Part shown: piece after piece, positions 1-64,000 of the stretch
How positions within the stretch are numbered: the first letter of the stretch is position 1
Layout of the letters: each line of letters begins with the position of its first letter
DNA from: Modestobacter sp. Leaf380
Lineage (GTDB): Bacteria > Actinomycetota > Actinomycetes > Mycobacteriales > Geodermatophilaceae
Direction of reading: 5' to 3'
Length of the DNA: 64,000 nucleotides
NCBI RefSeq assembly: GCF_001424485.1
Contig: NZ_LMQC01000019.1
Span: 1-64,000, forward strand
Translations under genes and position numbers: made by a program
The notes under the pieces: generated by a model
Seen by the model: only the letters and a program-made list of their open reading frames with translations
The model's database searches: none
Told to the model about the DNA's origin: nothing

Positions 1-84
1 GCCCAAGGCCTCAGCAACCTCGAGATCATCCGCTGCCTCAAGCGCTACATCGCCCGCGAGATCCACCACGTCCTGACCACTTGA
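1..84 (+). CDS. transposase C-terminal fragment, probably IS110 family
   Basis: An open frame enters from the left edge and stops with TGA after 27 visible residues. The visible part contains LEIIRCLKRYIAREIHHVL, which resembles the C-terminal end of IS110-type transposases as I recall them. Only this tail is present, so the catalytic DEDD and Ser domains cannot be checked. It suggests that an insertion sequence ends just inside the window. Family assignment rests on one short motif and could be wrong; that it is the 3' end of a gene is more certain. Confidence 0.5.
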   Translation, partial: AQGLSNLEIIRCLKRYIAREIHHVLTT

Positions 85-101
85 CGAGGCATAGGAGCAT
101 C

Positions 102-797
102 TCAGACGGTGCAGCCGTCGTCGGTGCAGCCCTGCGCCGGCGGCACCGTGGTGAGCACCGGGTGGGTGTCGGCCCAGGCGCGCTCCAGCACGGCGAGCAG
201 CTGCTCCGGGGGCTGGGCACCGGACGCGCCGTAGGTCCGGTCGACGACGAAGAACGGCACGCCGGTGGCGCCCAGGGCGCGGGCGGTGGCGATGTCGTCC
301 TGGACGGCGGGCAGGTGGCGGCGGTCGGTCAGCGCGGCGCGCACCTCGTCGCCGTCCAGACCGACCTCGGTGCCGAGCTCGACCAGCGCGTCGACCTCGA
401 AGACCGAGCGGCGCTCCTCGAAGTGCGCGTGCAGCAGCCGCTCCTTCGCCGCGTCCTGGCGGCCGTGCTCGGCGGCCAGGTGGAGGAGCTGGTGGGCCAG
501 CAGGGTGTTGCCGCTGACGCCGTTGGCCAGGTCGTAGTCCAGGCCCTCCTCGGCGGCGAGCGCGTCGAGCTGGGTCATCTGCGTGCGCATCTCGTCCTCG
601 CTGCGCCCGTACTTGGCGGCCAGCGCGGGCAGGGTGGGGTGCACGTCGCCCTCGGCGACGGAGGGGTCCAGCTGGAAGGACCGCCACACCACCTCGACGT
701 CGTCGGCGTGCTCGAACCGCGACAGCGCGGTCTCGAAGCGGCGCTTGCCGATGTAACACCAGGGACAGACGACGTCGGACCAGATCTCGACCTTCAC
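102..797 (-). CDS. DsbA-family (FrnE-like) thiol oxidoreductase
   Basis: A protein of 231 residues starting at GTG 797 (VKVEIWSDVVCPWC). It carries a thioredoxin-fold CPWC motif at residues 11-14 and, near residue 180, the GVPFFVV segment that normally supplies the cis-proline beside the active site. This is the pattern of cytoplasmic DsbA/FrnE oxidoreductases. There is no signal peptide, so it acts in the cytosol. The C-terminus carries two more cysteines (GCTDDGC), which could be a resolving or metal-binding pair. The frame stays open far upstream, but that extension is a compositional shadow over the FKBP and VOC genes. The natural substrate is unknown. Confidence 0.9.
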   Translation of the reverse strand: MKVEIWSDVVCPWCYIGKRRFETALSRFEHADDVEVVWRSFQLDPSVAEGDVHPTLPALAAKYGRSEDEMRTQMTQLDALAAEEGLDYDLANGVSGNTLLAHQLLHLAAEHGRQDAAKERLLHAHFEERRSVFEVDALVELGTEVGLDGDEVRAALTDRRHLPAVQDDIATARALGATGVPFFVVDRTYGASGAQPPEQLLAVLERAWADTHPVLTTVPPAQGCTDDGCTV

Positions 798-875
798 GCG
801 CGTCGCAACGCCGGGCCACGTCGGGCTGTTCCCGGGGGTTGTCGGGCACGGGTGGGCAGGGCCACACTCGGCCGG

Positions 876-1259
876 GTGCTGGACCACCTGGGGATCCCCT
901 GCGCCGACCCGGACGCCGCGCTGGCGTTCTACGTGACCGCCTTCGCCCCGCTGGGCTTCCGTGAGGCGATGCGCTTCGAGACCCCGGCGGGGCCGGTCAT
1001 CGGCGTCGCCGACGGGCCGGGTCCCCCGCACTTCTGGCTCTCTCCGGCCGCCCCGGGCACGAGCTACGAGGCGCACGTCGCCTTCAGCGCGCCCGACCGG
1101 GCCGCGGTCGACGCGGTGCACGCCGCGGCGGTGGCCGCGGGCTACGAGGTGCTGCACGCACCGCGGGTGTTCCCGGAGTACCACCCGGGCTACTACGGGA
1201 CGTTCCTGCGCGGCCCCGACGGCAACAACGTCGAGGCCGTGCACCACGCGTCCGGCTAG
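876..1259 (+). CDS. VOC/glyoxalase-fold protein
   Basis: 127 residues starting at GTG 876, beginning VLDHLGIPCADPDAALAFY. The opening beta-strand with His, the central HVAFSAPDRAAVDAVHAAA helix and the closing GPDGNNVEAV strand are the hallmarks of a vicinal-oxygen-chelate fold. His near the start and Glu in NNVEAV are the usual metal ligands. The family covers glyoxalases, dioxygenases and resistance proteins, so substrate cannot be assigned. It is divergent from the DsbA-like gene across 78 bases. The frame is open further upstream, but the domain boundary fits the chosen start. Confidence 0.8.
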   Translation: MLDHLGIPCADPDAALAFYVTAFAPLGFREAMRFETPAGPVIGVADGPGPPHFWLSPAAPGTSYEAHVAFSAPDRAAVDAVHAAAVAAGYEVLHAPRVFPEYHPGYYGTFLRGPDGNNVEAVHHASG

Positions 1260-1444
1260 AGCAGGCCCGGCAGCGCCAGCACGCCGACGACGAGACCGCC
1301 CAGCACCTGGTGGGAGACGGTCTTCCGCAGCCCGTTGCGGTGCGCCAGCATCGTCCACTGAGCGTCGACGGCGTCCAGGACGACGTCGGGACCGCCCTCG
1401 GCGGGGACGACGGCGTACGGGCTGGACCCGGCCGGCTGGTGCAC
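1256..1444 (-). CDS. small hypothetical protein with hydrophobic C-terminus
   Basis: About 62 residues from a possible GTG at 1444 (VHQPAGSSPYAVVPAEGG...). The central part reads like a folded sequence (VVLDAVDAQWTMLAHRNGL) and the end is one hydrophobic stretch (VLGGLVVGVLALPGLL), as in a single-span or membrane-associated protein. It overlaps the stop of the convergent VOC gene by four bases and follows the FKBP gene on the same strand by 44 bases. No family is recognised. The start is not well supported by a ribosome binding site, so the gene is likely but not certain. Confidence 0.4.
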   Translation of the reverse strand: MHQPAGSSPYAVVPAEGGPDVVLDAVDAQWTMLAHRNGLRKTVSHQVLGGLVVGVLALPGLL

Positions 1445-1488
1445 GCGCGAGGCGGACTGCCAGCCGGCCGGGCCCGGGGTGGGTCCGG

Positions 1489-1866
1489 TCAGCGGACGCC
1501 GACCAGGTCCACCACGAAGACCAGGGTGGCGCCGGGCTTGATGACGCCGCCGGCGCCACGGTCGCCGTAGGCCTTGTGCGCGGGGATGGTGAGCCGGCGG
1601 CGGCCGCCGACCTTCATCCCGGCGATGCCCTCGTCCCAGCCGGCGATGACCATGCCGACGCCGAGCTGGAACTCCAGCGGGTCGCCGCGGTCCCACGAGG
1701 CGTCGAACTGCTCGCCGCCGTCGTGGGTGACGCCGACGTAGTGGGCGCGGACGAGGCTGCCGTTGGTGGCCTCGGCGCCGTCACCGACGGTGATGTCCTC
1801 GATGACCAGGTCGGCGGGGGCCGGGCCGGTCGGCGGCTCGACGTCGGGGCGGGTGGGCTCGGCCAC
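1489..1866 (-). CDS. FKBP-type peptidyl-prolyl cis-trans isomerase
   Basis: 125 residues from GTG 1866, preceded by AGGAG at a normal distance. After a Pro/Glu-rich N-terminal segment of about 20 residues comes a single FKBP domain: LVRAHYVGVTHDGGEQFDAS, then FQLGVGMVIAGWDEGIAGM and GDRGAGGVIKPGATLVFVVDL at the C-terminus. The conserved Tyr, Phe-Asp, Val-Ile and Trp of the binding pocket are present. It catalyses proline isomerisation during protein folding. No signal peptide or lipobox is visible, so it is probably cytosolic. This compact form is common in actinobacteria. Confidence 0.92.
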   Translation of the reverse strand: MAEPTRPDVEPPTGPAPADLVIEDITVGDGAEATNGSLVRAHYVGVTHDGGEQFDASWDRGDPLEFQLGVGMVIAGWDEGIAGMKVGGRRRLTIPAHKAYGDRGAGGVIKPGATLVFVVDLVGVR

Positions 1867-1940
1867 GGGTGCTCCTGGGGGTTCGGTGCCGGGGTGGTCC
1901 CGGCGTCCGTCCTCCACCCAACCAGAACCGCGGCGAGCTC

Positions 1941-2558
1941 TCAGCCCGCGACCGGCTCGCGCTCGAGCGGGACGACCTGGGCGACCACCGAGGTGACCGC
2001 GGCCTGCAGGTCGGCGGCGGCGTCGGGGTCGCCGGCGAGCTGGCGGAGCAGGGCCTGCTGGAAGAGGCCGTCGAACAGGGCGTACATCGTGGCGGAGGAG
2101 ACCCGGGGCGGGGTGTCCAGCAGCTCGGCGAACCGGCTCACCACCCGCCAGACCATCCGCTCCAGGCTGGCGTCGATGGCCGCGACGTCGGCCCGGAAGG
2201 ACTCCTCGAACATCGACTGGTTGCGCAGGTCGTACCAGAGCCGGTGCATGTGCGGCTCCTCGACGAGGGTCTGCGCGAGCTTGTCCAGGAAGCCGGCCTG
2301 CAGCTGGGCCGGGGTGGTGGCGGTGGCCACGACCTGGTCGTAGCGGGTCACGCAGACGGCCTTGTACTCACGCACGCAGTGCGTGATCAGGTCGACCTTG
2401 TCCCGGAAGTAGTAGTGCAGGACGCCGTGGCTGAAGTCCGAGTTCTGCGCGATCTCGCGCAGGCTCGTGCGGGCGTAGCCCAGCTCGGACAGCGTCTTCA
2501 GGGTCGCCCCGGCCAGCTCGGCACGCCGTGCCGCCGACTTGTCCACCCGCTCGTCCAC
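1941..2558 (-). CDS. TetR-family regulator (BetI-like)
   Basis: 205 residues from GTG 2558, preceded by AGGAGG. The N-terminal helix-turn-helix is clear (TSLREIAQNSDFSHGVLHYYF, residues about 31-51). The C-terminal half resembles BetI-type ligand-binding domains (LWYDLRNQSMFEESFRA, MVWRVVSRFAELL). It is transcribed away from the SDR gene at 2747, with a palindrome-rich region between them. The usual arrangement is a repressor controlling its divergent catabolic operon and itself; the ligand is probably an intermediate of that pathway. BetI proper senses choline, but no choline genes are nearby. Confidence 0.9.
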   Translation of the reverse strand: MDERVDKSAARRAELAGATLKTLSELGYARTSLREIAQNSDFSHGVLHYYFRDKVDLITHCVREYKAVCVTRYDQVVATATTPAQLQAGFLDKLAQTLVEEPHMHRLWYDLRNQSMFEESFRADVAAIDASLERMVWRVVSRFAELLDTPPRVSSATMYALFDGLFQQALLRQLAGDPDAAADLQAAVTSVVAQVVPLEREPVAG

Positions 2559-2623
2559 GTGCCCACCTCCTGTGCCCCGGTGCACCGAGGGTAACCGCGC
2601 CGACCCCCGGGAGGTGGGACCTG

Positions 2624-2658
2624 GACGATCGTCAAGGAAAAGCTTGACAGTCGTCAAG
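2624..2658. promoter_or_regulatory. probable TetR operator between divergent genes
   Basis: The 188-bp gap between the TetR gene and the SDR operon contains a 10-bp perfect palindrome GACGATCGTC (2624-2633), then GTCAAG (2631-2636), CTTGAC (2643-2648) and GTCAAG (2653-2658). CTTGAC-AGTC-GTCAAG forms a 16-bp inverted repeat, and TCGTCAAG recurs at a 22-bp spacing, two helical turns. This is the layout expected for a TetR dimer pair. Binding by the adjacent regulator is inference. Confidence 0.55.
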
Positions 2659-2746
2659 ACACGGGACCAGCATGACCGGCGTCACAGGGCGACCGCAGCC
2701 AACGTGGGCCGCGGAGCCGGTGACGTGACGACACGGAGGGCAGTCG

Positions 2747-3553
2747 ATGTCCGTCTTCGACCTCGCAGGACGCAAGGCACTGGTCACGGGGGGTGCTCGC
2801 GGTCTGGGGCAGGGCATGGCCGAGGCCCTGGCCCGGCACGGCGCGTCGGTGGTCATCGCCGACCTGCTGGACTCCGACGGCAAGGCCGTCGCCGAGCAGA
2901 TCGCCGAGACCCACGGCGTCACCACCGGGTTCGTGCACCTGGACGTCACCGACGAGGCCAGCTGGGAGGCCGGCACCGCCCAGGCCGCCGAGCTGCTCGG
3001 CGGGCTGGACGTGCTGGTCAACAACGCCGGCGTCGAGATCTCCGCGCTGATCAGCGAGTTCCGCCCCGAGGACCTGCGCACCATGCTCGAGGTGAACGTG
3101 CTCGGCACGGCGCTGGGCATCAAGCACGGCCTGCGCGCGATGCGCCCGGGCGGCGTCGCCGGGTCCGGCGGCTCGATCGTCAACATCTCCTCGGTCGCCG
3201 CGACCATCGCCTTCCCCGGCATCTCCGGGTACTCGGCCACCAAGTCCGCCGTCGACCGGCTCACCCGGGTCGCGGCCGCCGAGTCCGGCAAGCTCGGCTA
3301 CGGGGTACGGGTCAACTGCGTGTACCCCGGCCTGGTCCCCACCACGATGGGCAACCAGCTGGCCGTGGACATGGCCGAGCTCGGGCTGTTCCCCTCGGTC
3401 GAGGAGGCCGTCGGCACCGTCGTCGCCCTGACGCCGTCCGGCCGGCTGGGCGAGGTGGGCGACATGGCCGATGCCGTGGTCTTCCTGGCGTCGGACGCCG
3501 CCCGCTTCGTCAACGGCGCGGGCCTGCCCGTGGACGGCGGGATGGGCTCGTGA
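2747..3553 (+). CDS. short-chain dehydrogenase/reductase
   Basis: 268 residues from ATG 2747, with GGAGGG just upstream. The Rossmann motif TGGARGLG is at residues 14-21, NNAG follows the fourth strand, and the catalytic Tyr162-x-x-x-Lys166 (YSATK) is preceded by the serine in NISSVAA. It is therefore a classical NAD(P)-dependent SDR; the sequence style is like the hydroxysteroid and 3-oxoacyl groups. It opens a three-gene operon whose stop and start codons overlap (GTGA, then TGATG) with a saccharopine-dehydrogenase-like gene and an acyl-CoA ligase, so it probably oxidises or reduces an intermediate of that pathway. Confidence 0.93.
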   Translation: MSVFDLAGRKALVTGGARGLGQGMAEALARHGASVVIADLLDSDGKAVAEQIAETHGVTTGFVHLDVTDEASWEAGTAQAAELLGGLDVLVNNAGVEISALISEFRPEDLRTMLEVNVLGTALGIKHGLRAMRPGGVAGSGGSIVNISSVAATIAFPGISGYSATKSAVDRLTRVAAAESGKLGYGVRVNCVYPGLVPTTMGNQLAVDMAELGLFPSVEEAVGTVVALTPSGRLGEVGDMADAVVFLASDAARFVNGAGLPVDGGMGS

Positions 3554-4689
3554 CCGCTCCCGCCACCACGACCACGCCGAAGCCCGTCGTCGTCTACGGC
3601 GCCTCGGGGTACACCGGGCGCCTGGTCTGCGAGTACCTGCGCGAGCTCGGCGTGCCCTTCGTCGCCGCCGGCCGGGACGCCGCCCGGGTCCGCGAGGTCG
3701 TCGAGAGGATCCCCGGCATCGAGACGGCCTCCTACGAGGTGGTCGAGGTCGAGCACACCGTCGAGGCGCTCACCGAGCTGTTCCGCGGCGCGCAGGTGGT
3801 CTGCAACATGGTCGGGCCGTTCATCAACCTGGGCCCGCAGGTGGTCGACGCCTGCCTGGCCGCCGGCGCGCACTACCTGGACACCACCGGCGAGCAGGAC
3901 TGGGTGCTGGAGTGCCAGCAGCGCTGGGGCACCCGGTTCGCCGAGGCCGGGCTGCTGCTGTCCCCCGGCATCGCGCAGATGTACACGACCGGCGAGATCG
4001 CGATCAACATCGCGCTGGAGACCCCGGGCCTGGACACCCTCGACGTCCTGGTGCTGTGGAAGGGCTTCCCGACCACCGCCTCCACCGAGACGATCTTCAC
4101 CATCCTCAAGGCGGACTGGTTCCACCTGCAGGAGAACTCCTACGTGCAGTTCGAGCCCACCACGACGTTCGACGTCGTCGTGCCCGGCAGCCACGAGCTG
4201 GCCCTGGCCGTGCCGTGGGGCGGCACCTCGCACCCGGTCTGGTTCAAGGACGACCCACGGGTGTCGACGGTCAAGGTCGCCGGCGGCGTCATGAACAAGC
4301 CGGTCATGGAGGCCGTCGTGGCCACCACCGCGATGGTCGAGAGCGAGATCAAGACCCTGCCCCGCGAGCAGTGGGACGAGAAGCTCGCCGAGATCGCCGC
4401 GGCGTGGAGCGCCGGGATGCCGCCGCGGGAGAACCCGCGGCTGAACACCTCGATCGACTCCGTGTACGCCTCGGGTCCGCTGGGCCGCAAGCACGTGGTC
4501 ATCCACGGCAACAGCAACTACAAGCAGACCGGCCTGCTGCAGGCCTGGGCCGCGATGTCGCTGCTGCAGCAGAAGCCGCTGCGGGCCGGGTTCGCCTCGG
4601 GCTGCCAGGCGTTCGGCCACCGGCAGCTGCTCGGCGTCCTGCGCCAGTTCGGCCTCGTGCTCGACCCGGTCGTCACCGAGCACCGCTGA
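3550..4689 (+). CDS. saccharopine dehydrogenase-like NAD(P)-binding protein
   Basis: 379 residues from GTG 3550, overlapping the SDR stop by four bases. The N-terminus has a dinucleotide-binding motif (VVYGASGYTGRLVCEYL), then VVCNMVGPFINLGPQVVDAC and GAHYLDTTGEQDWV, the pattern of the saccharopine-dehydrogenase-like reductase superfamily, which also includes trans-acting enoyl reductases. The C-terminal half (HVVIHGNSNYKQTGLLQAW...) is conserved-looking but of unknown role. Lysine metabolism is not implied by context; with an SDR and an acyl-CoA ligase beside it, a redox step on a non-amino-acid substrate is more likely. Confidence 0.8.
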   Translation: MTAPATTTTPKPVVVYGASGYTGRLVCEYLRELGVPFVAAGRDAARVREVVERIPGIETASYEVVEVEHTVEALTELFRGAQVVCNMVGPFINLGPQVVDACLAAGAHYLDTTGEQDWVLECQQRWGTRFAEAGLLLSPGIAQMYTTGEIAINIALETPGLDTLDVLVLWKGFPTTASTETIFTILKADWFHLQENSYVQFEPTTTFDVVVPGSHELALAVPWGGTSHPVWFKDDPRVSTVKVAGGVMNKPVMEAVVATTAMVESEIKTLPREQWDEKLAEIAAAWSAGMPPRENPRLNTSIDSVYASGPLGRKHVVIHGNSNYKQTGLLQAWAAMSLLQQKPLRAGFASGCQAFGHRQLLGVLRQFGLVLDPVVTEHR

Positions 4690-6236
4690 TGACGCCGACC
4701 TCCGCGGGCCTGACGTCGTGGCTGGACAAGGGCGCCTCGCTCGGCCGGGACGCCCCGTGCCTGACCGCCGGGGACACCACCCACAGCTACGGGGAGGTCC
4801 AGGAGGTCAGCTGGCAGGTCGCCCGGGCGCTCGCGCGCTCGGGCGTCCTGCCCGGCCAGACGGTGGCGGTCCTGTCCGCCAACGACCCGGTCGCGTTCTC
4901 CTGCGTCTTCGGCATCGCCCGGGCCGGCGCGGTCTGGGCGCCGGTCAACCCGCGCAACCAGGCCGCCGAGAACCAGGAGCTGCTGGAGCTCTTCGGCTGC
5001 ACCGCGCTGCTCTTCCAGGCCTCCTTCGCCCCCCTGGTGGCCGCGATCCGCGACCGGCTGCCGGCGCTGACCACCCTGGTCTGCCTGGACTCCGACGAGC
5101 ACGGGGTGCCCTCGCTGGCCCAGTGGCTCGACGGCGTCCCGGCCGAGCCGCTGCAGGTCGAACCCGTGGACGACGTGGTCATGGTGGTCGGCACCGGCGG
5201 GACCACCGGGCGCCCCAAGGGCGTGCTGCTCACCGACCGCTCCATCGAGACGATGTCGGCGATCACGCTGATGAGCTACCCCTTCCCCGACCGGCCCGTC
5301 TACCTGGCGCTGGCCCCGCTGACCCACGCCGCCGGGGTGCTCTGCTTCCCGGTCATGGCGCTGGGCGGACACGTCGTGGTGCTGCGGACGCCGTCGCTGG
5401 ACGACCTGCTCGACGCCGTCCCGCGGCACCGGGTGAGCCACGCGTTCCTGCCACCGACGCTGGTCTACATGCTGCTGGACCACCCCCGGCTCGACGCCAC
5501 GGACCTGTCCTCGCTGCGCTGCTTCTGGTACGGCGCAGCACCGATCTCGGCCGCCCGGCTGGAGGAGGCGCTGCACCGGATCGGCCCGATGGCCCAGCTG
5601 TTCGGCCAGTCCGAGGCGCCGATGATGGTGTCCACCATGGCCCCGGCCGACCACTGGCGGGCCGACGGCACGGTCGCGGTGGAGCGGCTCACCTCGGCCG
5701 GGCGGCCCTCGCCGCTGGTGACCGTGGCGGTGATGGCCGAGGACGGCACCCTGCTGCCGGCCGGGGAGCGCGGGGAGGTCGTCGTCCGCAGCTCGCTGGT
5801 GATGGCCGGCTACCTGGGCGACCCGGCGGCCACCGCGGCGGCCGGGGAGCACGGCTGGCACCACACCGGGGACATCGGCTACCTGGACGCCGACAACTGG
5901 CTCTACGTCGTCGACCGGGCCAAGGACATGATCATCTCGGGCGGGTTCAACGTGTACTCCGCCGAGGTGGAGAACGCCCTCATGGCCCACCCCGACGTCG
6001 CCGACTGCGCCGTCGTCGGGGTGCCCGACGAGAAGTGGGGCGAGCGGGTCGTCGCCGTCGTGCAGGCCCGGGCCGGGGCGCAGGTCGACACCGCCGCGGT
6101 GACGGCGTTCGTCAAGGAGCGCATCGGCAGCGTCAAGGCGCCCAAGGAGGTGTGGGTGTGGGAGGACCTGCCGCGCTCCACCGTCGGCAAGGTGCTCAAG
6201 ACCGACGTCCGGGCGCGGGTGCTCGCCGCCCGGTGA
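4689..6236 (+). CDS. class I acyl-CoA/AMP-forming ligase
   Basis: 515 residues from ATG 4689, overlapping the previous stop by one base. It has the ANL-family phosphate loop GTGGTTGRPKG (about residues 168-178), then YGAAPIS, the HHTGDIGYLD motif, the hinge DRAKDMIISGGFNVYSAEVE and a C-terminal lysine in PRSTVGKVLK. It should activate a carboxylic acid to its CoA thioester through an acyl-adenylate. Length and motif spacing resemble medium- or long-chain fatty-acid and aromatic-acid ligases, but the acid is unknown. It is the last gene of the TetR-facing operon before a hairpin-rich gap. Confidence 0.92.
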   Translation: MTPTSAGLTSWLDKGASLGRDAPCLTAGDTTHSYGEVQEVSWQVARALARSGVLPGQTVAVLSANDPVAFSCVFGIARAGAVWAPVNPRNQAAENQELLELFGCTALLFQASFAPLVAAIRDRLPALTTLVCLDSDEHGVPSLAQWLDGVPAEPLQVEPVDDVVMVVGTGGTTGRPKGVLLTDRSIETMSAITLMSYPFPDRPVYLALAPLTHAAGVLCFPVMALGGHVVVLRTPSLDDLLDAVPRHRVSHAFLPPTLVYMLLDHPRLDATDLSSLRCFWYGAAPISAARLEEALHRIGPMAQLFGQSEAPMMVSTMAPADHWRADGTVAVERLTSAGRPSPLVTVAVMAEDGTLLPAGERGEVVVRSSLVMAGYLGDPAATAAAGEHGWHHTGDIGYLDADNWLYVVDRAKDMIISGGFNVYSAEVENALMAHPDVADCAVVGVPDEKWGERVVAVVQARAGAQVDTAAVTAFVKERIGSVKAPKEVWVWEDLPRSTVGKVLKTDVRARVLAAR

Positions 6237-6245
6237 CACAGACCG

Positions 6246-6281
6246 CCGTCCGGACCGTGGAGACCACGCCGGTCCGGACGG
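6246..6281. terminator. strong hairpin after the acyl-CoA ligase gene
   Basis: CCGTCCGGACCG (6246-6257) and CGGTCCGGACGG (6270-6281) are perfectly complementary over 12 bp with a 12-base loop, 10 bases after the ligase stop. No T-run follows, as is usual in high-GC actinobacteria. A transcription stop is likely. Confidence 0.6.
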
Positions 6282-6290
6282 CCTGCCGGC

Positions 6291-6324
6291 TCGCGGGTCG
6301 TCGTGGGGCAGCGGCGACCCGCGA
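6291..6324. repeat. second inverted repeat in the ligase-oxygenase gap
   Basis: TCGCGGGTCG (6291-6300) and CGACCCGCGA (6315-6324) pair perfectly over 10 bp with a 14-base loop. It follows directly on the terminator-like hairpin. It may be a back-up terminator or part of the control region of the oxygenase gene. Confidence 0.45.
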
Positions 6325-6327
6325 CGC

Positions 6328-6341
6328 CGGTGTCAACACCG
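6328..6341. promoter_or_regulatory. candidate operator upstream of the 2OG oxygenase
   Basis: The 14-bp sequence CGGTGTCAACACCG is a near-perfect palindrome (six-base arms around CA) about 105 bp upstream of the oxygenase start. Its size suits a dimeric regulator. Which protein binds, if any, cannot be told from the window. Confidence 0.35.
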
Positions 6342-6446
6342 TGTGACGTCTGGTCGCAGGGTCTTGCCACCGTCCCGGTGGGGCCACTTGCATGGTGGGC
6401 AGAGCCGCGGCGTCTGCCGTGCGGCCTCCCCTCGGGGGACACCACG

Positions 6447-7442
6447 ATGACCACCACCCTGACCGAACTGGACCGCGAGTCCCGGATGGGCGCCGTCGGC
6501 ACCCTGACCACCGACCGGGAGGTCCGCCGGGTCTCCCTGGCCGACTTCGAGGCCCGCCGGGCCGAGGTCACCGAACAGCTGTGGCAGGCCGCCACGGACA
6601 TCGGCTTCTTCCAGGTCGTCGACCACGGCATCACCGCGACGGACGTCGATGCCGCCTTCGCCGCCTCGCAGGCCTTCTTCGCCCTGCCCGCGGAGGTGAA
6701 GGCGAGGTACCCGATGAAGAAGGGCCTCAACGCCGGCTGGGAGTCCAGGAGCCAGGTGCGGCCCTCGGTCGGCACCCCGGACCAGAAGGAGTCCTGGCAG
6801 CTGACCCGGCCCTTCATGGACGGGCTGTGGCCCGCCGAGGAGGAGGTCGCCGGCTTCCGGGACACCCTGCTGGCCTTCGAGTCCCGCTGCTGGGCCGTGG
6901 CGATGCAGGTGCTGTCCTGCTTCGCCGACCGGCTCGGCATGGACCGGGACTTCTTCGCCGGCGTGCACGACCCGTCGTCCCCGCAGTACCGGTCGTGCCT
7001 GCGGCTGATCCACTACATGGCCTTCCCGGAGGACCTGCTCGACACGCCCGGGACGTGGCGGGCCGGCGCGCACACCGACTTCGACTGCCTGACCCTGCTC
7101 TTCCAGCGGGCCGGCCAGGACGGGCTGCAGGTCCTGCCCGGCGCCGAGGCCGCCCGACCCACGGACGAGGGGTACGCGTGGACCCCGGTCCCGGCCTCCG
7201 ACGAGGCCATCACCTGCAACGTCGGTGACATGCTCATGCGGTGGAGCGACGACCGCCTGCCGTCGAACTTCCACCGGGTGGCAGCACCCGGTCGCGGCGA
7301 CTCGCTGGCACCCCGGTACTCGATGGCCTTCTTCGCCCAGGCCGACGCCGACGCGCTGATCCAGACCCCGGCGGGCACCCACGAGCCGATGACGGCCGGG
7401 GACTTCCTGCTGCAGCGGATCCAGGCCAACTTCCGGGCCTAG
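6447..7442 (+). CDS. 2-oxoglutarate/Fe(II) oxygenase, IPNS-like
   Basis: 331 residues from ATG 6447. The N-terminus matches the DIOX_N region (VTEQLWQAATDIGFFQVVDHG), and the core has the iron facial triad His209-x-Asp211 (HTD) and His276 (NFHRV), followed by the R-Y-S co-substrate motif around residue 288. This is the isopenicillin N synthase-like family, whose members hydroxylate, desaturate or cyclise small molecules with 2-oxoglutarate and oxygen. It lies 210 bp after the ligase operon behind two hairpins, so it is probably a separate transcript but may serve the same pathway. Substrate unknown. Confidence 0.88.
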   Translation: MTTTLTELDRESRMGAVGTLTTDREVRRVSLADFEARRAEVTEQLWQAATDIGFFQVVDHGITATDVDAAFAASQAFFALPAEVKARYPMKKGLNAGWESRSQVRPSVGTPDQKESWQLTRPFMDGLWPAEEEVAGFRDTLLAFESRCWAVAMQVLSCFADRLGMDRDFFAGVHDPSSPQYRSCLRLIHYMAFPEDLLDTPGTWRAGAHTDFDCLTLLFQRAGQDGLQVLPGAEAARPTDEGYAWTPVPASDEAITCNVGDMLMRWSDDRLPSNFHRVAAPGRGDSLAPRYSMAFFAQADADALIQTPAGTHEPMTAGDFLLQRIQANFRA

Positions 7443-7450
7443 CCCGCGGC

Positions 7451-8056
7451 CTGCTCCTCGCGGCCGCCCTGGGTGCGCTCACCGGGGTGGCCGCGAAGGC
7501 CGCCGACGCCTCCGGCGTGGGCTGGCTCGCCGACCTCGGCTCCCACCCCGCGGCCTGGGTGCTGGCCGTGGCACTGCTGGCCCGGGCCGCACCCACGGGC
7601 CGGCTGGCAGCCGTGGGCAGCGCCGTCTTCTTCGCGGTGATGAGCCTGGCCTACTACGCCTTCGCCGTCGTCGTGCTGGGGTTCGACCTCCGGGGACAGC
7701 TGGTGCTGCTGGCCGCCTGGACGGTCCTCTCGCTGACCGCCGTGCCGCTGTTCGCCGTCGTGGTCCACCTGGCGACCCGCCACCGCGGCGTGCTGCCCGG
7801 CGCCGTCCTGGCCGGTGCCGCCGCGCTCGCGCTGGCCGACCGGACGCTGTGGGAGCTCTGGCTGGCCGCCACCGGGGACGCCCCGGGCGTGCTGCACCCG
7901 GTCCAGGCGGTGGCCGGGGTCGTCGTCGCGCTGGTGGTGGCCGGGGTGCTGCCCCGGCACGGCCGGACCCGGGCGGTCGCGCTGGTGCTGCTGGCCCCGG
8001 CTGCGGTCGCCGCGACGTGGGGCGTGGACCTGCTGTACGGGCTGCTGCCCGGCTGA
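7451..8056 (+). CDS. multi-span membrane protein, DUF6518-like
   Basis: About 200 residues with five or six hydrophobic spans (LLLAAALGALTGVAAKAA, AVFFAVMSLAYYAFAVVVLG, LLAAWTVLSLTAVPLFAVVV, VAGVVVALVVAGVLP). The pattern resembles the DUF6518 family. No ATG, GTG or TTG lies where the first span begins: the options are CTG 7451 (given), GTG 7487 that would cut the first helix, or ATG 7241 deep in the oxygenase gene. It begins immediately after the oxygenase stop and may be translationally coupled. Function unknown. Confidence 0.6.
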   Translation: MLLAAALGALTGVAAKAADASGVGWLADLGSHPAAWVLAVALLARAAPTGRLAAVGSAVFFAVMSLAYYAFAVVVLGFDLRGQLVLLAAWTVLSLTAVPLFAVVVHLATRHRGVLPGAVLAGAAALALADRTLWELWLAATGDAPGVLHPVQAVAGVVVALVVAGVLPRHGRTRAVALVLLAPAAVAATWGVDLLYGLLPG

Positions 8057-8084
8057 GGTCTGGGCGTGGTCAGCCCCGACCCGG

Positions 8085-8954
8085 TCACCCCAGGGCGGCG
8101 CGGGCGGCCCGGGCGACGGCGTCGGCGACCAGGTCCAGGCTCGGGGAGCGCAGCTTCCACTGCTGCCACCAGAGCACGACGTCGACCGCGCCGGCCGGGT
8201 CCAGGTCGACCAGGTCGTCGTCCGGACCGGTCTGCAGGTCGGGCAGCATGCCCCAGCCGAACCCGAGCCGGACGGCGTCCAGGTAGTCCGCCGAGGACGG
8301 CACGTGGTGCGTCGGCGGGTGGACGACGGCGTGGGTGCGGCGCCGCAGGTAGGCCGCCTGCAGGTCGTCGGTCCGGTCGAAGGCCACCAGCGGTGCACGG
8401 CGCAGCGCCGCCGCCGTCGGGCCTTCGGGGAACCAGCGCTCGGCGTGCGCGCGGCTGGCCATCGGCCGGTACCGGGCCACGCCCAGCCGGGTCGACGAGC
8501 AGCCCGGCACCGGGTCGGCGTCCGCGGTGACGGCGGCCATCACCGTGCCGGCGCGCAGCAGGGCGGCGGTGTGCTCCTGGTCGGCGACCCGGACGTCCAG
8601 GCTGACCCGGTCGGCGACCGGGGCCAGCGCGGGCAGGAACCAGGTGGCCAGCGAGTCGGCGTTGACCGCGACCGGGACCACGGGCGGCGCGCCGTCGTCG
8701 GTGCCCCCGGCCAGCGTGGCGGTGGTGTCGGCGACCAGCAGCTCGACCTGGCGGGCCAGCCGGAGCACCGCGGCGCCGGCCTCGGTGGGCACGACCGGGC
8801 GGCTGCGGACCAGCAGCACCTGCCCGGTGGCGACCTCCAGGGCGCGGATCCGCTGGCTCACCGCGGACGGCGTGACGTGCAGCCGGCCGGCGGCGGCATC
8901 GAGGGTGCCGGTCTCGACGGCGGCGACGAGGGCGCGGAGCTGGGCGAGGTCCAT
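8085..8954 (-). CDS. lysG: LysR-family regulator, LysG/ArgP type
   Basis: 289 residues from ATG 8954 (a GTG at 8963 adds three). The N-terminal winged helix is typical (DLAQLRALVAAVETGTLDAAAGRLHVTPSAVSQRI) and the rest is a periplasmic-binding-like effector domain. It is divergent from a LysE exporter gene with only about 70 bases between starts. This is the conserved lysG-lysE arrangement of Corynebacterium, in which LysG activates lysE when lysine or arginine builds up. The gene symbol is assigned from sequence style and this arrangement. Confidence 0.88.
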   Translation of the reverse strand: MDLAQLRALVAAVETGTLDAAAGRLHVTPSAVSQRIRALEVATGQVLLVRSRPVVPTEAGAAVLRLARQVELLVADTTATLAGGTDDGAPPVVPVAVNADSLATWFLPALAPVADRVSLDVRVADQEHTAALLRAGTVMAAVTADADPVPGCSSTRLGVARYRPMASRAHAERWFPEGPTAAALRRAPLVAFDRTDDLQAAYLRRRTHAVVHPPTHHVPSSADYLDAVRLGFGWGMLPDLQTGPDDDLVDLDPAGAVDVVLWWQQWKLRSPSLDLVADAVARAARAALG

Positions 8955-9024
8955 CGACAGCACAGCTTACGGTAGGTGCGCATCAACAACGGCGCTGTCG
9001 GTCAGGGCGCCTCAGGATGGGTCC

Positions 9025-9648
9025 GTGGTCCTCTCCGCCGTCCTCTCCGGCCTCGGTCTCGGTCTGTCCCTCATCGTCGCCATCGGCGCCCAGAACGCCT
9101 ACGTGCTGCGCCAGGGCCTGCGCCGGGAGCACGTGGCCACCGTCGTCGCGGTCTGTGCACTGTCCGACGTGGTGCTGATCCTGGCCGGCGTGGCCGGCAC
9201 CGGCGCCGTGCTGGAGCGGGTGCCGTGGCTGGTCACCGTCGTCCGGGTCGCGGGCGGGCTGTTCCTGCTCGGCTACGCGGTGCTCGCCGCGCGACGGGCG
9301 GTCCGCCCCTCCGCGATGGACACCTCCGCCGGGGGTGCCCGGGTCGGGACGGCCGCCGTCGTCGGCACCTGCCTGGCGCTGACCTGGCTGAACCCGCACG
9401 TCTACCTGGACACCGTGCTCCTGCTGGGCTCGGTCGCCGGCACCCACGGCGACCAGCGCTGGTGGTTCGCCGCCGGGGCGTGCGTGGCCAGCGTGCTGTG
9501 GTTCACCGGGCTGGGGGTGGGGGCCCGTGCACTGCGCCCGGTGTTCGCCCGGCCGGCCGCCTGGCGGGTGCTCGACGGGGTCATCGCAGTGGTGATGGCA
9601 GCCCTGGCCGCGTCGCTGCTGGCGGGAGCTGGTGGGATCGGGGCATGA
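9025..9648 (+). CDS. lysE: LysE-type amino acid exporter
   Basis: 207 residues from GTG 9025. It shows the LysE superfamily pattern: LGLSLIVAIGAQNAYVLRQGL at the N-terminus, five or six membrane spans, and TCLALTWLNPHVYLDTVLLLG in the middle. AIGAQNAYVLRQG is characteristic of LysE/ArgO proper and not of RhtB relatives. It should export lysine and/or arginine across the inner membrane. Expression is probably activated by the divergent LysG-type regulator. The stop codon overlaps the next start (ATGA), coupling it to an acetyltransferase. Confidence 0.92.
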   Translation: MVLSAVLSGLGLGLSLIVAIGAQNAYVLRQGLRREHVATVVAVCALSDVVLILAGVAGTGAVLERVPWLVTVVRVAGGLFLLGYAVLAARRAVRPSAMDTSAGGARVGTAAVVGTCLALTWLNPHVYLDTVLLLGSVAGTHGDQRWWFAAGACVASVLWFTGLGVGARALRPVFARPAAWRVLDGVIAVVMAALAASLLAGAGGIGA

Positions 9649-10178
9649 GCTCCGACCTGTCACTGCGCTGGCTGACCTCCCCCGACGAGGTCACCCCGGC
9701 CATGGCCACCGAGCTCGCCACCGTCTGGCGCGAGGTCAGCAACGCCGGCGGCGCCGTCGGCTTCCCCCAGGTCCCGGTCGACGAGGCGACCGTCGCCGCG
9801 GCCGCCGACGCCGTCGTCGGTGCGCTGACCCCGGACGAGCGGCTGCTGTGGGTGACCGCCCCCGACGGGTCCCTGGCCGGCTGGCTGGTGCTGGCCCGCA
9901 ACCCGCAGCCGATCTTCCGGCACTGGGCCACCCTGCGGCGGGTGCAGTCCTCGCTGGGCTCCCGGGGCACGGGCGTCGGGTCGGTGCTGCTCACCGAGGC
10001 CGCCCGCTGCGCCCGCGAGCTGGGCCTGGCCCACCTGCACCTCTACGTCCGCGCCGGACAGGGCCTGGAGCCCTTCTACCTGCGGCACGGGTACCGGGAG
10101 ATCGGCCGCTGGCCGCACGCCCTGCACCTGGGCGACGGCGACTTCCGCGACGAGGTGCTCATGTTCCTGGAGCTCTGA
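9645..10178 (+). CDS. GNAT-family acetyltransferase
   Basis: 177 residues from ATG 9645, overlapping the lysE stop by four bases. The acetyl-CoA-binding segment appears as QSSLGSRGTGVGSVLLTEAARCARE (the R/Q-x-x-G-x-G/A loop followed by a helix), and the C-terminal GLEPFYLRHGYREIGRW strand is typical of GNATs. Targets are unknown; co-translation with lysE could point to acetylation of a basic amino acid or related metabolite. The 3' end overlaps the convergent WYL regulator gene by 20 bases. Confidence 0.85.
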   Translation: MSSDLSLRWLTSPDEVTPAMATELATVWREVSNAGGAVGFPQVPVDEATVAAAADAVVGALTPDERLLWVTAPDGSLAGWLVLARNPQPIFRHWATLRRVQSSLGSRGTGVGSVLLTEAARCARELGLAHLHLYVRAGQGLEPFYLRHGYREIGRWPHALHLGDGDFRDEVLMFLEL

Positions 10179-11157
10179 GGCCCCCGCGCGTGGGTCGACG
10201 ACCCCGGGTCGCGCCGGCTGCGCCCGCCCGCCCGGCGAGGACCGCGAACGCCTCGACCAGCTCCCGGGGCTGCACGTCGGACAGCTCGGCGTCCAGCCGC
10301 AGCAGCTCGGCCGCCAGCCCGGTCCACGACCAGGAGCCGGTGGACACCCGGCAGCGCCCCCCGTCCAGTGGCTCGACGGCGCCGTTCCCCACGAAGGGCG
10401 CCACCGTCTCCGCCGGGACGGCGAGCACCGCGCGACCCCGGCACGGCCACCCACCGCCGGGGTCCCGCGAGCCGCGGAACAGCGCGGCGACGAAGGCAGC
10501 GGGGTCACCGCCGGGCACCTCCCGGGGCGCGAACCGGGCGCCCAGCGGGGTGCGTGGGGCGATCCGGTCCAGCCGGGGAGTGCGCCAGTCGTCCCGGTCG
10601 ACGTCCCAGGCCAGCAGGTACCAGCGGCCGTCCCGGGCCAGCACGGCGTGCGGCTGCACCCGGCGGGGCACCCCGTCGCCGCCCGGGGCGTCGTAGCGCA
10701 GCTCCTGCCGCGCGCGGACCGCCGCGGACACGGCCAGGAGCACCTCGGGGTCGACGTCGACGGCCGGGCGGCCGGGCACCGCCGCCACCTGGACGGCGTC
10801 CACCCGGTGCCGCAGCCGCGCGGGCAGCACCTGCCGGACCGTGGCCAGCGCGCGCTCGGCGGCGGCCCCGGTGCCCGTCCCGCCGGCGGCGGCCAGCTGC
10901 AGGGCGACGGTGAGCGCGACGGCCTGGTCGTCGTCGAAGAGCAGCGGGGGCAGGTCGGCCCCCGGGGCCAGCCGGTAGCCGCCGTCGGGGCCCATCGACG
11001 CCTGCACCGGGTAGCCCAGCTCGCGGAGCCGGTCGACGTCCCGGCGGACAGTGCGCGGGCTGACCTCCAGCCGCTCCGCCAGCAATGAGCCCGGCCAGTC
11101 GCGGCGGGACTGCAGCAACGACAGCAGGCTCAGCAACCGTCCCGGCGTCCCGCTCAT
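10159..11157 (-). CDS. HTH/WYL-domain transcriptional regulator (YafY-like)
   Basis: 332 residues from ATG 11157, with GGGAGG upstream. The first 60 residues form a winged helix of the HTH_11 type (RLLSLLSLLQSRRDWPGSLLAERLEVSPRTVRRDVDRL). Downstream is a WYL domain with RRVQPHAVLARDGRWYLLAWD and a WCX-like C-terminal part. WYL regulators sense nucleic acid-type or small ligands and often control stress or defence genes. It is divergent from the VOC/PhnB-like gene at 11244, which it probably regulates. Confidence 0.9.
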   Translation of the reverse strand: MSGTPGRLLSLLSLLQSRRDWPGSLLAERLEVSPRTVRRDVDRLRELGYPVQASMGPDGGYRLAPGADLPPLLFDDDQAVALTVALQLAAAGGTGTGAAAERALATVRQVLPARLRHRVDAVQVAAVPGRPAVDVDPEVLLAVSAAVRARQELRYDAPGGDGVPRRVQPHAVLARDGRWYLLAWDVDRDDWRTPRLDRIAPRTPLGARFAPREVPGGDPAAFVAALFRGSRDPGGGWPCRGRAVLAVPAETVAPFVGNGAVEPLDGGRCRVSTGSWSWTGLAAELLRLDAELSDVQPRELVEAFAVLAGRAGAAGATRGRRPTRGGLRAPGT

Positions 11158-11243
11158 GCCTCCCAGGATGGCCCACGAGTAGGTCAGGAGCTGACCGTGA
11201 CCCTCGGCAGAGTGGTCCTCACCCACCGAGCAGAGGAGCCACC

Positions 11244-11669
11244 ATGAGCGTCACCACCACCACCCACCTGAACTTCCGCGGCCAGGCCCGCGCAGCCCTG
11301 GAGCACTACGCCGACGTCTTCGGCGGCGAGGTCCAGGCCTTCACCTTCGCCCAGGGCGGCAGCGACCGGGACCGCGCCGACGGCGCCGTCGACGACCAGG
11401 TCATCTGGGGCGCGGTGCAGTCGCCCTCCGGGTTCTCGGTCATGGCCTTCGACGTCCCGCCAGGCCGGGCGTACGACCCGGGCACCGACGCGCTCTACGT
11501 CTCCGTGCGCGGGGACGACGCCGACGAGATCACCCGCTGCTTCGACGGCCTGGCCCAAGGGGGCACCGTGCGGGCGGCCCTGGGCCCGGCCGGGTTCTCC
11601 CCGCACTACGGGATGGTCACCGACCGGTTCGGCGTGACCTGGGTGCTCGACGTCGCCGTCGCCTACTGA
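11244..11669 (+). CDS. PhnB-like VOC protein
   Basis: 141 residues from ATG 11244 with GAGGAG at the right distance. It follows the PhnB/3-demethylubiquinone methyltransferase-like pattern: THLNFRGQARAALEHYADVFGG at the start, VMAFDVPPG in the middle and PHYGMVTDRFGVTWVLDV at the end. Proteins of this type are small single-domain dimers, mostly of unknown substrate. The divergent WYL regulator 86 bases upstream is the obvious candidate controller. Confidence 0.85.
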   Translation: MSVTTTTHLNFRGQARAALEHYADVFGGEVQAFTFAQGGSDRDRADGAVDDQVIWGAVQSPSGFSVMAFDVPPGRAYDPGTDALYVSVRGDDADEITRCFDGLAQGGTVRAALGPAGFSPHYGMVTDRFGVTWVLDVAVAY

Positions 11670-11674
11670 CGGGC

Positions 11675-11768
11675 GAGCGTGGATCAGGGTCCCTGATCAG
11701 AGTCCGTCCTCCCCCATGAGATGTGGTGTGGGAGGACGGACTCCGGTGAACGCCCCTGATCCACGCTC
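11675..11768. repeat. 94-bp double-palindrome repeat, copy 1
   Basis: Outer arms GAGCGTGGATCAGGG (11675-11689) and CCCTGATCCACGCTC (11754-11768) pair over 15 bp; inner arms GAGTCCGTCCTCCC (11700-11713) and GGGAGGACGGACTC (11730-11743) pair over 14 bp. A third hairpin, GATCAGGG-T-CCCTGATC (11682-11698), competes with the outer stem. A second copy of the same length is at 58513-58606. It lies between convergent genes, so it may act as a bidirectional terminator or be a REP-type mobile element. Confidence 0.8.
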
Positions 11769-11839
11769 ACGGCGGGGAGGGGCGGGCCGGGGCGGCGGGG
11801 CGGGGCGCGGCGGCGGGGCGGCGGGGCGAGGTGCGGGGC

Positions 11840-13102
11840 TCAGGTCAGGGGCGAGCGGGGCAGCATCCGGTCGGAGATGATCCGCTTCTGGATCTCGCTG
11901 GTGCCCTCGAAGATCGTGGTCAGCCGGGCGTCGCGCCAGTGCCGCTCGACCTGGCGCTCGGTGGTGTAGCCGTTGCCACCGTGCAGCTGCATGGCCTGGT
12001 TGGTCACCCGCACCGCCATCTCGGTGGCCTGCAGCTTGACCATCGCGGCCTCCCGCTCGCAGGGGACGCCGACGTCGAGCAGGTGCGCGACCTGCCGGTA
12101 GAACGACCGGGCCTGCTCGACGTCGGCGGCCATCTCGGCCAGGGCGAAGCGCAGCGCCTGGAAGTCGCCGATCGGGTGACCGAACTGCTCGCGCTCCTGC
12201 AGGTAGGTCGTGGTGTCCTCGACCGCGGCGCGGGCCAGGCCCACGGCGCGGGCCGCGGTGTGCACCCGGGCCGTGTTCAGGAAGGCCTGCGCCTCGGCGA
12301 ACCCGGCCTTGGAACCGCCGTCCCCGTCGGCGTCGCCCGGGGCGACGATCAGGTCGTCGGCCGGGATCCGGACACCGTCGAACTGCAGGTCCCAGGTCAG
12401 GAAGCCGTGGTACCCGACCTTGTCGATCGGGTAGCCGCTCAGCCCGGCGGGGAACGAGCCGCGCTCCTTGGCCAGCAGCACGTTGCGCAGCCCGCGCGAG
12501 CGGGACTCCCCCGGCTGCGGGTCGCTGACCCGGACCAGCACCTGGATGAAGTCGGCGGCCTTGGCGTTGCCGCACCAGCGCTTGTGCCCGGTGAGCACCC
12601 ACTCGTCGCCGTCCCGCACGGCGCGGGTCTGCACGTTGGCGAGGTCCGAGCCGGCGTCGGGCTCGGACAGTGCGACGGCGCCGATCCACGAGCCCGCGGC
12701 TGACCTCCGCAGCAGGTCGTCCCGGCGGGAGGCGTCGGCGACCGAGGTGCCCATGCCCTGCGAGCGGGCCAGGATCGAGGCGACGCTCATCCAGGCCCGG
12801 GCCAGCTCCTCGCTGACCATGCAGTACTCGAAGACGCCGAGGCCCATCCCGCCGTGCTCGCGGTCGATGGTGATGCCGAAGTACCCGAGCTCGCCCAGGC
12901 GCTCCAGCAGGTGCTGCGGGATCTCGCCCTTCTGCGGGTCCAGCTCGTCCGCGACCGGCAGGACCTCGTCCATCGCGAAGGCGCGCGCCTGCAGCTGCAG
13001 TGCCTCCCGCTCCGGGGTGTGCCACGGCGGCAGCAGGTCGGGACGACGGGGCTCCATCTGCACGGTGCCCGTGGTGGTCTCGTCGGTCTGCGGGGTGCTC
13101 AC
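11840..13102 (-). CDS. acyl-CoA dehydrogenase
   Basis: 420 residues from GTG 13102, preceded by AGGAG. The FAD/acyl-CoA fold is clear: VALSEPDAGSDLANVQTRAV, WVLTGHKRWCGNA, ARVHTAARAVGLARAAVEDT, QLHGGNGYTTE, and the catalytic-base segment TTIFEGTSEIQK with its Glu. It should introduce a double bond at the alpha-beta position of an acyl-CoA. The extended N-terminus before LPPWHTPEREALQLQARAF is somewhat longer than usual. An acetoacetyl-CoA synthetase lies upstream on the same strand, so ketone-body, fatty-acid or branched-chain breakdown is likely. Confidence 0.92.
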   Translation of the reverse strand: MSTPQTDETTTGTVQMEPRRPDLLPPWHTPEREALQLQARAFAMDEVLPVADELDPQKGEIPQHLLERLGELGYFGITIDREHGGMGLGVFEYCMVSEELARAWMSVASILARSQGMGTSVADASRRDDLLRRSAAGSWIGAVALSEPDAGSDLANVQTRAVRDGDEWVLTGHKRWCGNAKAADFIQVLVRVSDPQPGESRSRGLRNVLLAKERGSFPAGLSGYPIDKVGYHGFLTWDLQFDGVRIPADDLIVAPGDADGDGGSKAGFAEAQAFLNTARVHTAARAVGLARAAVEDTTTYLQEREQFGHPIGDFQALRFALAEMAADVEQARSFYRQVAHLLDVGVPCEREAAMVKLQATEMAVRVTNQAMQLHGGNGYTTERQVERHWRDARLTTIFEGTSEIQKRIISDRMLPRSPLT

Positions 13103-13141
13103 AGCGCTCTCCTGCACGTCGTCGGGCGGGTCGCCGTCCAA

Positions 13142-13157
13142 GTTACCGGCCGGTAAC
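13142..13157. promoter_or_regulatory. 16-bp palindromic operator upstream of acyl-CoA dehydrogenase
   Basis: GTTACCGGCCGGTAAC is perfectly self-complementary and sits 40 bases upstream of the dehydrogenase start, where a promoter would be. Its form matches TetR-family operators controlling acyl-CoA catabolism genes. No such regulator is adjacent, so the binding protein would be encoded elsewhere. Confidence 0.55.
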
Positions 13158-13184
13158 CGCACCCGCGCCCGGACTGCCCTCCCG

Positions 13185-13250
13185 CCGCTCGATGTCACAT
13201 CCAGCGGCATCCCGGCCGGCCGACCCCGCTCGAGGTCACATCGAGCGGGG
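13185..13250. repeat. two tandem 23-27 bp palindromes around a GTCACATC core
   Basis: 13185-13207 reads CCGCTC-GATGTCACATC-CAGCGG and 13224-13250 reads CCCCGCTCGA-GGTCACA-TCGAGCGGGG. The two share most bases and are each nearly palindromic, centred about 40 bp apart. They lie between the acetoacetyl-CoA synthetase stop and the dehydrogenase promoter. They could be a terminator, a repeated operator or a degenerate REP pair. Confidence 0.55.
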
Positions 13251-13256
13251 GGAGCC

Positions 13257-15230
13257 TCAGCGCACGCCGCGCTCGGCGGCCAGGTCGACGTAGTGCTGCA
13301 CGACCCCGGCGTCGTCCACCGCGCCCAGGTTGAGCGCCTTCTCCGGGGCCACCCCCTGGAACAGCCGCTTGAGCGGGACCTCCAGGCGCTTGCCGGTGCG
13401 GGTGTGCGGCACCCCGGGGACGACGATCACCTCGTCGGGCACGTGCCGCGGGCTGGCGTTGCGCTTCACCGCCTCCCGGATCTCGGTGACCAGGGCGTCG
13501 GTGAGCTCGAAACCCTCGGCGAGCTGCACGAACAGCGGCATCCAGTAGCCGCCGTCGCGCTGCTCGACCCCGAGGACGACGCAGTCGGCGATGGCCGGGA
13601 TGGACTCGACGGCGGCGTACAGGTCGGCGGTGCCCATCCGGACGCCGCCGCGGTTGAGGGTGGAGTCCGAGCGGCCGGTGATGATGCAGCTGCCGGTGGG
13701 GGTGATCTCCAGCCAGTCGCCGTGCCGCCACACGCCGGGCCACGGCTCGAAGTAGGCCTCCCGGTAGCGGGAGCCGTCCGGGTCGGCCCAGAAGTACAGC
13801 GGCATGGTGGGCATCGGCTCGGTGACGACGAGCTCGCCCAGGTCGCCGAGCACCGGCTGCCCGGCCTCGTCCCAGGAGGCCGCGGCGACGCCGAGCATCG
13901 GCCGTTGCAGCTCCCCGGCGACCACCGGCAGCAGCGGCGAGGAACCGATGAACCCGGTGGCGACGTCGGTGCCCCCGGACAGCGAGCCGAGGAACACGTC
14001 GGGCACGACGGCGGCGTAGACCCACTCGAACGCGGCCGCGGGCAGCGGGGAACCGGTGGACCCGATCGACCGCAGCGCCGACAGGTCGTGGTCCTCCCCG
14101 GGCCGCAGGCCGGCCTTCTCGCAGGCGGTCAGGTAGCCGGCGCTGGTGCCCAGGTAGGTGGTCCCGGTGCGGGCGGCGACGGCGAACTGGGCGTCCAGCG
14201 TCGGGTACCCGGGCGCCCCGTCGTAGACGACCAGCGTGGCGCCGGACAGCAACGAGCAGCTGGCGATGTTCCACATGATCCAGGCGGTGGAGGCGTACCA
14301 GGAGAACCGGTCGTCGGGCCCGACGTCCAGGTGCAGGCCCAGCTGCTTGAGCTGCTCGACCGCCACGCCGCCGTGCGAGTGCACGATCCCCTTGGGCAGG
14401 CCGGTGGTGCCCGAGCTGTAGACGATCCACAGCGGGTGGTCGAAGGGCAGCGGCTGGAAGACCGGCGGCTGCAGGTCCGCGACGGCGTCGGCCCAGGCGA
14501 GCGCGCCGTCGGCGACCTCACGGGGGAAGAGCCGGGGCAGCACGACCGTCGTCCGCACCGTGGGCAGCGCGCCCCGCAGCTCGGCGACGACGTCGCGGCG
14601 GTCGTGGTCGCGGCCGTTGAACCGGTACCCGTCGACGGCGACCAGCACGACGGGCTCGATCTGGGCGAAGCGGTCCAGCACGCTGCGGGTGCCGAAGTCC
14701 GGGGCGCAGGCCGACCAGACGGCGCCGATCGACGCGCAGCCCAGGAACGCCACGACCGCCTCGGGCACGTTGGGCAGGTACCCCGCCACGCGGTCGCCGG
14801 CCTGCACGCCCAGCCGGCGCAGGGTGGCGGCGAAGGCGCCGACCTCGCCGCGCAGCCGGGCCCAGGACACCTCCTCGGGCTCGGCGTCCTCGCGGACGCC
14901 GATCACCGCCGGCTGGTCCTCCCGGGCGTGCCGCAGCGCGAGCTGGGCCAGGTTGACCTGCCGTTCCGGGAACCAGGTGGCCCCGGGCATCGAGCGGTCG
15001 GTGAGCACCTCGTCGTCGCGGACCGGGTCACCGCCCTCGAACACGTCGAACCAGGTGGCGACGTCGGCCCAGAACTGGTCCAGGTGCTCGGTCGACCACG
15101 CCCACACGGCGTCGTAGTCCTGCCCCAGGGACGTGCCGCGGCGCTCGTCGACCCAGGCGGCGAAGCGCCCCAGCTGGGACGCCGCGATCGACTCGGGCGT
15201 CGGGGACCAGAGCGGGGTGTCGGCCGTCAC
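13257..15230 (-). CDS. acetoacetyl-CoA synthetase
   Basis: 657 residues from GTG 15230, the usual length for this family. Motifs in order: an N-terminal acetyl-CoA-synthetase cap (SQLGRFAAWVDERRG), the ATP loop YSSGTTGLPKG at residues 270-280, FSWYASTAWIMWN, GSTGSPLP, WRHGDWLEIT and RSDSTLNRGGVRMG, ending with TRTGKRLEVPLKRL. The WYASTAWIMWN and GGTDV segments favour acetoacetyl-CoA synthetase over acetyl-CoA synthetase. It activates acetoacetate for use in storage, isoprenoid or ketone catabolism. The downstream acyl-CoA dehydrogenase on the same strand is separated by palindromes, so the two may be transcribed apart. Confidence 0.9.
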   Translation of the reverse strand: MTADTPLWSPTPESIAASQLGRFAAWVDERRGTSLGQDYDAVWAWSTEHLDQFWADVATWFDVFEGGDPVRDDEVLTDRSMPGATWFPERQVNLAQLALRHAREDQPAVIGVREDAEPEEVSWARLRGEVGAFAATLRRLGVQAGDRVAGYLPNVPEAVVAFLGCASIGAVWSACAPDFGTRSVLDRFAQIEPVVLVAVDGYRFNGRDHDRRDVVAELRGALPTVRTTVVLPRLFPREVADGALAWADAVADLQPPVFQPLPFDHPLWIVYSSGTTGLPKGIVHSHGGVAVEQLKQLGLHLDVGPDDRFSWYASTAWIMWNIASCSLLSGATLVVYDGAPGYPTLDAQFAVAARTGTTYLGTSAGYLTACEKAGLRPGEDHDLSALRSIGSTGSPLPAAAFEWVYAAVVPDVFLGSLSGGTDVATGFIGSSPLLPVVAGELQRPMLGVAAASWDEAGQPVLGDLGELVVTEPMPTMPLYFWADPDGSRYREAYFEPWPGVWRHGDWLEITPTGSCIITGRSDSTLNRGGVRMGTADLYAAVESIPAIADCVVLGVEQRDGGYWMPLFVQLAEGFELTDALVTEIREAVKRNASPRHVPDEVIVVPGVPHTRTGKRLEVPLKRLFQGVAPEKALNLGAVDDAGVVQHYVDLAAERGVR

Positions 15231-15324
15231 AGGCCCACCCTGCCAGAAGTCCGCGCCCGGGGGTTCGGGGCAGGGACGAACGGGCAGGTCAGCGGGCACG
15301 ACGAGCCGACACCCGAGGAGAACC

Positions 15325-17178
15325 GTGCCGACCCGCCCCCTGACCCGAACCCGTGGTCACCTGCCCATCGAGGACCACGGCCTGATCGGGGACGGCGCCA
15401 CGTGCGCGCTCGTGGCCCGCGACGGCTCCATCCCGTGGCTGTGCCTGCCCGACTTCGACTCCCCGCCGTTCCTGGCCGGACTGCTGGACGCCGAGCGGGG
15501 CGGCGAGTTCTCGATCTCGCTGACCGGGCTGGAGTCCGCCGGGCAGCGGTACCTCGACGACACCGGCGTGCTGCTCACCGAGCTGCAGGGCCCCGACGGC
15601 ACCGTGGAGATCACCGACTGCCTGACCCTGCGGGCCGGCGCCGACCTCACCGAGCTGGTGCCCGCGGGCCGCTCGGAGCTGCTCCGGCTGGCCCGGGTGG
15701 TGTCCGGTTCGGCCGAGCTCACCGTCCGGCTGCGCCCCCGGGACGACGTCCAGGTCCGCCGCGAGGGCGGTGGCTGGGCGCTGTCCTGGCCCGCGCGGCC
15801 CGAGCTGCGGCTGACCCTGTGGTCCTCGCACCCGCTCGAGGTCGGCGAGGACGGCTCGCTGGGCGGCACCGTCACCCTGCGCGTCGGCGACCCGCTCACC
15901 GTCGCGCTGCACTGGTCGGGCAACACCCGGCTGCAGGACCGCCAGGACCCGGCCGCGCTGGTGCACCAGACCGCCACCGCCTGGCGCGCCTGGGCCGGCC
16001 GGATCCGGTACGAGGGGCCGCAGCGCCGGCTGGTCCGTCGCTCGGCGATCACCCTCAAGCTGCTCGACCACGCCCCGACCGGGGCGATCATGGCCGCGGC
16101 GACGTCGTCCCTGCCCGAGGAGGTGGGCGGCGTCCGGAACTGGGACTACCGCTACACCTGGGTGCGCGACGCCTCGTTCTCGGTCTACGCGCTGCGCCGC
16201 ATCGGGCTGACCACCGAGGCCGACTCGTTCCTGGCCTGGACGCTGACCAACGCCGAGCGCGACGGCGGCCCGAAGATCATGTACGCCCTGGACGGCGGGC
16301 AGCCGCCCGAGGAGTGGGAGGACCCGGGCCTGTCCGGCTGGCGGGACTCCGGCCCGGTCCGCTGGGGTAACGGCGCCGCGGGGCAGACCCAGCACGACGT
16401 CTACGGCGAGCTGATGGACGTCGCACACCAGTGGGCCTCCGACGGCGGCTCGGTCGACGAGCACCTGTGGACCGCGCTGTGCGCGCTGGCCGAGCAGGCC
16501 ATCGAGATGTGGCAGACACCCGACCAGGGCATCTGGGAGATCCGCGGGGCCGGGCGGCCCTTCACCTACTCGGTGGCGATGTGCCAGGTCGCCGTCGACC
16601 GGGCGCTGCGGATCGCCGAGAACTGCTCGCTGGACCACCCGCGGGAGCGCTGGACGCAGGCGTCGCAGGAGATGCGGGCCGCCGTCCTGGAGCGGTCCTG
16701 GGACGAGGGGCGCGGCACGTTCACCGAGCACCTGGCCGAGGCCGGTGAGGCCAACGACGGCGGGCTGGACGGCTCGCTGCTGGCCCTGCCGTTGCGTGGC
16801 GTCGTCCCCTTCGACGACCCCAAGATGGTCTCCACCGTCGAGGCGGTCCGCGAGCACCTGGACGCCGGGGACGGCCTGCTCTACCGCTACCTGCACTCCG
16901 AGTCCGACGACGGTCTGCCCGGTCAGGAGGGTGCGTTCCTGCTGTGCAGCTTCTGGCTGGTGGACAACCTGACCGGCCAGGGCCGCCTCGACGAGGCCGA
17001 GGCGCTGTACGACTCGCTGTGCGCCCGGGCCACCCCGCTCGGCCTGCTCAGCGAGGAGATCGACCCCACCGACGGGTCGTTCCTCGGCAACTTCCCGCAG
17101 GCGTTCAGCCACCTGGGGGTCATAGCCTCCGGGTACAAGATCGCCCAGGCCCGACGTGCAGAGGCAGGCCGCAAGTGA
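15325..17178 (+). CDS. GH15 family glycosidase (glucoamylase/trehalase-like)
   Basis: 617 residues from GTG 15325 with GAGGAG upstream. An N-terminal beta-sandwich begins IEDHGLIGDGATCALVARDGSIPWLCLP. The (alpha/alpha)6 barrel contains NWDYRYTWVRDASF (residues about 273-286) and the catalytic-acid motif IWEIRG with Glu405. This arrangement is shared by glucoamylase-like proteins and the mycobacterial GH15 trehalase. It has no signal peptide, so it acts on intracellular trehalose or glucan. Stop and start overlap with zwf (GTGA), suggesting that the released glucose is channelled, after phosphorylation, into the oxidative pentose phosphate route. Confidence 0.9.
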   Translation: MPTRPLTRTRGHLPIEDHGLIGDGATCALVARDGSIPWLCLPDFDSPPFLAGLLDAERGGEFSISLTGLESAGQRYLDDTGVLLTELQGPDGTVEITDCLTLRAGADLTELVPAGRSELLRLARVVSGSAELTVRLRPRDDVQVRREGGGWALSWPARPELRLTLWSSHPLEVGEDGSLGGTVTLRVGDPLTVALHWSGNTRLQDRQDPAALVHQTATAWRAWAGRIRYEGPQRRLVRRSAITLKLLDHAPTGAIMAAATSSLPEEVGGVRNWDYRYTWVRDASFSVYALRRIGLTTEADSFLAWTLTNAERDGGPKIMYALDGGQPPEEWEDPGLSGWRDSGPVRWGNGAAGQTQHDVYGELMDVAHQWASDGGSVDEHLWTALCALAEQAIEMWQTPDQGIWEIRGAGRPFTYSVAMCQVAVDRALRIAENCSLDHPRERWTQASQEMRAAVLERSWDEGRGTFTEHLAEAGEANDGGLDGSLLALPLRGVVPFDDPKMVSTVEAVREHLDAGDGLLYRYLHSESDDGLPGQEGAFLLCSFWLVDNLTGQGRLDEAEALYDSLCARATPLGLLSEEIDPTDGSFLGNFPQAFSHLGVIASGYKIAQARRAEAGRK

Positions 17179-18518
17179 AGCGTTCGTTCGTCGTCCTCGG
17201 CGGTTCCGGTGACCTCACCGGTCGCCTCCTCCTCCCCAGCCTGGCCCAGCTGTACGAGCGCGGGGTGCTCGACGGCGACGTCGAGGTGCTCGCCGTCAGC
17301 CAGCAGGACTGGGACGACGAGGCCTACCGGGACTGGGCGCGGGCGCGGCTGACCGCGCACGCCGGCGACCTGCCCGAGGACGCCCGGGAGCGGGTCGTCG
17401 CCCAGCTGGGCCACGAGCACGGCGACGTCACCTCCCCCGACGACCTGCGCCGCGCGCTGGCCCGGGTCGACGGCGTCCCGGTGGTCTACCTGGCGCTGCC
17501 CAACACCGTCTTCCTGCCCACGCTGACCGCACTGCGCGAGGTCGGGCTGCCCGAGGGCGCCCGCGTCGTGGTGGAGAAGCCCTTCGGCACCGGGATCGCC
17601 GACGCCCGCGAGCTGAACGAGGTGCTGCACGGCCTGGTCCCGGAGGAGGGCGTCTTCCGGATCGACCACTTCCTGGCCAAGCAGACCGTGCTCAACGTGC
17701 TGGGCCTGCGCTTCGCCAACCGGGTCTTCGAGCCGGTGTGGAACGCCCAGCACGTGGACGCCGTCGACATCGTCTTCGACGAGGACCTGGGGCTGGAGGG
17801 CCGGGCCGGCTACTACGACAAGGCCGGCGCACTGCGGGACATGCTGCAGAACCACCTGCTGCAACTGCTCGCCGTCGTCGCCATGGAGCCGCCGCAGTCG
17901 CTGGACGCGGCCACCCTGCAGGCCCGCAAGTCCGACGTGCTGCGGGCGGTGCAGCCGGTCGTCGCGCAGAGCGTCCGGGGCCGCTACACCGCCGGCACGA
18001 TCGAGGGCCGGGAGCTGCCCGACTACGCCTCCGAGGACGGCGTGGACCCCGCGCGGATGACCGAGACCTTCGCCGAGTTCACCGTGACCATCGAGAACTG
18101 GCGCTGGTCCGGGGTGCCGTTCCGGCTGCGTACCGGCAAGGCCCTGGGCACCCGGCGCAAGGAGATCGTGGTCCGGTTCAAGCCGGTGCCCCACCTGGCC
18201 TTCGCCGACGAGCAGCCCGAGCCCGACGTGCTGCGCCTGCAGCTGTCCCCCGACGGCATCGCCCTGGAGGTCAACCTCAACGGCGCCGGCGACCCCTTCG
18301 ACCTGGAGCGCGAGGTGCTGCAGACGACCTCGCCGCCGCAGGACCTGCCGGCCTACGGCCTGCTGCTGCGCGAGATGCTCTCCGGGGACCCCACGCTGTC
18401 GATCTCCGACGTCGAGGCCGAGCAGGGCTGGCGGATCGTCCAGCCGGTGCTCGACGCCTGGGCCGCCGACGAGATCCCGCTGCAGGACTACCCCGCGGGC
18501 TCGGACGGCCCGGCGTGA
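17175..18518 (+). CDS. zwf: glucose-6-phosphate dehydrogenase
   Basis: 447 residues from GTG 17175. The NADP loop GGSGDLTGRLLLPSL opens the protein, EKPFGTG follows, and the active-site motif RIDHFLAKQTVLN carries His165. The C-terminal substrate domain contains RLRTGKALGTRRKEIVV. It oxidises glucose 6-phosphate to 6-phosphogluconolactone and makes NADPH. It is shorter than canonical Zwf (about 490-515 residues), as expected for the second, GH15-linked actinobacterial form, so a different coenzyme preference is possible. It is the second gene of a four-gene overlapping operon. Confidence 0.9.
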   Translation: MKRSFVVLGGSGDLTGRLLLPSLAQLYERGVLDGDVEVLAVSQQDWDDEAYRDWARARLTAHAGDLPEDARERVVAQLGHEHGDVTSPDDLRRALARVDGVPVVYLALPNTVFLPTLTALREVGLPEGARVVVEKPFGTGIADARELNEVLHGLVPEEGVFRIDHFLAKQTVLNVLGLRFANRVFEPVWNAQHVDAVDIVFDEDLGLEGRAGYYDKAGALRDMLQNHLLQLLAVVAMEPPQSLDAATLQARKSDVLRAVQPVVAQSVRGRYTAGTIEGRELPDYASEDGVDPARMTETFAEFTVTIENWRWSGVPFRLRTGKALGTRRKEIVVRFKPVPHLAFADEQPEPDVLRLQLSPDGIALEVNLNGAGDPFDLEREVLQTTSPPQDLPAYGLLLREMLSGDPTLSISDVEAEQGWRIVQPVLDAWAADEIPLQDYPAGSDGPA

Positions 18519-18943
18519 CCGAGCCCGGCGAGCGCAACGTGCTGGGCGGTCCGCTGGAGCTGTGCGGCACCGACCCGGTCACCGGCTTCTACCGGGACGG
18601 GCACTGCTCCAGCGGCCCGGACGACGTCGGCAGCCACACCGTGTGCGCGGTGGTGTCCGCGGAGTTCCTGGCCATGCAGGCCGCCCTGGGCAACGACCTG
18701 ACCACCCCGCGCCCGGAGTACGGCTTCCCCGGCCTGGTGCCCGGGGACCGGTGGTGCGTGGTCGCCGTCCGGTGGCGGCAGGCTTTCGAGGCCGGCGCCC
18801 CGGCCGGCGTGGTGCTGGCCGCCACCAACGTGCGGGCGCTGGAGGTCGTGCCGCTGGAGATGCTGCGGGCGCAGGCCGTCGACGTCCCCGACGACCTGTC
18901 CGGGTGGCCGGGACCGCCCGGCTCGGGTTCTGTCCAGACGTGA
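18515..18943 (+). CDS. DUF2237 family protein
   Basis: 142 residues from GTG 18515, overlapping zwf by four bases. The sequence NVLGGPLELCGTDPVTGFYRDG at the start and CAVVSAEFLAMQAALGNDL, then FPGLVPGDRWCVVAVRW, match the DUF2237 pattern. The family is widespread with no defined activity; conserved Cys, Asp and His residues suggest metal binding or catalysis. Its place between an NADPH-producing enzyme and a peroxidase hints at a redox role, which is inference. Confidence 0.88.
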   Translation: MTEPGERNVLGGPLELCGTDPVTGFYRDGHCSSGPDDVGSHTVCAVVSAEFLAMQAALGNDLTTPRPEYGFPGLVPGDRWCVVAVRWRQAFEAGAPAGVVLAATNVRALEVVPLEMLRAQAVDVPDDLSGWPGPPGSGSVQT

Positions 18944-19437
18944 GCACCGACCTGCTGGGCCTGCCCCTGACCACGCTCGACGGGACGCCCACGACCCTGG
19001 CCGAGCTGACCGGGGGCGGGCCCGCCCTGGTGGTGAACGTGGCCAGCCGTTGCGGGCTCACCCCGCAGTACGCCCAGCTGCAGGAGCTGCAGCAGGAGTA
19101 CGGCAGCCGCGGGTTCACCGTCGTCGGCGTGCCCTGCAACCAGTTCGCCGGCCAGGAGCCGGGCACGGCCGAGGAGATCGCGTCCTTCTGCTCGGCGACC
19201 TACGACGTCACGTTCCCGCTGACGGCGAAGCTCGACGTCAACGGCCCGCACGCCCACCCGCTGTTCCAGGAGCTGACCGCCGTCCCCGACGTCGCCGGCG
19301 AGGCCGGGCCGGTGGCCTGGAACTTCGAGAAGTGGCTGCTGTCGGGCACCGGGGACGTCGTCGCCCGGTTCCGGCCACAGACCCAGCCCGACTCCCCCGA
19401 GGTGCGGACGGCGATCGAGGCGCAGCTGACGTCATGA
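18940..19437 (+). CDS. glutathione peroxidase-like thiol peroxidase
   Basis: 165 residues from GTG 18940, overlapping the DUF2237 stop. The catalytic Cys38 lies in ASRCGLTPQY, followed by GVPCNQFAGQEPG and the WNFEKWLL motif, completing the Cys-Gln-Trp-Asn tetrad of the family. The peroxidatic residue is Cys and not selenocysteine, and actinobacteria lack glutathione, so it most likely reduces peroxides with thioredoxin or mycothiol. Placement after zwf fits a supply of NADPH for peroxide removal. Confidence 0.93.
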   Translation: MSTDLLGLPLTTLDGTPTTLAELTGGGPALVVNVASRCGLTPQYAQLQELQQEYGSRGFTVVGVPCNQFAGQEPGTAEEIASFCSATYDVTFPLTAKLDVNGPHAHPLFQELTAVPDVAGEAGPVAWNFEKWLLSGTGDVVARFRPQTQPDSPEVRTAIEAQLTS

Positions 19438-19535
19438 GTCACAGGCCGAGGGACGGTTGCGCACGACCGTTCGTGGGCAACCCCGCGGCGACACGCTCCG
19501 AGACCACGGAGCACTGCTCCCCTGGAGGACATCGC

Positions 19536-19895
19536 ATGATCCCGGCAGGCAACATCCGCGACTGGCGCGGCGAGAACGTCGTCGACCCCGACGGCCACAA
19601 GATCGGCTCGCTGGAGTCGATCTACGTCGACGTCGTGTCCGACGAGCCCTCGTTCATCGGCGTCGAGGTCGGCGGCCTCATCGGCGGCAAGAGCATTGTC
19701 TTCGTGCCCCTCAAGGACGCGACCGTCGGCCCCCGCGAGGTCCGGGTGTCCTACCCCCGGGACCTGGCGAAGGCCGCCCCGAACATCGACACCGACGGCG
19801 AGCTCACCGCCGACGAGGAGCCGAAGGTCTTCGCGCACTACCAGCTGCCCTACTCCACCGGCGCCAACGGCGAACGGCAGCTCGCCCGCCGCTGA
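19536..19895 (+). CDS. PRC-barrel domain protein
   Basis: 119 residues from ATG 19536 with TGGAGG upstream. A single PRC barrel spans residues 5-80: VVDPDGHKIGSLESIYVDV, then FIGVEVGGLIGGKSIVFVPL and VRVSYPRDLAKAAPNID. These small proteins are common in actinobacteria and appear in stress and RNA-linked settings, with no defined chemistry. It stands alone, 98 bases after the peroxidase operon and convergent with a VOC gene. Confidence 0.88.
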   Translation: MIPAGNIRDWRGENVVDPDGHKIGSLESIYVDVVSDEPSFIGVEVGGLIGGKSIVFVPLKDATVGPREVRVSYPRDLAKAAPNIDTDGELTADEEPKVFAHYQLPYSTGANGERQLARR

Positions 19896-19903
19896 GCGCA
19901 CCC

Positions 19904-19933
19904 GGAGGGGTGGGCCCGTGGGCTCACCCCTCC
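19904..19933. terminator. bidirectional terminator hairpin
   Basis: GGAGGGGTG (19904-19912) pairs with CACCCCTCC (19925-19933), with a further inner GGCCC/GGGC pairing. It lies exactly between the convergent PRC-barrel and VOC genes and overlaps the VOC stop codon. Confidence 0.65.
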
Positions 19934-20325
19934 AGGGCCGACGGGTCCATCCAGACGGCTTCCCAGACGTTGCCCGACGGGTCGGCGAAGCTGGTGCCGT
20001 ACATGAAGCCGTGGTCCTGCGGGTCGCTGAACCGACGTCCGCCGTGCGCGAGGGCCTTGGCCAGCAGGTCGTCGCACTCCTCGCGGCTGGCTGCCGACAG
20101 CGCGTTCATCACCGACACCTGCTGCGCCGGGTCACCGGCGCTGGCCCCGGCGGGGAGGAACCCGGTGAACTTCTCCCGGGTCATCACCATCGCCACGATG
20201 TTCTCCTCGATCATGAACGACGCGGTCTCGGCGTCGGAGAACTGCAGGTCCTGCTCGAAGCCCAGACCGGCGTAGAACGCCTTCGCGGCCTCGACGTCGG
20301 TCACGGGCAGGTTCACGAAGATCAT
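19924..20325 (-). CDS. VOC family protein (glyoxalase-like)
   Basis: 133 residues from ATG 20325 (a GTG two codons upstream is possible). MIFVNLPVTDVEAAKAFYAGLGF is a classic VOC opening, followed by FMIEENIVAMVMTREKFTGF and a closing GFMYGTSFADPSGNVWEAVWMD. This subgroup is often called lactoylglutathione lyase-like, but the resemblance is structural and the true substrate is unknown. GGGAGC upstream is a plausible ribosome site. It is monocistronic, downstream of the aldehyde dehydrogenase on the same strand with 280 bases between them. Confidence 0.85.
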   Translation of the reverse strand: MIFVNLPVTDVEAAKAFYAGLGFEQDLQFSDAETASFMIEENIVAMVMTREKFTGFLPAGASAGDPAQQVSVMNALSAASREECDDLLAKALAHGGRRFSDPQDHGFMYGTSFADPSGNVWEAVWMDPSALEG

Positions 20326-20460
20326 GCGCACGGGGTGCTCCCTGGGTCTCGGGCCGGCCGTCCCGGCCCCGTCACAGCACAGGACCAGTGTCCGGCCGCA
20401 GACTCATCGGCCCCCGTCGCACCCGGTCGCCGCACCCGGCCGCCGCGCCCTCCCGCCCCC

Positions 20461-20592
20461 GGTGCGCGCCCACGCCGGTCCACTGTCGACGACCCCCGCC
20501 TGGGCGCGCACCCGCGCCGGGACCGCGCGCCCACGCCGGGCACCGGGCGGCTGACACGGCACCGGCGCGCACCCAGAGCGTGAGTGCGCGCC
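20461..20592. repeat. GC-rich nested inverted repeats downstream of the aldehyde dehydrogenase
   Basis: GGTGCGCGCCCACGC (20461-20475) is nearly complementary to GCCTGGGCGCGCACC (20498-20512), and GGCGCGCAC (20564-20572) pairs perfectly with GTGCGCGCC (20584-20592). The same GCGCGCCCACGCCGG word recurs at 20524-20538. The block is compositionally extreme and carries no gene. The hairpin nearest 20607 is the likely terminator for the minus-strand dehydrogenase. Confidence 0.55.
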
Positions 20593-20606
20593 GGGGGCCG
20601 AGCTGC

Positions 20607-21977
20607 TCAGCCGATCCGGACCAGCTTCTTGTTGACGAACTCGTCGGCGGCCAGCAGGCCCATCTCGCGCGAGGTGCCGCTGCGCTTGACGCCGCCGAAG
20701 GGCAGCTCCGGGGAGTCGGCGAGCACCAGGTTCACGTAGACCATGCCGGCCTCGATCCGGTCGGCGACGCGCTCGCCCTGGGCCGGGTCGGTGGTGAAGA
20801 CGTAGGAGCCCAGGCCGAAGCCGGTGTCGTTGGCCAGCTCCACGGCGGCGTCCTCGTCGGGCACGGAGTAGACGACGGCGACCGGGCCGAAGAACTCCTC
20901 GCCGTAGGCCGGGTTGTCCGGGGTGACGTCGGTGAGGACGGTCGGCTCGAAGAACGCGCCGGTGCGGGTGCCGCCGGCGACCAGGGTGGCGCCGTGGGCG
21001 ACCGCCCGCTGCACCTGGGCGTCCAGGGTCTCGGCGGCCCGCAGCGAGGACAGCGGGCCCAGCTCCGTCTCGGCCTTCGTCGGGTCCGCCGGCACGATCG
21101 CGGTCATCGCCGCGGTCATCTTCGCCAGGAAGTCCTCGTAGAGGTCGGTGTGCACCACGAAGCGCTTGGCGGCGTTGCAGGACTGCCCGCTGTTGTCCAT
21201 CCGGGCCTCGACGGCGGCGGAGACGGCGCCGTCCAGGTCGTCGGTGGACAGCAGCACGAAGGGGTCGGACCCGCCCAGCTCCAGGGCCACCTTCTTCAGG
21301 TGCCGCCCGGCGACCTCGGCGACCGCCGTCCCGGCCCGCTCGGAGCCGGTCAGCGAGACGCCCTGCACGCGGGGGTCGGCGATGATCGTCGCGGCCTGGT
21401 CGTTGCTGGCGTAGACGTTGACGTAGGCGCCCTCGGGGAAGCCGGCGTCCAGGAACACCTGCTCGATGGCCGCGGCGGACTCCGGGCACTGCGGGGCGTG
21501 CTTGAGGACGATCGTGTTGCCGACCGCCAGGTTCGGGCCGGCGAACCGGGCCACCTGGTAGTACGGGAAGTTCCAGGGCATGACGCCCAGCAGCGGGCCG
21601 AGGGAGGCCCGGCGGATCACCGCGGTGCCCTGCGAGCCCTCGACCAGGTCGATCGGCTGGTCGGCGGTCACCGTCTCGGCGTTGTCGGCGTTGTACTCGT
21701 AGATGTCGGCGGCGAAGTCGACCTCGCCCTCGGCGGCGGTGACGGTCTTGCCCATCTCGCGGACGATCAGCGCGGCCAGCTCGTCCTTGCGCTCGCGGTG
21801 CAGCTCGGCGACGCGGCGCAGCAGCGCGGCCCGCTCCTGCACCGTGGAGGACCGGGACCACCCGCGGTGCGCAGCCGACGCCGCGGCGATCGCCTGCTCG
21901 ACCTGCTCGTCGGTGGCGGTGGGGTAGCTGGCGACCGTCTCCCCCGTGGCGGGGTCGACGACGGCGTACTCGGTCAT
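20607..21977 (-). CDS. NAD(P)-dependent aldehyde dehydrogenase, succinate-semialdehyde type
   Basis: 456 residues from ATG 21977. ALDH motifs are complete: GVMPWNFPYYQVARFAGPNL, SLTGSERAG, LELGGSDPF with the general-base Glu, the nucleophile Cys267 in NSGQSCNAAKRF, and EEFFGPVAVV. Length and the SGQSCNAAKR segment resemble GabD-type succinate-semialdehyde dehydrogenases. The divergent neighbours are a ureohydrolase and a copper amine oxidase, so the enzyme could oxidise 4-guanidinobutyraldehyde, 4-aminobutyraldehyde or succinate semialdehyde in amine breakdown. Confidence 0.9.
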   Translation of the reverse strand: MTEYAVVDPATGETVASYPTATDEQVEQAIAAASAAHRGWSRSSTVQERAALLRRVAELHRERKDELAALIVREMGKTVTAAEGEVDFAADIYEYNADNAETVTADQPIDLVEGSQGTAVIRRASLGPLLGVMPWNFPYYQVARFAGPNLAVGNTIVLKHAPQCPESAAAIEQVFLDAGFPEGAYVNVYASNDQAATIIADPRVQGVSLTGSERAGTAVAEVAGRHLKKVALELGGSDPFVLLSTDDLDGAVSAAVEARMDNSGQSCNAAKRFVVHTDLYEDFLAKMTAAMTAIVPADPTKAETELGPLSSLRAAETLDAQVQRAVAHGATLVAGGTRTGAFFEPTVLTDVTPDNPAYGEEFFGPVAVVYSVPDEDAAVELANDTGFGLGSYVFTTDPAQGERVADRIEAGMVYVNLVLADSPELPFGGVKRSGTSREMGLLAADEFVNKKLVRIG

Positions 21978-22145
21978 GGGTGCTCCGATCTCGGGACGGC
22001 GTGTCTCGGGCTGATCATGGCCCGCCGAGCGGCTCCGTGGCGCGTCAGGGCCCACGCAGCAGGACCGGGAGGCCGGAGAGCCTCGACGGATACGGTCGTC
22101 GCGGTAGCCTCCACCGACGGATTCCGTCGCCTCAGGAGGACCAGC

Positions 22146-23186
22146 ATGGCCCGCTACGGCGCGCAGTACGGCCCGGACGTCACCTACCTCGGCGTCGACC
22201 GGTGCGACCACACCGACCCGGCCTCGATGGCTGGCGCCGACGTCGTCGTCCTGGGGGCCCCGTTCGACGGCGGGACCAGCCACCGGCCGGGCACCCGGTT
22301 CGGGCCGCAGGCGATCCGGATGACCGACTACCTGCCGCACGACGGCTCCCGGCCCAGCCTGGCGCTGCGCACCGACGGGCTGCGCGACCTGCGGGTCCTG
22401 GACGCCGGCGACGTGGAGATGTACTCCGGGGACATCGAGGTGGCGCTGCCCGCCCTGCGTGCCGCGGTGGCCGACGTCGTCCGGGCCGGTGCGATCCCGG
22501 TCGTGCTCGGCGGGGACCACTCGATCGCCTTCGCCGACGCCGGCGGGGTCGCCGACGTGCTCGGCCACGGCCGGGTCTCGATGATCCACTTCGACGCGCA
22601 CGCCGACACCGGGGACATCGAGTTCGGGTCGCTGTGGGGCCACGGCCAGCCGATGCGCCGGCTGATCGAGTCCGGGGCGCTGCGCGGGGACCGGTTCCTG
22701 CAGGTCGGGCTGCGTGGCTACTGGCCACCCCCGGAGACGCTGGACTGGATGGCGGAGCAGCGGATGCGCTCCTACGAGATGACCGAGATCGGGCACCGCG
22801 GCCTGGCCGCCTGCCTGGCCGAGGCCTCCACCATCGCCACCGACGACTGCGACGGCGTCTTCCTCTCCGTGGACATCGACGTCTGCGACCCCGGGCACGC
22901 GCCGGGCACCGGCACCCCCGAGCCCGGCGGGCTGACCGCCCGCGAGCTGCTGGACTCGGTCCGCCGGCTGTGCCTGGAGCTGCCCGTGGTGGGCATCGAC
23001 GTCGTCGAGGTGTCCCCGCCCTACGACCACGCCGACATCACCGCCGCCCTGGCCAACCGGGTGGTGCTGGAGGCGCTGTCCGCGATCGCCCGGCGCCGCC
23101 GCGACGCCCGCGGGGGCACCCCCTGGGACCCCGCCCTCCCCCTGCTCGCCGATCGACCCGACCGACCCCACGGAGCGACCTCATGA
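22146..23186 (+). CDS. ureohydrolase (agmatinase/guanidinobutyrase-like)
   Basis: 346 residues from ATG 22146, preceded by AGGAGG. The binuclear manganese motifs are present: GGDHS near residue 122, FDAHAD near 148 and SVDIDVCDPGHAPG near 241, ending in the family signature TGTPEPGG. It cleaves a guanidino compound to an amine plus urea. Agmatinase and guanidinobutyrase cannot be separated by eye, but overlap with a copper amine oxidase gene (ATGA at 23183) and a divergent aldehyde dehydrogenase would fit guanidinobutyrate as substrate in an oxidase-first agmatine route. Confidence 0.9.
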   Translation: MARYGAQYGPDVTYLGVDRCDHTDPASMAGADVVVLGAPFDGGTSHRPGTRFGPQAIRMTDYLPHDGSRPSLALRTDGLRDLRVLDAGDVEMYSGDIEVALPALRAAVADVVRAGAIPVVLGGDHSIAFADAGGVADVLGHGRVSMIHFDAHADTGDIEFGSLWGHGQPMRRLIESGALRGDRFLQVGLRGYWPPPETLDWMAEQRMRSYEMTEIGHRGLAACLAEASTIATDDCDGVFLSVDIDVCDPGHAPGTGTPEPGGLTARELLDSVRRLCLELPVVGIDVVEVSPPYDHADITAALANRVVLEALSAIARRRRDARGGTPWDPALPLLADRPDRPHGATS

Positions 23187-25078
23187 CCAGCACGGCCCCC
23201 ACCGCCCACCCGCTGGACCCGCTGTCCGCCGAGGAGTTCCGCGCGGCCGCCGCCGTGCTGCGCCGCGACAAGGGCGTCGCCGAGGGCTGGCGCTTCGCGA
23301 ACATCGAGCTCCGCGAGCCCGCCAAGGACGTCGTCCGCAGCTGGCAGCCCGGTGACCCGAACCCGCGGGAGGCGCTGGTCACCTGCTTCGACCGGGCCGC
23401 GAACGCCGCCTACAAGGCGGTCGTGTCGCTCACCGACGACGCCGTCCTGGAGTGGACGCCGGTGCCCGGCGAGCAGCCCAACATGACCGTCGACGAGTGG
23501 CACGAGGCGCACGTCGCGCTGATCGCCGAGCCCCGCGTCGTCGAGTCGCTGGCCGCTCGCGGCATCACCGACCTGGACCTGGTGCTCATCGACACCTGGG
23601 CCTACGGGCACTCGCTGATCCCGCAGCAGTTCGCCGACCGCCGGGTCGGCTGGACCGACGTCTGGGTGCGCGCCACCAAGAACGGCAACCCCTACGCCCA
23701 CCCGGTCAACGGCCTGCACCACGTGGTGGACCTCAACACCATGGAGCTCCTCGACGTCGAGGACACCTTCTCGGTGGCCGCCCCGACCGGCGCGATGGGC
23801 GAGTACGTGCCCGCCCTCGTCCCCGGCCTCGTGCAGCGTCAGGACGTCAAGGCCTTCGAGGTCACCCAGCCCGAGGGCGTCTCCTTCACCCTGGAGGGCA
23901 ACGAGCTGACCTGGCTGGGCTGGTCGATGCGGATCGGGTTCAACCACCGCGAGGGCCTCGTGCTGCACCGCGTGGGCATCGACGGGCGCTCGGTCGCGCA
24001 CCGGATGAGCTTCGCCGAGATGGTCGTGCCCTACCGCGACCCCGGTGAGGACCACTACCGCCGCACCGCCTTCGACATCGGCGAGTGGGGCCTGGGCTTC
24101 ATGACGACGAGCCTGGAGCTGGGCTGCGACTGCCTGGGCGAGATCACCTACGTCGACGCCGTGCTGCACGACAGCCACGCCGAGCCGTACACGATCAAGA
24201 ACGCGATCTGCATCCACGAGGAGGACGACGGCGTCCTGTGGAAGCACGTCGACGAGAACGCCGGCGCCGAGGTCCGCCGCTCCCGCCGCCTGGTGGTCAG
24301 CTTCCACGCGACCGTCGCCAACTACGAGTACCTCGTCTACTGGCGCTTCTACCAGGACGGCCAGATCGAGTGCGAGGTCCGGGCGACCGGGATCATGGTG
24401 ACCTCGGCGTTCGAGCACACCCCGCCGCCGCACGGCACCGTCGTCGACGACCACACCTACGCCCCGATCCACCAGCACTTCATCGTGGCGCGGCTGGACA
24501 TGGAGGTCGACGGGCCGGCCAACACCGTCGTCCAGACGCACACCGAGGCGCTGCCGGTCGGCGAGCGGAACCCCTACGGCCTGGCGCTGACCCAGAAGTC
24601 GACGCCGATCACCACCGAGGGCGGCTTCGACCCCGACTGGGCCTCGCAGCGGGCCTGGAAGGTGACCAGTGCGGAGAAGACCAACGCCTGGGGCACGCCG
24701 ACGGCCTACAAGCTGTCCCCCGGGGCGGCGATCCCCGCACTGGCGGGCCCGGAGTCACCGCTGGTGCAGCGCGCCGGTCTCGTCGAGCACGCCGTCTGGG
24801 TGACGCCCTACGACCGCGAGGAGCGCTGGCCGGCCGGGGAGTTCTGCAACCAGAGCTCGCGGGACGCCGGACTGCCGGAGTGGACGAAGGCGCAGCGGTC
24901 CACCGAGGCCACCGACGTCGTCCTGTGGCACGTGTTCGGCATCCACCACGTGCCGCGGGTGGAGGACTGGCCGGTGATGCCGGTGGACATCGTCCGGTTC
25001 GAGCTCAAGCCCAGCGGCTTCTTCGACCGCAACCCCACCCTGGACGTGCCGCCGTCGAAGGGCTCGCACTGCCACTGA
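23183..25078 (+). CDS. copper-containing amine oxidase
   Basis: 631 residues from ATG 23183, co-translated with the ureohydrolase. The tyrosine converted to topaquinone is Tyr381 in the motif VANYEY (N-Y-E). Copper ligands His430 and His432 (HQH) and His589 (HHVPR) are in place, and RVEDWPVMP follows. It converts primary amines to aldehydes with release of ammonia and hydrogen peroxide. No signal peptide is seen, so like the Arthrobacter enzymes it is probably cytosolic. Annotated relatives are called tyramine oxidases, but here the neighbours favour agmatine or putrescine. Confidence 0.93.
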   Translation: MTSTAPTAHPLDPLSAEEFRAAAAVLRRDKGVAEGWRFANIELREPAKDVVRSWQPGDPNPREALVTCFDRAANAAYKAVVSLTDDAVLEWTPVPGEQPNMTVDEWHEAHVALIAEPRVVESLAARGITDLDLVLIDTWAYGHSLIPQQFADRRVGWTDVWVRATKNGNPYAHPVNGLHHVVDLNTMELLDVEDTFSVAAPTGAMGEYVPALVPGLVQRQDVKAFEVTQPEGVSFTLEGNELTWLGWSMRIGFNHREGLVLHRVGIDGRSVAHRMSFAEMVVPYRDPGEDHYRRTAFDIGEWGLGFMTTSLELGCDCLGEITYVDAVLHDSHAEPYTIKNAICIHEEDDGVLWKHVDENAGAEVRRSRRLVVSFHATVANYEYLVYWRFYQDGQIECEVRATGIMVTSAFEHTPPPHGTVVDDHTYAPIHQHFIVARLDMEVDGPANTVVQTHTEALPVGERNPYGLALTQKSTPITTEGGFDPDWASQRAWKVTSAEKTNAWGTPTAYKLSPGAAIPALAGPESPLVQRAGLVEHAVWVTPYDREERWPAGEFCNQSSRDAGLPEWTKAQRSTEATDVVLWHVFGIHHVPRVEDWPVMPVDIVRFELKPSGFFDRNPTLDVPPSKGSHCH

Positions 25079-25087
25079 GCCGGCGGC

Positions 25088-25549
25088 TCAGGGGTAGCGG
25101 ACGGCCCGTCCGGGGGCGCCGACGCGGGCGATGGCCAGGCCGAGCGCGGCCAGCCGGAGCACCTCGACGGCGTCCCGGCCGGGGACGCCGGGGCTGACCC
25201 CGGCGGCCGCCGGGACCTCGAGGGCGCCCAGCAGCCGGGTGGCGGCGTCCTCGGGGACGTCGTCGGTGACGACGGCGAACTCGGCCGGCCCGCAGCGGGC
25301 CAGCCACTCGCCCTCGAGCAGGACGCCGGCGAGCGCGTCGGAGACGGCGACCAGGGTGCCGGCGCCCAGCGGTGCCGTGTCGCGGACCAGCCCGAGGACC
25401 ACCAGCCCGGAGACGGCGGACCCGGCGACGGGTCGGCGGAGTGCGAGGACGTCGAGCAGGGCGGCCCGTCCGGGCAGCAGGGTGACGGCGTCGGTGTCGG
25501 GGGCCCCGGGCGGGGTCGACGTGCGCGGTCCGTCGAGCAGCGTGGTCAC
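25088..25549 (-). CDS. degenerate GGDEF-like protein
   Basis: 153 residues from GTG 25549. The order of segments follows a diguanylate cyclase domain: LLPGRAALLDVLALRR corresponds to the usual L-P-N-R-R opening, GLVVLGL to the first strand, and WLARCGPAEFAVV to R-x-G-G-D-E-F. The signature is therefore GPAEF: one Gly and the Asp are lost, so cyclase activity is not expected. It could bind a nucleotide or have another role. It is on the same strand downstream of a PP2C phosphatase gene, ending close to the amine oxidase stop. Confidence 0.6.
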   Translation of the reverse strand: MTTLLDGPRTSTPPGAPDTDAVTLLPGRAALLDVLALRRPVAGSAVSGLVVLGLVRDTAPLGAGTLVAVSDALAGVLLEGEWLARCGPAEFAVVTDDVPEDAATRLLGALEVPAAAGVSPGVPGRDAVEVLRLAALGLAIARVGAPGRAVRYP

Positions 25550-25630
25550 GCGCTCACTGTCGGACCGGTCGGTCCGGACCTGGAGTCGGCGCGCCGGGAC
25601 CCACCCGCAGGGGTGACGGGTGGGGCGGGA

Positions 25631-26506
25631 TCAGCTGCCGGCGGACCCCGCGGCGCCGGCGACCGGCCGGAAGGCGCCGGTCGAGGGGCCGGGCCAGAGC
25701 GCCTCGAGGGCCTCCAGGGTCTCGTCGCGCCCGCTGCCCGCGGCGCCGACGGTGCGGTGCCGGGCCGGCAGGACGGGCCCGGCGACCACGTCGGCGACCA
25801 CGACGGTGACGTTGTCCGAGGCGGGGGCGGCCAGTGCCGCGCCCAGCAGGGTGGCGGCGGCCTGGTCGGGGTTCTCGGCCAGCGCGAGGTGCTCGGCGAT
25901 GGTCTGCGGGGAGAGCGCGCCGGACAGGCCGTCGGAGCACACCAGCAGCCGGTCGCCGGGGACGACGTCCACCCAGTGCACCTCGAGGCCCTCGGTGTCG
26001 TCGGTGCCGCCGTGCAGGGCGGCGTAGACGGCGGAGCGCTGGGGGTGGACCAGCGCCTCCTCCTCGGTGATGCTGCCGGCGTCGATGAGCGCCTGGACCA
26101 GCGTGTGGTCGCGGGTGAGCTGCACCAGCTCGGGGGCGCGGTAGCGGTAGGCCCGGGAGTCGCCGATGTGGGCGAGCACGCCGTGGTCGCCGACGACGCC
26201 GATGGCCGACATGGTGGTGGCCATGCCCTCCAGGCGGGGGCGCTGGCCGACGGCGGCGCGGATGCGCTCGTTGGCCCCGGACACCACCTGGGCCAGGCCG
26301 CCGTCGGGCTCGTCGTCCAGGGTGCCGCGGCCCAGGGGGGCCAACCAGGACACCACCAGGGACGACGCGACGGCGCCGCCGACGTTGCCGCCGACCCCGT
26401 CGGCCACCGCGATCAGGGACGGCGCGGCGAGCCCGGAGTCCTGGTTGTCGGGGCGGGGACCGGTGTGCGAGCGCGCAGCGGCCACGAACGACAGCGCCAC
26501 ACCCAC
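25631..26506 (-). CDS. PP2C-family protein phosphatase
   Basis: 291 residues from GTG 26506, with GAGG upstream. PP2C metal motifs are complete: SHTGPRPDNQDS, AVADGVGGNVGG, AHIGDSRAYRYR, LLVCSDGLSG and ASDNVTVVV. It removes phosphate from Ser/Thr residues, as PstP does in mycobacteria, but lacks the membrane anchor and extracellular domain of PstP, so it is a soluble form. The C-terminal 40 residues are Gly/Ala-rich. No Ser/Thr kinase gene is in this window. It is divergent from a small unknown gene across about 285 bases. Confidence 0.92.
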   Translation of the reverse strand: MGVALSFVAAARSHTGPRPDNQDSGLAAPSLIAVADGVGGNVGGAVASSLVVSWLAPLGRGTLDDEPDGGLAQVVSGANERIRAAVGQRPRLEGMATTMSAIGVVGDHGVLAHIGDSRAYRYRAPELVQLTRDHTLVQALIDAGSITEEEALVHPQRSAVYAALHGGTDDTEGLEVHWVDVVPGDRLLVCSDGLSGALSPQTIAEHLALAENPDQAAATLLGAALAAPASDNVTVVVADVVAGPVLPARHRTVGAAGSGRDETLEALEALWPGPSTGAFRPVAGAAGSAGS

Positions 26507-26791
26507 CTCGACCTCGTCATCTCCCTCGGGGAACCCGTGATCAGTAGAACAGCCCGGCCGCTCGTGTGCCCGCCCGAGACGCCGTGACGTGACCCGGGCG
26601 GGTGGGTGACGCCCACCTCCTGGACGAGGAGCAGCCGGCAGCCACCCGTGGGCACAGGTGTGCGGTGCAACCACCTCACCTGCACGGACGCGGTGCTCGG
26701 ACCGTCACCGACTCGTGACCCACCGCGGCGATGCGCTGGTTAGATTCGTCGGGGCGATCCGAGACCGGTGGTCGCCAGAAACGATCACGGG

Positions 26792-27217
26792 GTGAGTGGC
26801 GGCGTGAGCGGTACGTCCTGGGTGGCGTGGGAGGTCGACTGCGCGCAGCGGTCGGGCCGGTGGTCGGCGACGGTCCGGGGGACGGGTCTGCCGGCGTCCA
26901 CGGGGCACGCGGACCCGGCGGCACTGGTCTTCGCCGCCGTCGACCTGATGACCGCCCGGGCCGGTGTCCACCCGCACCGGATGCGCCTGCACCCGCCGGC
27001 CGGGACGACGTTCGGGGCCTGGTTCCCGCCCGGGCGCAGCGACCACCGCACCCGCACCGTCGACGGCCAGGACTGGTCGGACACCTGGACGGCGACGCCG
27101 GACCCCGACGCCCCGGCCGCGGTGCTGGTCAGCACCCGCAGCGTCGCAGTGCCCGTTCGCGCCGTCCCCACCCCGCGCCGTCCCGAGCAGGCGCGCAGCA
27201 CCGACCCGACCCCCTGA
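26792..27217 (+). CDS. hypothetical protein
   Basis: About 141 residues from GTG 26792 (a GTG at 26768 adds eight). The sequence begins VSGGVSGTSWVAWEVDCAQ, has a central FAAVDLMTARAGVHPHRMRLHPPAGTTFGAWFPPG region and ends in a basic Pro/Arg tail. Codon use matches the genome, and a strong hairpin terminates it, which supports a real gene. No domain is recognised and there are no membrane spans. It is divergent from the PP2C gene. Confidence 0.5.
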   Translation: MSGGVSGTSWVAWEVDCAQRSGRWSATVRGTGLPASTGHADPAALVFAAVDLMTARAGVHPHRMRLHPPAGTTFGAWFPPGRSDHRTRTVDGQDWSDTWTATPDPDAPAAVLVSTRSVAVPVRAVPTPRRPEQARSTDPTP

Positions 27218-27225
27218 CCCCCGGC

Positions 27226-27265
27226 GGGTGCGTCCGGCCGGTCACGGGGCCGGCCGGACGCACCC
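27226..27265. terminator. perfect 16-bp terminator hairpin between convergent genes
   Basis: GGGTGCGTCCGGCCGG (27226-27241) and CCGGCCGGACGCACCC (27250-27265) pair without mismatch around an 8-base loop, 8 bases after one gene and 11 before the end of the convergent DUF2332 gene. It should stop transcription in both directions. Confidence 0.8.
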
Positions 27266-27276
27266 GTCGGCGCTCG

Positions 27277-28233
27277 TCAGCCGAGCCAGTCGAGGGAGCC
27301 GCCGTGCGGGGCGGTCCAGGCGACCGGCGTCCCGTCGACGGCGAGCAGGAAGCGCTCGTCGGTGGCGGGGTGCGGCGGCACGGCGAGCTCGGTGAACACC
27401 TCGGGCCCCTCCTGGGACACCCAGTGCACCGGCAGCGACCGCACCAGCTCGACGAACGCCGACCGGCTGGCCGCGGGCAGGTAGGTCAGCACCGCGGTGT
27501 GGAAGACCACCGGCGTCACCCCGGCGGGCAGCGAGGCGACGGCGTCGGGCAGCACCTCGAGCAGGTCCCCAGTGACCATCCGGGCCGGCTCCCGACCGGC
27601 GACCGCCGCGGCGGCGGACAGCCGGGCGACCCGCTCGTCGTGGCCGGGACCCGGCCAGACCAGCGCGCGCAGCCAGGCGGCGTCCGCGACCGGGTCCAGC
27701 GGGTTCAGGTCGATCCCCACCCGGACGGCGACCTCGGGCAGCCGGGCGGGCAACGGCGGTGCGCCGGTCACCTCGCACCCGATGACCAGCTCGGACTCCC
27801 CCAGCCGGCCACCGGGGCGGTAGTCGTAGGCGTACCGGTCCGGGTACAGGCACAGCCCGGCGGAGGCGCCGACCTCGATCAGCGCGAGCGGTCCGGGCAG
27901 CCCCGCCAGCGCGGGCAGCAGGGCCGCGCAGCGGGCGGGCTCGTTGGTCTGGGTGGCGCGGGCGAGCACCTCGGTGCGCACCCGGTCGACGTCGTCCAGC
28001 ACCCAGGCGCGGAGCTCGGCGTCGTCCGCCGGTGGCCGGTCGTGCAGCAGGGTCAGGACGCCGAGCAGCAGGTTGGGCTGGCGCTTGAGCGGAGGCAGGG
28101 CGGCCAGGAAGGCGAGCAGGTCCGGGTCGGCAGCGACCCCGGTGGCCAGGGCCGCGTAGTGCGGGGAGCGGACCGGGGCCTCGTGGTCGGCGAAGGCACG
28201 CCAGCGCCGGGCGACGGCAGCAGGGTCACCCAC
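27277..28233 (-). CDS. DUF2332 family protein
   Basis: 318 residues from GTG 28233. The sequence matches DUF2332: WRAFADHEAPVRSPHYAAL, TNEPARCAALLPAL, ALIEVGASAGLCLYPDRYAYDY and VVFHTAVLTYLP. The EVGASAGL segment resembles motif I of a SAM-dependent methyltransferase and is followed by IDLNPLDP, so a methyltransferase-like fold is plausible. No activity is known to me for the family. It begins one base after the VIT1 gene stop and is probably co-transcribed with it. Confidence 0.85.
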   Translation of the reverse strand: MGDPAAVARRWRAFADHEAPVRSPHYAALATGVAADPDLLAFLAALPPLKRQPNLLLGVLTLLHDRPPADDAELRAWVLDDVDRVRTEVLARATQTNEPARCAALLPALAGLPGPLALIEVGASAGLCLYPDRYAYDYRPGGRLGESELVIGCEVTGAPPLPARLPEVAVRVGIDLNPLDPVADAAWLRALVWPGPGHDERVARLSAAAAVAGREPARMVTGDLLEVLPDAVASLPAGVTPVVFHTAVLTYLPAASRSAFVELVRSLPVHWVSQEGPEVFTELAVPPHPATDERFLLAVDGTPVAWTAPHGGSLDWLG

Positions 28234-28234
28234 G

Positions 28235-28969
28235 TCAGAGCCCGATCCCGCCGACCAGGGCCCCGATCGCGAAGGTCACCGCCATCGCCAGCGCCCCACC
28301 GGCGACCAGCCGGACGACGGCCGGCCGGACCGGTGCACCGCCCAGCCGGGCGCTGAGCACCCCGGTCAGCGCCAGCGCGAGCAGCACGACCACGAAGGTC
28401 ACCGGCACCCGGGCGCCGGCCGGGGGCAGCAGGATCGCGGCCAGCGGCAGCAGGGAGCCGACGGTGAAGGCCACCGCGGAGGCGCCCGCGGCGTGCCAGG
28501 GGTTGGTCAGCTCGTCGGGGTCGATGCCCAGCTCGGCCTCGACGTGCGCGGCGAAGGCGTCCTTGGCGGTCAGCTCCTCGGCGACCGTGCGGGCGGTCTG
28601 CGGGGACAGGCCCTTGGACTCGTAGATGGCCGCCAGCTCGGCGAGCTCCTGCTCGGGCATCTCGGCGAGCTCGACCCGCTCCTTGTCCAGCAGCGCCTGC
28701 TCGCTGTCGCGCTGGCTGCTGACCGACACGTACTCGCCCAGCGCCATGGAGACCGCCCCGGCGACCGGGCCGGCGACCCCGGCGGTGAGCACCGGCGCGT
28801 GGGCGGTGGTCGCCCCCGCGACGCCGACGACCAGCCCGGCGGTCGACACGATCCCGTCGTTGGCGCCCAGGACGCCGGCGCGCAGCCAGTTCAGCCGGGT
28901 GCCCAGCGCCCCGGCGTGCGGTTCGGCGGGGTGGGTGCCGACCGGTGCGGCGGGTTCGTCGAGGCTCAC
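28235..28969 (-). CDS. VIT1/CCC1-family iron/manganese transporter
   Basis: 244 residues from GTG 28969. LNWLRAGVLGANDGIVSTAGLVVGVAGA and AGAVSMALGEYVSVSSQRDSE are signature segments of VIT1/CCC1 transporters. A soluble helical insert with ELAEMPEQELAELAAIYESKG, the metal-binding domain, lies between spans 2 and 3, and three further spans follow. Five spans in total fit the family. It moves Fe(II) or Mn(II) out of the cytosol. DUF2332 follows one base downstream. Confidence 0.92.
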   Translation of the reverse strand: MSLDEPAAPVGTHPAEPHAGALGTRLNWLRAGVLGANDGIVSTAGLVVGVAGATTAHAPVLTAGVAGPVAGAVSMALGEYVSVSSQRDSEQALLDKERVELAEMPEQELAELAAIYESKGLSPQTARTVAEELTAKDAFAAHVEAELGIDPDELTNPWHAAGASAVAFTVGSLLPLAAILLPPAGARVPVTFVVVLLALALTGVLSARLGGAPVRPAVVRLVAGGALAMAVTFAIGALVGGIGL

Positions 28970-29022
28970 GGGGGCGAATGTAGGTCGATCCCCGGGCCCC
29001 GACCAGCATGGTCAGGCTGCGC

Positions 29023-29499
29023 TCAGTCGCCGTCTGCCGTCCCGCCGGAGGACACGTCGGACCAGGTGGCCTCGGCCCCCGAGTGCCCGATCCGGACCAC
29101 CTGCTGGGTGACACCGACGACCGCGATGACGGCCAGCACCGCGGCGACCAGACCAACGACCCGGCGCGCTCCGGCGGGACGGCGACCGAGCAGGTGGACC
29201 ACCACGGCCATGACGAACAGCGCCACCATCCAGGGCAGCAGGCCGTCGGCGAGCTCGGAGTGCGCCTCGATGAGCGAACTGCGCCCGACCATCCGCTCCA
29301 GGTCCTCCCCGCTCGCCGTCGACAACGGGGTGAGCACCAGGCCGACGAGTGCGACGAGCGGGGTCACGATCCCCAGCCGGCGCCGGGCGGCAGGCCAGAG
29401 GGCGTGCAGCAGGACGAGCAGCGCGCCGAGCGGGACGAGCACGACCGTCGCGTGCACGATCAGCGGGTGGGCGGGCAGGCCGAACAGGGTCTCGGGCAC
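29023..29499 (-). CDS. DUF2231 membrane protein
   Basis: 158 residues from GTG 29499. FGLPAHPLIVHATVVLVPLGALL is the hallmark of DUF2231, and the protein has four hydrophobic spans (HATVVLVPLGALLVLLHALW, LGIVTPLVALVGLVLTP, LLPWMVALFVMAVVVHLL, VVGLVAAVLAVIAVVGV). The conserved HPL and H in the first span may bind heme or metal. Function unknown. It stands alone between the VIT1 gene and an Lrp regulator. Confidence 0.88.
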   Translation of the reverse strand: MPETLFGLPAHPLIVHATVVLVPLGALLVLLHALWPAARRRLGIVTPLVALVGLVLTPLSTASGEDLERMVGRSSLIEAHSELADGLLPWMVALFVMAVVVHLLGRRPAGARRVVGLVAAVLAVIAVVGVTQQVVRIGHSGAEATWSDVSSGGTADGD

Positions 29500-29572
29500 G
29501 TCGTGTCTCCTCCGGTGAGGAGGTCAGTACGTCACGCCTGCGTGTGCCGGGACTGTGCGCCGCACACCGTCC

Positions 29573-30070
29573 TCACAGGACGGGCGGGTCCCCACCGTCG
29601 GCCCGCCGGGTGCCCCAGGCGTAGGTCTGCTTCCGCAGGCCCAGGTACAGGAAGGTCTCGGTGGACTCGACGCCGTCGACGGCGCGGATCCGGCTGACGG
29701 TGTCCAGCAGCTGCTCGTCGTCGGCGCAGACCACCTCGACCAGCAGGTCCAGCGAGCCGGCGGAGATGACCACGTAGTCGACCTCGTCGAAGGCGGCGAG
29801 CGCGTCGGCGACGACCCGGGTGTCGCCGAGGGTGCGGATGCCGACCATGGCCTGGCGGGGGAAGCCGACCTGCCGGGGGTCGGTGACGGCGACGATCTGC
29901 ATGACCCCGGCGTCCAGGAGCCGCTGCACCCGCTGCCGGACGGCGGCCTCGCTCAGCCCCACGGCCTCGGCGATCCGCGCGTAGGGACGGCGACCGTCCT
30001 GCTGGAGCTGCTCGATGATGGCCCGCGAGGTGTCGTCCAGCGCCAGCGCAGGGCGTTCCCGAGACGTCAT
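29573..30070 (-). CDS. Lrp/AsnC-family regulator
   Basis: 165 residues from ATG 30070, preceded by GGGAGGG. The winged helix (DDTSRAIIEQLQQDGRRPYARIAEAVGLSEAAVRQRVQRL) and the RAM ligand-binding domain (VGIRTLGDTRVVADALAAF, LLVEVVCADDEQLLDTVSRI) are complete. It senses an amino acid or related metabolite and controls transport or catabolism genes. The neighbouring ThrE-like exporter gene on the same strand is a possible target, but an Lrp gene is usually divergent from its target, so that link is weak. Confidence 0.92.
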   Translation of the reverse strand: MTSRERPALALDDTSRAIIEQLQQDGRRPYARIAEAVGLSEAAVRQRVQRLLDAGVMQIVAVTDPRQVGFPRQAMVGIRTLGDTRVVADALAAFDEVDYVVISAGSLDLLVEVVCADDEQLLDTVSRIRAVDGVESTETFLYLGLRKQTYAWGTRRADGGDPPVL

Positions 30071-30152
30071 GCGGCCCTCCCCCACGGACACCGTCGCCGG
30101 ACGGCTGCCGGACGACGAGAAGCGTAGTGCGACGGCGGCCCGCCGGGAACGC

Positions 30153-31556
30153 TCACTCGCTGAGGGCAGCCCGGCGGCGCACCCGCCGCTCGAACCGGTC
30201 CAGCCGCCCGCCCAGCGGTCGGCCCAGGTAGCGGCCGAGCACGACCCCGGCGGCCAGGGCGAGGCCGACGGCGGCGGCACCCACGAGTCCGGAGGCGCCG
30301 CCGGCCACGTCGCCGTCCACGACGACGGCGAACAGCCCGCGGTAGATGGCCAGGCCGGGCAGCAGGGGCACGATGCCGCAGACCGCGACCAGCAGGGCCG
30401 GGACGCGGAGCCGGTCGCCGAGGGCCTCTCCGCAAAAGCCGACGACCACGGCCGCGGCGGCGCTGGTCACGGCCGCCCCGCCACCGAGCCCGGCGGCGAC
30501 CGACGACGTCGTCCAGGCCAGCGCACCGGAGAGCACGGCGACGGCGATGGCCCGGGGCCGGGCGTAGGAGGCCAGCGCCCAGGCGCCGCCCATGACGGCC
30601 GCGGCGACCAGCGTGATCCCGAAGGGCACGGTCACCGTGGCCGGGTCGACCACCCGCAGCGGCACCTCCCAGCGCTGGGCCAGGTCCAGCACACCCGCGA
30701 TGCCGACGACGATGCCGGTGGTCAGCGTGACCACCTCGAAGGCCCGGGCGGCCGCGGTGACCGGGAACCCGCTGATCGCGTCCTCCGCGGCGCCGACCAG
30801 CGACAGCCCGGCCAGCAGCACGACGATGCCGGCGGCGACCACCAGCGACGCCCGGACGTCGACCCCGGCGACCACGAGCAGCACCGCCGTCCCGGTGGCG
30901 ATCGCGGCGCCGGCAGCCTGCTGGAAGAACACCGGCAGCCCGCGGCGGTTCAGCGCGCGGATGGTGCGCTCGACGACGGCGGTGGTGACCGCGGCGACCA
31001 GGGCCACCAGCCAGTCCCCGCCGAGCAGGAACGCGACGCAGCCGGCGACCCCGGACCAGCCGAGGGCGTGGATCTGCCGCCGGTAGGGGTGCGGGGCGGC
31101 CAGCACGTCGTCCAGGCTGCGGTGGGCCTCCTCGAGGTCCAGCCGGTCGCCGGTGACCCGGGCGGCGAGGTCGGTGATGCCCTGCAGCCGGGTGTAGTCG
31201 ACGCCGCGCGGGCGGACGATGCGCATCAGCACGACCGGGGGGAGGCCGTCGGGGTCGTGCCCGATGGTCAGCGAGGTGAACGTCATGTCCACCTGGCAGT
31301 CGGTGAGCCCGTAGGCGGCGGCGACCCGCAGCACGGTGGCGGTGACGTCGGCAGCGGAGGCGCCGACGGCCATCATCGACTCCCCGATCCGCAGCGCCAG
31401 GCCCAGCGCGGAGCGCGCGGTCTCGGCGTCGACACCGCTGGGCCGGGCCCGCAGCGCCAACGGCTCGGTGGGCGGTCCGGTGCCGGAGACGGCGCGCCGG
31501 GCCTTCTCGGGCAGTCGCCCCCAGCCGTGCCGGGGGACGGCGGGCCGATCGGTCAC
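30153..31556 (-). CDS. ThrE-type threonine/serine exporter
   Basis: 467 residues from GTG 31556. The N-terminal cytosolic half has ALRIGESMMAVGASAADV and VDMTFTSLTIGHD (the ThrE/DUF1212 signature), and the C-terminal half carries about ten hydrophobic spans in two groups, including GFCGEALGDRLRVPALLVAV. ThrE of Corynebacterium exports threonine and serine using the proton gradient. The fused two-domain layout (DUF1212 plus DUF3815) in one chain matches it. It is divergent from a small membrane protein. Confidence 0.92.
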   Translation of the reverse strand: MTDRPAVPRHGWGRLPEKARRAVSGTGPPTEPLALRARPSGVDAETARSALGLALRIGESMMAVGASAADVTATVLRVAAAYGLTDCQVDMTFTSLTIGHDPDGLPPVVLMRIVRPRGVDYTRLQGITDLAARVTGDRLDLEEAHRSLDDVLAAPHPYRRQIHALGWSGVAGCVAFLLGGDWLVALVAAVTTAVVERTIRALNRRGLPVFFQQAAGAAIATGTAVLLVVAGVDVRASLVVAAGIVVLLAGLSLVGAAEDAISGFPVTAAARAFEVVTLTTGIVVGIAGVLDLAQRWEVPLRVVDPATVTVPFGITLVAAAVMGGAWALASYARPRAIAVAVLSGALAWTTSSVAAGLGGGAAVTSAAAAVVVGFCGEALGDRLRVPALLVAVCGIVPLLPGLAIYRGLFAVVVDGDVAGGASGLVGAAAVGLALAAGVVLGRYLGRPLGGRLDRFERRVRRRAALSE

Positions 31557-31625
31557 TGACGCAGGCTACGGACCGCGGCGCCCAGGCCCTTGCTGCCCGT
31601 CGGCGCGGCGCCCTAGCCTGCGCGC

Positions 31626-31961
31626 GTGTCCGATACCACCGTGGCCGGCCCGCCGCAGGTCGGTGCCGCGCGGGTGGCTGCCGTCGTGACGCTGGTGCTG
31701 GCTGGTGCGGCGGCGGCCGTGTTCGGTGGCCTGGCGGTCGCCCCGGAGTCGCTGGGGGCCCTGCTGTGGCTGCTGGGCTGGGTGCTGCTGACCTGGGCGG
31801 TGCTCGTGGGCAGCGTCTGCGCGATCCAGCTGGGACGCGGGTTGCTCGCCGGTCGTCCGGCCGCCTGGCCCTCCTGGGTGCTGCTCGGCGTGGGCCTCGC
31901 GGTGGTCGCCGTGCTCGTCACGGCGCACCCGCTGTGGGGCAGCGGCTCGGGCGTCGGCTGA
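31626..31961 (+). CDS. small three-span membrane protein
   Basis: 111 residues from GTG 31626. Three hydrophobic segments are visible (VAAVVTLVLAGAAAAVFGGLAVA, LGALLWLLGWVLLTWAVLVGSVCAIQLG, WVLLGVGLAVVAVLVTAHPLW). No family is recognised. It is divergent from the ThrE-type gene and ends four bases before the convergent CitE-like gene. Confidence 0.7.
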   Translation: MSDTTVAGPPQVGAARVAAVVTLVLAGAAAAVFGGLAVAPESLGALLWLLGWVLLTWAVLVGSVCAIQLGRGLLAGRPAAWPSWVLLGVGLAVVAVLVTAHPLWGSGSGVG

Positions 31962-31965
31962 CCGG

Positions 31966-32802
31966 TCAGGTCGCCAGGGCGAGGGTGCTGCGGGCCTGCC
32001 GGGCGACGGCCTCGTCCAGCAGCCTCCCGTCGGCGCCGACCGCCACCCCGGGGGACGCCGCGAGCCGGGCGAGCACGTCGCGGGCAGCGGCGACGTCGTC
32101 GGCGCTGGGCCGGCAGACCCGTTCGACGACGGCGACCTGCGCCGGGTGGATGCAGGACCGGCCGCGGAACCCGAGCGCCAGCAGCGCCCGGGTCTGCGCC
32201 TCGAAGGCGTCGAGGTCGCGGAACTCGGTGGACACCGCGGCCGGCGGCGGCGCGATGCCGGCGGCGGCCGAGGCGAGGACGACGGTGCTGCGGGCCAGCA
32301 GCAGCTCGGCGCCGTCCGGGCCGGGGGTGACGCCGAGGTCGGCGGCCAGGTCGACCTCGCCCAGCTGCAGGCAGCGCACCCGGGGGCCGGCGGCCAGCGC
32401 GGGCGCGGCGAGCACGCCGGCTGCGCTCTCCACCAGCGGGCTGACGCCCAGGCTGCACGGGGCGCGGCCGGTGGCGGCCTCGGCGGCGGACAGCTGGTCG
32501 TGCACCCGGTCCAGCAGCGCCGGGGACCCGGCCTTGGGCAGCACCACGCCGGTCAGGCGCGGGGTCCGGGCGACGGCGTCGACGTCGTCCCGGCCGCGGC
32601 CGCCGGTGTTGACCCGCACCCAGACCTCGCCGTCCCCGGCCTCGCCGCGCAGCCACTCGACGACGGCGTCGCGGGCGGCGTCCTTGCCGGCGGGCGGGAC
32701 GGCGTCCTCCAGGTCCAGGACGACGGCGGCCCCGGTGCGCACGGCCTTGTCGAACCGGTCGGGCCGGTCGCCGGGCACGTAGAGCCAGCTGCGGACGCTC
32801 AC
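31966..32802 (-). CDS. HpcH/HpaI (CitE-like) acyl-CoA lyase
   Basis: 278 residues from GTG 32802, overlapping the upstream stop by four bases. RSWLYVPGDRPDRFDKA, VVLDLEDAVPPAGKD, VWVRVNTGG, LQLGEVDLAADLG and FRGRSCIHPAQV are the CitE/malyl-CoA-lyase motifs, including the Glu and Asp that hold magnesium. It lacks partners of citrate lyase, so it is a stand-alone lyase for a 3-hydroxyacyl-CoA such as citramalyl-, malyl- or beta-methylmalyl-CoA. It is the last gene of a four-gene operon with MaoC, CaiB and an acyl-CoA dehydrogenase, which points to a C5 diacid. Confidence 0.9.
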   Translation of the reverse strand: MSVRSWLYVPGDRPDRFDKAVRTGAAVVLDLEDAVPPAGKDAARDAVVEWLRGEAGDGEVWVRVNTGGRGRDDVDAVARTPRLTGVVLPKAGSPALLDRVHDQLSAAEAATGRAPCSLGVSPLVESAAGVLAAPALAAGPRVRCLQLGEVDLAADLGVTPGPDGAELLLARSTVVLASAAAGIAPPPAAVSTEFRDLDAFEAQTRALLALGFRGRSCIHPAQVAVVERVCRPSADDVAAARDVLARLAASPGVAVGADGRLLDEAVARQARSTLALAT

Positions 32803-33962
32803 CCGACGACGGTGGTGCCGGCGACCAGGGACTTGGCGATGACGGTGCGCAGCACGTCGTTGGTGCCCTCGCCGATGGCCATCAGCGGGGCATCGCGGTA
32901 GAGCCGCTCGACGACGAACTCGGTGGAGTAGCCGTAGCCGCCGTGGATCCGCATGGCCTCCAGCGACAACGCCAACGCGGTCTCCGAGGCGAACACCTTG
33001 GCCATGCCGGACTCGGCGTCCACCCGCTGGCCGGCGTCGGCCTTGGAGGCGGCCCAGTAGGTGAGCAGCCGGGCGGCCTGCAGCTGGGTGGCCATCTCGG
33101 CGAGCTTGAGCGCGATGGCCTGGAACTCCGCGATCGGGTGGCCGAACGCCTCGCGCTCGCCGGCGTACTTCAGCGCGGCGTCGTAGGCGGCCTGCGCGAC
33201 GCCGACCGAGCGGCCGGCGATGTTGAGCCGGCCGATCTCCAGGCCGCTCAAGGCCTGCTTCATGCCCAGGCCCTCGACGCCGCCGAGCAGGTCGGTGGCC
33301 GGCACCCGGACGTCGACCAGGGAGATCTCGCAGGACTCGGTGCCCTTGTAGCCGAGCTTGCCCAGGTCCCGGCTGACCTCGAAGCCCTCCGACGACGTGT
33401 CCACCAGCAGCAGGGACATGCCGCGGTGCCGGGGCTCGGCCGCCGGGTCGGTCTTCACCAGGACGGGCAGCACGTCGGCGTGCCGGGCGTTGGTGATCCA
33501 GGTCTTGGTGCCGTTGACGACGTAGTGGTCGCCGTCCAGCACCGCCGTCGTCGCGATGCCCTGCAGGTCGGTGCCGGCCCCGGGCTCGGTGAGGCCGACG
33601 CCGGTGCGCCACTCGCCGGTGGCCAGCTTGGGCAGGAAGCGCTGCTTCTGCGCCGGCGTCCCGTGCTTGGCGATCATCCAGGCCGACAGGCCGTGGCTGC
33701 CGAGGATGCCGGCGATGCCCATCCAGCCGCGGCTGATCTCCTCGTAGACGAGGGTGAAGCTGACCATGTCCAGCGCCAGGCCGCCGAACTCCTCGGGCGT
33801 GGTCAGGCCGAACAGGCCCATCGCCTTGAGGTGGTCGACGATCTCGGTCGGGTAGCGGCCGGTGCGCTCCCACTCCGAGGCCACCGGCACGATCTCGCGG
33901 TCGACGAAGCGGCGCAGCGCCTGCTGGAAGTCGCGCTGCTCCTCGTTGAGGGTGAAGTCCAC
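32799..33962 (-). CDS. acyl-CoA dehydrogenase of the C5-diacid operon
   Basis: 387 residues from GTG 33962. Motifs: VGLTEPGAGTDLQGIATTAV (flavin region), VNGTKTWITNARHADV, IGRLNIAGRSVGVAQAAYDAAL, RIHGGYGYSTEF and MAIGEGTNDVLRTVIAK with the catalytic Glu. It is a soluble flavoprotein that desaturates an acyl-CoA. Tight coupling to CaiB and CitE genes makes methylsuccinyl-CoA or another short branched diacyl-CoA a reasonable substrate. One base separates it from the CaiB gene, and it overlaps CitE. Confidence 0.92.
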   Translation of the reverse strand: MDFTLNEEQRDFQQALRRFVDREIVPVASEWERTGRYPTEIVDHLKAMGLFGLTTPEEFGGLALDMVSFTLVYEEISRGWMGIAGILGSHGLSAWMIAKHGTPAQKQRFLPKLATGEWRTGVGLTEPGAGTDLQGIATTAVLDGDHYVVNGTKTWITNARHADVLPVLVKTDPAAEPRHRGMSLLLVDTSSEGFEVSRDLGKLGYKGTESCEISLVDVRVPATDLLGGVEGLGMKQALSGLEIGRLNIAGRSVGVAQAAYDAALKYAGEREAFGHPIAEFQAIALKLAEMATQLQAARLLTYWAASKADAGQRVDAESGMAKVFASETALALSLEAMRIHGGYGYSTEFVVERLYRDAPLMAIGEGTNDVLRTVIAKSLVAGTTVVG

Positions 33963-33963
33963 G

Positions 33964-35169
33964 TCAGCTCCTGGTCTCGCCGAAGGCGCCCGCTGCTTCG
34001 AGCGCAGCCACCTTCTCGGGTGGGTAGCCGAGCAGGTCGGCGGTGATCTCGTGCTGGTGCTCGTTGCGGTGCGGGGCGCGGCGGTGCTCGGTGTGCTGCT
34101 CGCCGAAGCGGACCGGACTGCCGACCTGCCGGACGGTGCCCCAGTGCGGGTGCTCGGTCTCCAGCAGCAGCCCGCGGGCGGCGGCCTGCGGGTCGGCCAG
34201 GGCCTGGTGGACGTCGTTGACCGGCGACGACGGCACCCCGGCGGCGGCCAGCAGCGCCAGCCAGTGGGCCACCGGGTGCTTCGCGAACTCCCCGCGCAGC
34301 TCGGGCAGCAGCACGGCGCGGTGCACGTCGCGGGCGGTGAAGCTGGCGAACCTCTCGTCGTCCCCCAGGTCGGGTCGGCCGAGGACGGCGACCAGCCGCT
34401 GCCAGAACTTCTCCTTGGCACACCCCACGACCAGCCAGCCGTCGCTGGCCGCGAAGGCCTGGAACGGGACGAGCGAGGGGTGCGCGGAGTCGACGGTGCG
34501 GACCGGTTCGTACCCGGCGTTGAGCGCCCAGGTGGCCGGGTAGGTCAGCAGCGACATGGCGGTGTCGTAGAGGGAGACGTCGCAGTCGCCACCGACGCCG
34601 TCCCGCCTGGCGGCGTGCAGGCCGGCCATCAGCGAGAGCGCGGCGACGAAGCCGCTGGAGAAGTCGACCAGGCTCAGCCCGGTCTTGGTGGGCGGGCCGC
34701 CGGGGTCACCGGTGAGGCTCATCCAGCCGGCGATGCCCTGCAGCACGTAGTCGTAGCCGGGTTCGGCGGCGCGCGGGCCGGTCATGCCGAAGCCGGTGAG
34801 GCTGCAGCACACGATGGCGGGGTTGAGGTGGGCGAGGTCGGCGTACCGGATGCCGATCTTGGCCGGCACGTCGCCGCGCAGGTTGGACCAGACGGCGTCG
34901 CTGGTGCGCACCAGGTCCTCGAACACCTCGCGGCCGGCCGGGGTGGAGATGTCGAGGCTGAGGCTCTGCTTGTTGCGGTTGAACGTCTCGAAGAACAGCG
35001 ACTCCTCGCCGGCTGCGTAGGGCGGGACGTAGCGGCCGATGTCCCCGCCGGTGCGCGGGTCCTCGATCTTGATGACCTGGGCGCCGAGATCGGCCAGGTG
35101 CACGCTCCCGAACGGGCCGGCGCCGTACTGCTCCAGGGCGACGATCCGGACGTCCTCCAGCGGCCTCAT
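33964..35169 (-). CDS. CaiB/BaiF family CoA transferase
   Basis: 401 residues from ATG 35169, overlapping the MaoC stop (ATGA). It begins with the family pattern LEDVRIVALEQYGAGPFGSVHLADLGAQVIKIEDP, has FFETFNRNKQSLSLDIST, then CSLTGFGMTGP, and GYDYVLQGIAGWMSLTGDPGG with the nucleophilic Asp region. These enzymes move CoA between carboxylic acids, often from succinyl-CoA. In this operon it would activate the diacid substrate; itaconate, mesaconate and methylsuccinate are candidates. Confidence 0.92.
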   Translation of the reverse strand: MRPLEDVRIVALEQYGAGPFGSVHLADLGAQVIKIEDPRTGGDIGRYVPPYAAGEESLFFETFNRNKQSLSLDISTPAGREVFEDLVRTSDAVWSNLRGDVPAKIGIRYADLAHLNPAIVCCSLTGFGMTGPRAAEPGYDYVLQGIAGWMSLTGDPGGPPTKTGLSLVDFSSGFVAALSLMAGLHAARRDGVGGDCDVSLYDTAMSLLTYPATWALNAGYEPVRTVDSAHPSLVPFQAFAASDGWLVVGCAKEKFWQRLVAVLGRPDLGDDERFASFTARDVHRAVLLPELRGEFAKHPVAHWLALLAAAGVPSSPVNDVHQALADPQAAARGLLLETEHPHWGTVRQVGSPVRFGEQHTEHRRAPHRNEHQHEITADLLGYPPEKVAALEAAGAFGETRS

Positions 35170-35690
35170 GCGGTCAGCGGCCCGGTCTTGGCCTCGGGGA
35201 AGTGGCCCTGCCCGATCCCCGACTCCCTCGTGGCGACCATGACCGAGCGCGTGAACGAGATGCACTCGTCGCCCTCGGAGGTCAGCCCGCGGGTCACCAT
35301 CGACACGATGCCCGCGTACGGCCGGGACTTGCTGGCCCGCAGCCCGGTGCACAGGCTCTCCGCGTAGAGGGTGTCGCCGACGTAGACCGGGTGGGTCAGC
35401 CGGACGTCGGTCATCTCCAGGTTCGCCACCGCGTTCTGGCTCATGTCCAGGACGCTCAGGCCCAGCGTCAGGGCGATCGTCAGCCCCGAGTTCACGATGA
35501 CGCGGCCGCCGGTGATGGGGTTCTGGGCGGCGAGGTGCGCGTTGACGTGCTGCTGGTTGGTGTTCATCGTCAGCATCGTCAGCCAGGTGTTGTCGGCCTC
35601 GGAGATCGTGCGGCCGAGCGGGTGCTGGTAGACGTCGCCCACGACGTAGTCCTCGAAGTACCGACCCAGGACGGCTGGGTGTGTGGCCAT
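35166..35690 (-). CDS. MaoC-type acyl-CoA dehydratase
   Basis: 174 residues from ATG 35690, with GGGAGG upstream. The hot-dog fold shows as GRYFEDYVVGDVYQHPLGRTISEADNTWLTML followed by TNQQHVNAHLAAQNPITGGRVIVNSG. The D/N-x-x-x-x-H hydratase motif is in HVNAHLA and the preceding residues. This subgroup resembles mesaconyl-CoA and itaconyl-CoA hydratases. It opens the operon and probably hydrates the unsaturated C5 acyl-CoA before the CitE-like enzyme cleaves it. Confidence 0.88.
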   Translation of the reverse strand: MATHPAVLGRYFEDYVVGDVYQHPLGRTISEADNTWLTMLTMNTNQQHVNAHLAAQNPITGGRVIVNSGLTIALTLGLSVLDMSQNAVANLEMTDVRLTHPVYVGDTLYAESLCTGLRASKSRPYAGIVSMVTRGLTSEGDECISFTRSVMVATRESGIGQGHFPEAKTGPLTA

Positions 35691-35716
35691 TGGAGACCTC
35701 CCTCGACAGCCGGACG

Positions 35717-35734
35717 GTAAACGTCTGATGATTA
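35717..35734. promoter_or_regulatory. control region between MaoC operon and amidase
   Basis: The 76-bp gap between the divergent starts contains TAAACGTCTGATGATTA. The 11-mer TAAACGTCTGA recurs exactly at 44536-44546 upstream of the PrpD-like gene, and CGTCTGA occurs again at 43265 upstream of the WrbA-like gene. It may be a GT-N3-AT/AC half-operator for a GntR/FCD regulator such as the one at 42481. Confidence 0.35.
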
Positions 35735-35766
35735 GCCGCGCAAGCCCCCGAACCCGCGGAGGACCC

Positions 35767-36972
35767 ATGGACGACGCCGGCACCAACTCCGTGATCCGCC
35801 AGGTGGACCGGCCTGTTCCCGGCCCCGGCCCGCTGTCCGGGGTGCGACTGGGGGTCAAGGACAACATCGACGTCGCCGGGGGTCCGACGACGTGCGCGTC
35901 GGCGTTCTTCGCCGATCGGGTGCCCCTCGAGGACGCCGAGGTGGTGCGCCGGCTGACCAGCGCGGGGGCCGACCTGGTGGCGACGCTGAACCTGAGTGAG
36001 TTCGCCGTCGGGGTGACCAACCAGAACTCCGCCGCCGGCCCGTGCCGGAACCCGTGGGACCCGTCCCGGGTGCCCGGCGGCTCGTCGGGCGGCTCCGGCG
36101 CGGCGGTGGCGGCCGGCATCGTCGACCTGGCGCTGGGCACCGACACCGGCGGCTCGATCCGGCTGCCCGCGTCGGCGTGCGGGGTGGTGGGGCTGCGGCC
36201 GACGCACGGCTCGATCCCACTGGACGGCGTCTTCCCGGTCTGCGACGACGTCGACACCGTGGGCCCGCTGGCCCGGGACGTCGCGCTGGTCGCCCGGGCC
36301 CAGCGGGTGCTCACCGGCTCCACCGCACCGGTGCCCGCAGCCGCACTCCCCCGCCGCATCGGCCTCCCGGTCCAGCTGCTGACCGACGTGGACCCCGGCG
36401 TGCGCGGTGTGGTGGACACGGCCCTGGAGGTCTTCGCGGTGGCCGGGTCGACGGTGGTGCCGGTGCAGGTCGAGGGCCTGCTCGACGCGCAGGACATCGT
36501 CTACACGCTGGTCTACGCCGACCTGGCTCGGACCCACGCTGCCCGTCTCGACGCGGAGCCCGAGCGCTTCCACCCGGACACGCTGGTCCGGGTCGGGCTG
36601 GGCCGGTCGATCACCGCCGACGAGCGGGCGGCCGCCGTCCTCGCCCGGCAGGCGCTGCAGGGCCGGATCTCGGCTGCGTTGGACGGTGTCGACCTGCTGC
36701 TGACGCCCACGATGCCGGTGGACGTGCCCCGCGCGGACCCGGACGACGTGGTGCGGGTGTCCCGGCGGCTCGGGCAGCTCACCTACCCGTGGTCGCTGCA
36801 CGCCGGGCCGACGCTGGCCCTGCCGGTGGGGAGGCACCCGCGGTCCGGGATGCCGGTGGGGGTGCAGCTGACCGGTCCCGTGGACGGCGAGGACTCGCTC
36901 TTCGCGGCCGGGCTGTGGTTCCAGGAGCGGACGGCGTGGCACACCGCGCGGCCGCCGGTGGTCAGCGGCTGA
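35767..36972 (+). CDS. amidase signature family hydrolase
   Basis: 401 residues from ATG 35767 with GGAGG upstream. The Ser-cisSer-Lys triad is intact: Lys31 in GVKDNID, Ser106 in PGGSSGGSG and nucleophile Ser130 in TDTGGSIRLP. Length is slightly short for the family (usually 450-500), with a brief C-terminal half ending LPVGRHPRSGMPVGVQL. It hydrolyses an amide to acid plus ammonia. Being divergent from the MaoC-CaiB-ACAD-CitE operon, it could release the acid that this operon consumes. The 3' end overlaps the truncated alpha/beta hydrolase. Confidence 0.9.
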   Translation: MDDAGTNSVIRQVDRPVPGPGPLSGVRLGVKDNIDVAGGPTTCASAFFADRVPLEDAEVVRRLTSAGADLVATLNLSEFAVGVTNQNSAAGPCRNPWDPSRVPGGSSGGSGAAVAAGIVDLALGTDTGGSIRLPASACGVVGLRPTHGSIPLDGVFPVCDDVDTVGPLARDVALVARAQRVLTGSTAPVPAAALPRRIGLPVQLLTDVDPGVRGVVDTALEVFAVAGSTVVPVQVEGLLDAQDIVYTLVYADLARTHAARLDAEPERFHPDTLVRVGLGRSITADERAAAVLARQALQGRISAALDGVDLLLTPTMPVDVPRADPDDVVRVSRRLGQLTYPWSLHAGPTLALPVGRHPRSGMPVGVQLTGPVDGEDSLFAAGLWFQERTAWHTARPPVVSG

Positions 36973-37085
36973 GGCCGAGGACCAGGTCGCGCACCTCGGC
37001 GGGCCGCGACAGGAACGGGTGGTGCCCGGCGTCGATCTCCACGACCCGGCCCACCCGCCGCGCGAACCCCCGCTGCCGGTCGGCC
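36962..37085 (-). pseudogene. truncated alpha/beta hydrolase, C-terminal remnant
   Basis: On the minus strand the last 40 or so codons read RQRGFARRVGRVVEIDAGHH and PFLSRPAEVRDLVLGLSR, ending at a stop at 36962-36964. This is the catalytic-histidine end of an alpha/beta hydrolase (the G-H-H-P-F-L-S-R-P pattern). No matching N-terminal part exists upstream: the reading frame dissolves near 37085, where the AT-richer island begins. The gene was apparently cut by insertion or deletion at the island edge. Confidence 0.65.
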
Positions 37086-37145
37086 GGCGACCTGCGTCTC
37101 GCAGCGCGATGGGGTTCTCAGGACCCCGGGCCGACAGGCGCCATG

Positions 37146-37172
37146 TGTCCGCTTACGACCGTCTACCGGGAC
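37146..37172 (+). repeat. 27-bp island repeat, copy 1
   Basis: TGTCCG followed by CTTA and CGACCGTCTACCGGGAC. The ends TGTCC and GGACA (one more base) are inverted. Related copies are at 37685, 38486 and 41559, all in the same orientation. This copy sits just inside the left edge of the island, 38 bases before the first island gene. Confidence 0.75.
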
Positions 37173-37209
37173 ACACCCCGGTGGCCTCATGGCTCGCTAA
37201 TCTGGCGCT

Positions 37210-37602
37210 GTGGATCGAGACCCGGCACGGCTCAGGGCTGCCGCGGCGCGCGTCGAAGGGGATCTGCAGCGGACAACTGGGGCTTCGTGGGCGCTGACCC
37301 TTGGCACCGACCTACGCCTCACTATCAGGAACGGCCGACAGACCGCTCAGGTGGAACTGGACGCGGAGGTGGACGAGGCTCTAGTCGACGGAGTGTCGCC
37401 CGCATCGATGAATGCGTCGCTCGATGCCGATGCAGACGACGCAGTCGCCTACGAGGTCAGTGAAGGGCTCGCCGACCTGGGGGTGACCTGGCCGGTCTGC
37501 CCGGACCATCAACGGCCCATGGGCGTGTGCTCTGGCCTGTGGTTTTGCGAAGGGAAGCCGTACCACGACCTGGCGGACGTCGGGCACCTCGAGGCTGGGT
37601 AG
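37210..37602 (+). CDS. hypothetical protein with Cys/His-rich C-terminus
   Basis: 130 residues from GTG 37210. The N-terminal half (LRAAAARVEGDLQRTTG, WALTLGTDLRLTIRNGRQTA) looks like an alpha/beta domain. The C-terminal part is WPVCPDHQRPMGVCSGLWFC with Cys, His, Cys, Cys, a possible zinc site, and ends GKPYHDLADVGHLEAG. No family is recognised. It is the first gene of the accessory island and is flanked by copies 1 and 2 of the 27-bp repeat. Confidence 0.6.
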   Translation: MDRDPARLRAAAARVEGDLQRTTGASWALTLGTDLRLTIRNGRQTAQVELDAEVDEALVDGVSPASMNASLDADADDAVAYEVSEGLADLGVTWPVCPDHQRPMGVCSGLWFCEGKPYHDLADVGHLEAG

Positions 37603-37684
37603 CTCGCTCGCCACAAGCGCCCTATGGGACGACCTGCCCACGACGAGTTCACGCGCTAAGCGGCTTGAACTCCCTCAGCACAGC

Positions 37685-37711
37685 CGTCCGTGGCCGACCG
37701 TCTACCGGGAC
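37685..37711 (+). repeat. 27-bp island repeat, copy 2
   Basis: CGTCCGTGGC followed by CGACCGTCTACCGGGAC. The 17-base right half is identical to copy 1, and the left half is diverged. It lies in the 226-bp gap between the two hypothetical genes, in which nothing else is recognised. Confidence 0.7.
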
Positions 37712-37828
37712 GAGAGTTCGATCCAGGCGGAGACGAAGGCCGAGCACCGCCGAGCGCGCGCTGCTCAGCCTTGCTGGTGGGCATCAAGCGCGACCCTTGC
37801 GGCGAGGACAGGGCCCGTAAGGGCTGGC

Positions 37829-38428
37829 ATGATCGTGATCATGAGCGGGAAACGGAAGAAGCCGCCCCTCGATCAGGATGCGGTGCTGACACGTCTGGCC
37901 CGCGCACAGCAGAACCAACTGCTCGTCACCGTTCGACGCTGGGTACCAGACGCCGACCGACTCGAGGGCTTCGTGGTCGGCATCAGCCCCAAGTGGCTAG
38001 CGCTTCAGAGATTGTCGGATCGCATTGCATTTGACGGCTGGCACCTGATCCGGGTCAAGGACATCCAAGCGGTATCGCTGGACCCCGACCCTGAATGCTT
38101 CGAGGTGAAGGCACTGCAGGCCCGCTCGTTGTGGCCCCCGGCTGCGCCGGAGCTGAGCCTCGGCGATGTAGTCAGCTCCCTCAAATCGGCGTCAGCAATC
38201 ACGGGCATGGTGTCGGTCTTCGACGAGTTCGCCCGGCCGGACGTCTGCTGGATCGGTGCCGTCACGTCCCTTGACGACTCCAAGCTGCACCTACGCGAGG
38301 TCAACACCCGCGGCGGCTGGGCCAGCAAGCCGCACACCTTCGATCCCGCCGATGTCACGCGCATCGACTTCGGCGGCGGATACGAAGAGGCCCTGCGCCT
38401 TGTCGCTGGTTCGCCCCCGACCGCGTAG
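37829..38428 (+). CDS. hypothetical protein with two similar beta-rich halves
   Basis: 199 residues from ATG 37829; ATG 37841 (MSGKRKK) is an equally good start. The protein seems to contain two similar small beta-barrels: LEGFVVGISPKWLALQRLSD...HLIRVKDIQAV (about 46-84) and WIGAVTSLDDSKLHLREVN...FDPADVTRIDFGG (about 139-184), each ending in a strand-D-hydrophobic pattern like SH3/Sm-fold proteins. No catalytic motif is visible. It is in the island beside the nuclease-ATPase gene, on the opposite strand and convergent with it. Confidence 0.65.
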   Translation: MIVIMSGKRKKPPLDQDAVLTRLARAQQNQLLVTVRRWVPDADRLEGFVVGISPKWLALQRLSDRIAFDGWHLIRVKDIQAVSLDPDPECFEVKALQARSLWPPAAPELSLGDVVSSLKSASAITGMVSVFDEFARPDVCWIGAVTSLDDSKLHLREVNTRGGWASKPHTFDPADVTRIDFGGGYEEALRLVAGSPPTA

Positions 38429-38485
38429 AAAGCTGCCGTCGGCATGAACACCGAGGCTGACCCGAAAGAGGCGGCCGAAACCCGC

Positions 38486-38512
38486 TGTCCGCTGACGACC
38501 GTCTACTGGGAC
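38486..38512 (+). repeat. 27-bp island repeat, copy 3
   Basis: TGTCCGCTGA followed by CGACCGTCTACTGGGAC; two mismatches to copy 1 over 27 bases. It lies 81 bases beyond the stop of the nuclease-ATPase gene, so it marks one flank of that gene. Confidence 0.75.
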
Positions 38513-38592
38513 CCGGGGCGCCAGCCACGCGCAGCACCACCATATTCGGCCAGCCCGTGGCAGCTCAGTGGCGCCATGAGGTCGGCCGTCGA

Positions 38593-41436
38593 CTAAATCG
38601 CGGACGCTACTTTCGTTGCGGGCGACTGCCGGACCGTCTTTCTCGGCTGGGTTTCCTCGACGCCGGACCCACTTCGTAGGCCACGCCGTCCGCCCTTCGC
38701 TTGGCCTGAAGCGACAGCCCAAGCAGTCAGAATTCCGGTTCGCCACGCCCACGTCTGATCGGACCAACTTGCCGACCCGTACCGAGACAGGACCTCCCGC
38801 TGCTGCTCGCTCGAAAGCGGGGTCTCTGCAGCAGCGTCCAGCAGACCACGAACATTGGGCTTTGAGAGGCAAACGACAGCGACATCTCGGTCCTGCAGTG
38901 GATTCGCCTGAGCCAGGATAGCTCGTCCTTGCGCCGTGGCTCGAACTACCGCTCCATCGTCCTCAATGAGGTCTAATGACCGCGCGTCCCGCATCACCGA
39001 ACCGACCTGGCTGGGCCCCAATCGCTCCCGCGCGACTGCTCGAGGGATTCCCCCGTCGCGGAGCATCTCTAGAAGCTCCCGAACCTTTCCCGGTCGTACG
39101 CTTGGAACGAATACATTAGTTGCGAAATTTCCCAGATTGAAAGCTCGACGAAGCACAAGCTCATCGGAAGCCGACTCCCTTGGCTTAACGTGCTCTCCCT
39201 CGACATCAACCATTCCGGCATATCTGAGCCAGTTAATAAGAATACTGGCATAGCTAGTCCAGGTGTTGTCGCTAGCCTCGATGTGCGGCAGTTCCGACCG
39301 AAGCAACAACGTTACGTCGCGGAGGTCGACACTGTCTGATCGACTGATGAGGTCAAGCACACTCGACACCAGAGCGTTCGCTCTAAGCGCTTGGCGCAAG
39401 AAAGATCCCATCTGATCAGCCTCAAGCGCCGCCTCTGCTTCGGAAGACAGCCGAACCTTACCTACCTCTGGCGCAAGAATCCCGAGGAGTCGGAGTTCTC
39501 GAAGTTTGTTATAGGTGGCGGTGGCGTTGCCGCCGAGTCGGCGCGCAAACGTAGCCGTGTCCGCCCCCCCTTCCTCTACGATTGAGGTCAGGAGACCTAG
39601 AGCTGGCCCAGGCGTTACACGGAACACATACCGAGCCTGGAACGGAATTCGTCCAGTCAGAAGATAAGACTTAAAGACATCGTTATATGTGTCATAAACA
39701 TCACCGCTCAAGCGGAGCAACTTTCGACCAAGGAAGTCGTTCAGTTTTACGGTAAGACGCTTAAAGCTCACCTCACCTTCGAGTCGGCGGCTCAACTCTC
39801 CGGCATTGTTCGGAAGATGTGCGGCGAGTACGCGGAGTAGCGCCTTATCTGCCTCGTCTAGGCCAGCGAGATCCTCATCGAAAAGATCTTCGGCGCGAAG
39901 TCCTCCCCGAGTCAATTCGGTTTGAGTGGCACCAACGCGCGACATGCTCAATACATGCGAACAGACTCTCTTGAGCAGCCAAGGGAAACCCGCAGAAAAC
40001 GTTAGAAGAGCTTCTGCCAGCTCCTTCGATAGTTTGGCGCCCATCTCAGTTGACAACCGATCCAGGAGAGCTTGCTCCTCGGGAGGTGTGAAGTCCACGA
40101 GGTGCACGGGCAAACTCAACTCATTGAGCCGTGCCAAGTCGACGGCCGCACCTTCATCATACGTAGCTGCTAGATCGTTCTTCCGAGCAAGAACCCAAAC
40201 AAGAGGAAGCGCTCTGTCTGTTGTAGCCGCGACGAGGTCCAAAAAGGTACGAAACACATCTGGACGACCCAGCAGAGCCTCAAACTGATCAATCTGCACT
40301 AGGGCAACGCGGGACCTTAGAGCGAGTTCCTGTGCCGCTTTCTCTAGCCCCGTCAAGGCATCTTCCTGACGGCTAGGCACCGGGAGTTCGACTTCGAAGG
40401 CATCCTGGACGGTTCGCAACAGCGCAGCTACGACCAGCCGAAGATCGCCGGGCGCAAGCAAGTTTCGCCCGTCCACCGTAGCGCTGACCTGAGTGGTCTC
40501 GTCGGAGGAGGCACCAATTTTGAGAAGCAGTGAGCTCTTCCCAACCCCAGACCGGCTTAATATCTGGATAGCCCTGAGGGTTGTGGCGCCCTCGGCCACG
40601 GTTTGGATGAATTTTTGTACAGCGGCGATGGCTGTGTCGCGGCCCACGAAGCAGTCGGGCGGGCTCGGGAACTTGTAGTCGAACCAGCCCGCACCCGCTA
40701 AGACACCAGGCAGCGATGGCGTGCTGATGTCTGGTGCCGGCATCTCGTCAGGCGGTAGGTAGGTCAAGTTCGAAAGGTCGACAAGCTGTCGACGGAGGCG
40801 ACGCACATCGTCATTGGTCAAGACGCACCGATGGCCGGCGAGATCGAAGCCCACGAAGTGAGTGGCAGCTGAGGCAGCACTCGGCCCCGCGGACACGATA
40901 ATGATGTCGCCGCGTCTGCCAAGAACAAGCCACGAGTCGTTGGGGTGCAACCGCGTGTCGGCGGCGAGCGTTCTCTTAATGGACTCTTCCGATGCGCAAT
41001 GGCCGCGCTCGCTCAAGAATTGGGGAATTTTTTCACCGACGAGTGTCGTGAAAGTCATTCGGAGGCCACTCAAGACTTCAGGGGTGAGATCTCGAAGAAA
41101 ATCCTCCCCGTCGGGCGTCAACCGACTGGTGCTGATGAATAAACCATCGAGCCCATTCTGGCTCGAATGCGCGAGGGGAACGAGCTTACCGAAAAATGCC
41201 GTGACCTCCTTCCCGGAGATCGCGGCCTCGTGCGCTTTGGCTTCACCGTTGAGCTGGCGACCGTTGAGGCTCGATCGCGCTTCAACGTCATACTCGAGGC
41301 TAGAACGCTTGACCCGCAAAACAACGTCGCGGTGACCCGTGTACTCGACCAAGCGCTTCGCGAATTGCTCAAAGATGTGCCCTTTTGTCTGGGGACTTAT
41401 CTCGTCCTCAGTCGGATCGAAGAAGCTGATCTGCAT
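38593..41436 (-). CDS. Mrr-like nuclease fused to STAND-type ATPase, candidate defence protein
   Basis: 947 residues from ATG 41436. Residues 1-130 look like a PD-(D/E)xK restriction-endonuclease domain: Glu23 in HIFEQF, Asp50 in LEYDVEA, then Glu65-Ala-Lys67 in LNGEAKA, followed by GKLVPLAH and GLFISTSRLT. Residues about 260-520 form a P-loop NTPase: CFVGRDTAIAAVQKF, Walker A SRSGVGKSS (294-302, Lys300), Walker B VQIDQFE (Asp383, Glu386). The remainder has several winged-helix-like units (FARRLGGNATATYNKLRELRLLG, GPSQVGSVMRDARSLDLIED). The layout, effector nuclease plus STAND ATPase plus C-terminal sensor, resembles Avs-like defence proteins, but no exact family is recognised. The gene is AT-richer, uses rare codons such as TTA, and is bracketed by 27-bp repeats. 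Confidence 0.75.
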   Translation of the reverse strand: MQISFFDPTEDEISPQTKGHIFEQFAKRLVEYTGHRDVVLRVKRSSLEYDVEARSSLNGRQLNGEAKAHEAAISGKEVTAFFGKLVPLAHSSQNGLDGLFISTSRLTPDGEDFLRDLTPEVLSGLRMTFTTLVGEKIPQFLSERGHCASEESIKRTLAADTRLHPNDSWLVLGRRGDIIIVSAGPSAASAATHFVGFDLAGHRCVLTNDDVRRLRRQLVDLSNLTYLPPDEMPAPDISTPSLPGVLAGAGWFDYKFPSPPDCFVGRDTAIAAVQKFIQTVAEGATTLRAIQILSRSGVGKSSLLLKIGASSDETTQVSATVDGRNLLAPGDLRLVVAALLRTVQDAFEVELPVPSRQEDALTGLEKAAQELALRSRVALVQIDQFEALLGRPDVFRTFLDLVAATTDRALPLVWVLARKNDLAATYDEGAAVDLARLNELSLPVHLVDFTPPEEQALLDRLSTEMGAKLSKELAEALLTFSAGFPWLLKRVCSHVLSMSRVGATQTELTRGGLRAEDLFDEDLAGLDEADKALLRVLAAHLPNNAGELSRRLEGEVSFKRLTVKLNDFLGRKLLRLSGDVYDTYNDVFKSYLLTGRIPFQARYVFRVTPGPALGLLTSIVEEGGADTATFARRLGGNATATYNKLRELRLLGILAPEVGKVRLSSEAEAALEADQMGSFLRQALRANALVSSVLDLISRSDSVDLRDVTLLLRSELPHIEASDNTWTSYASILINWLRYAGMVDVEGEHVKPRESASDELVLRRAFNLGNFATNVFVPSVRPGKVRELLEMLRDGGIPRAVARERLGPSQVGSVMRDARSLDLIEDDGAVVRATAQGRAILAQANPLQDRDVAVVCLSKPNVRGLLDAAAETPLSSEQQREVLSRYGSASWSDQTWAWRTGILTAWAVASGQAKGGRRGLRSGSGVEETQPRKTVRQSPATKVASAI

Positions 41437-41846
41437 GAGTCCCCCGCGTCATCGCCCCTGGATGCCGTCCAGCCACCCCGTCTAGCAGTGGGCTCGGCCT
41501 ACCTCACACAGGACGGTAACGGATCTCGAACGTCCGACCGTGGGTCGAGCACTTCGGGTGTCCGGAGACGGCCGTCTGTCGGGACGGAAATGCCTCGCGC
41601 CGACGCGCTGACCTGCAGCGTTGTCCAGGTGTCCGATAGACCCGTCCGATTTGGTTTCCCGCAAAGGGGCGTCATACGGCACAGGTTGAGGCGCTGTTGT
41701 CAGCCCCTGCCCTCGTCGGCATGATGCAACGCCGAGCGCTTGTCGATGGTCTCGCGCTGGGTCCTGTGGATCACCGGACGGCGCCGAGATCGCCGACCCG
41801 CATGGGCTCTGCCCATCAGTCCCACCCCAGCGACGCACCTGCTTCG
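41437..41846. other. 410-bp intergenic region in the island
   Basis: No convincing gene is found here. It holds the presumed promoter of the nuclease-ATPase gene, copy 4 of the 27-bp repeat, and a partly similar TGTCCGATAGACCCGTCCG stretch near 41630. Base composition rises towards genome-like values on the right. Short open frames look random. Confidence 0.6.
41559..41585 (+). repeat. 27-bp island repeat, copy 4 (diverged)
   Basis: TGTCCGGAGA followed by CGGCCGTCTGTCGGGAC; about 21 of 27 bases match copy 1. It lies 123 bases upstream of the nuclease-ATPase start, marking the other flank of that gene. Confidence 0.55.
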
Positions 41847-42176
41847 TCACAGCCCCAGGTACGTGCGCAGCTGGACCGCCAGCCGCTCCACCTCGCTGGG
41901 CACCAAGCGTCCGCGCTGGCGCACCAGCGCCGCCCGGTCCACGGGTTGGAGCGCCGTGACGTCCGCGTAGGACTGGTCGTAGCGGGTCAGTCCTGCGTCG
42001 GCGGTGAGGGGGATGTGGGTGGCCGGCGGACCGGGTGTGCCGGTGACCGGGACGACTGCCACGTGCCCGAGTCGGCTGTTGAGGGCGTTGACGCTCAGGA
42101 TGACGGCCGGGTGCAGGCCGAAGTCCGGGAAGTCGACGTCCCAGATCTCTCCGCGAAAGGGCTCAGGAAGGGGCAC
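41847..42176 (-). CDS. MazF/PemK-like toxin
   Basis: 109 residues from GTG 42176 (TTG 42185 is possible). The MazF fold opens RGEIWDVDFPDFGLHPAVILSVNALN, followed by LGHVAVVPVTG and HIPLTADAGLTRYDQSYAD, and ends ALQPVDRAALVRQRGRL. The R-G-E-I-W start and the Q-P/V-D-R segment match the endoribonuclease family, though the strand-2 Ser/Thr region is somewhat divergent. It overlaps the upstream antitoxin gene by 14 bases, the standard toxin-antitoxin layout. Confidence 0.82.
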   Translation of the reverse strand: MPLPEPFRGEIWDVDFPDFGLHPAVILSVNALNSRLGHVAVVPVTGTPGPPATHIPLTADAGLTRYDQSYADVTALQPVDRAALVRQRGRLVPSEVERLAVQLRTYLGL

Positions 42177-42435
42177 CGGTGTCAACGACCTCGTCGCGCC
42201 GTAGGGCGGGGCGGACGCCGATCGGCAATGGAGCGGGCTGGTCGCCGTAGAAGTCCTCCACGCTGCGGGCCATCCGCTCCTCGGCGGCCCGCTGGTGCAG
42301 CAGTTCGAGCGCGGTCCGCACGATCTCGGTGCGCCCCTTGAGCCCCAGGACCGCAGAGTCCTCCCGGAGTGCGGCTGCGAGGTCGGAGTCGATGCGGGCC
42401 TGCCAGACCTCGGTTGGCCCCGGTGAAAGCGTCAT
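42163..42435 (-). CDS. ribbon-helix-helix antitoxin
   Basis: 90 residues from ATG 42435. WQARIDSDLAAALREDSAVLG and KGRTEIVRTALELLHQRAAEER fit a ribbon-helix-helix DNA-binding domain; the C-terminal tail (MARSVEDFYGDQPAPLPIG) would wrap the toxin. It should neutralise the MazF-like protein and repress the operon. Translation is probably coupled to the toxin through the overlap. A palindrome lies directly upstream of its start. Confidence 0.82.
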   Translation of the reverse strand: MTLSPGPTEVWQARIDSDLAAALREDSAVLGLKGRTEIVRTALELLHQRAAEERMARSVEDFYGDQPAPLPIGVRPALRRDEVVDTGAPS

Positions 42436-42445
42436 GCGAATACAG

Positions 42446-42458
42446 TCTGTCGTACAGA
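42446..42458. promoter_or_regulatory. palindrome upstream of the antitoxin gene
   Basis: TCTGTCGTACAGA is a perfect palindrome of five-base arms around CGT, 11 bases upstream of the antitoxin ATG. An overlapping ACAG-TCTGT reads as a second half. It is well placed to be the autoregulatory operator of the toxin-antitoxin pair. Confidence 0.5.
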
Positions 42459-42480
42459 TGCCCCTGTCAAGGCGCAGGGC

Positions 42481-43197
42481 TCAGCCCCGACTCAACCGGT
42501 CCATCTGCCGATAGGCCCCGGTCAGGTGGTCCAGGTGCCGCCGCATGGCCACGACTGCCCCGTCCGCATCCCGCGCTGCGACGAGATCGTGCAGCTCCGC
42601 GTGGTCGTCGGCGACGCACGCCCAGAACCCGTCCGGCGCGTGATCCCGCCCGAACCGCGTCGACAGCACCCGGAACAGCGGCGCGGTGATGACCTCCAGC
42701 AGCGGGTTGCCGGTGGCGCGCAGCAGGACCAGGTGGAAGTCCTGGTTGGCCGAGTAGGTCTCCGGGCCGGACGCCCGCTGGGGGTCGAACTCGGCGCGGC
42801 GGAGGTCCTCGAGGTGCTCGTCGGTGCGGTGCAGCGCGGCCTCGCCGGCGGCGGGGACCTCCAGCAGGTGCCGGGTGGTCATCAGCTGCTCCACCGTCAC
42901 CCGCTCGGCGGCCGCCATCAGCGCCACGCCGGTCTCCAGGTGGGCCGAGAGGTGCGCCGGCGTCGGCACGCTGACGAAACTCCCGCCGGACACCCCGCGC
43001 GTGGTCTCGATCAGGTGCTCGCTGGTCAGCGACCGCAGCGCCTCGCGCACCGTGCTGCGCCCGACCCCGAACTCGGCGGACAGCTCCTGCTCGTTGGGCA
43101 GCCGGTCCCCCGGGGTCAGCTCGCCCGAGACGATCCGGGCGCGGATCCGCCCGGCCAGCACGGCGTAGGCGGGCCCTGCCGGCTCGGCGCTGGTCAC
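42481..43197 (-). CDS. GntR-family regulator with FCD domain
   Basis: 238 residues from GTG 43197 (GTG 43203 is possible). The winged helix is YAVLAGRIRARIVSGELTPGDRLPNEQELSAEFGVGRSTVREALRSL (about residues 12-58). The C-terminal FCD domain shows the acid and histidine metal-binding helices (NQDFHLVLLRATGNPLL, DDHAELHDLVAARDADGAVVAMRRHLDHL). FCD regulators repress catabolic operons and release DNA when an organic acid binds. The gene is divergent from the WrbA-like gene and is the likely local controller of the 43310-48039 cluster. Confidence 0.93.
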   Translation of the reverse strand: MTSAEPAGPAYAVLAGRIRARIVSGELTPGDRLPNEQELSAEFGVGRSTVREALRSLTSEHLIETTRGVSGGSFVSVPTPAHLSAHLETGVALMAAAERVTVEQLMTTRHLLEVPAAGEAALHRTDEHLEDLRRAEFDPQRASGPETYSANQDFHLVLLRATGNPLLEVITAPLFRVLSTRFGRDHAPDGFWACVADDHAELHDLVAARDADGAVVAMRRHLDHLTGAYRQMDRLSRG

Positions 43198-43264
43198 CGG
43201 CACAGTCTGCCAGCGGTCCCCCGGTTCACACGGTGTTGACAGCCGAGGCGTTGACGTCGGCAAT

Positions 43265-43272
43265 CGTCTGAC
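43265..43272. promoter_or_regulatory. candidate GntR/FCD half-operator
   Basis: CGTCTGAC lies in the GntR-WrbA intergenic region 38 bases before the WrbA start. GT-N3-AC is the core of FadR/FCD operators. The same word recurs at 44540-44547, and CGTCTGAT occurs at 35722-35729, each upstream of a catabolic gene. Confidence 0.4.
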
Positions 43273-43309
43273 ACTTGGATGAGGACCCCCGACCCGAGGA
43301 GTCCTCCCG

Positions 43310-43927
43310 GTGCCCGCCACCCCCCGCATCGCCGTCGTCTTCTACTCCTCCACCGGCAACCTGGCCGCCATGGCCGAGGCCATCGGGAAGGGCGCTGAAT
43401 CCCACGGCGCCGAGGTCCGGCTGCGGATCGTCCCCGAGCTGGCTCCGCCCGCGGCCATCGCGGCCAACCCGAAGTGGCAGGCCTTCGTCGACGCCGCGCG
43501 CTACGAGACCGCCACCACCGACGACCTCGACTGGGCCACCGGCTTCGCACTCGGCAGCCCCACCCGCTTCGGCCTCCCCGCCGGTCAGCTCAAGGAGTTC
43601 CTGGACACCACCGGCGGCCTCTGGGCCCAGGGCAAGCTCGCCGACAAGGTGGGAACGGCGTTCACCAGCGCCTCCACCGGCCACGGCGGCCTCGAGTCCA
43701 CGATCCTCGCGATGAACAACGTGCTCTACCACTGGGGCTCGCTGGTCCTCCCCCTCGGCTACGGCGAGCGGCACCTGATGAAGGAGTCCGGCAACCCCTA
43801 CGGCGGCTCCTTCGTCTCCCGCTCCGGCGCCGAACCCGACGCCGTCGCCCTGGAGGCCTGCCGGCTGCAGGGTGTCCGGCTCGCCCGGTTCGCCGGCTTC
43901 GTCGCCGACGGGCTGGCGGGGGCATGA
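43310..43927 (+). CDS. WrbA-like NAD(P)H:quinone oxidoreductase
   Basis: 205 residues from GTG 43310 with GAGGAG upstream. The flavodoxin fold opens IAVVFYSSTGNLAAMAEAI (FMN phosphate loop STGN), and GFALGSPTRFGLPAGQLKEFLDTTGGLW and TSASTGHGGLESTILAMNNV are typical of WrbA. It reduces quinones by two electrons with NAD(P)H. In this cluster it may supply reduced flavin or detoxify a quinone product for the RutA-like monooxygenase. The stop overlaps the next start (ATGA). Confidence 0.9.
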   Translation: MPATPRIAVVFYSSTGNLAAMAEAIGKGAESHGAEVRLRIVPELAPPAAIAANPKWQAFVDAARYETATTDDLDWATGFALGSPTRFGLPAGQLKEFLDTTGGLWAQGKLADKVGTAFTSASTGHGGLESTILAMNNVLYHWGSLVLPLGYGERHLMKESGNPYGGSFVSRSGAEPDAVALEACRLQGVRLARFAGFVADGLAGA

Positions 43928-44538
43928 GCAGCGGCGAGGCGGTCCGGGTCGGGATGGGGCGCCTCGCCACCACCGAGCGGCCCGGGCTCGTGCTGGTCGA
44001 CTGCCAGCGGCTCTTCACCCTGGGCGACGACCCCGCGGTCGCGGCCGCCGCGGAGGGCTGCGGCCGGGCCGCTGCGGCCGCCCGGGAGGCCGGCGTCCCG
44101 GTCGTCTGGCTCCGGGTCCTCTTCGACGACGACGACCAGCTCGGCCCGGTCTGGACGGCGAAGGCCCCCGCCCTCAAGCAGCTGCGCCCCGGCGCCGAGC
44201 TGTCCGGCTTCGACGACCGCGTCGGGTACGTCGAGGGCGAGCCCGTCGTCACCAAGACCCGTGCCTCGGGCTTCGTCCGCACCGACCTCGACGACCTGCT
44301 GCACGACCTGGACGTGCACGCCCTCGCCGTCGCCGGGTTCACCACCGCCGGCTGCGTGCGCGCCACCGTCGTGGACGCCGCCTCGCTGGACTACGCCCCC
44401 GTCGTCCTCGCCGACGCCGTCGCCGACCGGTCCGCGGCCATCCACGACGCCGCGCTGGTCGACCTCGACGCCCGGTACGCCGACGTCGTCCCCGACGGTG
44501 CTGCCTGGTTCCAGGCGCTCAGGGGTTCCCAGAGCTAA
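43924..44538 (+). CDS. isochorismatase-family cysteine hydrolase
   Basis: 204 residues from ATG 43924. The catalytic triad is present: Asp in LVLVDCQRLF, Lys in VVTKTRASGF and Cys in FTTAGCVRATVVDAA. This is the branch containing N-carbamoylsarcosine amidase, maleamate amidase and ureidoacrylate hydrolase. It therefore probably cleaves an amide or carbamate produced by ring opening. It is not close to Escherichia coli RutB by eye despite the RutA-like gene nearby. Co-translated with the WrbA-like gene. Confidence 0.88.
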   Translation: MSSGEAVRVGMGRLATTERPGLVLVDCQRLFTLGDDPAVAAAAEGCGRAAAAAREAGVPVVWLRVLFDDDDQLGPVWTAKAPALKQLRPGAELSGFDDRVGYVEGEPVVTKTRASGFVRTDLDDLLHDLDVHALAVAGFTTAGCVRATVVDAASLDYAPVVLADAVADRSAAIHDAALVDLDARYADVVPDGAAWFQALRGSQS

Positions 44539-44539
44539 A

Positions 44540-44547
44540 CGTCTGAC
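44540..44547. promoter_or_regulatory. candidate GntR/FCD half-operator upstream of PrpD-like gene
   Basis: CTAAACGTCTGACCTATCG contains CGTCTGAC, 41 bases upstream of the MmgE/PrpD start and just after the preceding stop. The 11-mer TAAACGTCTGA is shared with the MaoC-amidase gap at 35718-35728. Confidence 0.4.
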
Positions 44548-44588
44548 CTATCGTCGCCGGTGATCGCCGTCACAGACCAGGAGGACCC

Positions 44589-45971
44589 GTGAGCAGCTCC
44601 CCCAGCCTCGCCCGCCAGGTCGCCGACGTGGTCACCGGCCTCGACCTCGACGACGTCCCCGACGCCGTCCAGCAGCGCGCCCGGCACCTCGTCCTGGACG
44701 CCGTCGGCCTGGCCTTCGCCGCCACCGCGCACCCCTTCCCCGACGTCGCCGCCCAGGCCCTGGGCACCCTCGGCTCCGGCGACCACCCGGTGCTGGGCAC
44801 GAAGACCCGGCTCGCCCCGCGCGACGCCGCCGTCCTCAACGGGGTGCTGGTGCACGGCCTGGACTTCGACGACACCCACATCGGCGCCATCACCCACGTG
44901 TCCGCCTCCGCCCTGCCCGCCGCGATCTCCGCCGCCGTTGCCGCCGACGCCAGCACCCGCGAGCTGCTGCTGGGCTACGTGCTCGGCGTCGAGGTCGCCG
45001 CCCGCGTCGGCCTGGCCGGTGCCGGCGCCTTCCACGACCTGGGCTTCCACCCGACCGCGCTGGCCGGGGCCTTCGGGTCCGCCGTCGCCGCCGGCAGGGT
45101 CGCCGGGCTGGACGCCGACCAGCTCGCCGCCGCCCAGGGCGTCGTCGGGTCGATGGCCGCCGGCCTGCTGGAGTTCCTCGAGGACGGCTCCTGGACCAAG
45201 CGCCTGCACCCCGGCTGGGCCGCCCAGTGCGGGCTCACCGCCGCCGCGTTCGCCAAGGCCGGCTGGTCCGGGCCGGCCGCGGTCTACGAGGGCCGCTTCG
45301 GCCTCTTCAACACCCACCTCGCCGGCCGCGAGGTGCACCCCGAGCTGGTCGCCGAGGGCCTGGGCACCCGGTGGGAGACTGCGCAGACCGCGGTCAAGCC
45401 CTACCCGGTCTGCCACTTCGCGCACGCCTTCGCCGACGCCGTCCTCACCCTGCGCACCGAGCACGACCTGCGCCCGGACGACGTCGCCAGCATCCGGTGC
45501 GCCATCCACCCGGTGCCCGGCAAGGTCGTCTGCGAGCCCGCCGCCGCCAAGTGGGAACCCAGAGACGAGTACGACGCCAAGTTCTCGCTGCCCTACGTCG
45601 TGGCCACCACCCTCGCCCGCGGCCGGTTCACCCTCGCCGAGCTCTCGGACGACGCCCTGCGCGCCCCCGAGGTGCTCGCCCTGGCCCGCAAGGTCGAGGT
45701 CGTGCCGGACGACGAGAGCGCCTTCCCGAAGGCCTACTCCGGCTGGGTGCAGATCACCACGACCGACGGCCGGGTGCTCACCCACCGCGAGCAGGTCAAC
45801 CGCGGGCACGCCGACCGCCCGCTCACCGACGCCGACGTCGTCACCAAGTTCCGGGGGTCCATGGCCCCCGTCGCCGACGAGAGCACGACCGAACGGGTGC
45901 TGGACGCCGTCCTCTCCCTCGGCGAGGACCGCCCCGCCCGCGCGTTCGCCGAGGCCTGCGCCGCCGGCTGA
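44589..45971 (+). CDS. MmgE/PrpD family protein
   Basis: 460 residues from GTG 44589 with AGGAGG upstream. ARHLVLDAVGLAFAATAHP, VLVHGLDFDDTHIGAITHVSASALPAAI, GWAAQCGLTAAAFAKAGWSGP and VKPYPVCHFAHAFADAVL are the signature segments of the family, which includes 2-methylcitrate dehydratase, cis-aconitate decarboxylase and immunomodulatory relatives. The enzyme would dehydrate or decarboxylate a hydroxy-acid. With an isocitrate-lyase-family gene two genes on, it may act on a 2-methylcitrate-like product, but the standard methylcitrate synthase is absent. Confidence 0.9.
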   Translation: MSSSPSLARQVADVVTGLDLDDVPDAVQQRARHLVLDAVGLAFAATAHPFPDVAAQALGTLGSGDHPVLGTKTRLAPRDAAVLNGVLVHGLDFDDTHIGAITHVSASALPAAISAAVAADASTRELLLGYVLGVEVAARVGLAGAGAFHDLGFHPTALAGAFGSAVAAGRVAGLDADQLAAAQGVVGSMAAGLLEFLEDGSWTKRLHPGWAAQCGLTAAAFAKAGWSGPAAVYEGRFGLFNTHLAGREVHPELVAEGLGTRWETAQTAVKPYPVCHFAHAFADAVLTLRTEHDLRPDDVASIRCAIHPVPGKVVCEPAAAKWEPRDEYDAKFSLPYVVATTLARGRFTLAELSDDALRAPEVLALARKVEVVPDDESAFPKAYSGWVQITTTDGRVLTHREQVNRGHADRPLTDADVVTKFRGSMAPVADESTTERVLDAVLSLGEDRPARAFAEACAAG

Positions 45972-46028
45972 CCCCCACAGACCCCCGGCAACGACGCCGG
46001 AAACCCCCTTCTAGCCACAGGAGCAGGC

Positions 46029-47081
46029 ATGGACTTCGGCGTCTTCATCCCGATCGGCAACAACGGCTGGTTGATCAGCGAGAACGCACCGCAGTACATG
46101 CCGAGCTTCGAGCTGAACAAGCGGATCGTCCAGGAGGCCGAGGCGCAGGACTTCGCCTTCGCGCTGTCGATGATCAAGCTGCGCGGGTTCGGTGGGAAGA
46201 CCGAGTTCTGGGACCACAACCTGGAGTCCTTCACCCTGATGGCGGGCCTCGCTGCCGTCACCGAGAAGATCAAGCTGTACGCGTCGACCGCCGTCCTCAC
46301 CCTGCCGCCGGCACTGGTCGCCCGGATGGCCACCACCATCGACTCCATCGCCCCGGGCCGGTTCGGCGTCAACATCGTGTCCGGCTGGGCGTCGGGCGAG
46401 TACTCGCAGATGGGCCTGTGGCCCGGCGACCAGTACTTCGGCGAGCGCTACGACTACTCCACCGAGTACGTGCAGGTGCTGCGGGCGCTGTGGGAGACCG
46501 GCACCTGCGACCTGGACGGGAAGTACTTCCAGATGACGGACTGCAAGCTGTCCCCACAGCCCAGTGCGCCCATCGACATCGTGTGCGCCGGACAGTCCGA
46601 GCGCGGGATGCGGTTCTGCGCCGAGCACGGCGACTACAACTTCATCCTCTCCCCGGGCGTGAACACCCCCGAGACCTACCGGGAGCCCACCGAGAAGCTG
46701 GCCGCCGCGGCCGCCGCCAGCGGCCGGGACGTCGGCTCGCTGCCGCTGTTCATGGCGATCATGGCCGACACCGACGAGGAGGCGCAGGCCAAGTGGAAGA
46801 GCTACCACGACGGTGCTGACCTGGGCGCCCTCGGCTACATGAGCGACGAGGGGTTCAAGGACACCTCCGCCGACTCCGGCGGCACCGCGCGGACGATCAA
46901 CCTGCCCGAGGGGGCGGTCAACTTCAACATGGCCACCCTGGTCGGCAGCCCGGAGACCGTCGCCCGGCAGATCGACGAGGTCGCCAAGATGCCCGGGGTC
47001 AAGGGGATGATGTTCACCTTCGACGACTTCGAGAAGGGCGTGAAGACCTTCGGTGAGAAGGTCCGGCCCCTGCTCGGCTGA
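46029..47081 (+). CDS. RutA-like flavin-dependent monooxygenase
   Basis: 350 residues from ATG 46029. It is strikingly similar to Rut[69 protein letters not shown] and [10 protein letters not shown] are all as in the pyrimidine monooxygenase, within the luciferase-like TIM barrel. RutA opens the uracil ring at N3-C4 through a flavin-N5 oxygen adduct. The other rut genes are missing, so the target is probably another N-heterocycle or amide. AGGAG lies just upstream; a hairpin follows. Confidence 0.92.
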
Positions 47082-47090
47082 CGCTCCGCT

Positions 47091-47135
47091 GGTGGAGTGG
47101 GAGGGGCGCGGTTCTCGCGCCCCTCCCGCTCCACC
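47091..47135. repeat. long hairpin after the RutA-like gene (pair member 1)
   Basis: GGTGGAGTGGGAGGGGCGCG (47091-47110) and CGCGCCCCTCCCGCTCCACC (47116-47135) pair over 20 bp with one G-T pair around a 5-base loop. A related hairpin lies at 48048-48085. It separates the RutA-like gene from the next gene and may be an attenuating terminator. Confidence 0.75.
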
Positions 47136-47154
47136 GACACTCGAGAGGACCCCC

Positions 47155-48039
47155 GTGAGCTCGTTCGTCGCCCCCCGCCCGAACCCGCGTGCCCGGCTGC
47201 GTGAGCTGCTGGCAGCCCCCACGCCGCTCATCGCGCCGGGCGCCTACGACGCGTTGAGCGCCCGGCTGGTGCAGCAGGCCGGTTTCGACGTCGTCTACAT
47301 GACCGGCTTCGGGACGTCGGCGTCCCTGCTCGGGCGCCCGGACGTCGGACTGCTCGGCGGGGCCGAGATGACCGACAACGCCCGCCGGATGGCCCAGGCG
47401 GTCGACGTCCCGCTCATCGCCGACGCCGACACCGGCTACGGCAACGCGCTCAACGTCGTCCGCACGGTGCGGGAGTACGAGCAGGCCGGCATCGCCGGGC
47501 TGCAGCTGGAGGACCAGGTCTCGCCCAAGCGCTGCGGGCACATGGCCGGCAAGGCCGTCATCGACGTCGAGGAGGCCGTGGCCAAGGTGCGGGCCGCCGT
47601 CGCCGCGCGCACCGACCCCGACCTGGTGGTCATCGCCCGCACCGACGTCGCCCAGGTCGAGGGCACCCGCGCCGCGATCGACCGGGCGCTGCGCTTCGCC
47701 GACGCCGGCGCCGACGTGCTCTTCGTCGAGGCCCCGCGGACGGCGGAGGACGTCGAGCTGGTCGCCACCGAGCTGGCCGGCCACCACCTGCTCTTCAACT
47801 GGGTCGAGGGCGGCCAGACCGAGGGCCTCACCATGGACCGGGTCGCCGAACTGGGGTTCTCCCTGGTGCTCTTCCCGATCAGCACGCTGCTGGCCGCCAC
47901 GCACGCCATGCAGGCGGCGCTGTCGACGCTGAAGCAGACGTCGTCCACCGCCGGGGCGCCGATGGGCGACTTCGACGGGTTCCTGCAGACCATCGGCCTG
48001 CCCGAGCTCCGCGCCGACGAGGCCCGTTTCGCGACCTGA
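47155..48039 (+). CDS. isocitrate lyase/PEP mutase family enzyme
   Basis: 294 residues from GTG 47155. LIAPGAYDALSARLVQQAGFDVVYMTGFG, LIADADTGYGNALNV, LEDQVSPKRCGHMAGK (the K-R-C-G-H active-site loop) and VIARTDVAQ define the family. The Cys in the loop indicates C-C lyase chemistry as in 2-methylisocitrate lyase, dimethylmalate lyase or oxaloacetate hydrolase, not PEP mutase. It probably cleaves the acid made by the PrpD-like protein, releasing pyruvate or a similar product. It ends 47 bases before a convergent small gene. Confidence 0.9.
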   Translation: MSSFVAPRPNPRARLRELLAAPTPLIAPGAYDALSARLVQQAGFDVVYMTGFGTSASLLGRPDVGLLGGAEMTDNARRMAQAVDVPLIADADTGYGNALNVVRTVREYEQAGIAGLQLEDQVSPKRCGHMAGKAVIDVEEAVAKVRAAVAARTDPDLVVIARTDVAQVEGTRAAIDRALRFADAGADVLFVEAPRTAEDVELVATELAGHHLLFNWVEGGQTEGLTMDRVAELGFSLVLFPISTLLAATHAMQAALSTLKQTSSTAGAPMGDFDGFLQTIGLPELRADEARFAT

Positions 48040-48047
48040 GCGCCTGT

Positions 48048-48085
48048 GGAGTGGGAGGGCGCGGTTCCCGCGCCCCTCTCACTCC
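48048..48085. repeat. hairpin between convergent genes (pair member 2)
   Basis: GGAGTGGGAGGGCGCGG (48048-48064) pairs with CCGCGCCCCTCTCACTCC (48068-48085) with one bulge. The arms are nearly the same as those of the hairpin at 47091. Here it lies between convergent genes and is probably a bidirectional terminator. Confidence 0.7.
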
Positions 48086-48086
48086 G

Positions 48087-48299
48087 TCAGCGACGCGAGG
48101 CCAGGATCGCCGACACCGTCAGCACGTCCAACCGCAGCGCGTCCGGACGCCCACGCAGCCAGGCCGGCTCGGCCGTCGTCCGGAACCGGTGGACCACCGC
48201 CACGGCGGCGTCCTCGGCGGGGGCGCCGGTACCCAGCACGCGCTGGAGCCGGCCGAACACGTGCGTCAGGTGGTCCAGGGGGACTGCGGCTGACGTCAT
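48087..48299 (-). CDS. small hypothetical protein
   Basis: 70 residues from ATG 48299. The sequence LDHLTHVFGRLQRVLGTGAP is helical, AAVAVVHRFRTTAEPAWLRG follows, and it ends DVLTVSAILASRR. It might be an accessory subunit, since it lies 104 bases downstream of the pyruvate carboxylase gene on the same strand. It does not show the pattern of acyl-CoA carboxylase epsilon subunits. A strong hairpin between the two genes argues against co-transcription. Confidence 0.45.
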   Translation of the reverse strand: MTSAAVPLDHLTHVFGRLQRVLGTGAPAEDAAVAVVHRFRTTAEPAWLRGRPDALRLDVLTVSAILASRR

Positions 48300-48315
48300 G
48301 GGGACACCGTCTCTC

Positions 48316-48344
48316 GTGTCGTGCCACTCGGTGTGGCACGACAC
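48316..48344. terminator. terminator hairpin of the pyruvate carboxylase gene
   Basis: GTGTCGTGCCAC (48316-48327) and GTGGCACGACAC (48333-48344) pair perfectly over 12 bp with a 5-base loop, 59 bases beyond the pyruvate carboxylase stop on the minus strand. Confidence 0.7.
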
Positions 48345-48402
48345 AGCGTGAGGCCTCCGGAACGGAAAAGAACGGATCGCCACGCCGTCCCACCCGGTCG
48401 GG

Positions 48403-51400
48403 CTACCGCAGCACCACCAACAGGTCACCGCCCTCGACCTGCTGCACCGCGCTGATCGCCACCCGGGACACCGTCCCGGCCTGCGGCGCGGTGATGCCGG
48501 CCTCCATCTTCATCGCCTCGATGGTGGCGATCGTGTCCCCGGCAGCGACCTGGTCGCCCTCGGCCACCTGCAGGGTCACGACGCCGGCGAACGGCGCGGG
48601 CACCTGGCCGGCGTCGGCACGGTCGGCCTTCTCCGCGGCCTTGACCGCCGAGTCCACCGACCGGTCCCGCACGCTCACCGGGCGCAGCTGGCCGTTGAGG
48701 GTGCACATGACGGTCCGCATGCCCCGCTCGTCGGCGTCGCTGACCGCCTCGACCCCGATCAGCAGCCGGACCCCGGGCTCCAGGTCGACCGCGTGCTCGG
48801 TGCCGCGGCGCAGGCCGTAGAGGAACTCCTTGGACGGCAGCACCGAGGTGTCGCCGTAGGTCTCCCGGTGCGCGTCGAACTCCTTCGTCGGCCCGGGGAA
48901 GAGCAGCCGGTTCAGCGTCGGCCGCGGCGTCTCCGCCAGGCCGGCCAGGTCCTCCTCGGACAGCTCCGCCGCGGGCTCGGCGGCGCGCCGGCCCTCCAGC
49001 GCGCGGGTGCGGAACGGCTCGGGCCAGCCGCCGGGCGGGTCGCCCAGCTCGCCGCGCAGGAAGCCGACCACCGAGTCCGGGACGTCGAACTTCCCCGGGT
49101 CCTCGGCGAACGCGGTGACGTCGACCCCGGCGCCGACCAGCTGCAGCGCCAGGTCGCCCACCACCTTGGACGACGGCGTCACCTTCACCAGGTGCCCGAG
49201 CAGCCGGTCGGCCGCGGCGTAGGCGTCCTCGACCTCCTCGAACCGCTGCCCCAGGCCCAGCGCGATCGCCTGCTGGCGCAGGTTGGACAGCTGGCCACCG
49301 GGGATCTCGTGGATGTAGACCCGCCCGGTCGGGCTGGGCAGCCCGGACTCGAAGGGCGCGTACACCCGCCGGACGGCCTCCCAGTACGGCTCCAGGTCGT
49401 TGACCGCGGTCAGGTCCAGTCCGGTCGCCCGCGGGGTGTGGTCCGTGGCGGCCACGATCGCCGACAGCGGCGGCTGGCTGGTGGTGCCCGCCATCGACGC
49501 CACGGCGCCGTCGACGGCGTCCACACCCGCCTGCCAGGCCGCCATCAGGGTGGCCAGCTGGCCGCCGGCGGTGTCGTGGGTGTGCAGGTGCACCGGCAGG
49601 TCGAACCGCTCCCGCAGCGCCGTCACCAGGGTGGCCGCGGCCGGCGGGCGCAGCAGACCGGCCATGTCCTTGATCGCCAGCACGTGCGCGCCGGCCTCGA
49701 CGATCTGCTCGGCCAGCCGCAGGTAGTAGTCCAGCGTGTACAGCTGCTCGGCCGGGTCGGACAGGTCGCCGGTGTAGCAGAGCGCCACCTCCGCCAGCGC
49801 CGTCCCGGTCTCCCGGACCGCCTCGATCGCCGGACGCATCTGGGACACGTCGTTGAGGGCGTCGAACACCCGGAACACGTCGATGCCGGTGCGGGCGGCC
49901 TCGGCCACGAACGTCGTCGTCACCTGGGTCGGGTAGGGCGTGTAGCCCACCGTGTTCCGCCCGCGCAGCAGCATCTGCAGCGCCACGTTGGGCACCGCCT
50001 CGCGCAGCGCTGCCAGCCGCTCCCACGGGTCCTCGTGCAGGAAGCGCAGCGCCACGTCGTACGTCGCCCCGCCCCAGGCCTCCAGGCTCAGCAGCTGCGG
50101 CGTCGTCCGGGCCACGTGCGGGGCGACGGCCAGCAGGTCCTTGGTGCGCACCCGGGTCGCCAGCAGCGACTGGTGGGCGTCCCGGAACGTCGTGTCGGTG
50201 ACGGCGAGGGCCTCCTGGGCGCGCAGCGCCGCCGCGAACCCCTCCGGGCCCAGCTCGGCCAGCCGCTGCCGGGACCCCGCCGGCGGCTCCCCGACCAGCT
50301 CGACCGCGGGCAGCTTGGACATCGGGTCCACCAGGTGCGGGCGCTCGCCGTGCGGCTGGTTCACCGTCACGTCGGCCAGGTAGGTCAGCAGCCGGGTGCC
50401 GCGGTCGGCGGACTGCCGCGCCGTGAGCAGCTCCGGGCGCTCCTCGATGAACGACGTCGTCACCCGGCCGGCGCGGAAGTCCGGGTCGTCCAGCACGGCC
50501 TGCAGGAACGGGATGTTCGTGGACACGCCGCGGATGCGGAACTCGGCGACGGCGCGGCGGGCCCGGGCCACGGCGATGTCGAAGTCCCGGCCGCGGCAGG
50601 TCAGCTTCACCAGCATCGAGTCGAAGTGCGCCCCCACCTCGGCGCCCAGGGAGGACCCGCCGTCCAGCCGGACGCCGGCGCCGCCGGGTGAGCGGTAGGC
50701 GGTGATCCGGCCGGTGTCCGGGCGGAACCCGTTGGCCGGGTCCTCGGTGGTGATCCGGCACTGCAGGGCCGCCCCGCGCAGCTGCACCGTCTCCTGGCTC
50801 AGCCCCAGGTCGGCGAGGGACTCACCGGCGGCGATCCGCAGCTGGGACTGCACCAGGTCGACGTCGGTGACCTCCTCGGTGACCGTGTGCTCCACCTGGA
50901 TCCGCGGGTTCATCTCGATGAAGACGTAATGGCCGCTCGCGTCGAGCAGGAACTCCACGGTGCCGGCGCAGGTGTAGTCGATGGCCCGGGCGAAGGCGAC
51001 GGCGTCCGCGCACATCCGCTCCCGCAGCTCCTGGGGCAGGTTCGGCGCGGGCGCCAGCTCGATGACCTTCTGGTGCCGGCGCTGGACGGAACAGTCCCGC
51101 TCGAACAGGTGCATGACGTTGCCCTGGGTGTCGGCCAGGATCTGCACCTCGATGTGCCGCGGGTCCACCACCGCCTGCTCGATGAACACCGTGGCGTCGC
51201 CGAACGCCGACTCGGCCTCCCGCATCGCGGCCTCGATGGACCCGCGCAGCGCACCCTCGTCGTCCACCTTGCGCATGCCGCGCCCGCCACCGCCGGCGAC
51301 CGCTTTCACGAACAGCGGGTAGGCCATCTCCCGGGCCTGCTCCAGCAGGGTGTCGACGTCGTCGGTGGGGTCGGTGGAGCCCAGCACCGGCAGCCCGGCG

Positions 51401-51777
51401 GCCTTCGCCGCGGCGATCGCCCGGGCCTTGTTGCCGGTCAGCTCCAGCACGGCCGCGCTGGGCCCGACGAAGGTGATGCCGGCGTCCGCACAGGCCGCGG
51501 CCAGGTCCGGGTTCTCGGACAGGAAGCCGTAGCCGGGGTAGACGGCGTCCGCACCCGCCCGCTGCGCCGCCGCCACCACGGCCGCGACGTCGAGGTAGGC
51601 GCGCACCGGGTGCCCGGGCTCGCCGATCTCGTAGGACTCGTCGGCCTTCAGCCGGTGCACCGAGTTCCGGTCCTCGTGCGGGAAGACGGCGACCGTGCCC
51701 GCCCCGAGCTCGTAGGCGGCGCGGAACGCCCGGACGGCGATCTCCCCGCGGTTGGCGACCAGGACCTTGGAGAACAC
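48403..51777 (-). CDS. pyc: pyruvate carboxylase
   Basis: 1124 residues from GTG 51777 with GAGAGG upstream. Domains in order: biotin carboxylase (FSKVLVANRGEIAVRAFRA, KAVAGGGGRGMRKV, EMNPRIQVEHTVTEEVT), carboxyltransferase (TDTTFRDAHQSLLATRVRT, LRGRNTVGYTPYP, HLHTHDTAGGQ, PSSKVVGDLA) and a C-terminal biotin carrier with IEAMKMEA, biotinylated Lys1090. It makes oxaloacetate from pyruvate and bicarbonate with ATP, the anaplerotic step. Length is normal. An upstream open extension overlaps the divergent SDR and is spurious. Confidence 0.97.
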   Translation of the reverse strand: MFSKVLVANRGEIAVRAFRAAYELGAGTVAVFPHEDRNSVHRLKADESYEIGEPGHPVRAYLDVAAVVAAAQRAGADAVYPGYGFLSENPDLAAACADAGITFVGPSAAVLELTGNKARAIAAAKAAGLPVLGSTDPTDDVDTLLEQAREMAYPLFVKAVAGGGGRGMRKVDDEGALRGSIEAAMREAESAFGDATVFIEQAVVDPRHIEVQILADTQGNVMHLFERDCSVQRRHQKVIELAPAPNLPQELRERMCADAVAFARAIDYTCAGTVEFLLDASGHYVFIEMNPRIQVEHTVTEEVTDVDLVQSQLRIAAGESLADLGLSQETVQLRGAALQCRITTEDPANGFRPDTGRITAYRSPGGAGVRLDGGSSLGAEVGAHFDSMLVKLTCRGRDFDIAVARARRAVAEFRIRGVSTNIPFLQAVLDDPDFRAGRVTTSFIEERPELLTARQSADRGTRLLTYLADVTVNQPHGERPHLVDPMSKLPAVELVGEPPAGSRQRLAELGPEGFAAALRAQEALAVTDTTFRDAHQSLLATRVRTKDLLAVAPHVARTTPQLLSLEAWGGATYDVALRFLHEDPWERLAALREAVPNVALQMLLRGRNTVGYTPYPTQVTTTFVAEAARTGIDVFRVFDALNDVSQMRPAIEAVRETGTALAEVALCYTGDLSDPAEQLYTLDYYLRLAEQIVEAGAHVLAIKDMAGLLRPPAAATLVTALRERFDLPVHLHTHDTAGGQLATLMAAWQAGVDAVDGAVASMAGTTSQPPLSAIVAATDHTPRATGLDLTAVNDLEPYWEAVRRVYAPFESGLPSPTGRVYIHEIPGGQLSNLRQQAIALGLGQRFEEVEDAYAAADRLLGHLVKVTPSSKVVGDLALQLVGAGVDVTAFAEDPGKFDVPDSVVGFLRGELGDPPGGWPEPFRTRALEGRRAAEPAAELSEEDLAGLAETPRPTLNRLLFPGPTKEFDAHRETYGDTSVLPSKEFLYGLRRGTEHAVDLEPGVRLLIGVEAVSDADERGMRTVMCTLNGQLRPVSVRDRSVDSAVKAAEKADRADAGQVPAPFAGVVTLQVAEGDQVAAGDTIATIEAMKMEAGITAPQAGTVSRVAISAVQQVEGGDLLVVLR

Positions 51778-51841
51778 GCGTCGACCTCTCAGCAGAGCAA
51801 CGGGGTGTGGGCACGGTATCGGTCGGGGTAGCTCCGGAGGT

Positions 51842-52723
51842 GTGGAGACCTCACGCACCGCCCTGATCACCGGCGCCTCCAGCGGCATCGGCCGGGCCAC
51901 CGCCCTGCTGCTCGCCGAGGAGGGTGCCCGGCTCGTGCTGCTGGCCCGCGACCGCGGCACCCTCGAGGACGCCGCCGCCGAGTGCCGGGCCGCCGGGGCG
52001 ACCGACGTCGTCGTCGAACCCTGCGACGTCAACGACCGGGCCGGGCTCGGGGACGTCGTCCGCCGCACCGTCGAGCGGTTCGGCAGCCTGGACCTCGTCG
52101 TCCACTCGGCGACCGTGATGGCCTACGGCGACGTCGAGGACCTGCGCGCCGAGGTGTTCGAGCAGGTCGTGGACACCGCCATCCACGGCACCGCCAACGT
52201 CGCCCGCCCGGTGCTCGCCCAGTTCCGCCGGCAGGGCCGCGGCGACCTCGTCGTCGTCAGCTCGCTGCTGGCCTCGATCACCGCCCCCACGATGGGCGCC
52301 TACGCCACCGCCAAGTGGGGCCAGCTCGGGCTGGTGCGTACCCTGCAGCAGGAGACCCGCGACGTCCGCGACATCCACGTCTCCGCCGTCTCGCCGGGTG
52401 GCGTCAACACCCCGATCTACTACCAGGCCGCGACAGTGCTGGGGAACACCGGACACCCACCGCCCCCGGTGTACTCCCCCACCCGCGTGGGCCGGGCGAT
52501 CCTCGCTGTCGCCGAGAACCCGCGCCGGCTCAAGCAGTCCGGCATCGCCAACCCGCTGATCATCGCCGGGTACCGGCTGCTGCCGCCGGTCTTCGACACC
52601 CTGGTCGGGCCGCTGCTCAAGGTGTTCGGGATGAGCCGGGACTCCGTGCCCGCCACCGACGGCAACGTCTTCGAGTCCCGCCCGGAGAAGAACGACAAGA
52701 CCGGCCCCTGGCGCGACATCTGA
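51842..52723 (+). CDS. short-chain dehydrogenase/reductase
   Basis: 293 residues from GTG 51842, with CCGGAGG immediately upstream. TSRTALITGASSGIGRATALLL is the cofactor loop, SATVMAYG replaces the usual NNAG, and the catalytic Ser (VVVSSLLAS) and Tyr-Ala-Thr-Ala-Lys follow. The C-terminal 90 residues (LKQSGIANPLIIAGYRLLPPVFDTLVG) extend beyond the core as in SDRs that act on membrane-associated or lipid substrates. It is divergent from pyruvate carboxylase with 64 bases between starts. Confidence 0.9.
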   Translation: METSRTALITGASSGIGRATALLLAEEGARLVLLARDRGTLEDAAAECRAAGATDVVVEPCDVNDRAGLGDVVRRTVERFGSLDLVVHSATVMAYGDVEDLRAEVFEQVVDTAIHGTANVARPVLAQFRRQGRGDLVVVSSLLASITAPTMGAYATAKWGQLGLVRTLQQETRDVRDIHVSAVSPGGVNTPIYYQAATVLGNTGHPPPPVYSPTRVGRAILAVAENPRRLKQSGIANPLIIAGYRLLPPVFDTLVGPLLKVFGMSRDSVPATDGNVFESRPEKNDKTGPWRDI

Positions 52724-52774
52724 CCCCACGCCAGGCCCCCTCCCGCCAGGCCCCTGCCGCCGGCCCCCTGCCGC

Positions 52775-52848
52775 CGGTGATCATGGGGTCGTCGCCGGTC
52801 GACACGCCGTCCACGGCGTGTCGGATGACGACGACCCCGTGATCACCG
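52775..52848. repeat. nested palindromic element upstream of the MpaB-like gene
   Basis: Outer arm CGGTGATCATGGGGTCGTCG (52775-52794) pairs with CGACGACCCCGTGATCACCG (52829-52848) with one wobble; inner CGACACGCCG (52800-52809) pairs with CGGCGTGTCG (52814-52823). A diverged relative lies on the other side of the same gene at 53825-53897. Confidence 0.7.
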
Positions 52849-52893
52849 CGGGCTGGGCGGGCCCGGGCGGGTGCGAACCCGCACGATGGGTGG

Positions 52894-53820
52894 GTGTGGA
52901 AGCCCAGTGACCTCGCCGACGCCGCGCGGGCGGCGTTCCGCGGCCGGGTGTCCGGCGACCCGACCGGCGCCCCGGACTGGGTGCGTGACATCGCCCGGGT
53001 CGGTGAGGGCGACGGCTGGTTCGACCCGGACGGCGTCGTCTGGCGGGTGCACGGGGACCTGTCCACGCTGGTCGGCGGGGTGGCCGCGCTGCTCGGGCAG
53101 GGCGCGCACCCGCTCGCACTGGCCGGCGTCCAGCGGCACTCGGCCTACCGCGAGGACCCGTGGAAGCGGCTGGCCGGCACCGCCCGCTGGCTGGTGGTCA
53201 GCACCTTCGGCTCCGCGGAGCTCGCCGAGCGGGAGTCCGCCCGGGTCCGCGGCATGCACCGCCGCGTGAAGGGCACCCTGGACGACGGCCGGGCCTACTC
53301 CGCCGGCGACCCGGACCTGCTGCGCTGGGTGCACCTGGCCTTCACCGACGCCTTCCTGGCCGCCCAGACCGCCGTCGGCCGGGACATGAGCCGCTTCGGC
53401 CCGCGCTGGGGCGACACCTACGTGCACGACTGGGCCCGCACCGCCGAGGCCCTGGGCGCCACCGACCTGCCGCACTCCCGGGACGAGCTGGCCCAGGCCC
53501 TCGCGCAGTACGCGCCCACCCTGGAGCCGGTGCCCGCGGACCTGCTGGCGTTCCTGTCCGCACCGCCCGGGCTGTCCGCCCCCGAGCGGGTCGTCTACTC
53601 CGGGTTCTCCGGCGGGGCGGCGCTGCTGGTCTCCCCCACCATCGCCCCACTGGCCGGCGTCCCCGGTCGGGCCGTGCGCGGGCTCCGCGAGCGCGGCCAG
53701 CTCGCCGTCACCACGGCGCAGCTGCGCGGACTGAACCTGGCCCTGGGCTCGCACAGCCCGTCGGAGGAGGCCGCCCGCTGGCGCCTGGGCACCGGCCCCG
53801 CCCCCGCCTGGGCCGCCTGA
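52894..53820 (+). CDS. MpaB/latex-clearing-like DUF2236 protein
   Basis: 308 residues from GTG 52894. It follows the oxygenase MpaB/DUF2236 pattern: VWRVHGDLSTLVGGVAALLGQGAHPLALAGV, RLAGTARWLVVSTFG, RVRGMHRRVKG, and LLRWVHLAFTDAFLAA with a conserved His. Family members bind a b-type heme and include latex-clearing protein and MpaB-type oxygenases. Whether heme and oxygenase function are kept here is inference. The gene is flanked on both sides by related palindromes. Confidence 0.85.
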   Translation: MWKPSDLADAARAAFRGRVSGDPTGAPDWVRDIARVGEGDGWFDPDGVVWRVHGDLSTLVGGVAALLGQGAHPLALAGVQRHSAYREDPWKRLAGTARWLVVSTFGSAELAERESARVRGMHRRVKGTLDDGRAYSAGDPDLLRWVHLAFTDAFLAAQTAVGRDMSRFGPRWGDTYVHDWARTAEALGATDLPHSRDELAQALAQYAPTLEPVPADLLAFLSAPPGLSAPERVVYSGFSGGAALLVSPTIAPLAGVPGRAVRGLRERGQLAVTTAQLRGLNLALGSHSPSEEAARWRLGTGPAPAWAA

Positions 53821-53824
53821 CCCC

Positions 53825-53897
53825 GTCGACCATCGTGCGGTGGTCGCCCCGACACGCCCTCCCGAGCGCGGCGCGCGACCACCTGACGATGATCAAC
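53825..53897. repeat. palindromic element downstream of the MpaB-like gene
   Basis: GTCGACCATCGTGCGGTGGTCGC (first 20 bases matter; 53825-53847) is complementary at 19 of 23 positions to 53875-53897, which begins GCGACCACCTGACGATGATC. The internal CGACACGCC word is shared with the element at 52775, indicating common ancestry. Confidence 0.55.
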
Positions 53898-53923
53898 AGG
53901 AAGCGGGCGGGGAGGATGGGCCG

Positions 53924-55165
53924 GTGACCTCCTCCTTCTCCGCCGAGGTCGGGGCTGCCGTCGGGCGGCTGGCCGGGGTCGCGGTGACCACGCCCGTGCA
54001 GCGCAACGACCGGCTGTCGGCCGTCACCGGCGCCGACGTCTGGTTCAAGCGCGAGGACCTGCAGGTCGGCCGCTCCTACAAGGTGCGCGGCGCCTACAAC
54101 ACCATCGCGCAGCTCCCGGCCGGCTCCACCGCGGTGACCGCCAGCGCCGGCAACCACGGCCAGGGCTTCGCGCACGCCTGCCGCACCCTCGGCGTCCGGG
54201 GGCACGTGTTCGTGCCCGGGACGACGCCCAGGCAGAAGCGGCAGCGCATCGCCGCCCTCGGTGGGGACGCCGTCACCCTGGTCGTCGAGGGCGACACCTA
54301 CGACGACGCCGCCCGGGCCGCCGCCGCGCACGCCGCCGGCACCGGGGCGACGCTGGTGCCCGCGTTCGACGCGCTGTCCACCGTCGCCGGGCAGGCCACC
54401 GTCGCGGTCGAGGCGCTGTCCCAGCTGCCGTTCGTGCCCGACGTCGTCGTGCTGCCGGTGGGCGGGGGCGGGCTGCTGGCCGGCTGCGCGACCTGGCTGG
54501 CCGAGCACGCGCCCGGCACCCGCGTCGTCGGCGTCGAGCCGGTCGGCGCGGCCAACATGGCCGCCGCCCTCGCTGCGGGCGAGCCGGTGACGCTGGCCGA
54601 CATCGACACCTTCGTCGACGGCGCCGCCGTCCGCCGGGCCGGCGACGTCACCTACCCGCTGGTCCGTGACGCCGGCGTCGAGCTGGTCACCGTGCCCGAG
54701 GGCGCCATCTGCACCGAGATGCTCGAGCTGTACCAGGTGGACGGCGTCATCGCCGAGCCCGCCGGGGCACTGGCCAGCGCGGCCCTGACCTCGGGCGCGG
54801 TCGTCGTGGAGCCGGGGCAGACCGTGCTGTGCCTGCTGTCCGGGGGCAACAACGACGTCAGCCGGTACGCCGAGGTCGTCGAGCGATCGCTGGTGCACCG
54901 CGGGCTCAAGCACTACTTCCTGGTCGAGTTCCCGCAGGAGCCCGGGGCGCTGCGCCGCTTCCTGGACGAGGTCCTCGGCCCGGACGACGACATCGTGCTC
55001 TTCGAGTACGTGAAGCGGGACAACCGGGAGACCGGCGCCGCGCTCACCGGCATCGAGCTGGGCAGCGTCGACGGCCTGGCCCCGCTGCTGGGCCGGATCG
55101 AGGCCGGGCCGCTCAAGATCGAGCACCTGGCCCCGGGGACGACGGCCTACCGCTTCCTGGTCTGA
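53924..55165 (+). CDS. ilvA: threonine ammonia-lyase (threonine deaminase)
   Basis: 413 residues from GTG 53924 with GGGGAGG upstream. The PLP lysine is Lys53 in RSYKVRGAYN, ASAGNHGQGFAHAC binds phosphate, and VLPVGGGGLLAG is the glycine loop. A C-terminal ACT-like segment (HYFLVEFPQEPGALRRFLDEVL) follows from about residue 327. It converts threonine to 2-oxobutyrate for isoleucine synthesis. The single ACT-like half matches the shorter actinobacterial IlvA, which is feedback-inhibited by isoleucine. Confidence 0.93.
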   Translation: MTSSFSAEVGAAVGRLAGVAVTTPVQRNDRLSAVTGADVWFKREDLQVGRSYKVRGAYNTIAQLPAGSTAVTASAGNHGQGFAHACRTLGVRGHVFVPGTTPRQKRQRIAALGGDAVTLVVEGDTYDDAARAAAAHAAGTGATLVPAFDALSTVAGQATVAVEALSQLPFVPDVVVLPVGGGGLLAGCATWLAEHAPGTRVVGVEPVGAANMAAALAAGEPVTLADIDTFVDGAAVRRAGDVTYPLVRDAGVELVTVPEGAICTEMLELYQVDGVIAEPAGALASAALTSGAVVVEPGQTVLCLLSGGNNDVSRYAEVVERSLVHRGLKHYFLVEFPQEPGALRRFLDEVLGPDDDIVLFEYVKRDNRETGAALTGIELGSVDGLAPLLGRIEAGPLKIEHLAPGTTAYRFLV

Positions 55166-55184
55166 GGCCGCCGTCGCGGCGTCC

Positions 55185-57506
55185 TCAGTCCACCAGGTCC
55201 AGGGCGGCGCCGACGATGGCGTCGGTGTCGATGCCGTGGTGCCGGTAGATGCTGGCCAGGTCACCGGACTGCCCGAACCGGGTGACGCCCAGGTGCACCG
55301 CGGGCACCCGGTGGACGCCGGCCAGGAACGCCAGGGTGTGCGGGTGGCCGTCGAGCACGGTGACCATCGGGACGGCGCGGTCGGCGGGGAACACCTGGTC
55401 CAGCACGGCGGTGGCGGCGTCGTCCTGACCGCGGCGGGCCTGCAGCGCACGGAACAGCAGGCCCGGGCTGGTGACGACGACGACGTCGGCCGGGAACCCC
55501 AGCCCGCCGAGCCTGTCGGCGGCGGCCAGGCCCTCGGTGACCATCGCGCCCATCGTCACCACGGTGACGGCGGGGGCGGCGACACGGCGCAGCGCGTAGG
55601 CCCCGGCCACCACCTGGCGACGGCGGCGCTCCCGGGCAGCCGGGTCCTCGGGCACCGCGGCCAGGGTCTGGTCGACCGGCCGGGTGGACAGCCGCAGGTA
55701 GGCCGAGGTGCCGTCGGGGCGGCCCAGCCGGCCCAGCGAGGCCAGCAGGCACCACTCGGTGTCCAGCGCGAACGCCGGCTCGTAGGTGACCACGCCGGGC
55801 TGCTCCAGGCCGATGGACGGCGTGGTGATCGACTGGTGCGCGCCACCCTCGCCGGCCAACGTCACCCCGGACGGCGTCCCCACCAGGATCGACTGCCCGC
55901 CGGCGTAGACGCCGAAGCTCCAGGGCTCCAGGGCCCGGGAGACGAACGGGTCGTACATGACGCCGATCGGCAGCAGCGGCTGCTGCCACCGGTTCCACGT
56001 GGAACCCAGCTCGCCCATCAGCGACACCAGGTTGACCTCGGCGATGCCCAGCTCGATGTGCTGCCCGGACGGGCGCTCCCGCCAGTGCAGGATCGTCTCG
56101 GGGTCGTCGGAGAACCAGTCGTGCCGGTCCTCGGCCGACCAGACGCCGACCTTGTTCACCCAGCCGCCCAGGTTGGTGGACGAGGACACGTCCGGGCTGA
56201 CCGTGACCACCCGGGCGCCGGCCTCGGGGGCGGCCCGGTTGAGGTCCAGCAGGGTGCGGCCCAGCGCAGCCTGGGTGGTCGCCGTCCCCGACGGGGTGCG
56301 GCCCAGGTCGCCCGGCACCGACGGCGCCGGGGCACCCTCGTGGTCGGTGCGCCCCAGCCGGTCAGCCGCGGCGGCGAGCAGCCGGCCGCCGGGGGAGCTG
56401 GGCTCCAGCCGGGCCCACGGGTCGGCCGGGTCCACGCCCACCCGGGCGGCGAGCTCGTGCAGCTGGGCCTCGGTGAGCAGCGCCGAGTGGTTCTGCGGGT
56501 GCCCTTCGGTGGCCAGGCCGTAGCCCTTGAGCGTGTAGGCCAGCACGACGGTGGGGCGGGTGTCGTCGATCTGGGCGAACGCCGTCCGCAGCGCCGTCAG
56601 GTCGTGGCCACCCAGGTTGCGGACCGCGGCCAGCAGGTCGGCGTCGGGGACGTCGGCGATCAGCCGGGCGACGTCGTCGGCACCGTGGCCCTCACCGGGC
56701 AGGTGCTGGCGCAGCTCCTCGGGTGTGCGGCGCAGCATCCGCTGGTACTCGGGGTTGGTCATGGTGTCGATCCGGTCGCGCAGCGCCGGACCGCCGTCCC
56801 GGGTGAAGAGCTCCTCCAGCAGCGCGCCGTACTTCACCGTCAGCACCTGCCAGCCGGCCGCGGCGAACATGCCCTGCAGCCGGGCGGCGCCCATCGTGGG
56901 GACGACGCGGTCCAGCGACTGCCGGTTCAGGTCCACCACCCAGACGACCTCGCCCAGCTCGGCGACCATCGGGTCGACCACGGCCTCCCACACCGCGCCC
57001 TCGTCCAGCTCGGCGTCCCCGACCAGGGACCACTGCCGACCGGCACCGCCGGTGCCGAACTGGGTGTTGACGTACCGGCGGGCGATCGCACCCCAGATCG
57101 GGGCGGTGGCCCCGATGCCGACCGAGCCGGTCGAGTAGTCGGCGGGGACCGGGTCCTTGAGCCGCGAGGGGTAGGACTGCAGACCACCGAACTCGCGCAG
57201 CGTCGTCAGCTTCTCCGCCGGCAGCTGGCCGAGCAGGTACTCCAGGGCGTGCAGCACCGGCGAGGCGTGCGGCTTCACCGACACCCGGTCCTCCGGGCCC
57301 AGGGCCTCCAGCCACAGCGCCGTCATGATCGTGGTGATCGAGGCGCTCGACGCCTGGTGGCCGCCCACCTTGAGCCCCGACGGGTTCGGCCGCACCCGGT
57401 TCGCGTGGTCGACGATCGCACTGGCCAGCCACAGCACGCGCTCCTCGACCTCACGCAGGGCGGCGTCGGGACGGGTGTCGGCAGCGGCGCCGAGGGTGGC
57501 GGTCAT
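55185..57506 (-). CDS. transketolase/PDH E1-like thiamine enzyme
   Basis: 773 residues from ATG 57506. The thiamine-binding part is GGHQASSASITTIMTALWLEAL...SVKPHASPVLHALEYLLG, with SLVGDAELDEGAVWEAV resembling the G-D-G/A TPP motif and VWVVDLNRQSLD following. The C-terminal half has the pyrimidine-binding and transketolase C domains (LGIAEVNLVSLMGELGSTW, EGGAHQSITTPSIGL). The architecture resembles AceE-type pyruvate dehydrogenase E1 but is about 120 residues shorter; the exact reaction is open. No E2/E3 genes are adjacent. It converges on ilvA. Confidence 0.8.
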   Translation of the reverse strand: MTATLGAAADTRPDAALREVEERVLWLASAIVDHANRVRPNPSGLKVGGHQASSASITTIMTALWLEALGPEDRVSVKPHASPVLHALEYLLGQLPAEKLTTLREFGGLQSYPSRLKDPVPADYSTGSVGIGATAPIWGAIARRYVNTQFGTGGAGRQWSLVGDAELDEGAVWEAVVDPMVAELGEVVWVVDLNRQSLDRVVPTMGAARLQGMFAAAGWQVLTVKYGALLEELFTRDGGPALRDRIDTMTNPEYQRMLRRTPEELRQHLPGEGHGADDVARLIADVPDADLLAAVRNLGGHDLTALRTAFAQIDDTRPTVVLAYTLKGYGLATEGHPQNHSALLTEAQLHELAARVGVDPADPWARLEPSSPGGRLLAAAADRLGRTDHEGAPAPSVPGDLGRTPSGTATTQAALGRTLLDLNRAAPEAGARVVTVSPDVSSSTNLGGWVNKVGVWSAEDRHDWFSDDPETILHWRERPSGQHIELGIAEVNLVSLMGELGSTWNRWQQPLLPIGVMYDPFVSRALEPWSFGVYAGGQSILVGTPSGVTLAGEGGAHQSITTPSIGLEQPGVVTYEPAFALDTEWCLLASLGRLGRPDGTSAYLRLSTRPVDQTLAAVPEDPAARERRRRQVVAGAYALRRVAAPAVTVVTMGAMVTEGLAAADRLGGLGFPADVVVVTSPGLLFRALQARRGQDDAATAVLDQVFPADRAVPMVTVLDGHPHTLAFLAGVHRVPAVHLGVTRFGQSGDLASIYRHHGIDTDAIVGAALDLVD

Positions 57507-57584
57507 GGGCCCAGCATCCCAGTGCGACCGGCTCTACGCTGCGCCCAGGTGGCCTGCGCCACACCCCCAGACCCGGAGGGCCCG

Positions 57585-58499
57585 ATGGACTACGCCGAGC
57601 TCCAGACCGCCTTCCTCGGGGAGCCCGCGCCCGGACGCCCCGCCCCCCGGGTGCCCGACACCCCGGCCCGGCGGCTGCGCGACGCCGCCGAGCCGCTGGC
57701 GACCGTCGGCTTCTGGGGCCGCCCCGCCTACGCCGCCCTGGAGGCGCTGGGCCTGGAGTTCCTCACCGGCTACGTCTGGGCGCGGACCGCGCCGATGGGC
57801 GAGCCGACGGCGCCGGTCGTCGTCGCCGCGTTCGGGGTGTTCGAGCCCGGCCTGGTGACGTCGCTGTACGACCAGGCGCGGGCCCTGGCCGGCCGGGACC
57901 ACGTCCTCGCCGCCCGGGAGCGGGGTGCGGTGGAGTCGCTGCGGGAGCTGCTGGCCGACGTCCCCACCCGGGAGGTGGAGACGGCGGTGGCACAGCTGCG
58001 TCGGGCCACCGACCTCGTCGTCGCCGATGTGGCGGGCCGGCCGCTGACCGCGGGCCTGGCCTCGCTGGAGTGGCCGGCGGACCCGCTCGGTGCGCTGTGG
58101 CACGCGACCTCGCTGCTGCGCGAGCACCGCGGCGACGTGCACCAGGCGGCGAACGTGGCCGCGGGGCTCAGCGGCGTCCAGATGAACCTGGTGACCGAGC
58201 ACTGGGTGGGCTGGGAGCCCGGCGCCTACGCCGGCACCCGCGGCTGGTCCCCGGAGGTGATGGCCGCCGCCGGCGCCGACCTGGCCGCCCGCGGCTGGGT
58301 CGCCGACGGCGCGCTCACCCCGCTCGGCCAGACCGAGCGCGACCGGATCGAGGCGCAGACCGACGCCGCGATGGACCGGGTGCTGACCCCCGTCGGGGAG
58401 GACCTGCCCGCGCTCACCGAGCAGCTGGACGCCTGGTCGGCACTGGTGCTCGCCGGCGGTGCCGCACCCCTGGACCCGTACAAGCGCGTCTCGGGCTGA
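57585..58499 (+). CDS. SCO6745 family protein
   Basis: 304 residues from ATG 57585 with CGGAGGG upstream. ATVGFWGRPAYAALEALGLEFLTGYVWAR and WHATSLLREHRGDVHQAANVA are typical of the SCO6745 family, a mainly actinobacterial group of unknown function. The protein is largely helical, and the C-terminal third (LAARGWVADGALTPLGQTERDRIEAQTD) resembles a winged helix. It is divergent from the transketolase-like gene with a 78-base gap, and ends next to the second 94-bp double-palindrome. Confidence 0.82.
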   Translation: MDYAELQTAFLGEPAPGRPAPRVPDTPARRLRDAAEPLATVGFWGRPAYAALEALGLEFLTGYVWARTAPMGEPTAPVVVAAFGVFEPGLVTSLYDQARALAGRDHVLAARERGAVESLRELLADVPTREVETAVAQLRRATDLVVADVAGRPLTAGLASLEWPADPLGALWHATSLLREHRGDVHQAANVAAGLSGVQMNLVTEHWVGWEPGAYAGTRGWSPEVMAAAGADLAARGWVADGALTPLGQTERDRIEAQTDAAMDRVLTPVGEDLPALTEQLDAWSALVLAGGAAPLDPYKRVSG

Positions 58500-58512
58500 C
58501 CCCGCGGGCGGC

Positions 58513-58606
58513 GAGCGTTGATCAGGGTCCCTGATCAGAGTCCGTCCACCCTCACGACACGTCCCGAGGGAGGACGGACTCCGGTGAACGCCCCTGATCC
58601 ACGCTC
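58513..58606. repeat. 94-bp double-palindrome repeat, copy 2
   Basis: Same length and layout as 11675-11768. The first 35 bases differ at one position and the last 39 are identical; only the 20-base central loop differs. One change in the inner left arm leaves an A-A mismatch, and the outer arm has one G-to-T change. TGATCAGGGTCCCTGATCA (58519-58537) is a separate hairpin. It lies between convergent genes, like copy 1. Confidence 0.8.
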
Positions 58607-58622
58607 GCCCCCCGCCGGAGAC

Positions 58623-58662
58623 GACGAACGCCCCGGGGCGGCGGGCACCCGGGGCGTTCGTC
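58623..58662. terminator. terminator hairpin of the zinc dehydrogenase gene
   Basis: GACGAACGCCCCGGG (58623-58637) and CCCGGGGCGTTCGTC (58648-58662) pair perfectly over 15 bp, 10 bases beyond the minus-strand stop codon. Confidence 0.8.
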
Positions 58663-58671
58663 CGTACTGCG

Positions 58672-59730
58672 TCAGGGCTCGACGGTCACCTTGATGGCGG
58701 TGCCGGCCTTGACGATGTCGAAGGCCTCCATCGCGCGCTCCAGCGGGAGGCGCGCGGTGATCAGGTCCTTGACCGGGACCTGACCGGTGGAGATGTACTC
58801 CAGGGCGCGCTTGTTGTGCTCGGGGGCCGAGCCGTTGGCGCCGTGGATGTGCAGCTGGCGGTAGTGCACGACGTTGGAGTCGCAGGTGATCGTCGGGTTG
58901 GTCTTGGGCAGACCGCCGAAGAAGGAGATCCGGCCGTTGCGGGCGGCCATCGCGATGGCCTGCTCCTGGGTGACGTTGGCCGCGGTCGCGGTGATGACGA
59001 CGTCGGCACCGCGGCCGCCGGTCAGCTCCATGACCCGCTCGACGACGTCGACCTCGGCGCCGTTGATCGTCTCGTCGGGCTGGACGGCGTCGGCCGACAT
59101 CTGCAGCCGCTCGGCGTTGACGTCGACCAGGAACACCTTGCCGACCTTGTGCACGCCGCGGGCGATGCGGATGTGCATGCAGCCGATGGGGCCGGCGCCG
59201 AAGACGACGAGGGTGTCGCCCTCCTCGATGCCCAGCAGCTCCTGGGCGTTGATGGCGCAGGCGAAGGGCTCGGCGGCGGAGGCCTCGTCGTAGCCGACGT
59301 TGTCCGGGATCCGGTTGAGGCCGTCGACCTTGAGGACCTGCTGCGGGACGATCATGAACTCGGCGAAGCCACCGTCGTACTGGTAGCCCACCGAGGTCTG
59401 GTTCTGGCAGACGGCCATCCAGCCCTTGCGGCACTCGTGGCACTCCCCGCAGGGCACCGCGGCGATGACCTGGACGCGGTCACCGGGGGCCCAGCTGCTG
59501 CCGTGCGTGCTGTTGACGTCGGCGCCGACCTCGACGACCTCGCCGGCGATCTCGTGGCCGATCGTCCGCGGCGGGGTCAGGTTCTGGTGCCCGTTGTGGA
59601 AGATCTTGACGTCGGTGCCGCAGGTGGAGCAGTTCTTCACCGCGATCTTGACCTCACCGGGCCCGCACTCGGGCTCCGGCACGTCCTCGAGGCGGACGTC
59701 TTCGGGGGCGTAGAACCGCAGGGCCTTCAT
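58672..59730 (-). CDS. zinc-dependent medium-chain dehydrogenase, sorbitol DH-like
   Basis: 352 residues from ATG 59730, with GGAGG upstream. Catalytic zinc ligands are Cys37 (STCGTDVK) and the His in IGHEIAG; the four-Cys structural zinc lobe is CGECHECRKGWMAVC; the cofactor loop is VVFGAGPIGC. It oxidises a secondary alcohol of a sugar alcohol or its phosphate with NAD(P). Divergence from a mannitol-type PTS gene suggests mannitol/sorbitol/galactitol phosphate as substrate, making it the second step of polyol use. Confidence 0.92.
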   Translation of the reverse strand: MKALRFYAPEDVRLEDVPEPECGPGEVKIAVKNCSTCGTDVKIFHNGHQNLTPPRTIGHEIAGEVVEVGADVNSTHGSSWAPGDRVQVIAAVPCGECHECRKGWMAVCQNQTSVGYQYDGGFAEFMIVPQQVLKVDGLNRIPDNVGYDEASAAEPFACAINAQELLGIEEGDTLVVFGAGPIGCMHIRIARGVHKVGKVFLVDVNAERLQMSADAVQPDETINGAEVDVVERVMELTGGRGADVVITATAANVTQEQAIAMAARNGRISFFGGLPKTNPTITCDSNVVHYRQLHIHGANGSAPEHNKRALEYISTGQVPVKDLITARLPLERAMEAFDIVKAGTAIKVTVEP

Positions 59731-60041
59731 GGGTGTCCTCCACAGGGGTGGGTCGAGAGCCGGTCGCCGCTCCACGCATCGCTCGTCGAGCATGTGTCGG
59801 CGATCACTGTAGTGGCGCGTTCCCGAGCCACTTCTCCGGAACCGCAACAGAGCCTATTTCCGACTACGTTTGCTTCGATCCGGAACGGCTTGACTCTAGG
59901 CCCTTGACCGCAGCCGTGCGCCCGTATACAAACGCATACGCAGATCCGTGACTGTGGTCACAGGACTGCACCACACTCAAGACCCGGGCCCGGGACACCG
60001 CCGATCGAGGCGCCCGCGGCCCCCACGGAGGAAGGCTCACC
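59731..60041. promoter_or_regulatory. divergent polyol-module control region
   Basis: This 311-bp gene-free region is AT-richer than its flanks. It contains TTGACC (59904) and TATACA (59925), a possible promoter for the PTS gene, the inverted repeat CGTAT-N8-ATACG (59923-59940), an inverted CGTTTG/CAAACG pair (59867 and 59929), and the CRP-like CGTGACTGTGGTCACA (59947-59962). No gene is seen. A polyol-responsive regulator encoded elsewhere probably acts here. Confidence 0.55.
59947..59962. promoter_or_regulatory. CRP/GlxR-like site upstream of the PTS gene
   Basis: CGTGACTGTGGTCACA matches the GTGA-N6-TCAC core of CRP-family operators with one change in the outer T. It is 80 bases upstream of the PTS start and downstream of the best -10 candidate, so repression is more likely than activation. 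A second GTGA-N6-TCAC site lies at 62968 upstream of the alcohol dehydrogenase. Confidence 0.5.
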
Positions 60042-62030
60042 ATGGCCAGCACCACAGAGGCAGCGCCCCGAGGAGGAGCCCGGCTGCACGTGCAGCGGTT
60101 CGGCACCTTCTTGTCGAACATGGTGCTGCCCAACATCGGGGCGTTCATCGCCTGGGGCCTGATCACCGCGCTCTTCATCGAGACCGGCTGGATCACCCTC
60201 ATCGGCGACGCCCTGGGCCACCAGGGCGGCTACGGCTTCGTCGAGAAGCTCGGCGCCTGGGGCTCCGGCGCCGACGGCACCGGCATCGTCGGCCCGATGA
60301 TCACTTACCTGTTGCCGCTGCTCATCGGCTACACGGGTGGCCGGATGATGTACAACGACAACCTCCGCGGCGGCGTCGTCGGTGCCATCGCGACCATGGG
60401 CGCCATCACCGGCGCCAGCGTCCCGATGTTCCTGGGCGCCATGGTCATGGGCCCGCTCGGCGGCTGGTCGATGAAGAAGCTCGACGGCCTGTGGGCGCAC
60501 AAGATCCGCCCCGGCTTCGAGATGCTGGTCAACAACTTCTCCGCCGGCATCTGGGGCGGCTTCCTCGCCGTCGTGGGCTTCGTGATCGCCGGCCCGTTCG
60601 TGCAGGCCTTCTCCAACCTGGCGTCCAACGTCGTGGACACCCTGGTCAGCAACAACCTGCTGCCGCTGACCTCGATCTTCATCGAGCCCGCGAAGATCCT
60701 GTTCCTCAACAACGCCATCAACCAGGGCATCCTGACCCCGCTGGGCACCAACGAGGCCGCCAGCGCCGGCCAGTCGATCCTCTTCCTGCTCGAGGCCAAC
60801 CCCGGACCGGGCCTGGGCCTGCTGCTGGCCTTCGCGCTCTTCGGCCGCGGCGCCGCCAAGTCCTCGGCCCCCGGCGCGATCCTCATCCAGTTCGTCGGCG
60901 GCATCCACGAGATCTACTTCCCCTACGTGCTGGCCAAGCCGAAGCTGGTCGCGGCCGTGATCCTCGGCGGCATGGCCGGCGTCGCCACCAACGTCGCCTT
61001 CGGCTCGGGCCTGCGGTCCCCCGCCTCGCCCGGCTCGATCATCGCCGTCTGGGCCGCCTCGCCCCCGAGCAGCCTGCTCGGCGTCACCGCCTCGGTGATC
61101 GTCGCCGCCGGCGTCTCGTTCGTCGTCGCCGCGTTCCTGCTCAAGATCGACAAGACCCCGGACGACGGTGACCTGTCCGCCGCCACCGCACAGATGGAGG
61201 CCGCGAAGGGCAAGAAGTCCTCGGTCGCCGGCATGCTCGGCGGCTCGTCCACCGGGACCACCGGGCCGATCCACTCGATCGTCTTCGCCTGCGACGCCGG
61301 CATGGGTTCCTCGGCCATGGGCGCCTCGGTGCTGCGCAAGAAGGTGCACGGCGCCGGGTTCGGCGACGTCACCGTCGTCAACAAGGCCATCAGCAACCTG
61401 ACCGACGACGCCGACCTCGTCGTCACCCACCAGGACCTCACCGCCCGCGCCCAGCCGAAGACCCCCTCCGCCGCGCACGTCTCGGTGGAGAACTTCATGG
61501 CCAGCCCGCGGTACGACGAGATCGTCGACCTGCTCCGCCAGCGCAACGGCGGTGGCAGCGCCCAGACCGCGGCCGCCACCACCAGCGGCGGCGTGGACAG
61601 CTCCCTGCTGTCCCGCGAGTCGATCGTGCTGGACGCCGCCGGCGACAAGGCCGCCGCGATCAGCCAGGCCGGTGAGCTGCTCGTCGCCGCCGGCGCCGTG
61701 GACGCCTCCTACGTGCGGGCCATGCACGAGCGGGAGACCTCGGTGTCGACCTACATGGGCAACCTGCTGGCCATCCCGCACGGCACCAACGAGGCCAAGC
61801 CCTCCATCAGGCGGTCGGCGATCTCCTTCGTCCGTTTCCCGCAGGGCGTGGACTGGAACGGCAAGCAGGTCAAGTTCGTCATCGGCATCGCCGGCGCCGG
61901 CGACGACCACCTGAAGCTGCTCGGCCGGATCGGTGAGGTCTTCACCGACGACGCCCAGGTCGCCCGCCTCGAGGCCGCCCGCACCCCGGACGACGTGCTC
62001 GCCGTCCTCGGGAGCATGCAGCCGGCGTAG
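60042..62030 (+). CDS. mtlA: mannitol-type PTS transporter, fused IICBA
   Basis: 662 residues from ATG 60042 with GGAGGAAGG upstream. Domains in order: IIC membrane channel (about 1-380, GTFLSNMVLPNIGAFIAWGL, FVGGIHEIYFPYVLAKPKL), IIB with phospho-Cys417 in FACDAGMGSSAMG, and IIA with phospho-His580 in AIPHGTNEAK. The GGIHEIYFPY and IIB motifs are those of the mannitol family. It imports and phosphorylates mannitol or a related polyol, taking phosphate from HPr. The fused layout equals Escherichia coli MtlA (637 residues). EI and HPr genes are not in this window. Confidence 0.95.
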   Translation: MASTTEAAPRGGARLHVQRFGTFLSNMVLPNIGAFIAWGLITALFIETGWITLIGDALGHQGGYGFVEKLGAWGSGADGTGIVGPMITYLLPLLIGYTGGRMMYNDNLRGGVVGAIATMGAITGASVPMFLGAMVMGPLGGWSMKKLDGLWAHKIRPGFEMLVNNFSAGIWGGFLAVVGFVIAGPFVQAFSNLASNVVDTLVSNNLLPLTSIFIEPAKILFLNNAINQGILTPLGTNEAASAGQSILFLLEANPGPGLGLLLAFALFGRGAAKSSAPGAILIQFVGGIHEIYFPYVLAKPKLVAAVILGGMAGVATNVAFGSGLRSPASPGSIIAVWAASPPSSLLGVTASVIVAAGVSFVVAAFLLKIDKTPDDGDLSAATAQMEAAKGKKSSVAGMLGGSSTGTTGPIHSIVFACDAGMGSSAMGASVLRKKVHGAGFGDVTVVNKAISNLTDDADLVVTHQDLTARAQPKTPSAAHVSVENFMASPRYDEIVDLLRQRNGGGSAQTAAATTSGGVDSSLLSRESIVLDAAGDKAAAISQAGELLVAAGAVDASYVRAMHERETSVSTYMGNLLAIPHGTNEAKPSIRRSAISFVRFPQGVDWNGKQVKFVIGIAGAGDDHLKLLGRIGEVFTDDAQVARLEAARTPDDVLAVLGSMQPA

Positions 62031-62044
62031 TCGGCACCGCACGC

Positions 62045-62078
62045 GAACGGCCCCGGTCCCTGCGGACCGGGGCCGTTC
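62045..62078. terminator. terminator hairpin of the PTS gene
   Basis: GAACGGCCCCGGTCC (62045-62059) and GGACCGGGGCCGTTC (62064-62078) pair perfectly over 15 bp with the 4-base loop CTGC, 14 bases after the stop codon. Confidence 0.85.
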
Positions 62079-62104
62079 TGCGTCCCCACCCCCGCGACGC
62101 CCCG

Positions 62105-62161
62105 GCATGGGATCCCCCGCATACAGCTGGAGCCGCCACCGGTATGCGAGGGATCCCATGC
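62105..62161. repeat. 20-bp inverted repeat after the PTS terminator
   Basis: GCATGGGATCCCCCGCATAC (62105-62124) and GTATGCGAGGGATCCCATGC (62142-62161) are complementary at 19 of 20 positions with a 17-base loop. Coming right after an already strong terminator, it is more likely an operator-like or REP-type element. It ends 23 bases before the SDR start. Confidence 0.65.
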
Positions 62162-62184
62162 TGAGGCCGCGGGAGCATGGGGGC

Positions 62185-62925
62185 ATGACCCGACCCCTCA
62201 CCGTCGTCACCGGCGGCAGCCGCGGCATCGGCGCCGCCACCGTCGCCGCGCTCGCCCGGGCCGGACACGACGTGGTCGTCGGCTACCGGGCCGACGGGGA
62301 CGCCGCCGCCCGGGTGGTCGCCGACGCCGAGGCGGCCGGGGCGCGGGCCGTGGCGGTGCGGGCCGACGTCACCGACCCCGACGACGTCGACCGGCTCTTC
62401 GACACCCCATTGGGCACGGTCACCGGCCTGGTCGCGAACGCGGGCCTCACCGCGCACCTGGGCGACCTCGCCGACACCCCCGTCGACGTCGTCCGCACCG
62501 TGCTGGACACCAACCTGCTGAGCGCGGTGCTGTGCTGCCGCCGAGCCGCCCAGCTGCTGTCAACCGACCGCGGCGGACCCGGCGGCGCCATCGTCTGCAT
62601 CTCCTCCTCGGCGGCGACCCTGGGCTCCCCGCACGAGTACGTGCACTACGCCGCGGCCAAGGCCGGCGTCGATGCACTCGTCGTCGGGCTGGCCAAGGAG
62701 CTGGCCACGGCCGGCGTGCGGGTCAACGGCGTCGCCCCCGGCCTGGTGCTCACCGACATCCACGCCGGCGCCGGGGACGCCGACCGCCCCGCCCGGGTCG
62801 TCGCCCGGATACCGATGGGCCGGGCCGGGGAACCGGCCGAGATCGCCCCCGCCGTGGTCTGGCTGATGGGCCCCGACGCCGGCTACACGACCGGCACGGT
62901 GGTCCGGGTGGCGGGCGGTCTCTGA
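62185..62925 (+). CDS. short-chain dehydrogenase/reductase (FabG-like)
   Basis: 246 residues from ATG 62185. VVTGGSRGIGAATVAAL is the NADP loop, VANAG follows, SISS-like VCISSSAATLGS supplies the Ser, and YAAAKAG holds the catalytic Tyr and Lys. The length and the terminal GAGDADRPARVVARIPMGRAGEPAEIAPAVVWLM region match FabG-type reductases. Placed after the polyol module, it may oxidise a sugar or sugar acid, or be unrelated. Confidence 0.9.
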   Translation: MTRPLTVVTGGSRGIGAATVAALARAGHDVVVGYRADGDAAARVVADAEAAGARAVAVRADVTDPDDVDRLFDTPLGTVTGLVANAGLTAHLGDLADTPVDVVRTVLDTNLLSAVLCCRRAAQLLSTDRGGPGGAIVCISSSAATLGSPHEYVHYAAAKAGVDALVVGLAKELATAGVRVNGVAPGLVLTDIHAGAGDADRPARVVARIPMGRAGEPAEIAPAVVWLMGPDAGYTTGTVVRVAGGL

Positions 62926-62966
62926 CCCTCCTGCGTTGCTCGACGTTGCAGTCCCGGAGATGCCCA

Positions 62967-62982
62967 GGTGACCGGGGTCACC
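62967..62982. promoter_or_regulatory. palindromic CRP/GlxR-like site upstream of the alcohol dehydrogenase
   Basis: GGTGACCGGGGTCACC is a perfect 16-bp palindrome containing GTGA-N6-TCAC, about 82 bases upstream of the start codon. It resembles a CRP-family operator with a GC-rich centre. Confidence 0.45.
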
Positions 62983-63018
62983 ACGACTCAACGGATGCGT
63001 TTATGGTCACACCTGCAC

Positions 63019-63035
63019 GTGGCACCAGGTGCCAC
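63019..63035. promoter_or_regulatory. 17-bp hairpin in the alcohol dehydrogenase leader
   Basis: GTGGCACCAGGTGCCAC is a perfect odd palindrome 28 bases upstream of ATG 63064. It may be an operator overlapping the transcription start or a leader hairpin that limits ribosome access. Confidence 0.4.
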
Positions 63036-63063
63036 CCAGTTCGAGCGAAGCACAGGAGCAACG

Positions 63064-64000
63064 ATGCCCACCACCACTCGCGCCTCGATCATCCGTTCGT
63101 CCCCCGGGTCCTACGAGACCGTCACCCTCGAGCTCGACGACCCGCGTCGCGGCGAGGTCCAGGTCAAGCTGGCCGCCTCTGGGCTGTGCCACTCCGACGA
63201 CCACCTCCAGACCGGCGACCTGCAGGTCATGACCTACCCGTTCTGCGGCGGCCACGAGGGCTCCGGCGTCATCACCAAGGTCGGCCCCGACACCCCCGGC
63301 TTCGAGGAGGGCGACCACGTCGTCTTCTCCTTCGTCCCCTCGTGCGGCCAGTGCATGGCCTGTCGCCGCGGCGACTTCAACCTCTGCGACAAGGGCGCCC
63401 TGCTGCTCGTCGGCTCCCGCGCCGACGACGCCGAGGACTTCCGGATGAAGCTCGACGGCGAGAACGTCGGGCAGATGTGCGGCATCAGCACGTTCTCCGA
63501 GTACACGACCGCCGACGTCGCCTCGGTCATCAAGATCGACAAGGACATCCCGCTCAAGTCCGCCGCCCTCGTCGGCTGCGGCGTGCCCACCGGCTGGGGC
63601 ACCGCGGTCGAGGCCGGCGGGGTCAAGCCCGGCGACGTCGTCATCGTCATGGGCATCGGCGGCATCGGCATCAACGCCGTCCAGGGCGCCAAGCACGCCG
63701 GCGCGACCAGCATCATCGCCGTCGACCCGACCCCCTTCAAGCGCGAGATGGCGCAGGAGTTCGGCGCCACCGACGTGTTCGAGGACATGGACCAGGCCAC
63801 TGCCTACGCCCAGTCGATCACCCAGGGCCAGGGCGCCGACGTCACCCTGATCACCGTGGGCGTGCTCAAGCCCGAGCACCCCGCCCAGGGCCTGGCCTCC
63901 ATCCGCAAGGGCGGCACCGTCGTCGCCACGGGCCTGGGCGCCATGACCGACATGTCCCCGATCTCGATGTTCGACCTGACCCTCATGCAGAAGCGCCTGC
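63064..64000 (+). CDS. NDMA-dependent alcohol dehydrogenase (partial)
   Basis: The first 312 residues from ATG 63064 (AGGAG upstream); the gene continues beyond the right edge. Zinc ligands Cys42 (GLCHSDDH) and the His in GGHEGSG, the structural lobe CGQCMACRRGDFNLC and the NAD loop VIVMGIGGIGINAVQGA are present. The extended RADDAEDFRMKLDGENVGQMCG segment is characteristic of the actinobacterial enzymes that keep NAD tightly bound and use NDMA or the mycofactocin system as electron acceptor. It oxidises primary alcohols. Full length is usually about 370 residues. Confidence 0.9.
   Translation, partial: MPTTTRASIIRSSPGSYETVTLELDDPRRGEVQVKLAASGLCHSDDHLQTGDLQVMTYPFCGGHEGSGVITKVGPDTPGFEEGDHVVFSFVPSCGQCMACRRGDFNLCDKGALLLVGSRADDAEDFRMKLDGENVGQMCGISTFSEYTTADVASVIKIDKDIPLKSAALVGCGVPTGWGTAVEAGGVKPGDVVIVMGIGGIGINAVQGAKHAGATSIIAVDPTPFKREMAQEFGATDVFEDMDQATAYAQSITQGQGADVTLITVGVLKPEHPAQGLASIRKGGTVVATGLGAMTDMSPISMFDLTLMQKRL

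Follow-up and report, generated by a model that had tools for sequence, protein, structure and literature searches.

What does a RutA-type flavin monooxygenase do when it is encoded outside any rut operon? Such an enzyme is encoded in a 64,000-nucleotide stretch of Modestobacter sp. Leaf380 (the window), in a gene group that a first-pass annotation had read as a new pathway for N-heterocycle degradation. The six genes named there, at 42481-48039, are present: a GntR/FCD regulator, WrbA, an isochorismatase-fold hydrolase, an MmgE/PrpD-family protein, the RutA-like enzyme and a PEP-mutase/ICL-family (PEPM) protein (Table 1). The group was nevertheless incomplete as described, since it left out a linked CoA module, an amidase and a shared operator-like site. 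Judged from sequence, the HpcH-ACAD-CaiB-MaoC module (31966-35690, minus strand) and the amidase gene appear to belong with it, the CoA genes lying 9-14 kb upstream of RutA. We put at about even the chance that these genes form one GntR-controlled catabolic regulon, in which the RutA-type enzyme would open a cyclic imide or amide and the product would enter the CoA module as a methylsuccinate-type dicarboxylate.

Table 1. Features of the two gene groups in the window
Feature	Position	Strand	Basis
HpcH/CitE-type lyase (Ccl/RipC-like)	31966-32802	-	PF03328; RipC_Ccl 155.5 bits, cut-off 375
Acyl-CoA dehydrogenase, candidate methylsuccinyl-CoA dehydrogenase	32799-33962	-	PF00441/02771/02770
CaiB-type CoA-transferase (Ict-like)	33964-35169	-	PF02515
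MaoC hydratase (Ich/RipB-like)	35166-35690	-	RipB_Ich 144.4 bits, cut-off 340; PF19315 mesaconyl-CoA hydratase
Predicted GntR operator, MaoC/amidase interval	35718-35734	+	26.9 bits; conserved in other Klenkia
Amidase-signature amidase	35767-36972	+	PF01425 283 bits; start taken from DNA
GntR/FCD regulator	42481-43197	-	PF00392, PF07729; start GTG, 43203 also possible
Predicted operator, GntR/WrbA interval	43261-43277	+	26.3 bits; conserved in other Klenkia
WrbA-type NAD(P)H:quinone oxidoreductase, candidate FMN reductase	43310-43927	+	NF002999 153.3 bits, cut-off 141
Isochorismatase-fold cysteine hydrolase, N-carbamoylsarcosine-amidohydrolase-like	43924-44538	+	PF00857
Predicted operator, upstream of MmgE/PrpD	44536-44552	+	25.9 bits; conserved in other Klenkia
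MmgE/PrpD-family protein, candidate 2-alkylsuccinate isomerase	44589-45971	+	PF03972, PF19305
RutA-type flavin monooxygenase	46029-47081	+	TIGR03612 above cut-off; own clade
GC-rich hairpin, RutA/PEPM interval	47082-47154	+	-51.8 kcal/mol, z -5.7
PEP-mutase/ICL-family lyase, 2,3-dimethylmalate-lyase-like	47155-48039	+	PF13714

Gene linkage and a shared operator-like site

In a tree, the RutA-type protein fell in a clade of its own (clade A, support 0.966). Near clade-A RutA, PrpD was found in 33 of 36 loci, the amidase in 27, CaiB in 26 and HyuA in none, many of these loci being incomplete; L051 and L052, which are pieces of the window, were excluded from the locus listing and the locus search. 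Since PrpD accompanies RutA in 33 of the 36 and in two gene orders, the gene group is not a chance cluster, and the claim that this RutA lies outside a rut operon and within a conserved catabolic cluster held up. CaiB and RutA are 6.5-18.6 kb apart in all eight near-complete Klenkia genomes, and the arrangement was found again, with a different gene order, in the second lineage (Pseudonocardia and Actinomycetospora). Klenkia and L058, a Modestobacter MAG, each carry RutA, isochorismatase, PrpD and PEPM together in a single stretch.

The CoA group and the RutA operon have a near-palindromic operator-like site in common, to which the GntR protein would bind. The matrix for this site was trained on 12 distinct Klenkia sites alone, including one that is clearly spurious (score 9.0), and scans covered the window and the extracted loci. 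The window held only three sites of at least 20 bits, and these were at three promoters, which belong to the two gene groups. In 33 clade-A loci there were 55 sites, of which 54 lay within 300 bp upstream of a called gene; 12 of the 55 came from five Klenkia loci overlapping with the training set and 43 from 28 other loci, in which 24% of all positions lie that close to a called gene. Genes in these loci were called with a custom script, not a gene finder, and some starts are misplaced and some frames spurious. No site was found in 5 x 32 triplet-shuffled loci, and the site was absent from the real loci L064, L072 and L080.

Could two independent pathways merely share a neighbourhood and a regulator, the CoA module acting on methylsuccinate or itaconate and the RutA route running separately with no common metabolite? 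We consider this unlikely. RutA and the CoA module are apart in Saccharopolyspora (L157, L080), where the module occurs without RutA, and RutA is on another contig without the operator-like site; moreover, in Actinomycetospora L067/G306, which has the amidase, RutA and GntR, a search for PrpD at E<=1e-60 found none. Against two pathways stand the linkage in two lineages with differing gene order and the operator-like site, which is common to three Klenkia promoters and immediately precedes RutA in five Pseudonocardiales loci (L039, L061, L065, L068 and L069). One further locus, the MAG contig L072, has RutA alone.

HyuA-HyuB in related clusters

A single regulon is also supported by related clusters in which HyuA-HyuB takes the place of RutA. 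Outside the RutA genomes, 21 places with a CaiB orthologue were compared (L196, centred on a 33% CaiB, was excluded). HyuA was within 9 kb in eight of them, 73-100% identical to the L197 protein, and RutA in none. The operator-like site was present in all eight of these HyuAB-CaiB loci (21.4-26.9 bits). The other 13 places, some on short contigs, lacked RutA as well as any counted HyuA over that distance, which favours two separate pathways; a 31% HyuA match in L223 and a 37% amidase match in L212 were not counted, and in G193 and G268 a second HyuA type lies 10-15 kb from CaiB, beyond the 9-kb limit. In L204, L206, L208, L209 and L211, a homologue of the amidase (56-61% identity) adjoins HyuAB and a homologue of the GntR/FCD regulator (66-71% identity) is present.

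Around the PEPM orthologue, 12 of 25 places had HyuAB with an isochorismatase, one had a RutA-like protein (46%) with an isochorismatase, and 12 had neither. Neither these 12 HyuAB-PEPM loci nor a set of 18 second PEPM loci had the operator-like site; the best score among them was 14.8.

At E<=1e-200, neither type of HyuA was detected in the nine clade-A RutA genomes among 298 genomes, a set that takes in the own genome and seven other Klenkia genomes. Eight of the nine RutA genomes belong to one genus, and therefore this mutual absence is statistically weak. HyuA-HyuB requires ATP and is a protein family unrelated to RutA; it reportedly includes caprolactamase. Its relatives are also said to include carboxylases, and thus the swap is no proof of ring opening. 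Because HyuA-HyuB fills the corresponding slot, however, the ring opening proposed in the first-pass annotation gains indirect support.

The RutA-type enzyme and pyrimidine degradation

The RutA-type protein shares 60.6% identity with E. coli RutA and scored 576.7 bits against TIGR03612 in a profile search (cut-off 498.3). The residues of the O2-reactivity motif that were examined (L65, T/S105, N134, V136 and F224, taken from excerpts of PMC7662398 and PMC8234197) were kept throughout the clade (41 of 41 rows, counting duplicates), position 105 being Ser instead of Thr. Since these residues are retained, the N5-oxygen chemistry suggested for the enzyme is plausible. According to an excerpt of PMC7662398, few side chains of RutA contact the pyrimidine. 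A residue-based prediction of the substrate from clade-specific positions was dropped, as the positions could not be linked to the pocket without coordinates.

Unlike in the E. coli Rut pathway, the partner genes are missing nearby, as had been claimed: when E. coli RutB-RutG were searched against the window at E<0.01, RutC-RutG had no match and RutB matched weakly, hitting the isochorismatase gene (37.0 bits, 31%). That protein was rejected as RutB (49.6 bits against a cut-off of 377.95), and the RutB structure is distant from it; its nearest solved structures are 26st and 3ot4/3uao, and it keeps the aligned Asp, Lys and Cys in an alignment judged by eye. As to rut genes elsewhere in the genome, no RutB exceeded the cut-off (best 130.8 bits against 377.95, on another contig), but three Xan_ur_permease proteins are encoded on other parts of the genome, and therefore a RutG-like permease is possible.

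An ordinary pathway for uracil/thymine or a substituted pyrimidine such as orotate, in which RutA opens the ring, an N-carbamoyl hydrolase stands in for RutB and the keto acid goes to the PEP-mutase-type lyase, would fit the equivalog score of RutA, the hydrolase being nearest N-carbamoylsarcosine amidohydrolase, and the uracil/xanthine-family permeases. It would also fit the compact RutA-isochorismatase-PEPM sets of Bradyrhizobium BTAi1 and of four second loci in Actinomycetospora and Pseudonocardia. The lack of a RutB above the cut-off in the genome and of RutC-RutG in the window argues against it, as does the transporter in the Pseudonocardia cluster examined, whose closest match, although under the cut-off, is the aromatic acid/H+ type. 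Moreover, the CoA module would be left without a role. We regard pyrimidine degradation as quite unlikely here.

Downstream enzymes and the proposed route

In excerpts of PMC12290011, the itaconate/methylsuccinate cluster of Cupriavidus and Pseudomonas (ict, ich, ccl, mcd and mmgE) comprises five families: CaiB, MaoC, HpcH, ACAD and MmgE/PrpD. All five are present in the window, as two groups 9-14 kb apart. Here, however, they are actinobacterial, whereas those excerpts place 96.2% of methylsuccinate isomerases in Pseudomonadota, and they are joined to RutA or HyuAB, the amidase and GntR. They also score below equivalog level: none of CaiB, MaoC, HpcH and ACAD reached any listed NCBIfam cut-off. 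The best model for CaiB was succinate-glutarate CoA-transferase (266.4 bits, cut-off 750), and the nearest solved structure of the acyl-CoA dehydrogenase is FadE3 (4iv6).

The dehydration assigned to the PrpD-like protein in the first-pass annotation found no backing. With NF042438, the best 2-methylcitrate dehydratase model, the protein scored 60.3 bits (cut-off 950), and with TIGR02330 28.8 (cut-off 458); among solved structures, IDS epimerase and cis-aconitate decarboxylase are closest to it. Because the protein completes the five-family set, isomerase activity is likelier for it than dehydratase activity, and a methylsuccinate-isomerase-like role is suggested. An excerpt of PMC12290011 sets an HMM score >550 for methylsuccinate isomerase. 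A two-base mechanism, as in methylsuccinate isomerase, uses a second catalytic Tyr; here the IDS epimerase Tyr that is assumed to be catalytic aligns with a His kept in relatives, in an alignment that did not include methylsuccinate isomerase itself.

The nearest solved structure of the PEPM protein is 2,3-dimethylmalate lyase (3fa3, 201 bits). The PEPM protein retains the KRCGH motif but has NWVEGG where the fungal enzyme has NMVEHG, and it scored 261.3 bits with the methylisocitrate lyase PrpB model TIGR02317, below the cut-off of 354.4. C-C cleavage by this lyase, as the annotation had it, is possible, but the CoA module's HpcH lyase has more support for this step. The annotation's linear route without CoA, from RutA through the isochorismatase and a (de)hydration by PrpD to free-acid cleavage by the PEP-mutase-type lyase, has all four genes in one stretch in Klenkia and L058 and a lyase nearest 2,3-dimethylmalate lyase in its favour, but is very unlikely given that in Pseudonocardiales the PEPM genes are outside the cluster and without operator, while the CoA genes are inside.

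For a single regulon under GntR control, we infer the reactions, the substrate and one pathway for all genes as follows. WrbA, which also exceeds the TIGR01755 cut-off (144.1 against 132.5 bits), probably supplies FMNH2 to the RutA-type enzyme, which would use O2 to cleave a C(=O)-N bond in the ring of a cyclic imide or amide; in related clusters HyuA-HyuB presumably does the same with ATP. Release of the nitrogen would fall to the N-carbamoylsarcosine-amidohydrolase-like protein, the amidase or both. This would leave a 2-substituted dicarboxylate, most probably methylsuccinate or something closely related, for MmgE/PrpD to isomerise and CaiB to activate. The acyl-CoA dehydrogenase would then oxidise it, MaoC hydrate it and HpcH cleave it to pyruvate and acetyl-CoA or equivalents, and the PEP-mutase-type lyase may cut an intermediate that is a free acid. 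Between the RutA and PEPM genes, none of 200 shuffles folded as well as the hairpin.

The creatinine/N-methylhydantoin route consists of HyuAB and N-carbamoylsarcosine amidohydrolase. It likewise pairs a ring opener with such a hydrolase, but here the opener is RutA, and a C-C lyase and a CoA module are added.

A bolder version, which we hold to be unlikely, is that in two actinobacterial lineages the O2/FMN-dependent RutA-type enzyme took the place of ATP-dependent HyuA-HyuB in one GntR regulon. The result would be an aerobic pathway that takes a C5-branched cyclic imide (methyl-substituted succinimide/maleimide type, perhaps derived from tetrapyrroles) by way of methylsuccinate into central metabolism, with N5-oxygen amide cleavage acting beyond pyrimidines. 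Schemes from citrazinate through cis-aconitate to itaconate, and from hematinic acid or methylethylmaleimide to glutarate, are chemically coherent and were set aside, there being no genomic evidence for them. A literature search on maleimides and dimethylmaleate gave nothing relevant among the matches listed, and no description of the gene set was found among the open PubMed Central papers matched.

If the proposed route is true, flavin-N5-oxygen amide cleavage extends beyond uracil and thymine and offers a second way, besides ATP-driven hydrolysis, of opening such rings. The route would also be a new source of methylsuccinate, whose environmental origin was unclear until recently according to an excerpt of PMC12290011, which names itaconate reduction. 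Such a pathway may hide under the label pyrimidine utilization protein A.

Relatives of the RutA-type enzyme carry this label in public records. Plasmid records (50 of 64 listed) are mostly annotated rutA, and one of them, from Thioclava, shows a cluster with amidases and a flavin reductase.

The RutA-type gene and its neighborhood

The six genes grouped in the first-pass annotation are all present as placed. The RutA-type protein shares 60.6% identity with its E. coli counterpart RutA and passed the RutA model. All 41 rows of its clade, some of them duplicates, conserve L65, N134, V136, and F224 and have Ser in place of T105, and this Ser agrees with the T/S motif given in PMC8234197. The claim that rut partner genes are missing nearby also held: when RutB-RutG were compared with the window, only RutB matched anything, weakly, and what it matched was the isochorismatase gene itself; no RutB above its cut-off was found in the whole-genome search. 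In E. coli K-12 (L134), wrbA lies 0.8 kb outside the rut operon, on its rutG side, a curious parallel to the WrbA gene near RutA in the window.

A CoA module and an amidase gene, both overlooked by that annotation, sit 9-14 kb upstream of RutA. The distance between the RutA and CaiB orthologues was 6.5-18.6 kb in 8/8 near-complete Klenkia genomes searched; this count covers only those eight, and no CaiB orthologue was found in the ninth Klenkia genome (73% complete). In a Modestobacter MAG (L058), both gene groups are within 10 kb. The stretch between the groups is perhaps a defense-island insertion point; PADLOC gave no match for its Mrr-nuclease/STAND NTPase fusion. The hairpin downstream of RutA may be a stabilizer or attenuator, since it has no U-run. 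By eye, other Klenkia seem to have similar hairpins of differing sequence.

Features of the window around the RutA-type gene
Feature	Coordinates	Strand	Remarks
HpcH lyase, acyl-CoA dehydrogenase (ACAD), CaiB CoA-transferase, MaoC hydratase (CoA module)	31966-35690	minus	
Amidase	35767-36972		divergent from CoA module
Stretch separating the two gene groups	36973-42440		CaiB-RutA spacing varies among Klenkia
Mrr-nuclease/STAND NTPase fusion	38593-41436		Pfam PF04471 and PF20703
MazF/RHH toxin-antitoxin pair	41847-42435		
GntR/FCD regulator, WrbA, isochorismatase, MmgE/PrpD, RutA-type, PEPM (PEP-mutase/ICL-family lyase)	42481-48039		
GC-rich hairpin, very stable	47082-47154		separates the RutA gene from the PEPM gene; z -5.7

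A genome scan was done for RutA relatives and the best 80 loci were examined. Among these listed matches there was a sharp identity gap, with 32 loci at 80% or more and 48 at 69% or less, and the upper group formed a single clade, clade A (support 0.966, 34 distinct sequences). Neighbors were counted at 36 loci (the 32 listed loci, the window, and three further loci), several of which are limited by contig ends or the 10-kb flank. At the thresholds used and among the matches listed, the neighbors of RutA were PrpD (33), GntR (30), and amidase (27), followed by CaiB (26), ACAD (26), and MaoC (24) of the CoA module, an LLM-class oxidoreductase (24), an aromatic-acid-type MFS protein (11), isochorismatase (9), PEPM (9), WrbA (8), and HpcH (6); HyuA was near none of the 36. 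The genes are arranged in one order in Klenkia/Modestobacter and in another in Pseudonocardiales.

A proposed exchange of RutA and HyuA-HyuB

Among 298 genomes of the order (cut-offs PrpD E<=1e-110, CaiB E<=1e-120, and PEPM E<=1e-90), clade-A RutA was found in nine (eight Klenkia and G267), and orthologues of PrpD, CaiB, and PEPM in 13, 29, and 34, respectively. Four genomes have PrpD without clade-A RutA; three of them (G125, G184, G259) have HyuA in the cluster and G222 has neither. Outside the RutA genomes, HyuA-HyuB and an amidase lie within 9 kb of CaiB at 8/21 places, RutA at 0/21, and neither RutA nor HyuAB at 13/21. The HyuA and HyuB assignments were verified with Pfam. In five of these eight HyuA-HyuB loci (L204, L206, L208, L209, L211), identity to Klenkia is 78-80% for ACAD, 76-78% for MaoC, 73-76% for CaiB, 66-71% for GntR, and 56-61% for the amidase.

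PEPM and the isochorismatase-fold protein, which is N-carbamoylsarcosine-amidohydrolase-like, are a second recurring set, paired with RutA or HyuAB. The 25 PEPM places comprise 12 with HyuAB and isochorismatase, one with RutA-like and isochorismatase, and 12 with neither; 11 of the 12 genomes with HyuAB belong to Klenkia's own family. Klenkia seems to combine the CoA set and the PEPM-hydrolase set. Neither HyuA type was found at E<=1e-200 in the nine clade-A RutA genomes, but this mutual absence is suggestive only, because eight of the nine are from one genus. Known reactions of RutA and of hydantoinase/oxoprolinase-type HyuAB both cleave ring C(=O)-N bonds, and thus the exchange supports ring opening.

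A predicted operator

A motif close to TAAACGTCTGACNTTT occurs in the MaoC-amidase gap, in the GntR-WrbA gap, and upstream of PrpD, and it is conserved in other Klenkia. With a matrix built from these Klenkia sites (cut-off 20 bits), only these three sites in the 64-kb window scored at least 20 bits, and the next independent site scored 11.3. In 33 clade-A loci there were 55 sites of at least 20 bits, of which 54 fall in the 300 bp preceding a called gene; the triplet-shuffled control (5 x 32 loci) gave none. Twelve of the 55 are in five Klenkia loci overlapping the training set and 43 are in 28 other loci, in which such 300-bp upstream stretches cover 24% of the positions. No such site was found in L064, L072, and L080. 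RutA itself is directly preceded by a site in L039, L061, L065, L068, and L069.

All eight HyuAB-CaiB loci have a site (21.4-26.9 bits), mostly upstream of MaoC, and weaker sites (16-17 bits) are near HyuA in L204, L206, L208, L209, and L211. None of the 12 HyuAB-PEPM loci or the 18 second PEPM loci reached 15 bits, nor did the lone RutA locus of Saccharopolyspora.

Proposed function and other RutA relatives

The PEPM protein is closest to 2,3-dimethylmalate lyase, and the isochorismatase-fold protein is near the solved structures 3ot4/3uao, the maleamate amidohydrolase NicF. The ring opener would act on a cyclic amide or imide with a methylsuccinate-type skeleton. PMC12290011 shows a single itaconate/methylsuccinate pathway made up of an MmgE/PrpD isomerase, a CoA-transferase, an acyl-CoA dehydrogenase, a hydratase, and a lyase. 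Since the same five families are all present in the window, the dicarboxylate leaving the nitrogen-release step would most likely be methylsuccinate or a related compound. In one locus (L196), PrpD adjoins a dicarboxylate carrier of the MatC type, in keeping with this reading.

We consider the chances about even that one GntR-controlled regulon is present, in which the RutA-type enzyme opens a cyclic imide or amide and feeds a methylsuccinate-type dicarboxylate to the CoA module. It is rather unlikely that the enzyme, in the place of HyuA-HyuB, opens a C5-branched cyclic imide en route to methylsuccinate and central metabolism. Both estimates are held down because RutA and the CoA module are separate in Saccharopolyspora, PrpD at E<=1e-60 is missing from L067/G306 and L072/G319 (the L072 contig comes from a MAG and is truncated), the CoA enzymes of the window fall short of the equivalog cut-offs, and we infer the substrate.

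The 48 relatives at 64-69% identity (L086-L133) seem to be mostly outside rut operons. RutB, RutC, and RutD occur together in two of them (L118, L126), each next to another RutA copy; L095 has a RutB match at 32%, and some others have RutE or RutF homologues. Their neighbors include amidases and isochorismatases, with nitrilases and sugar-type ABC transporters in loci read by eye, and they probably serve further non-uracil pathways. In G267 and at second loci of Pseudonocardiales (L139, L141, L142, L143, L205), a RutA-like gene (45-46% identity) adjoins those for isochorismatase and PEPM, and Bradyrhizobium BTAi1 (L097) has a RutA-isochorismatase-PEPM set of three genes. On a Thioclava plasmid (L153), amidases, a flavin reductase, and 3,4-dihydroxy-2-butanone-4-phosphate synthase are within 7 kb of the RutA-type gene, as if FMN supply were encoded together with it. 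The window's own contig has no Bac_luciferase match besides the RutA-type protein. Two other Klenkia (L155, L156) have more luciferase-like proteins downstream of the cluster (30-31% to RutA), near genes that by eye appear to encode RibBA, a flavin reductase, and an aldehyde dehydrogenase.
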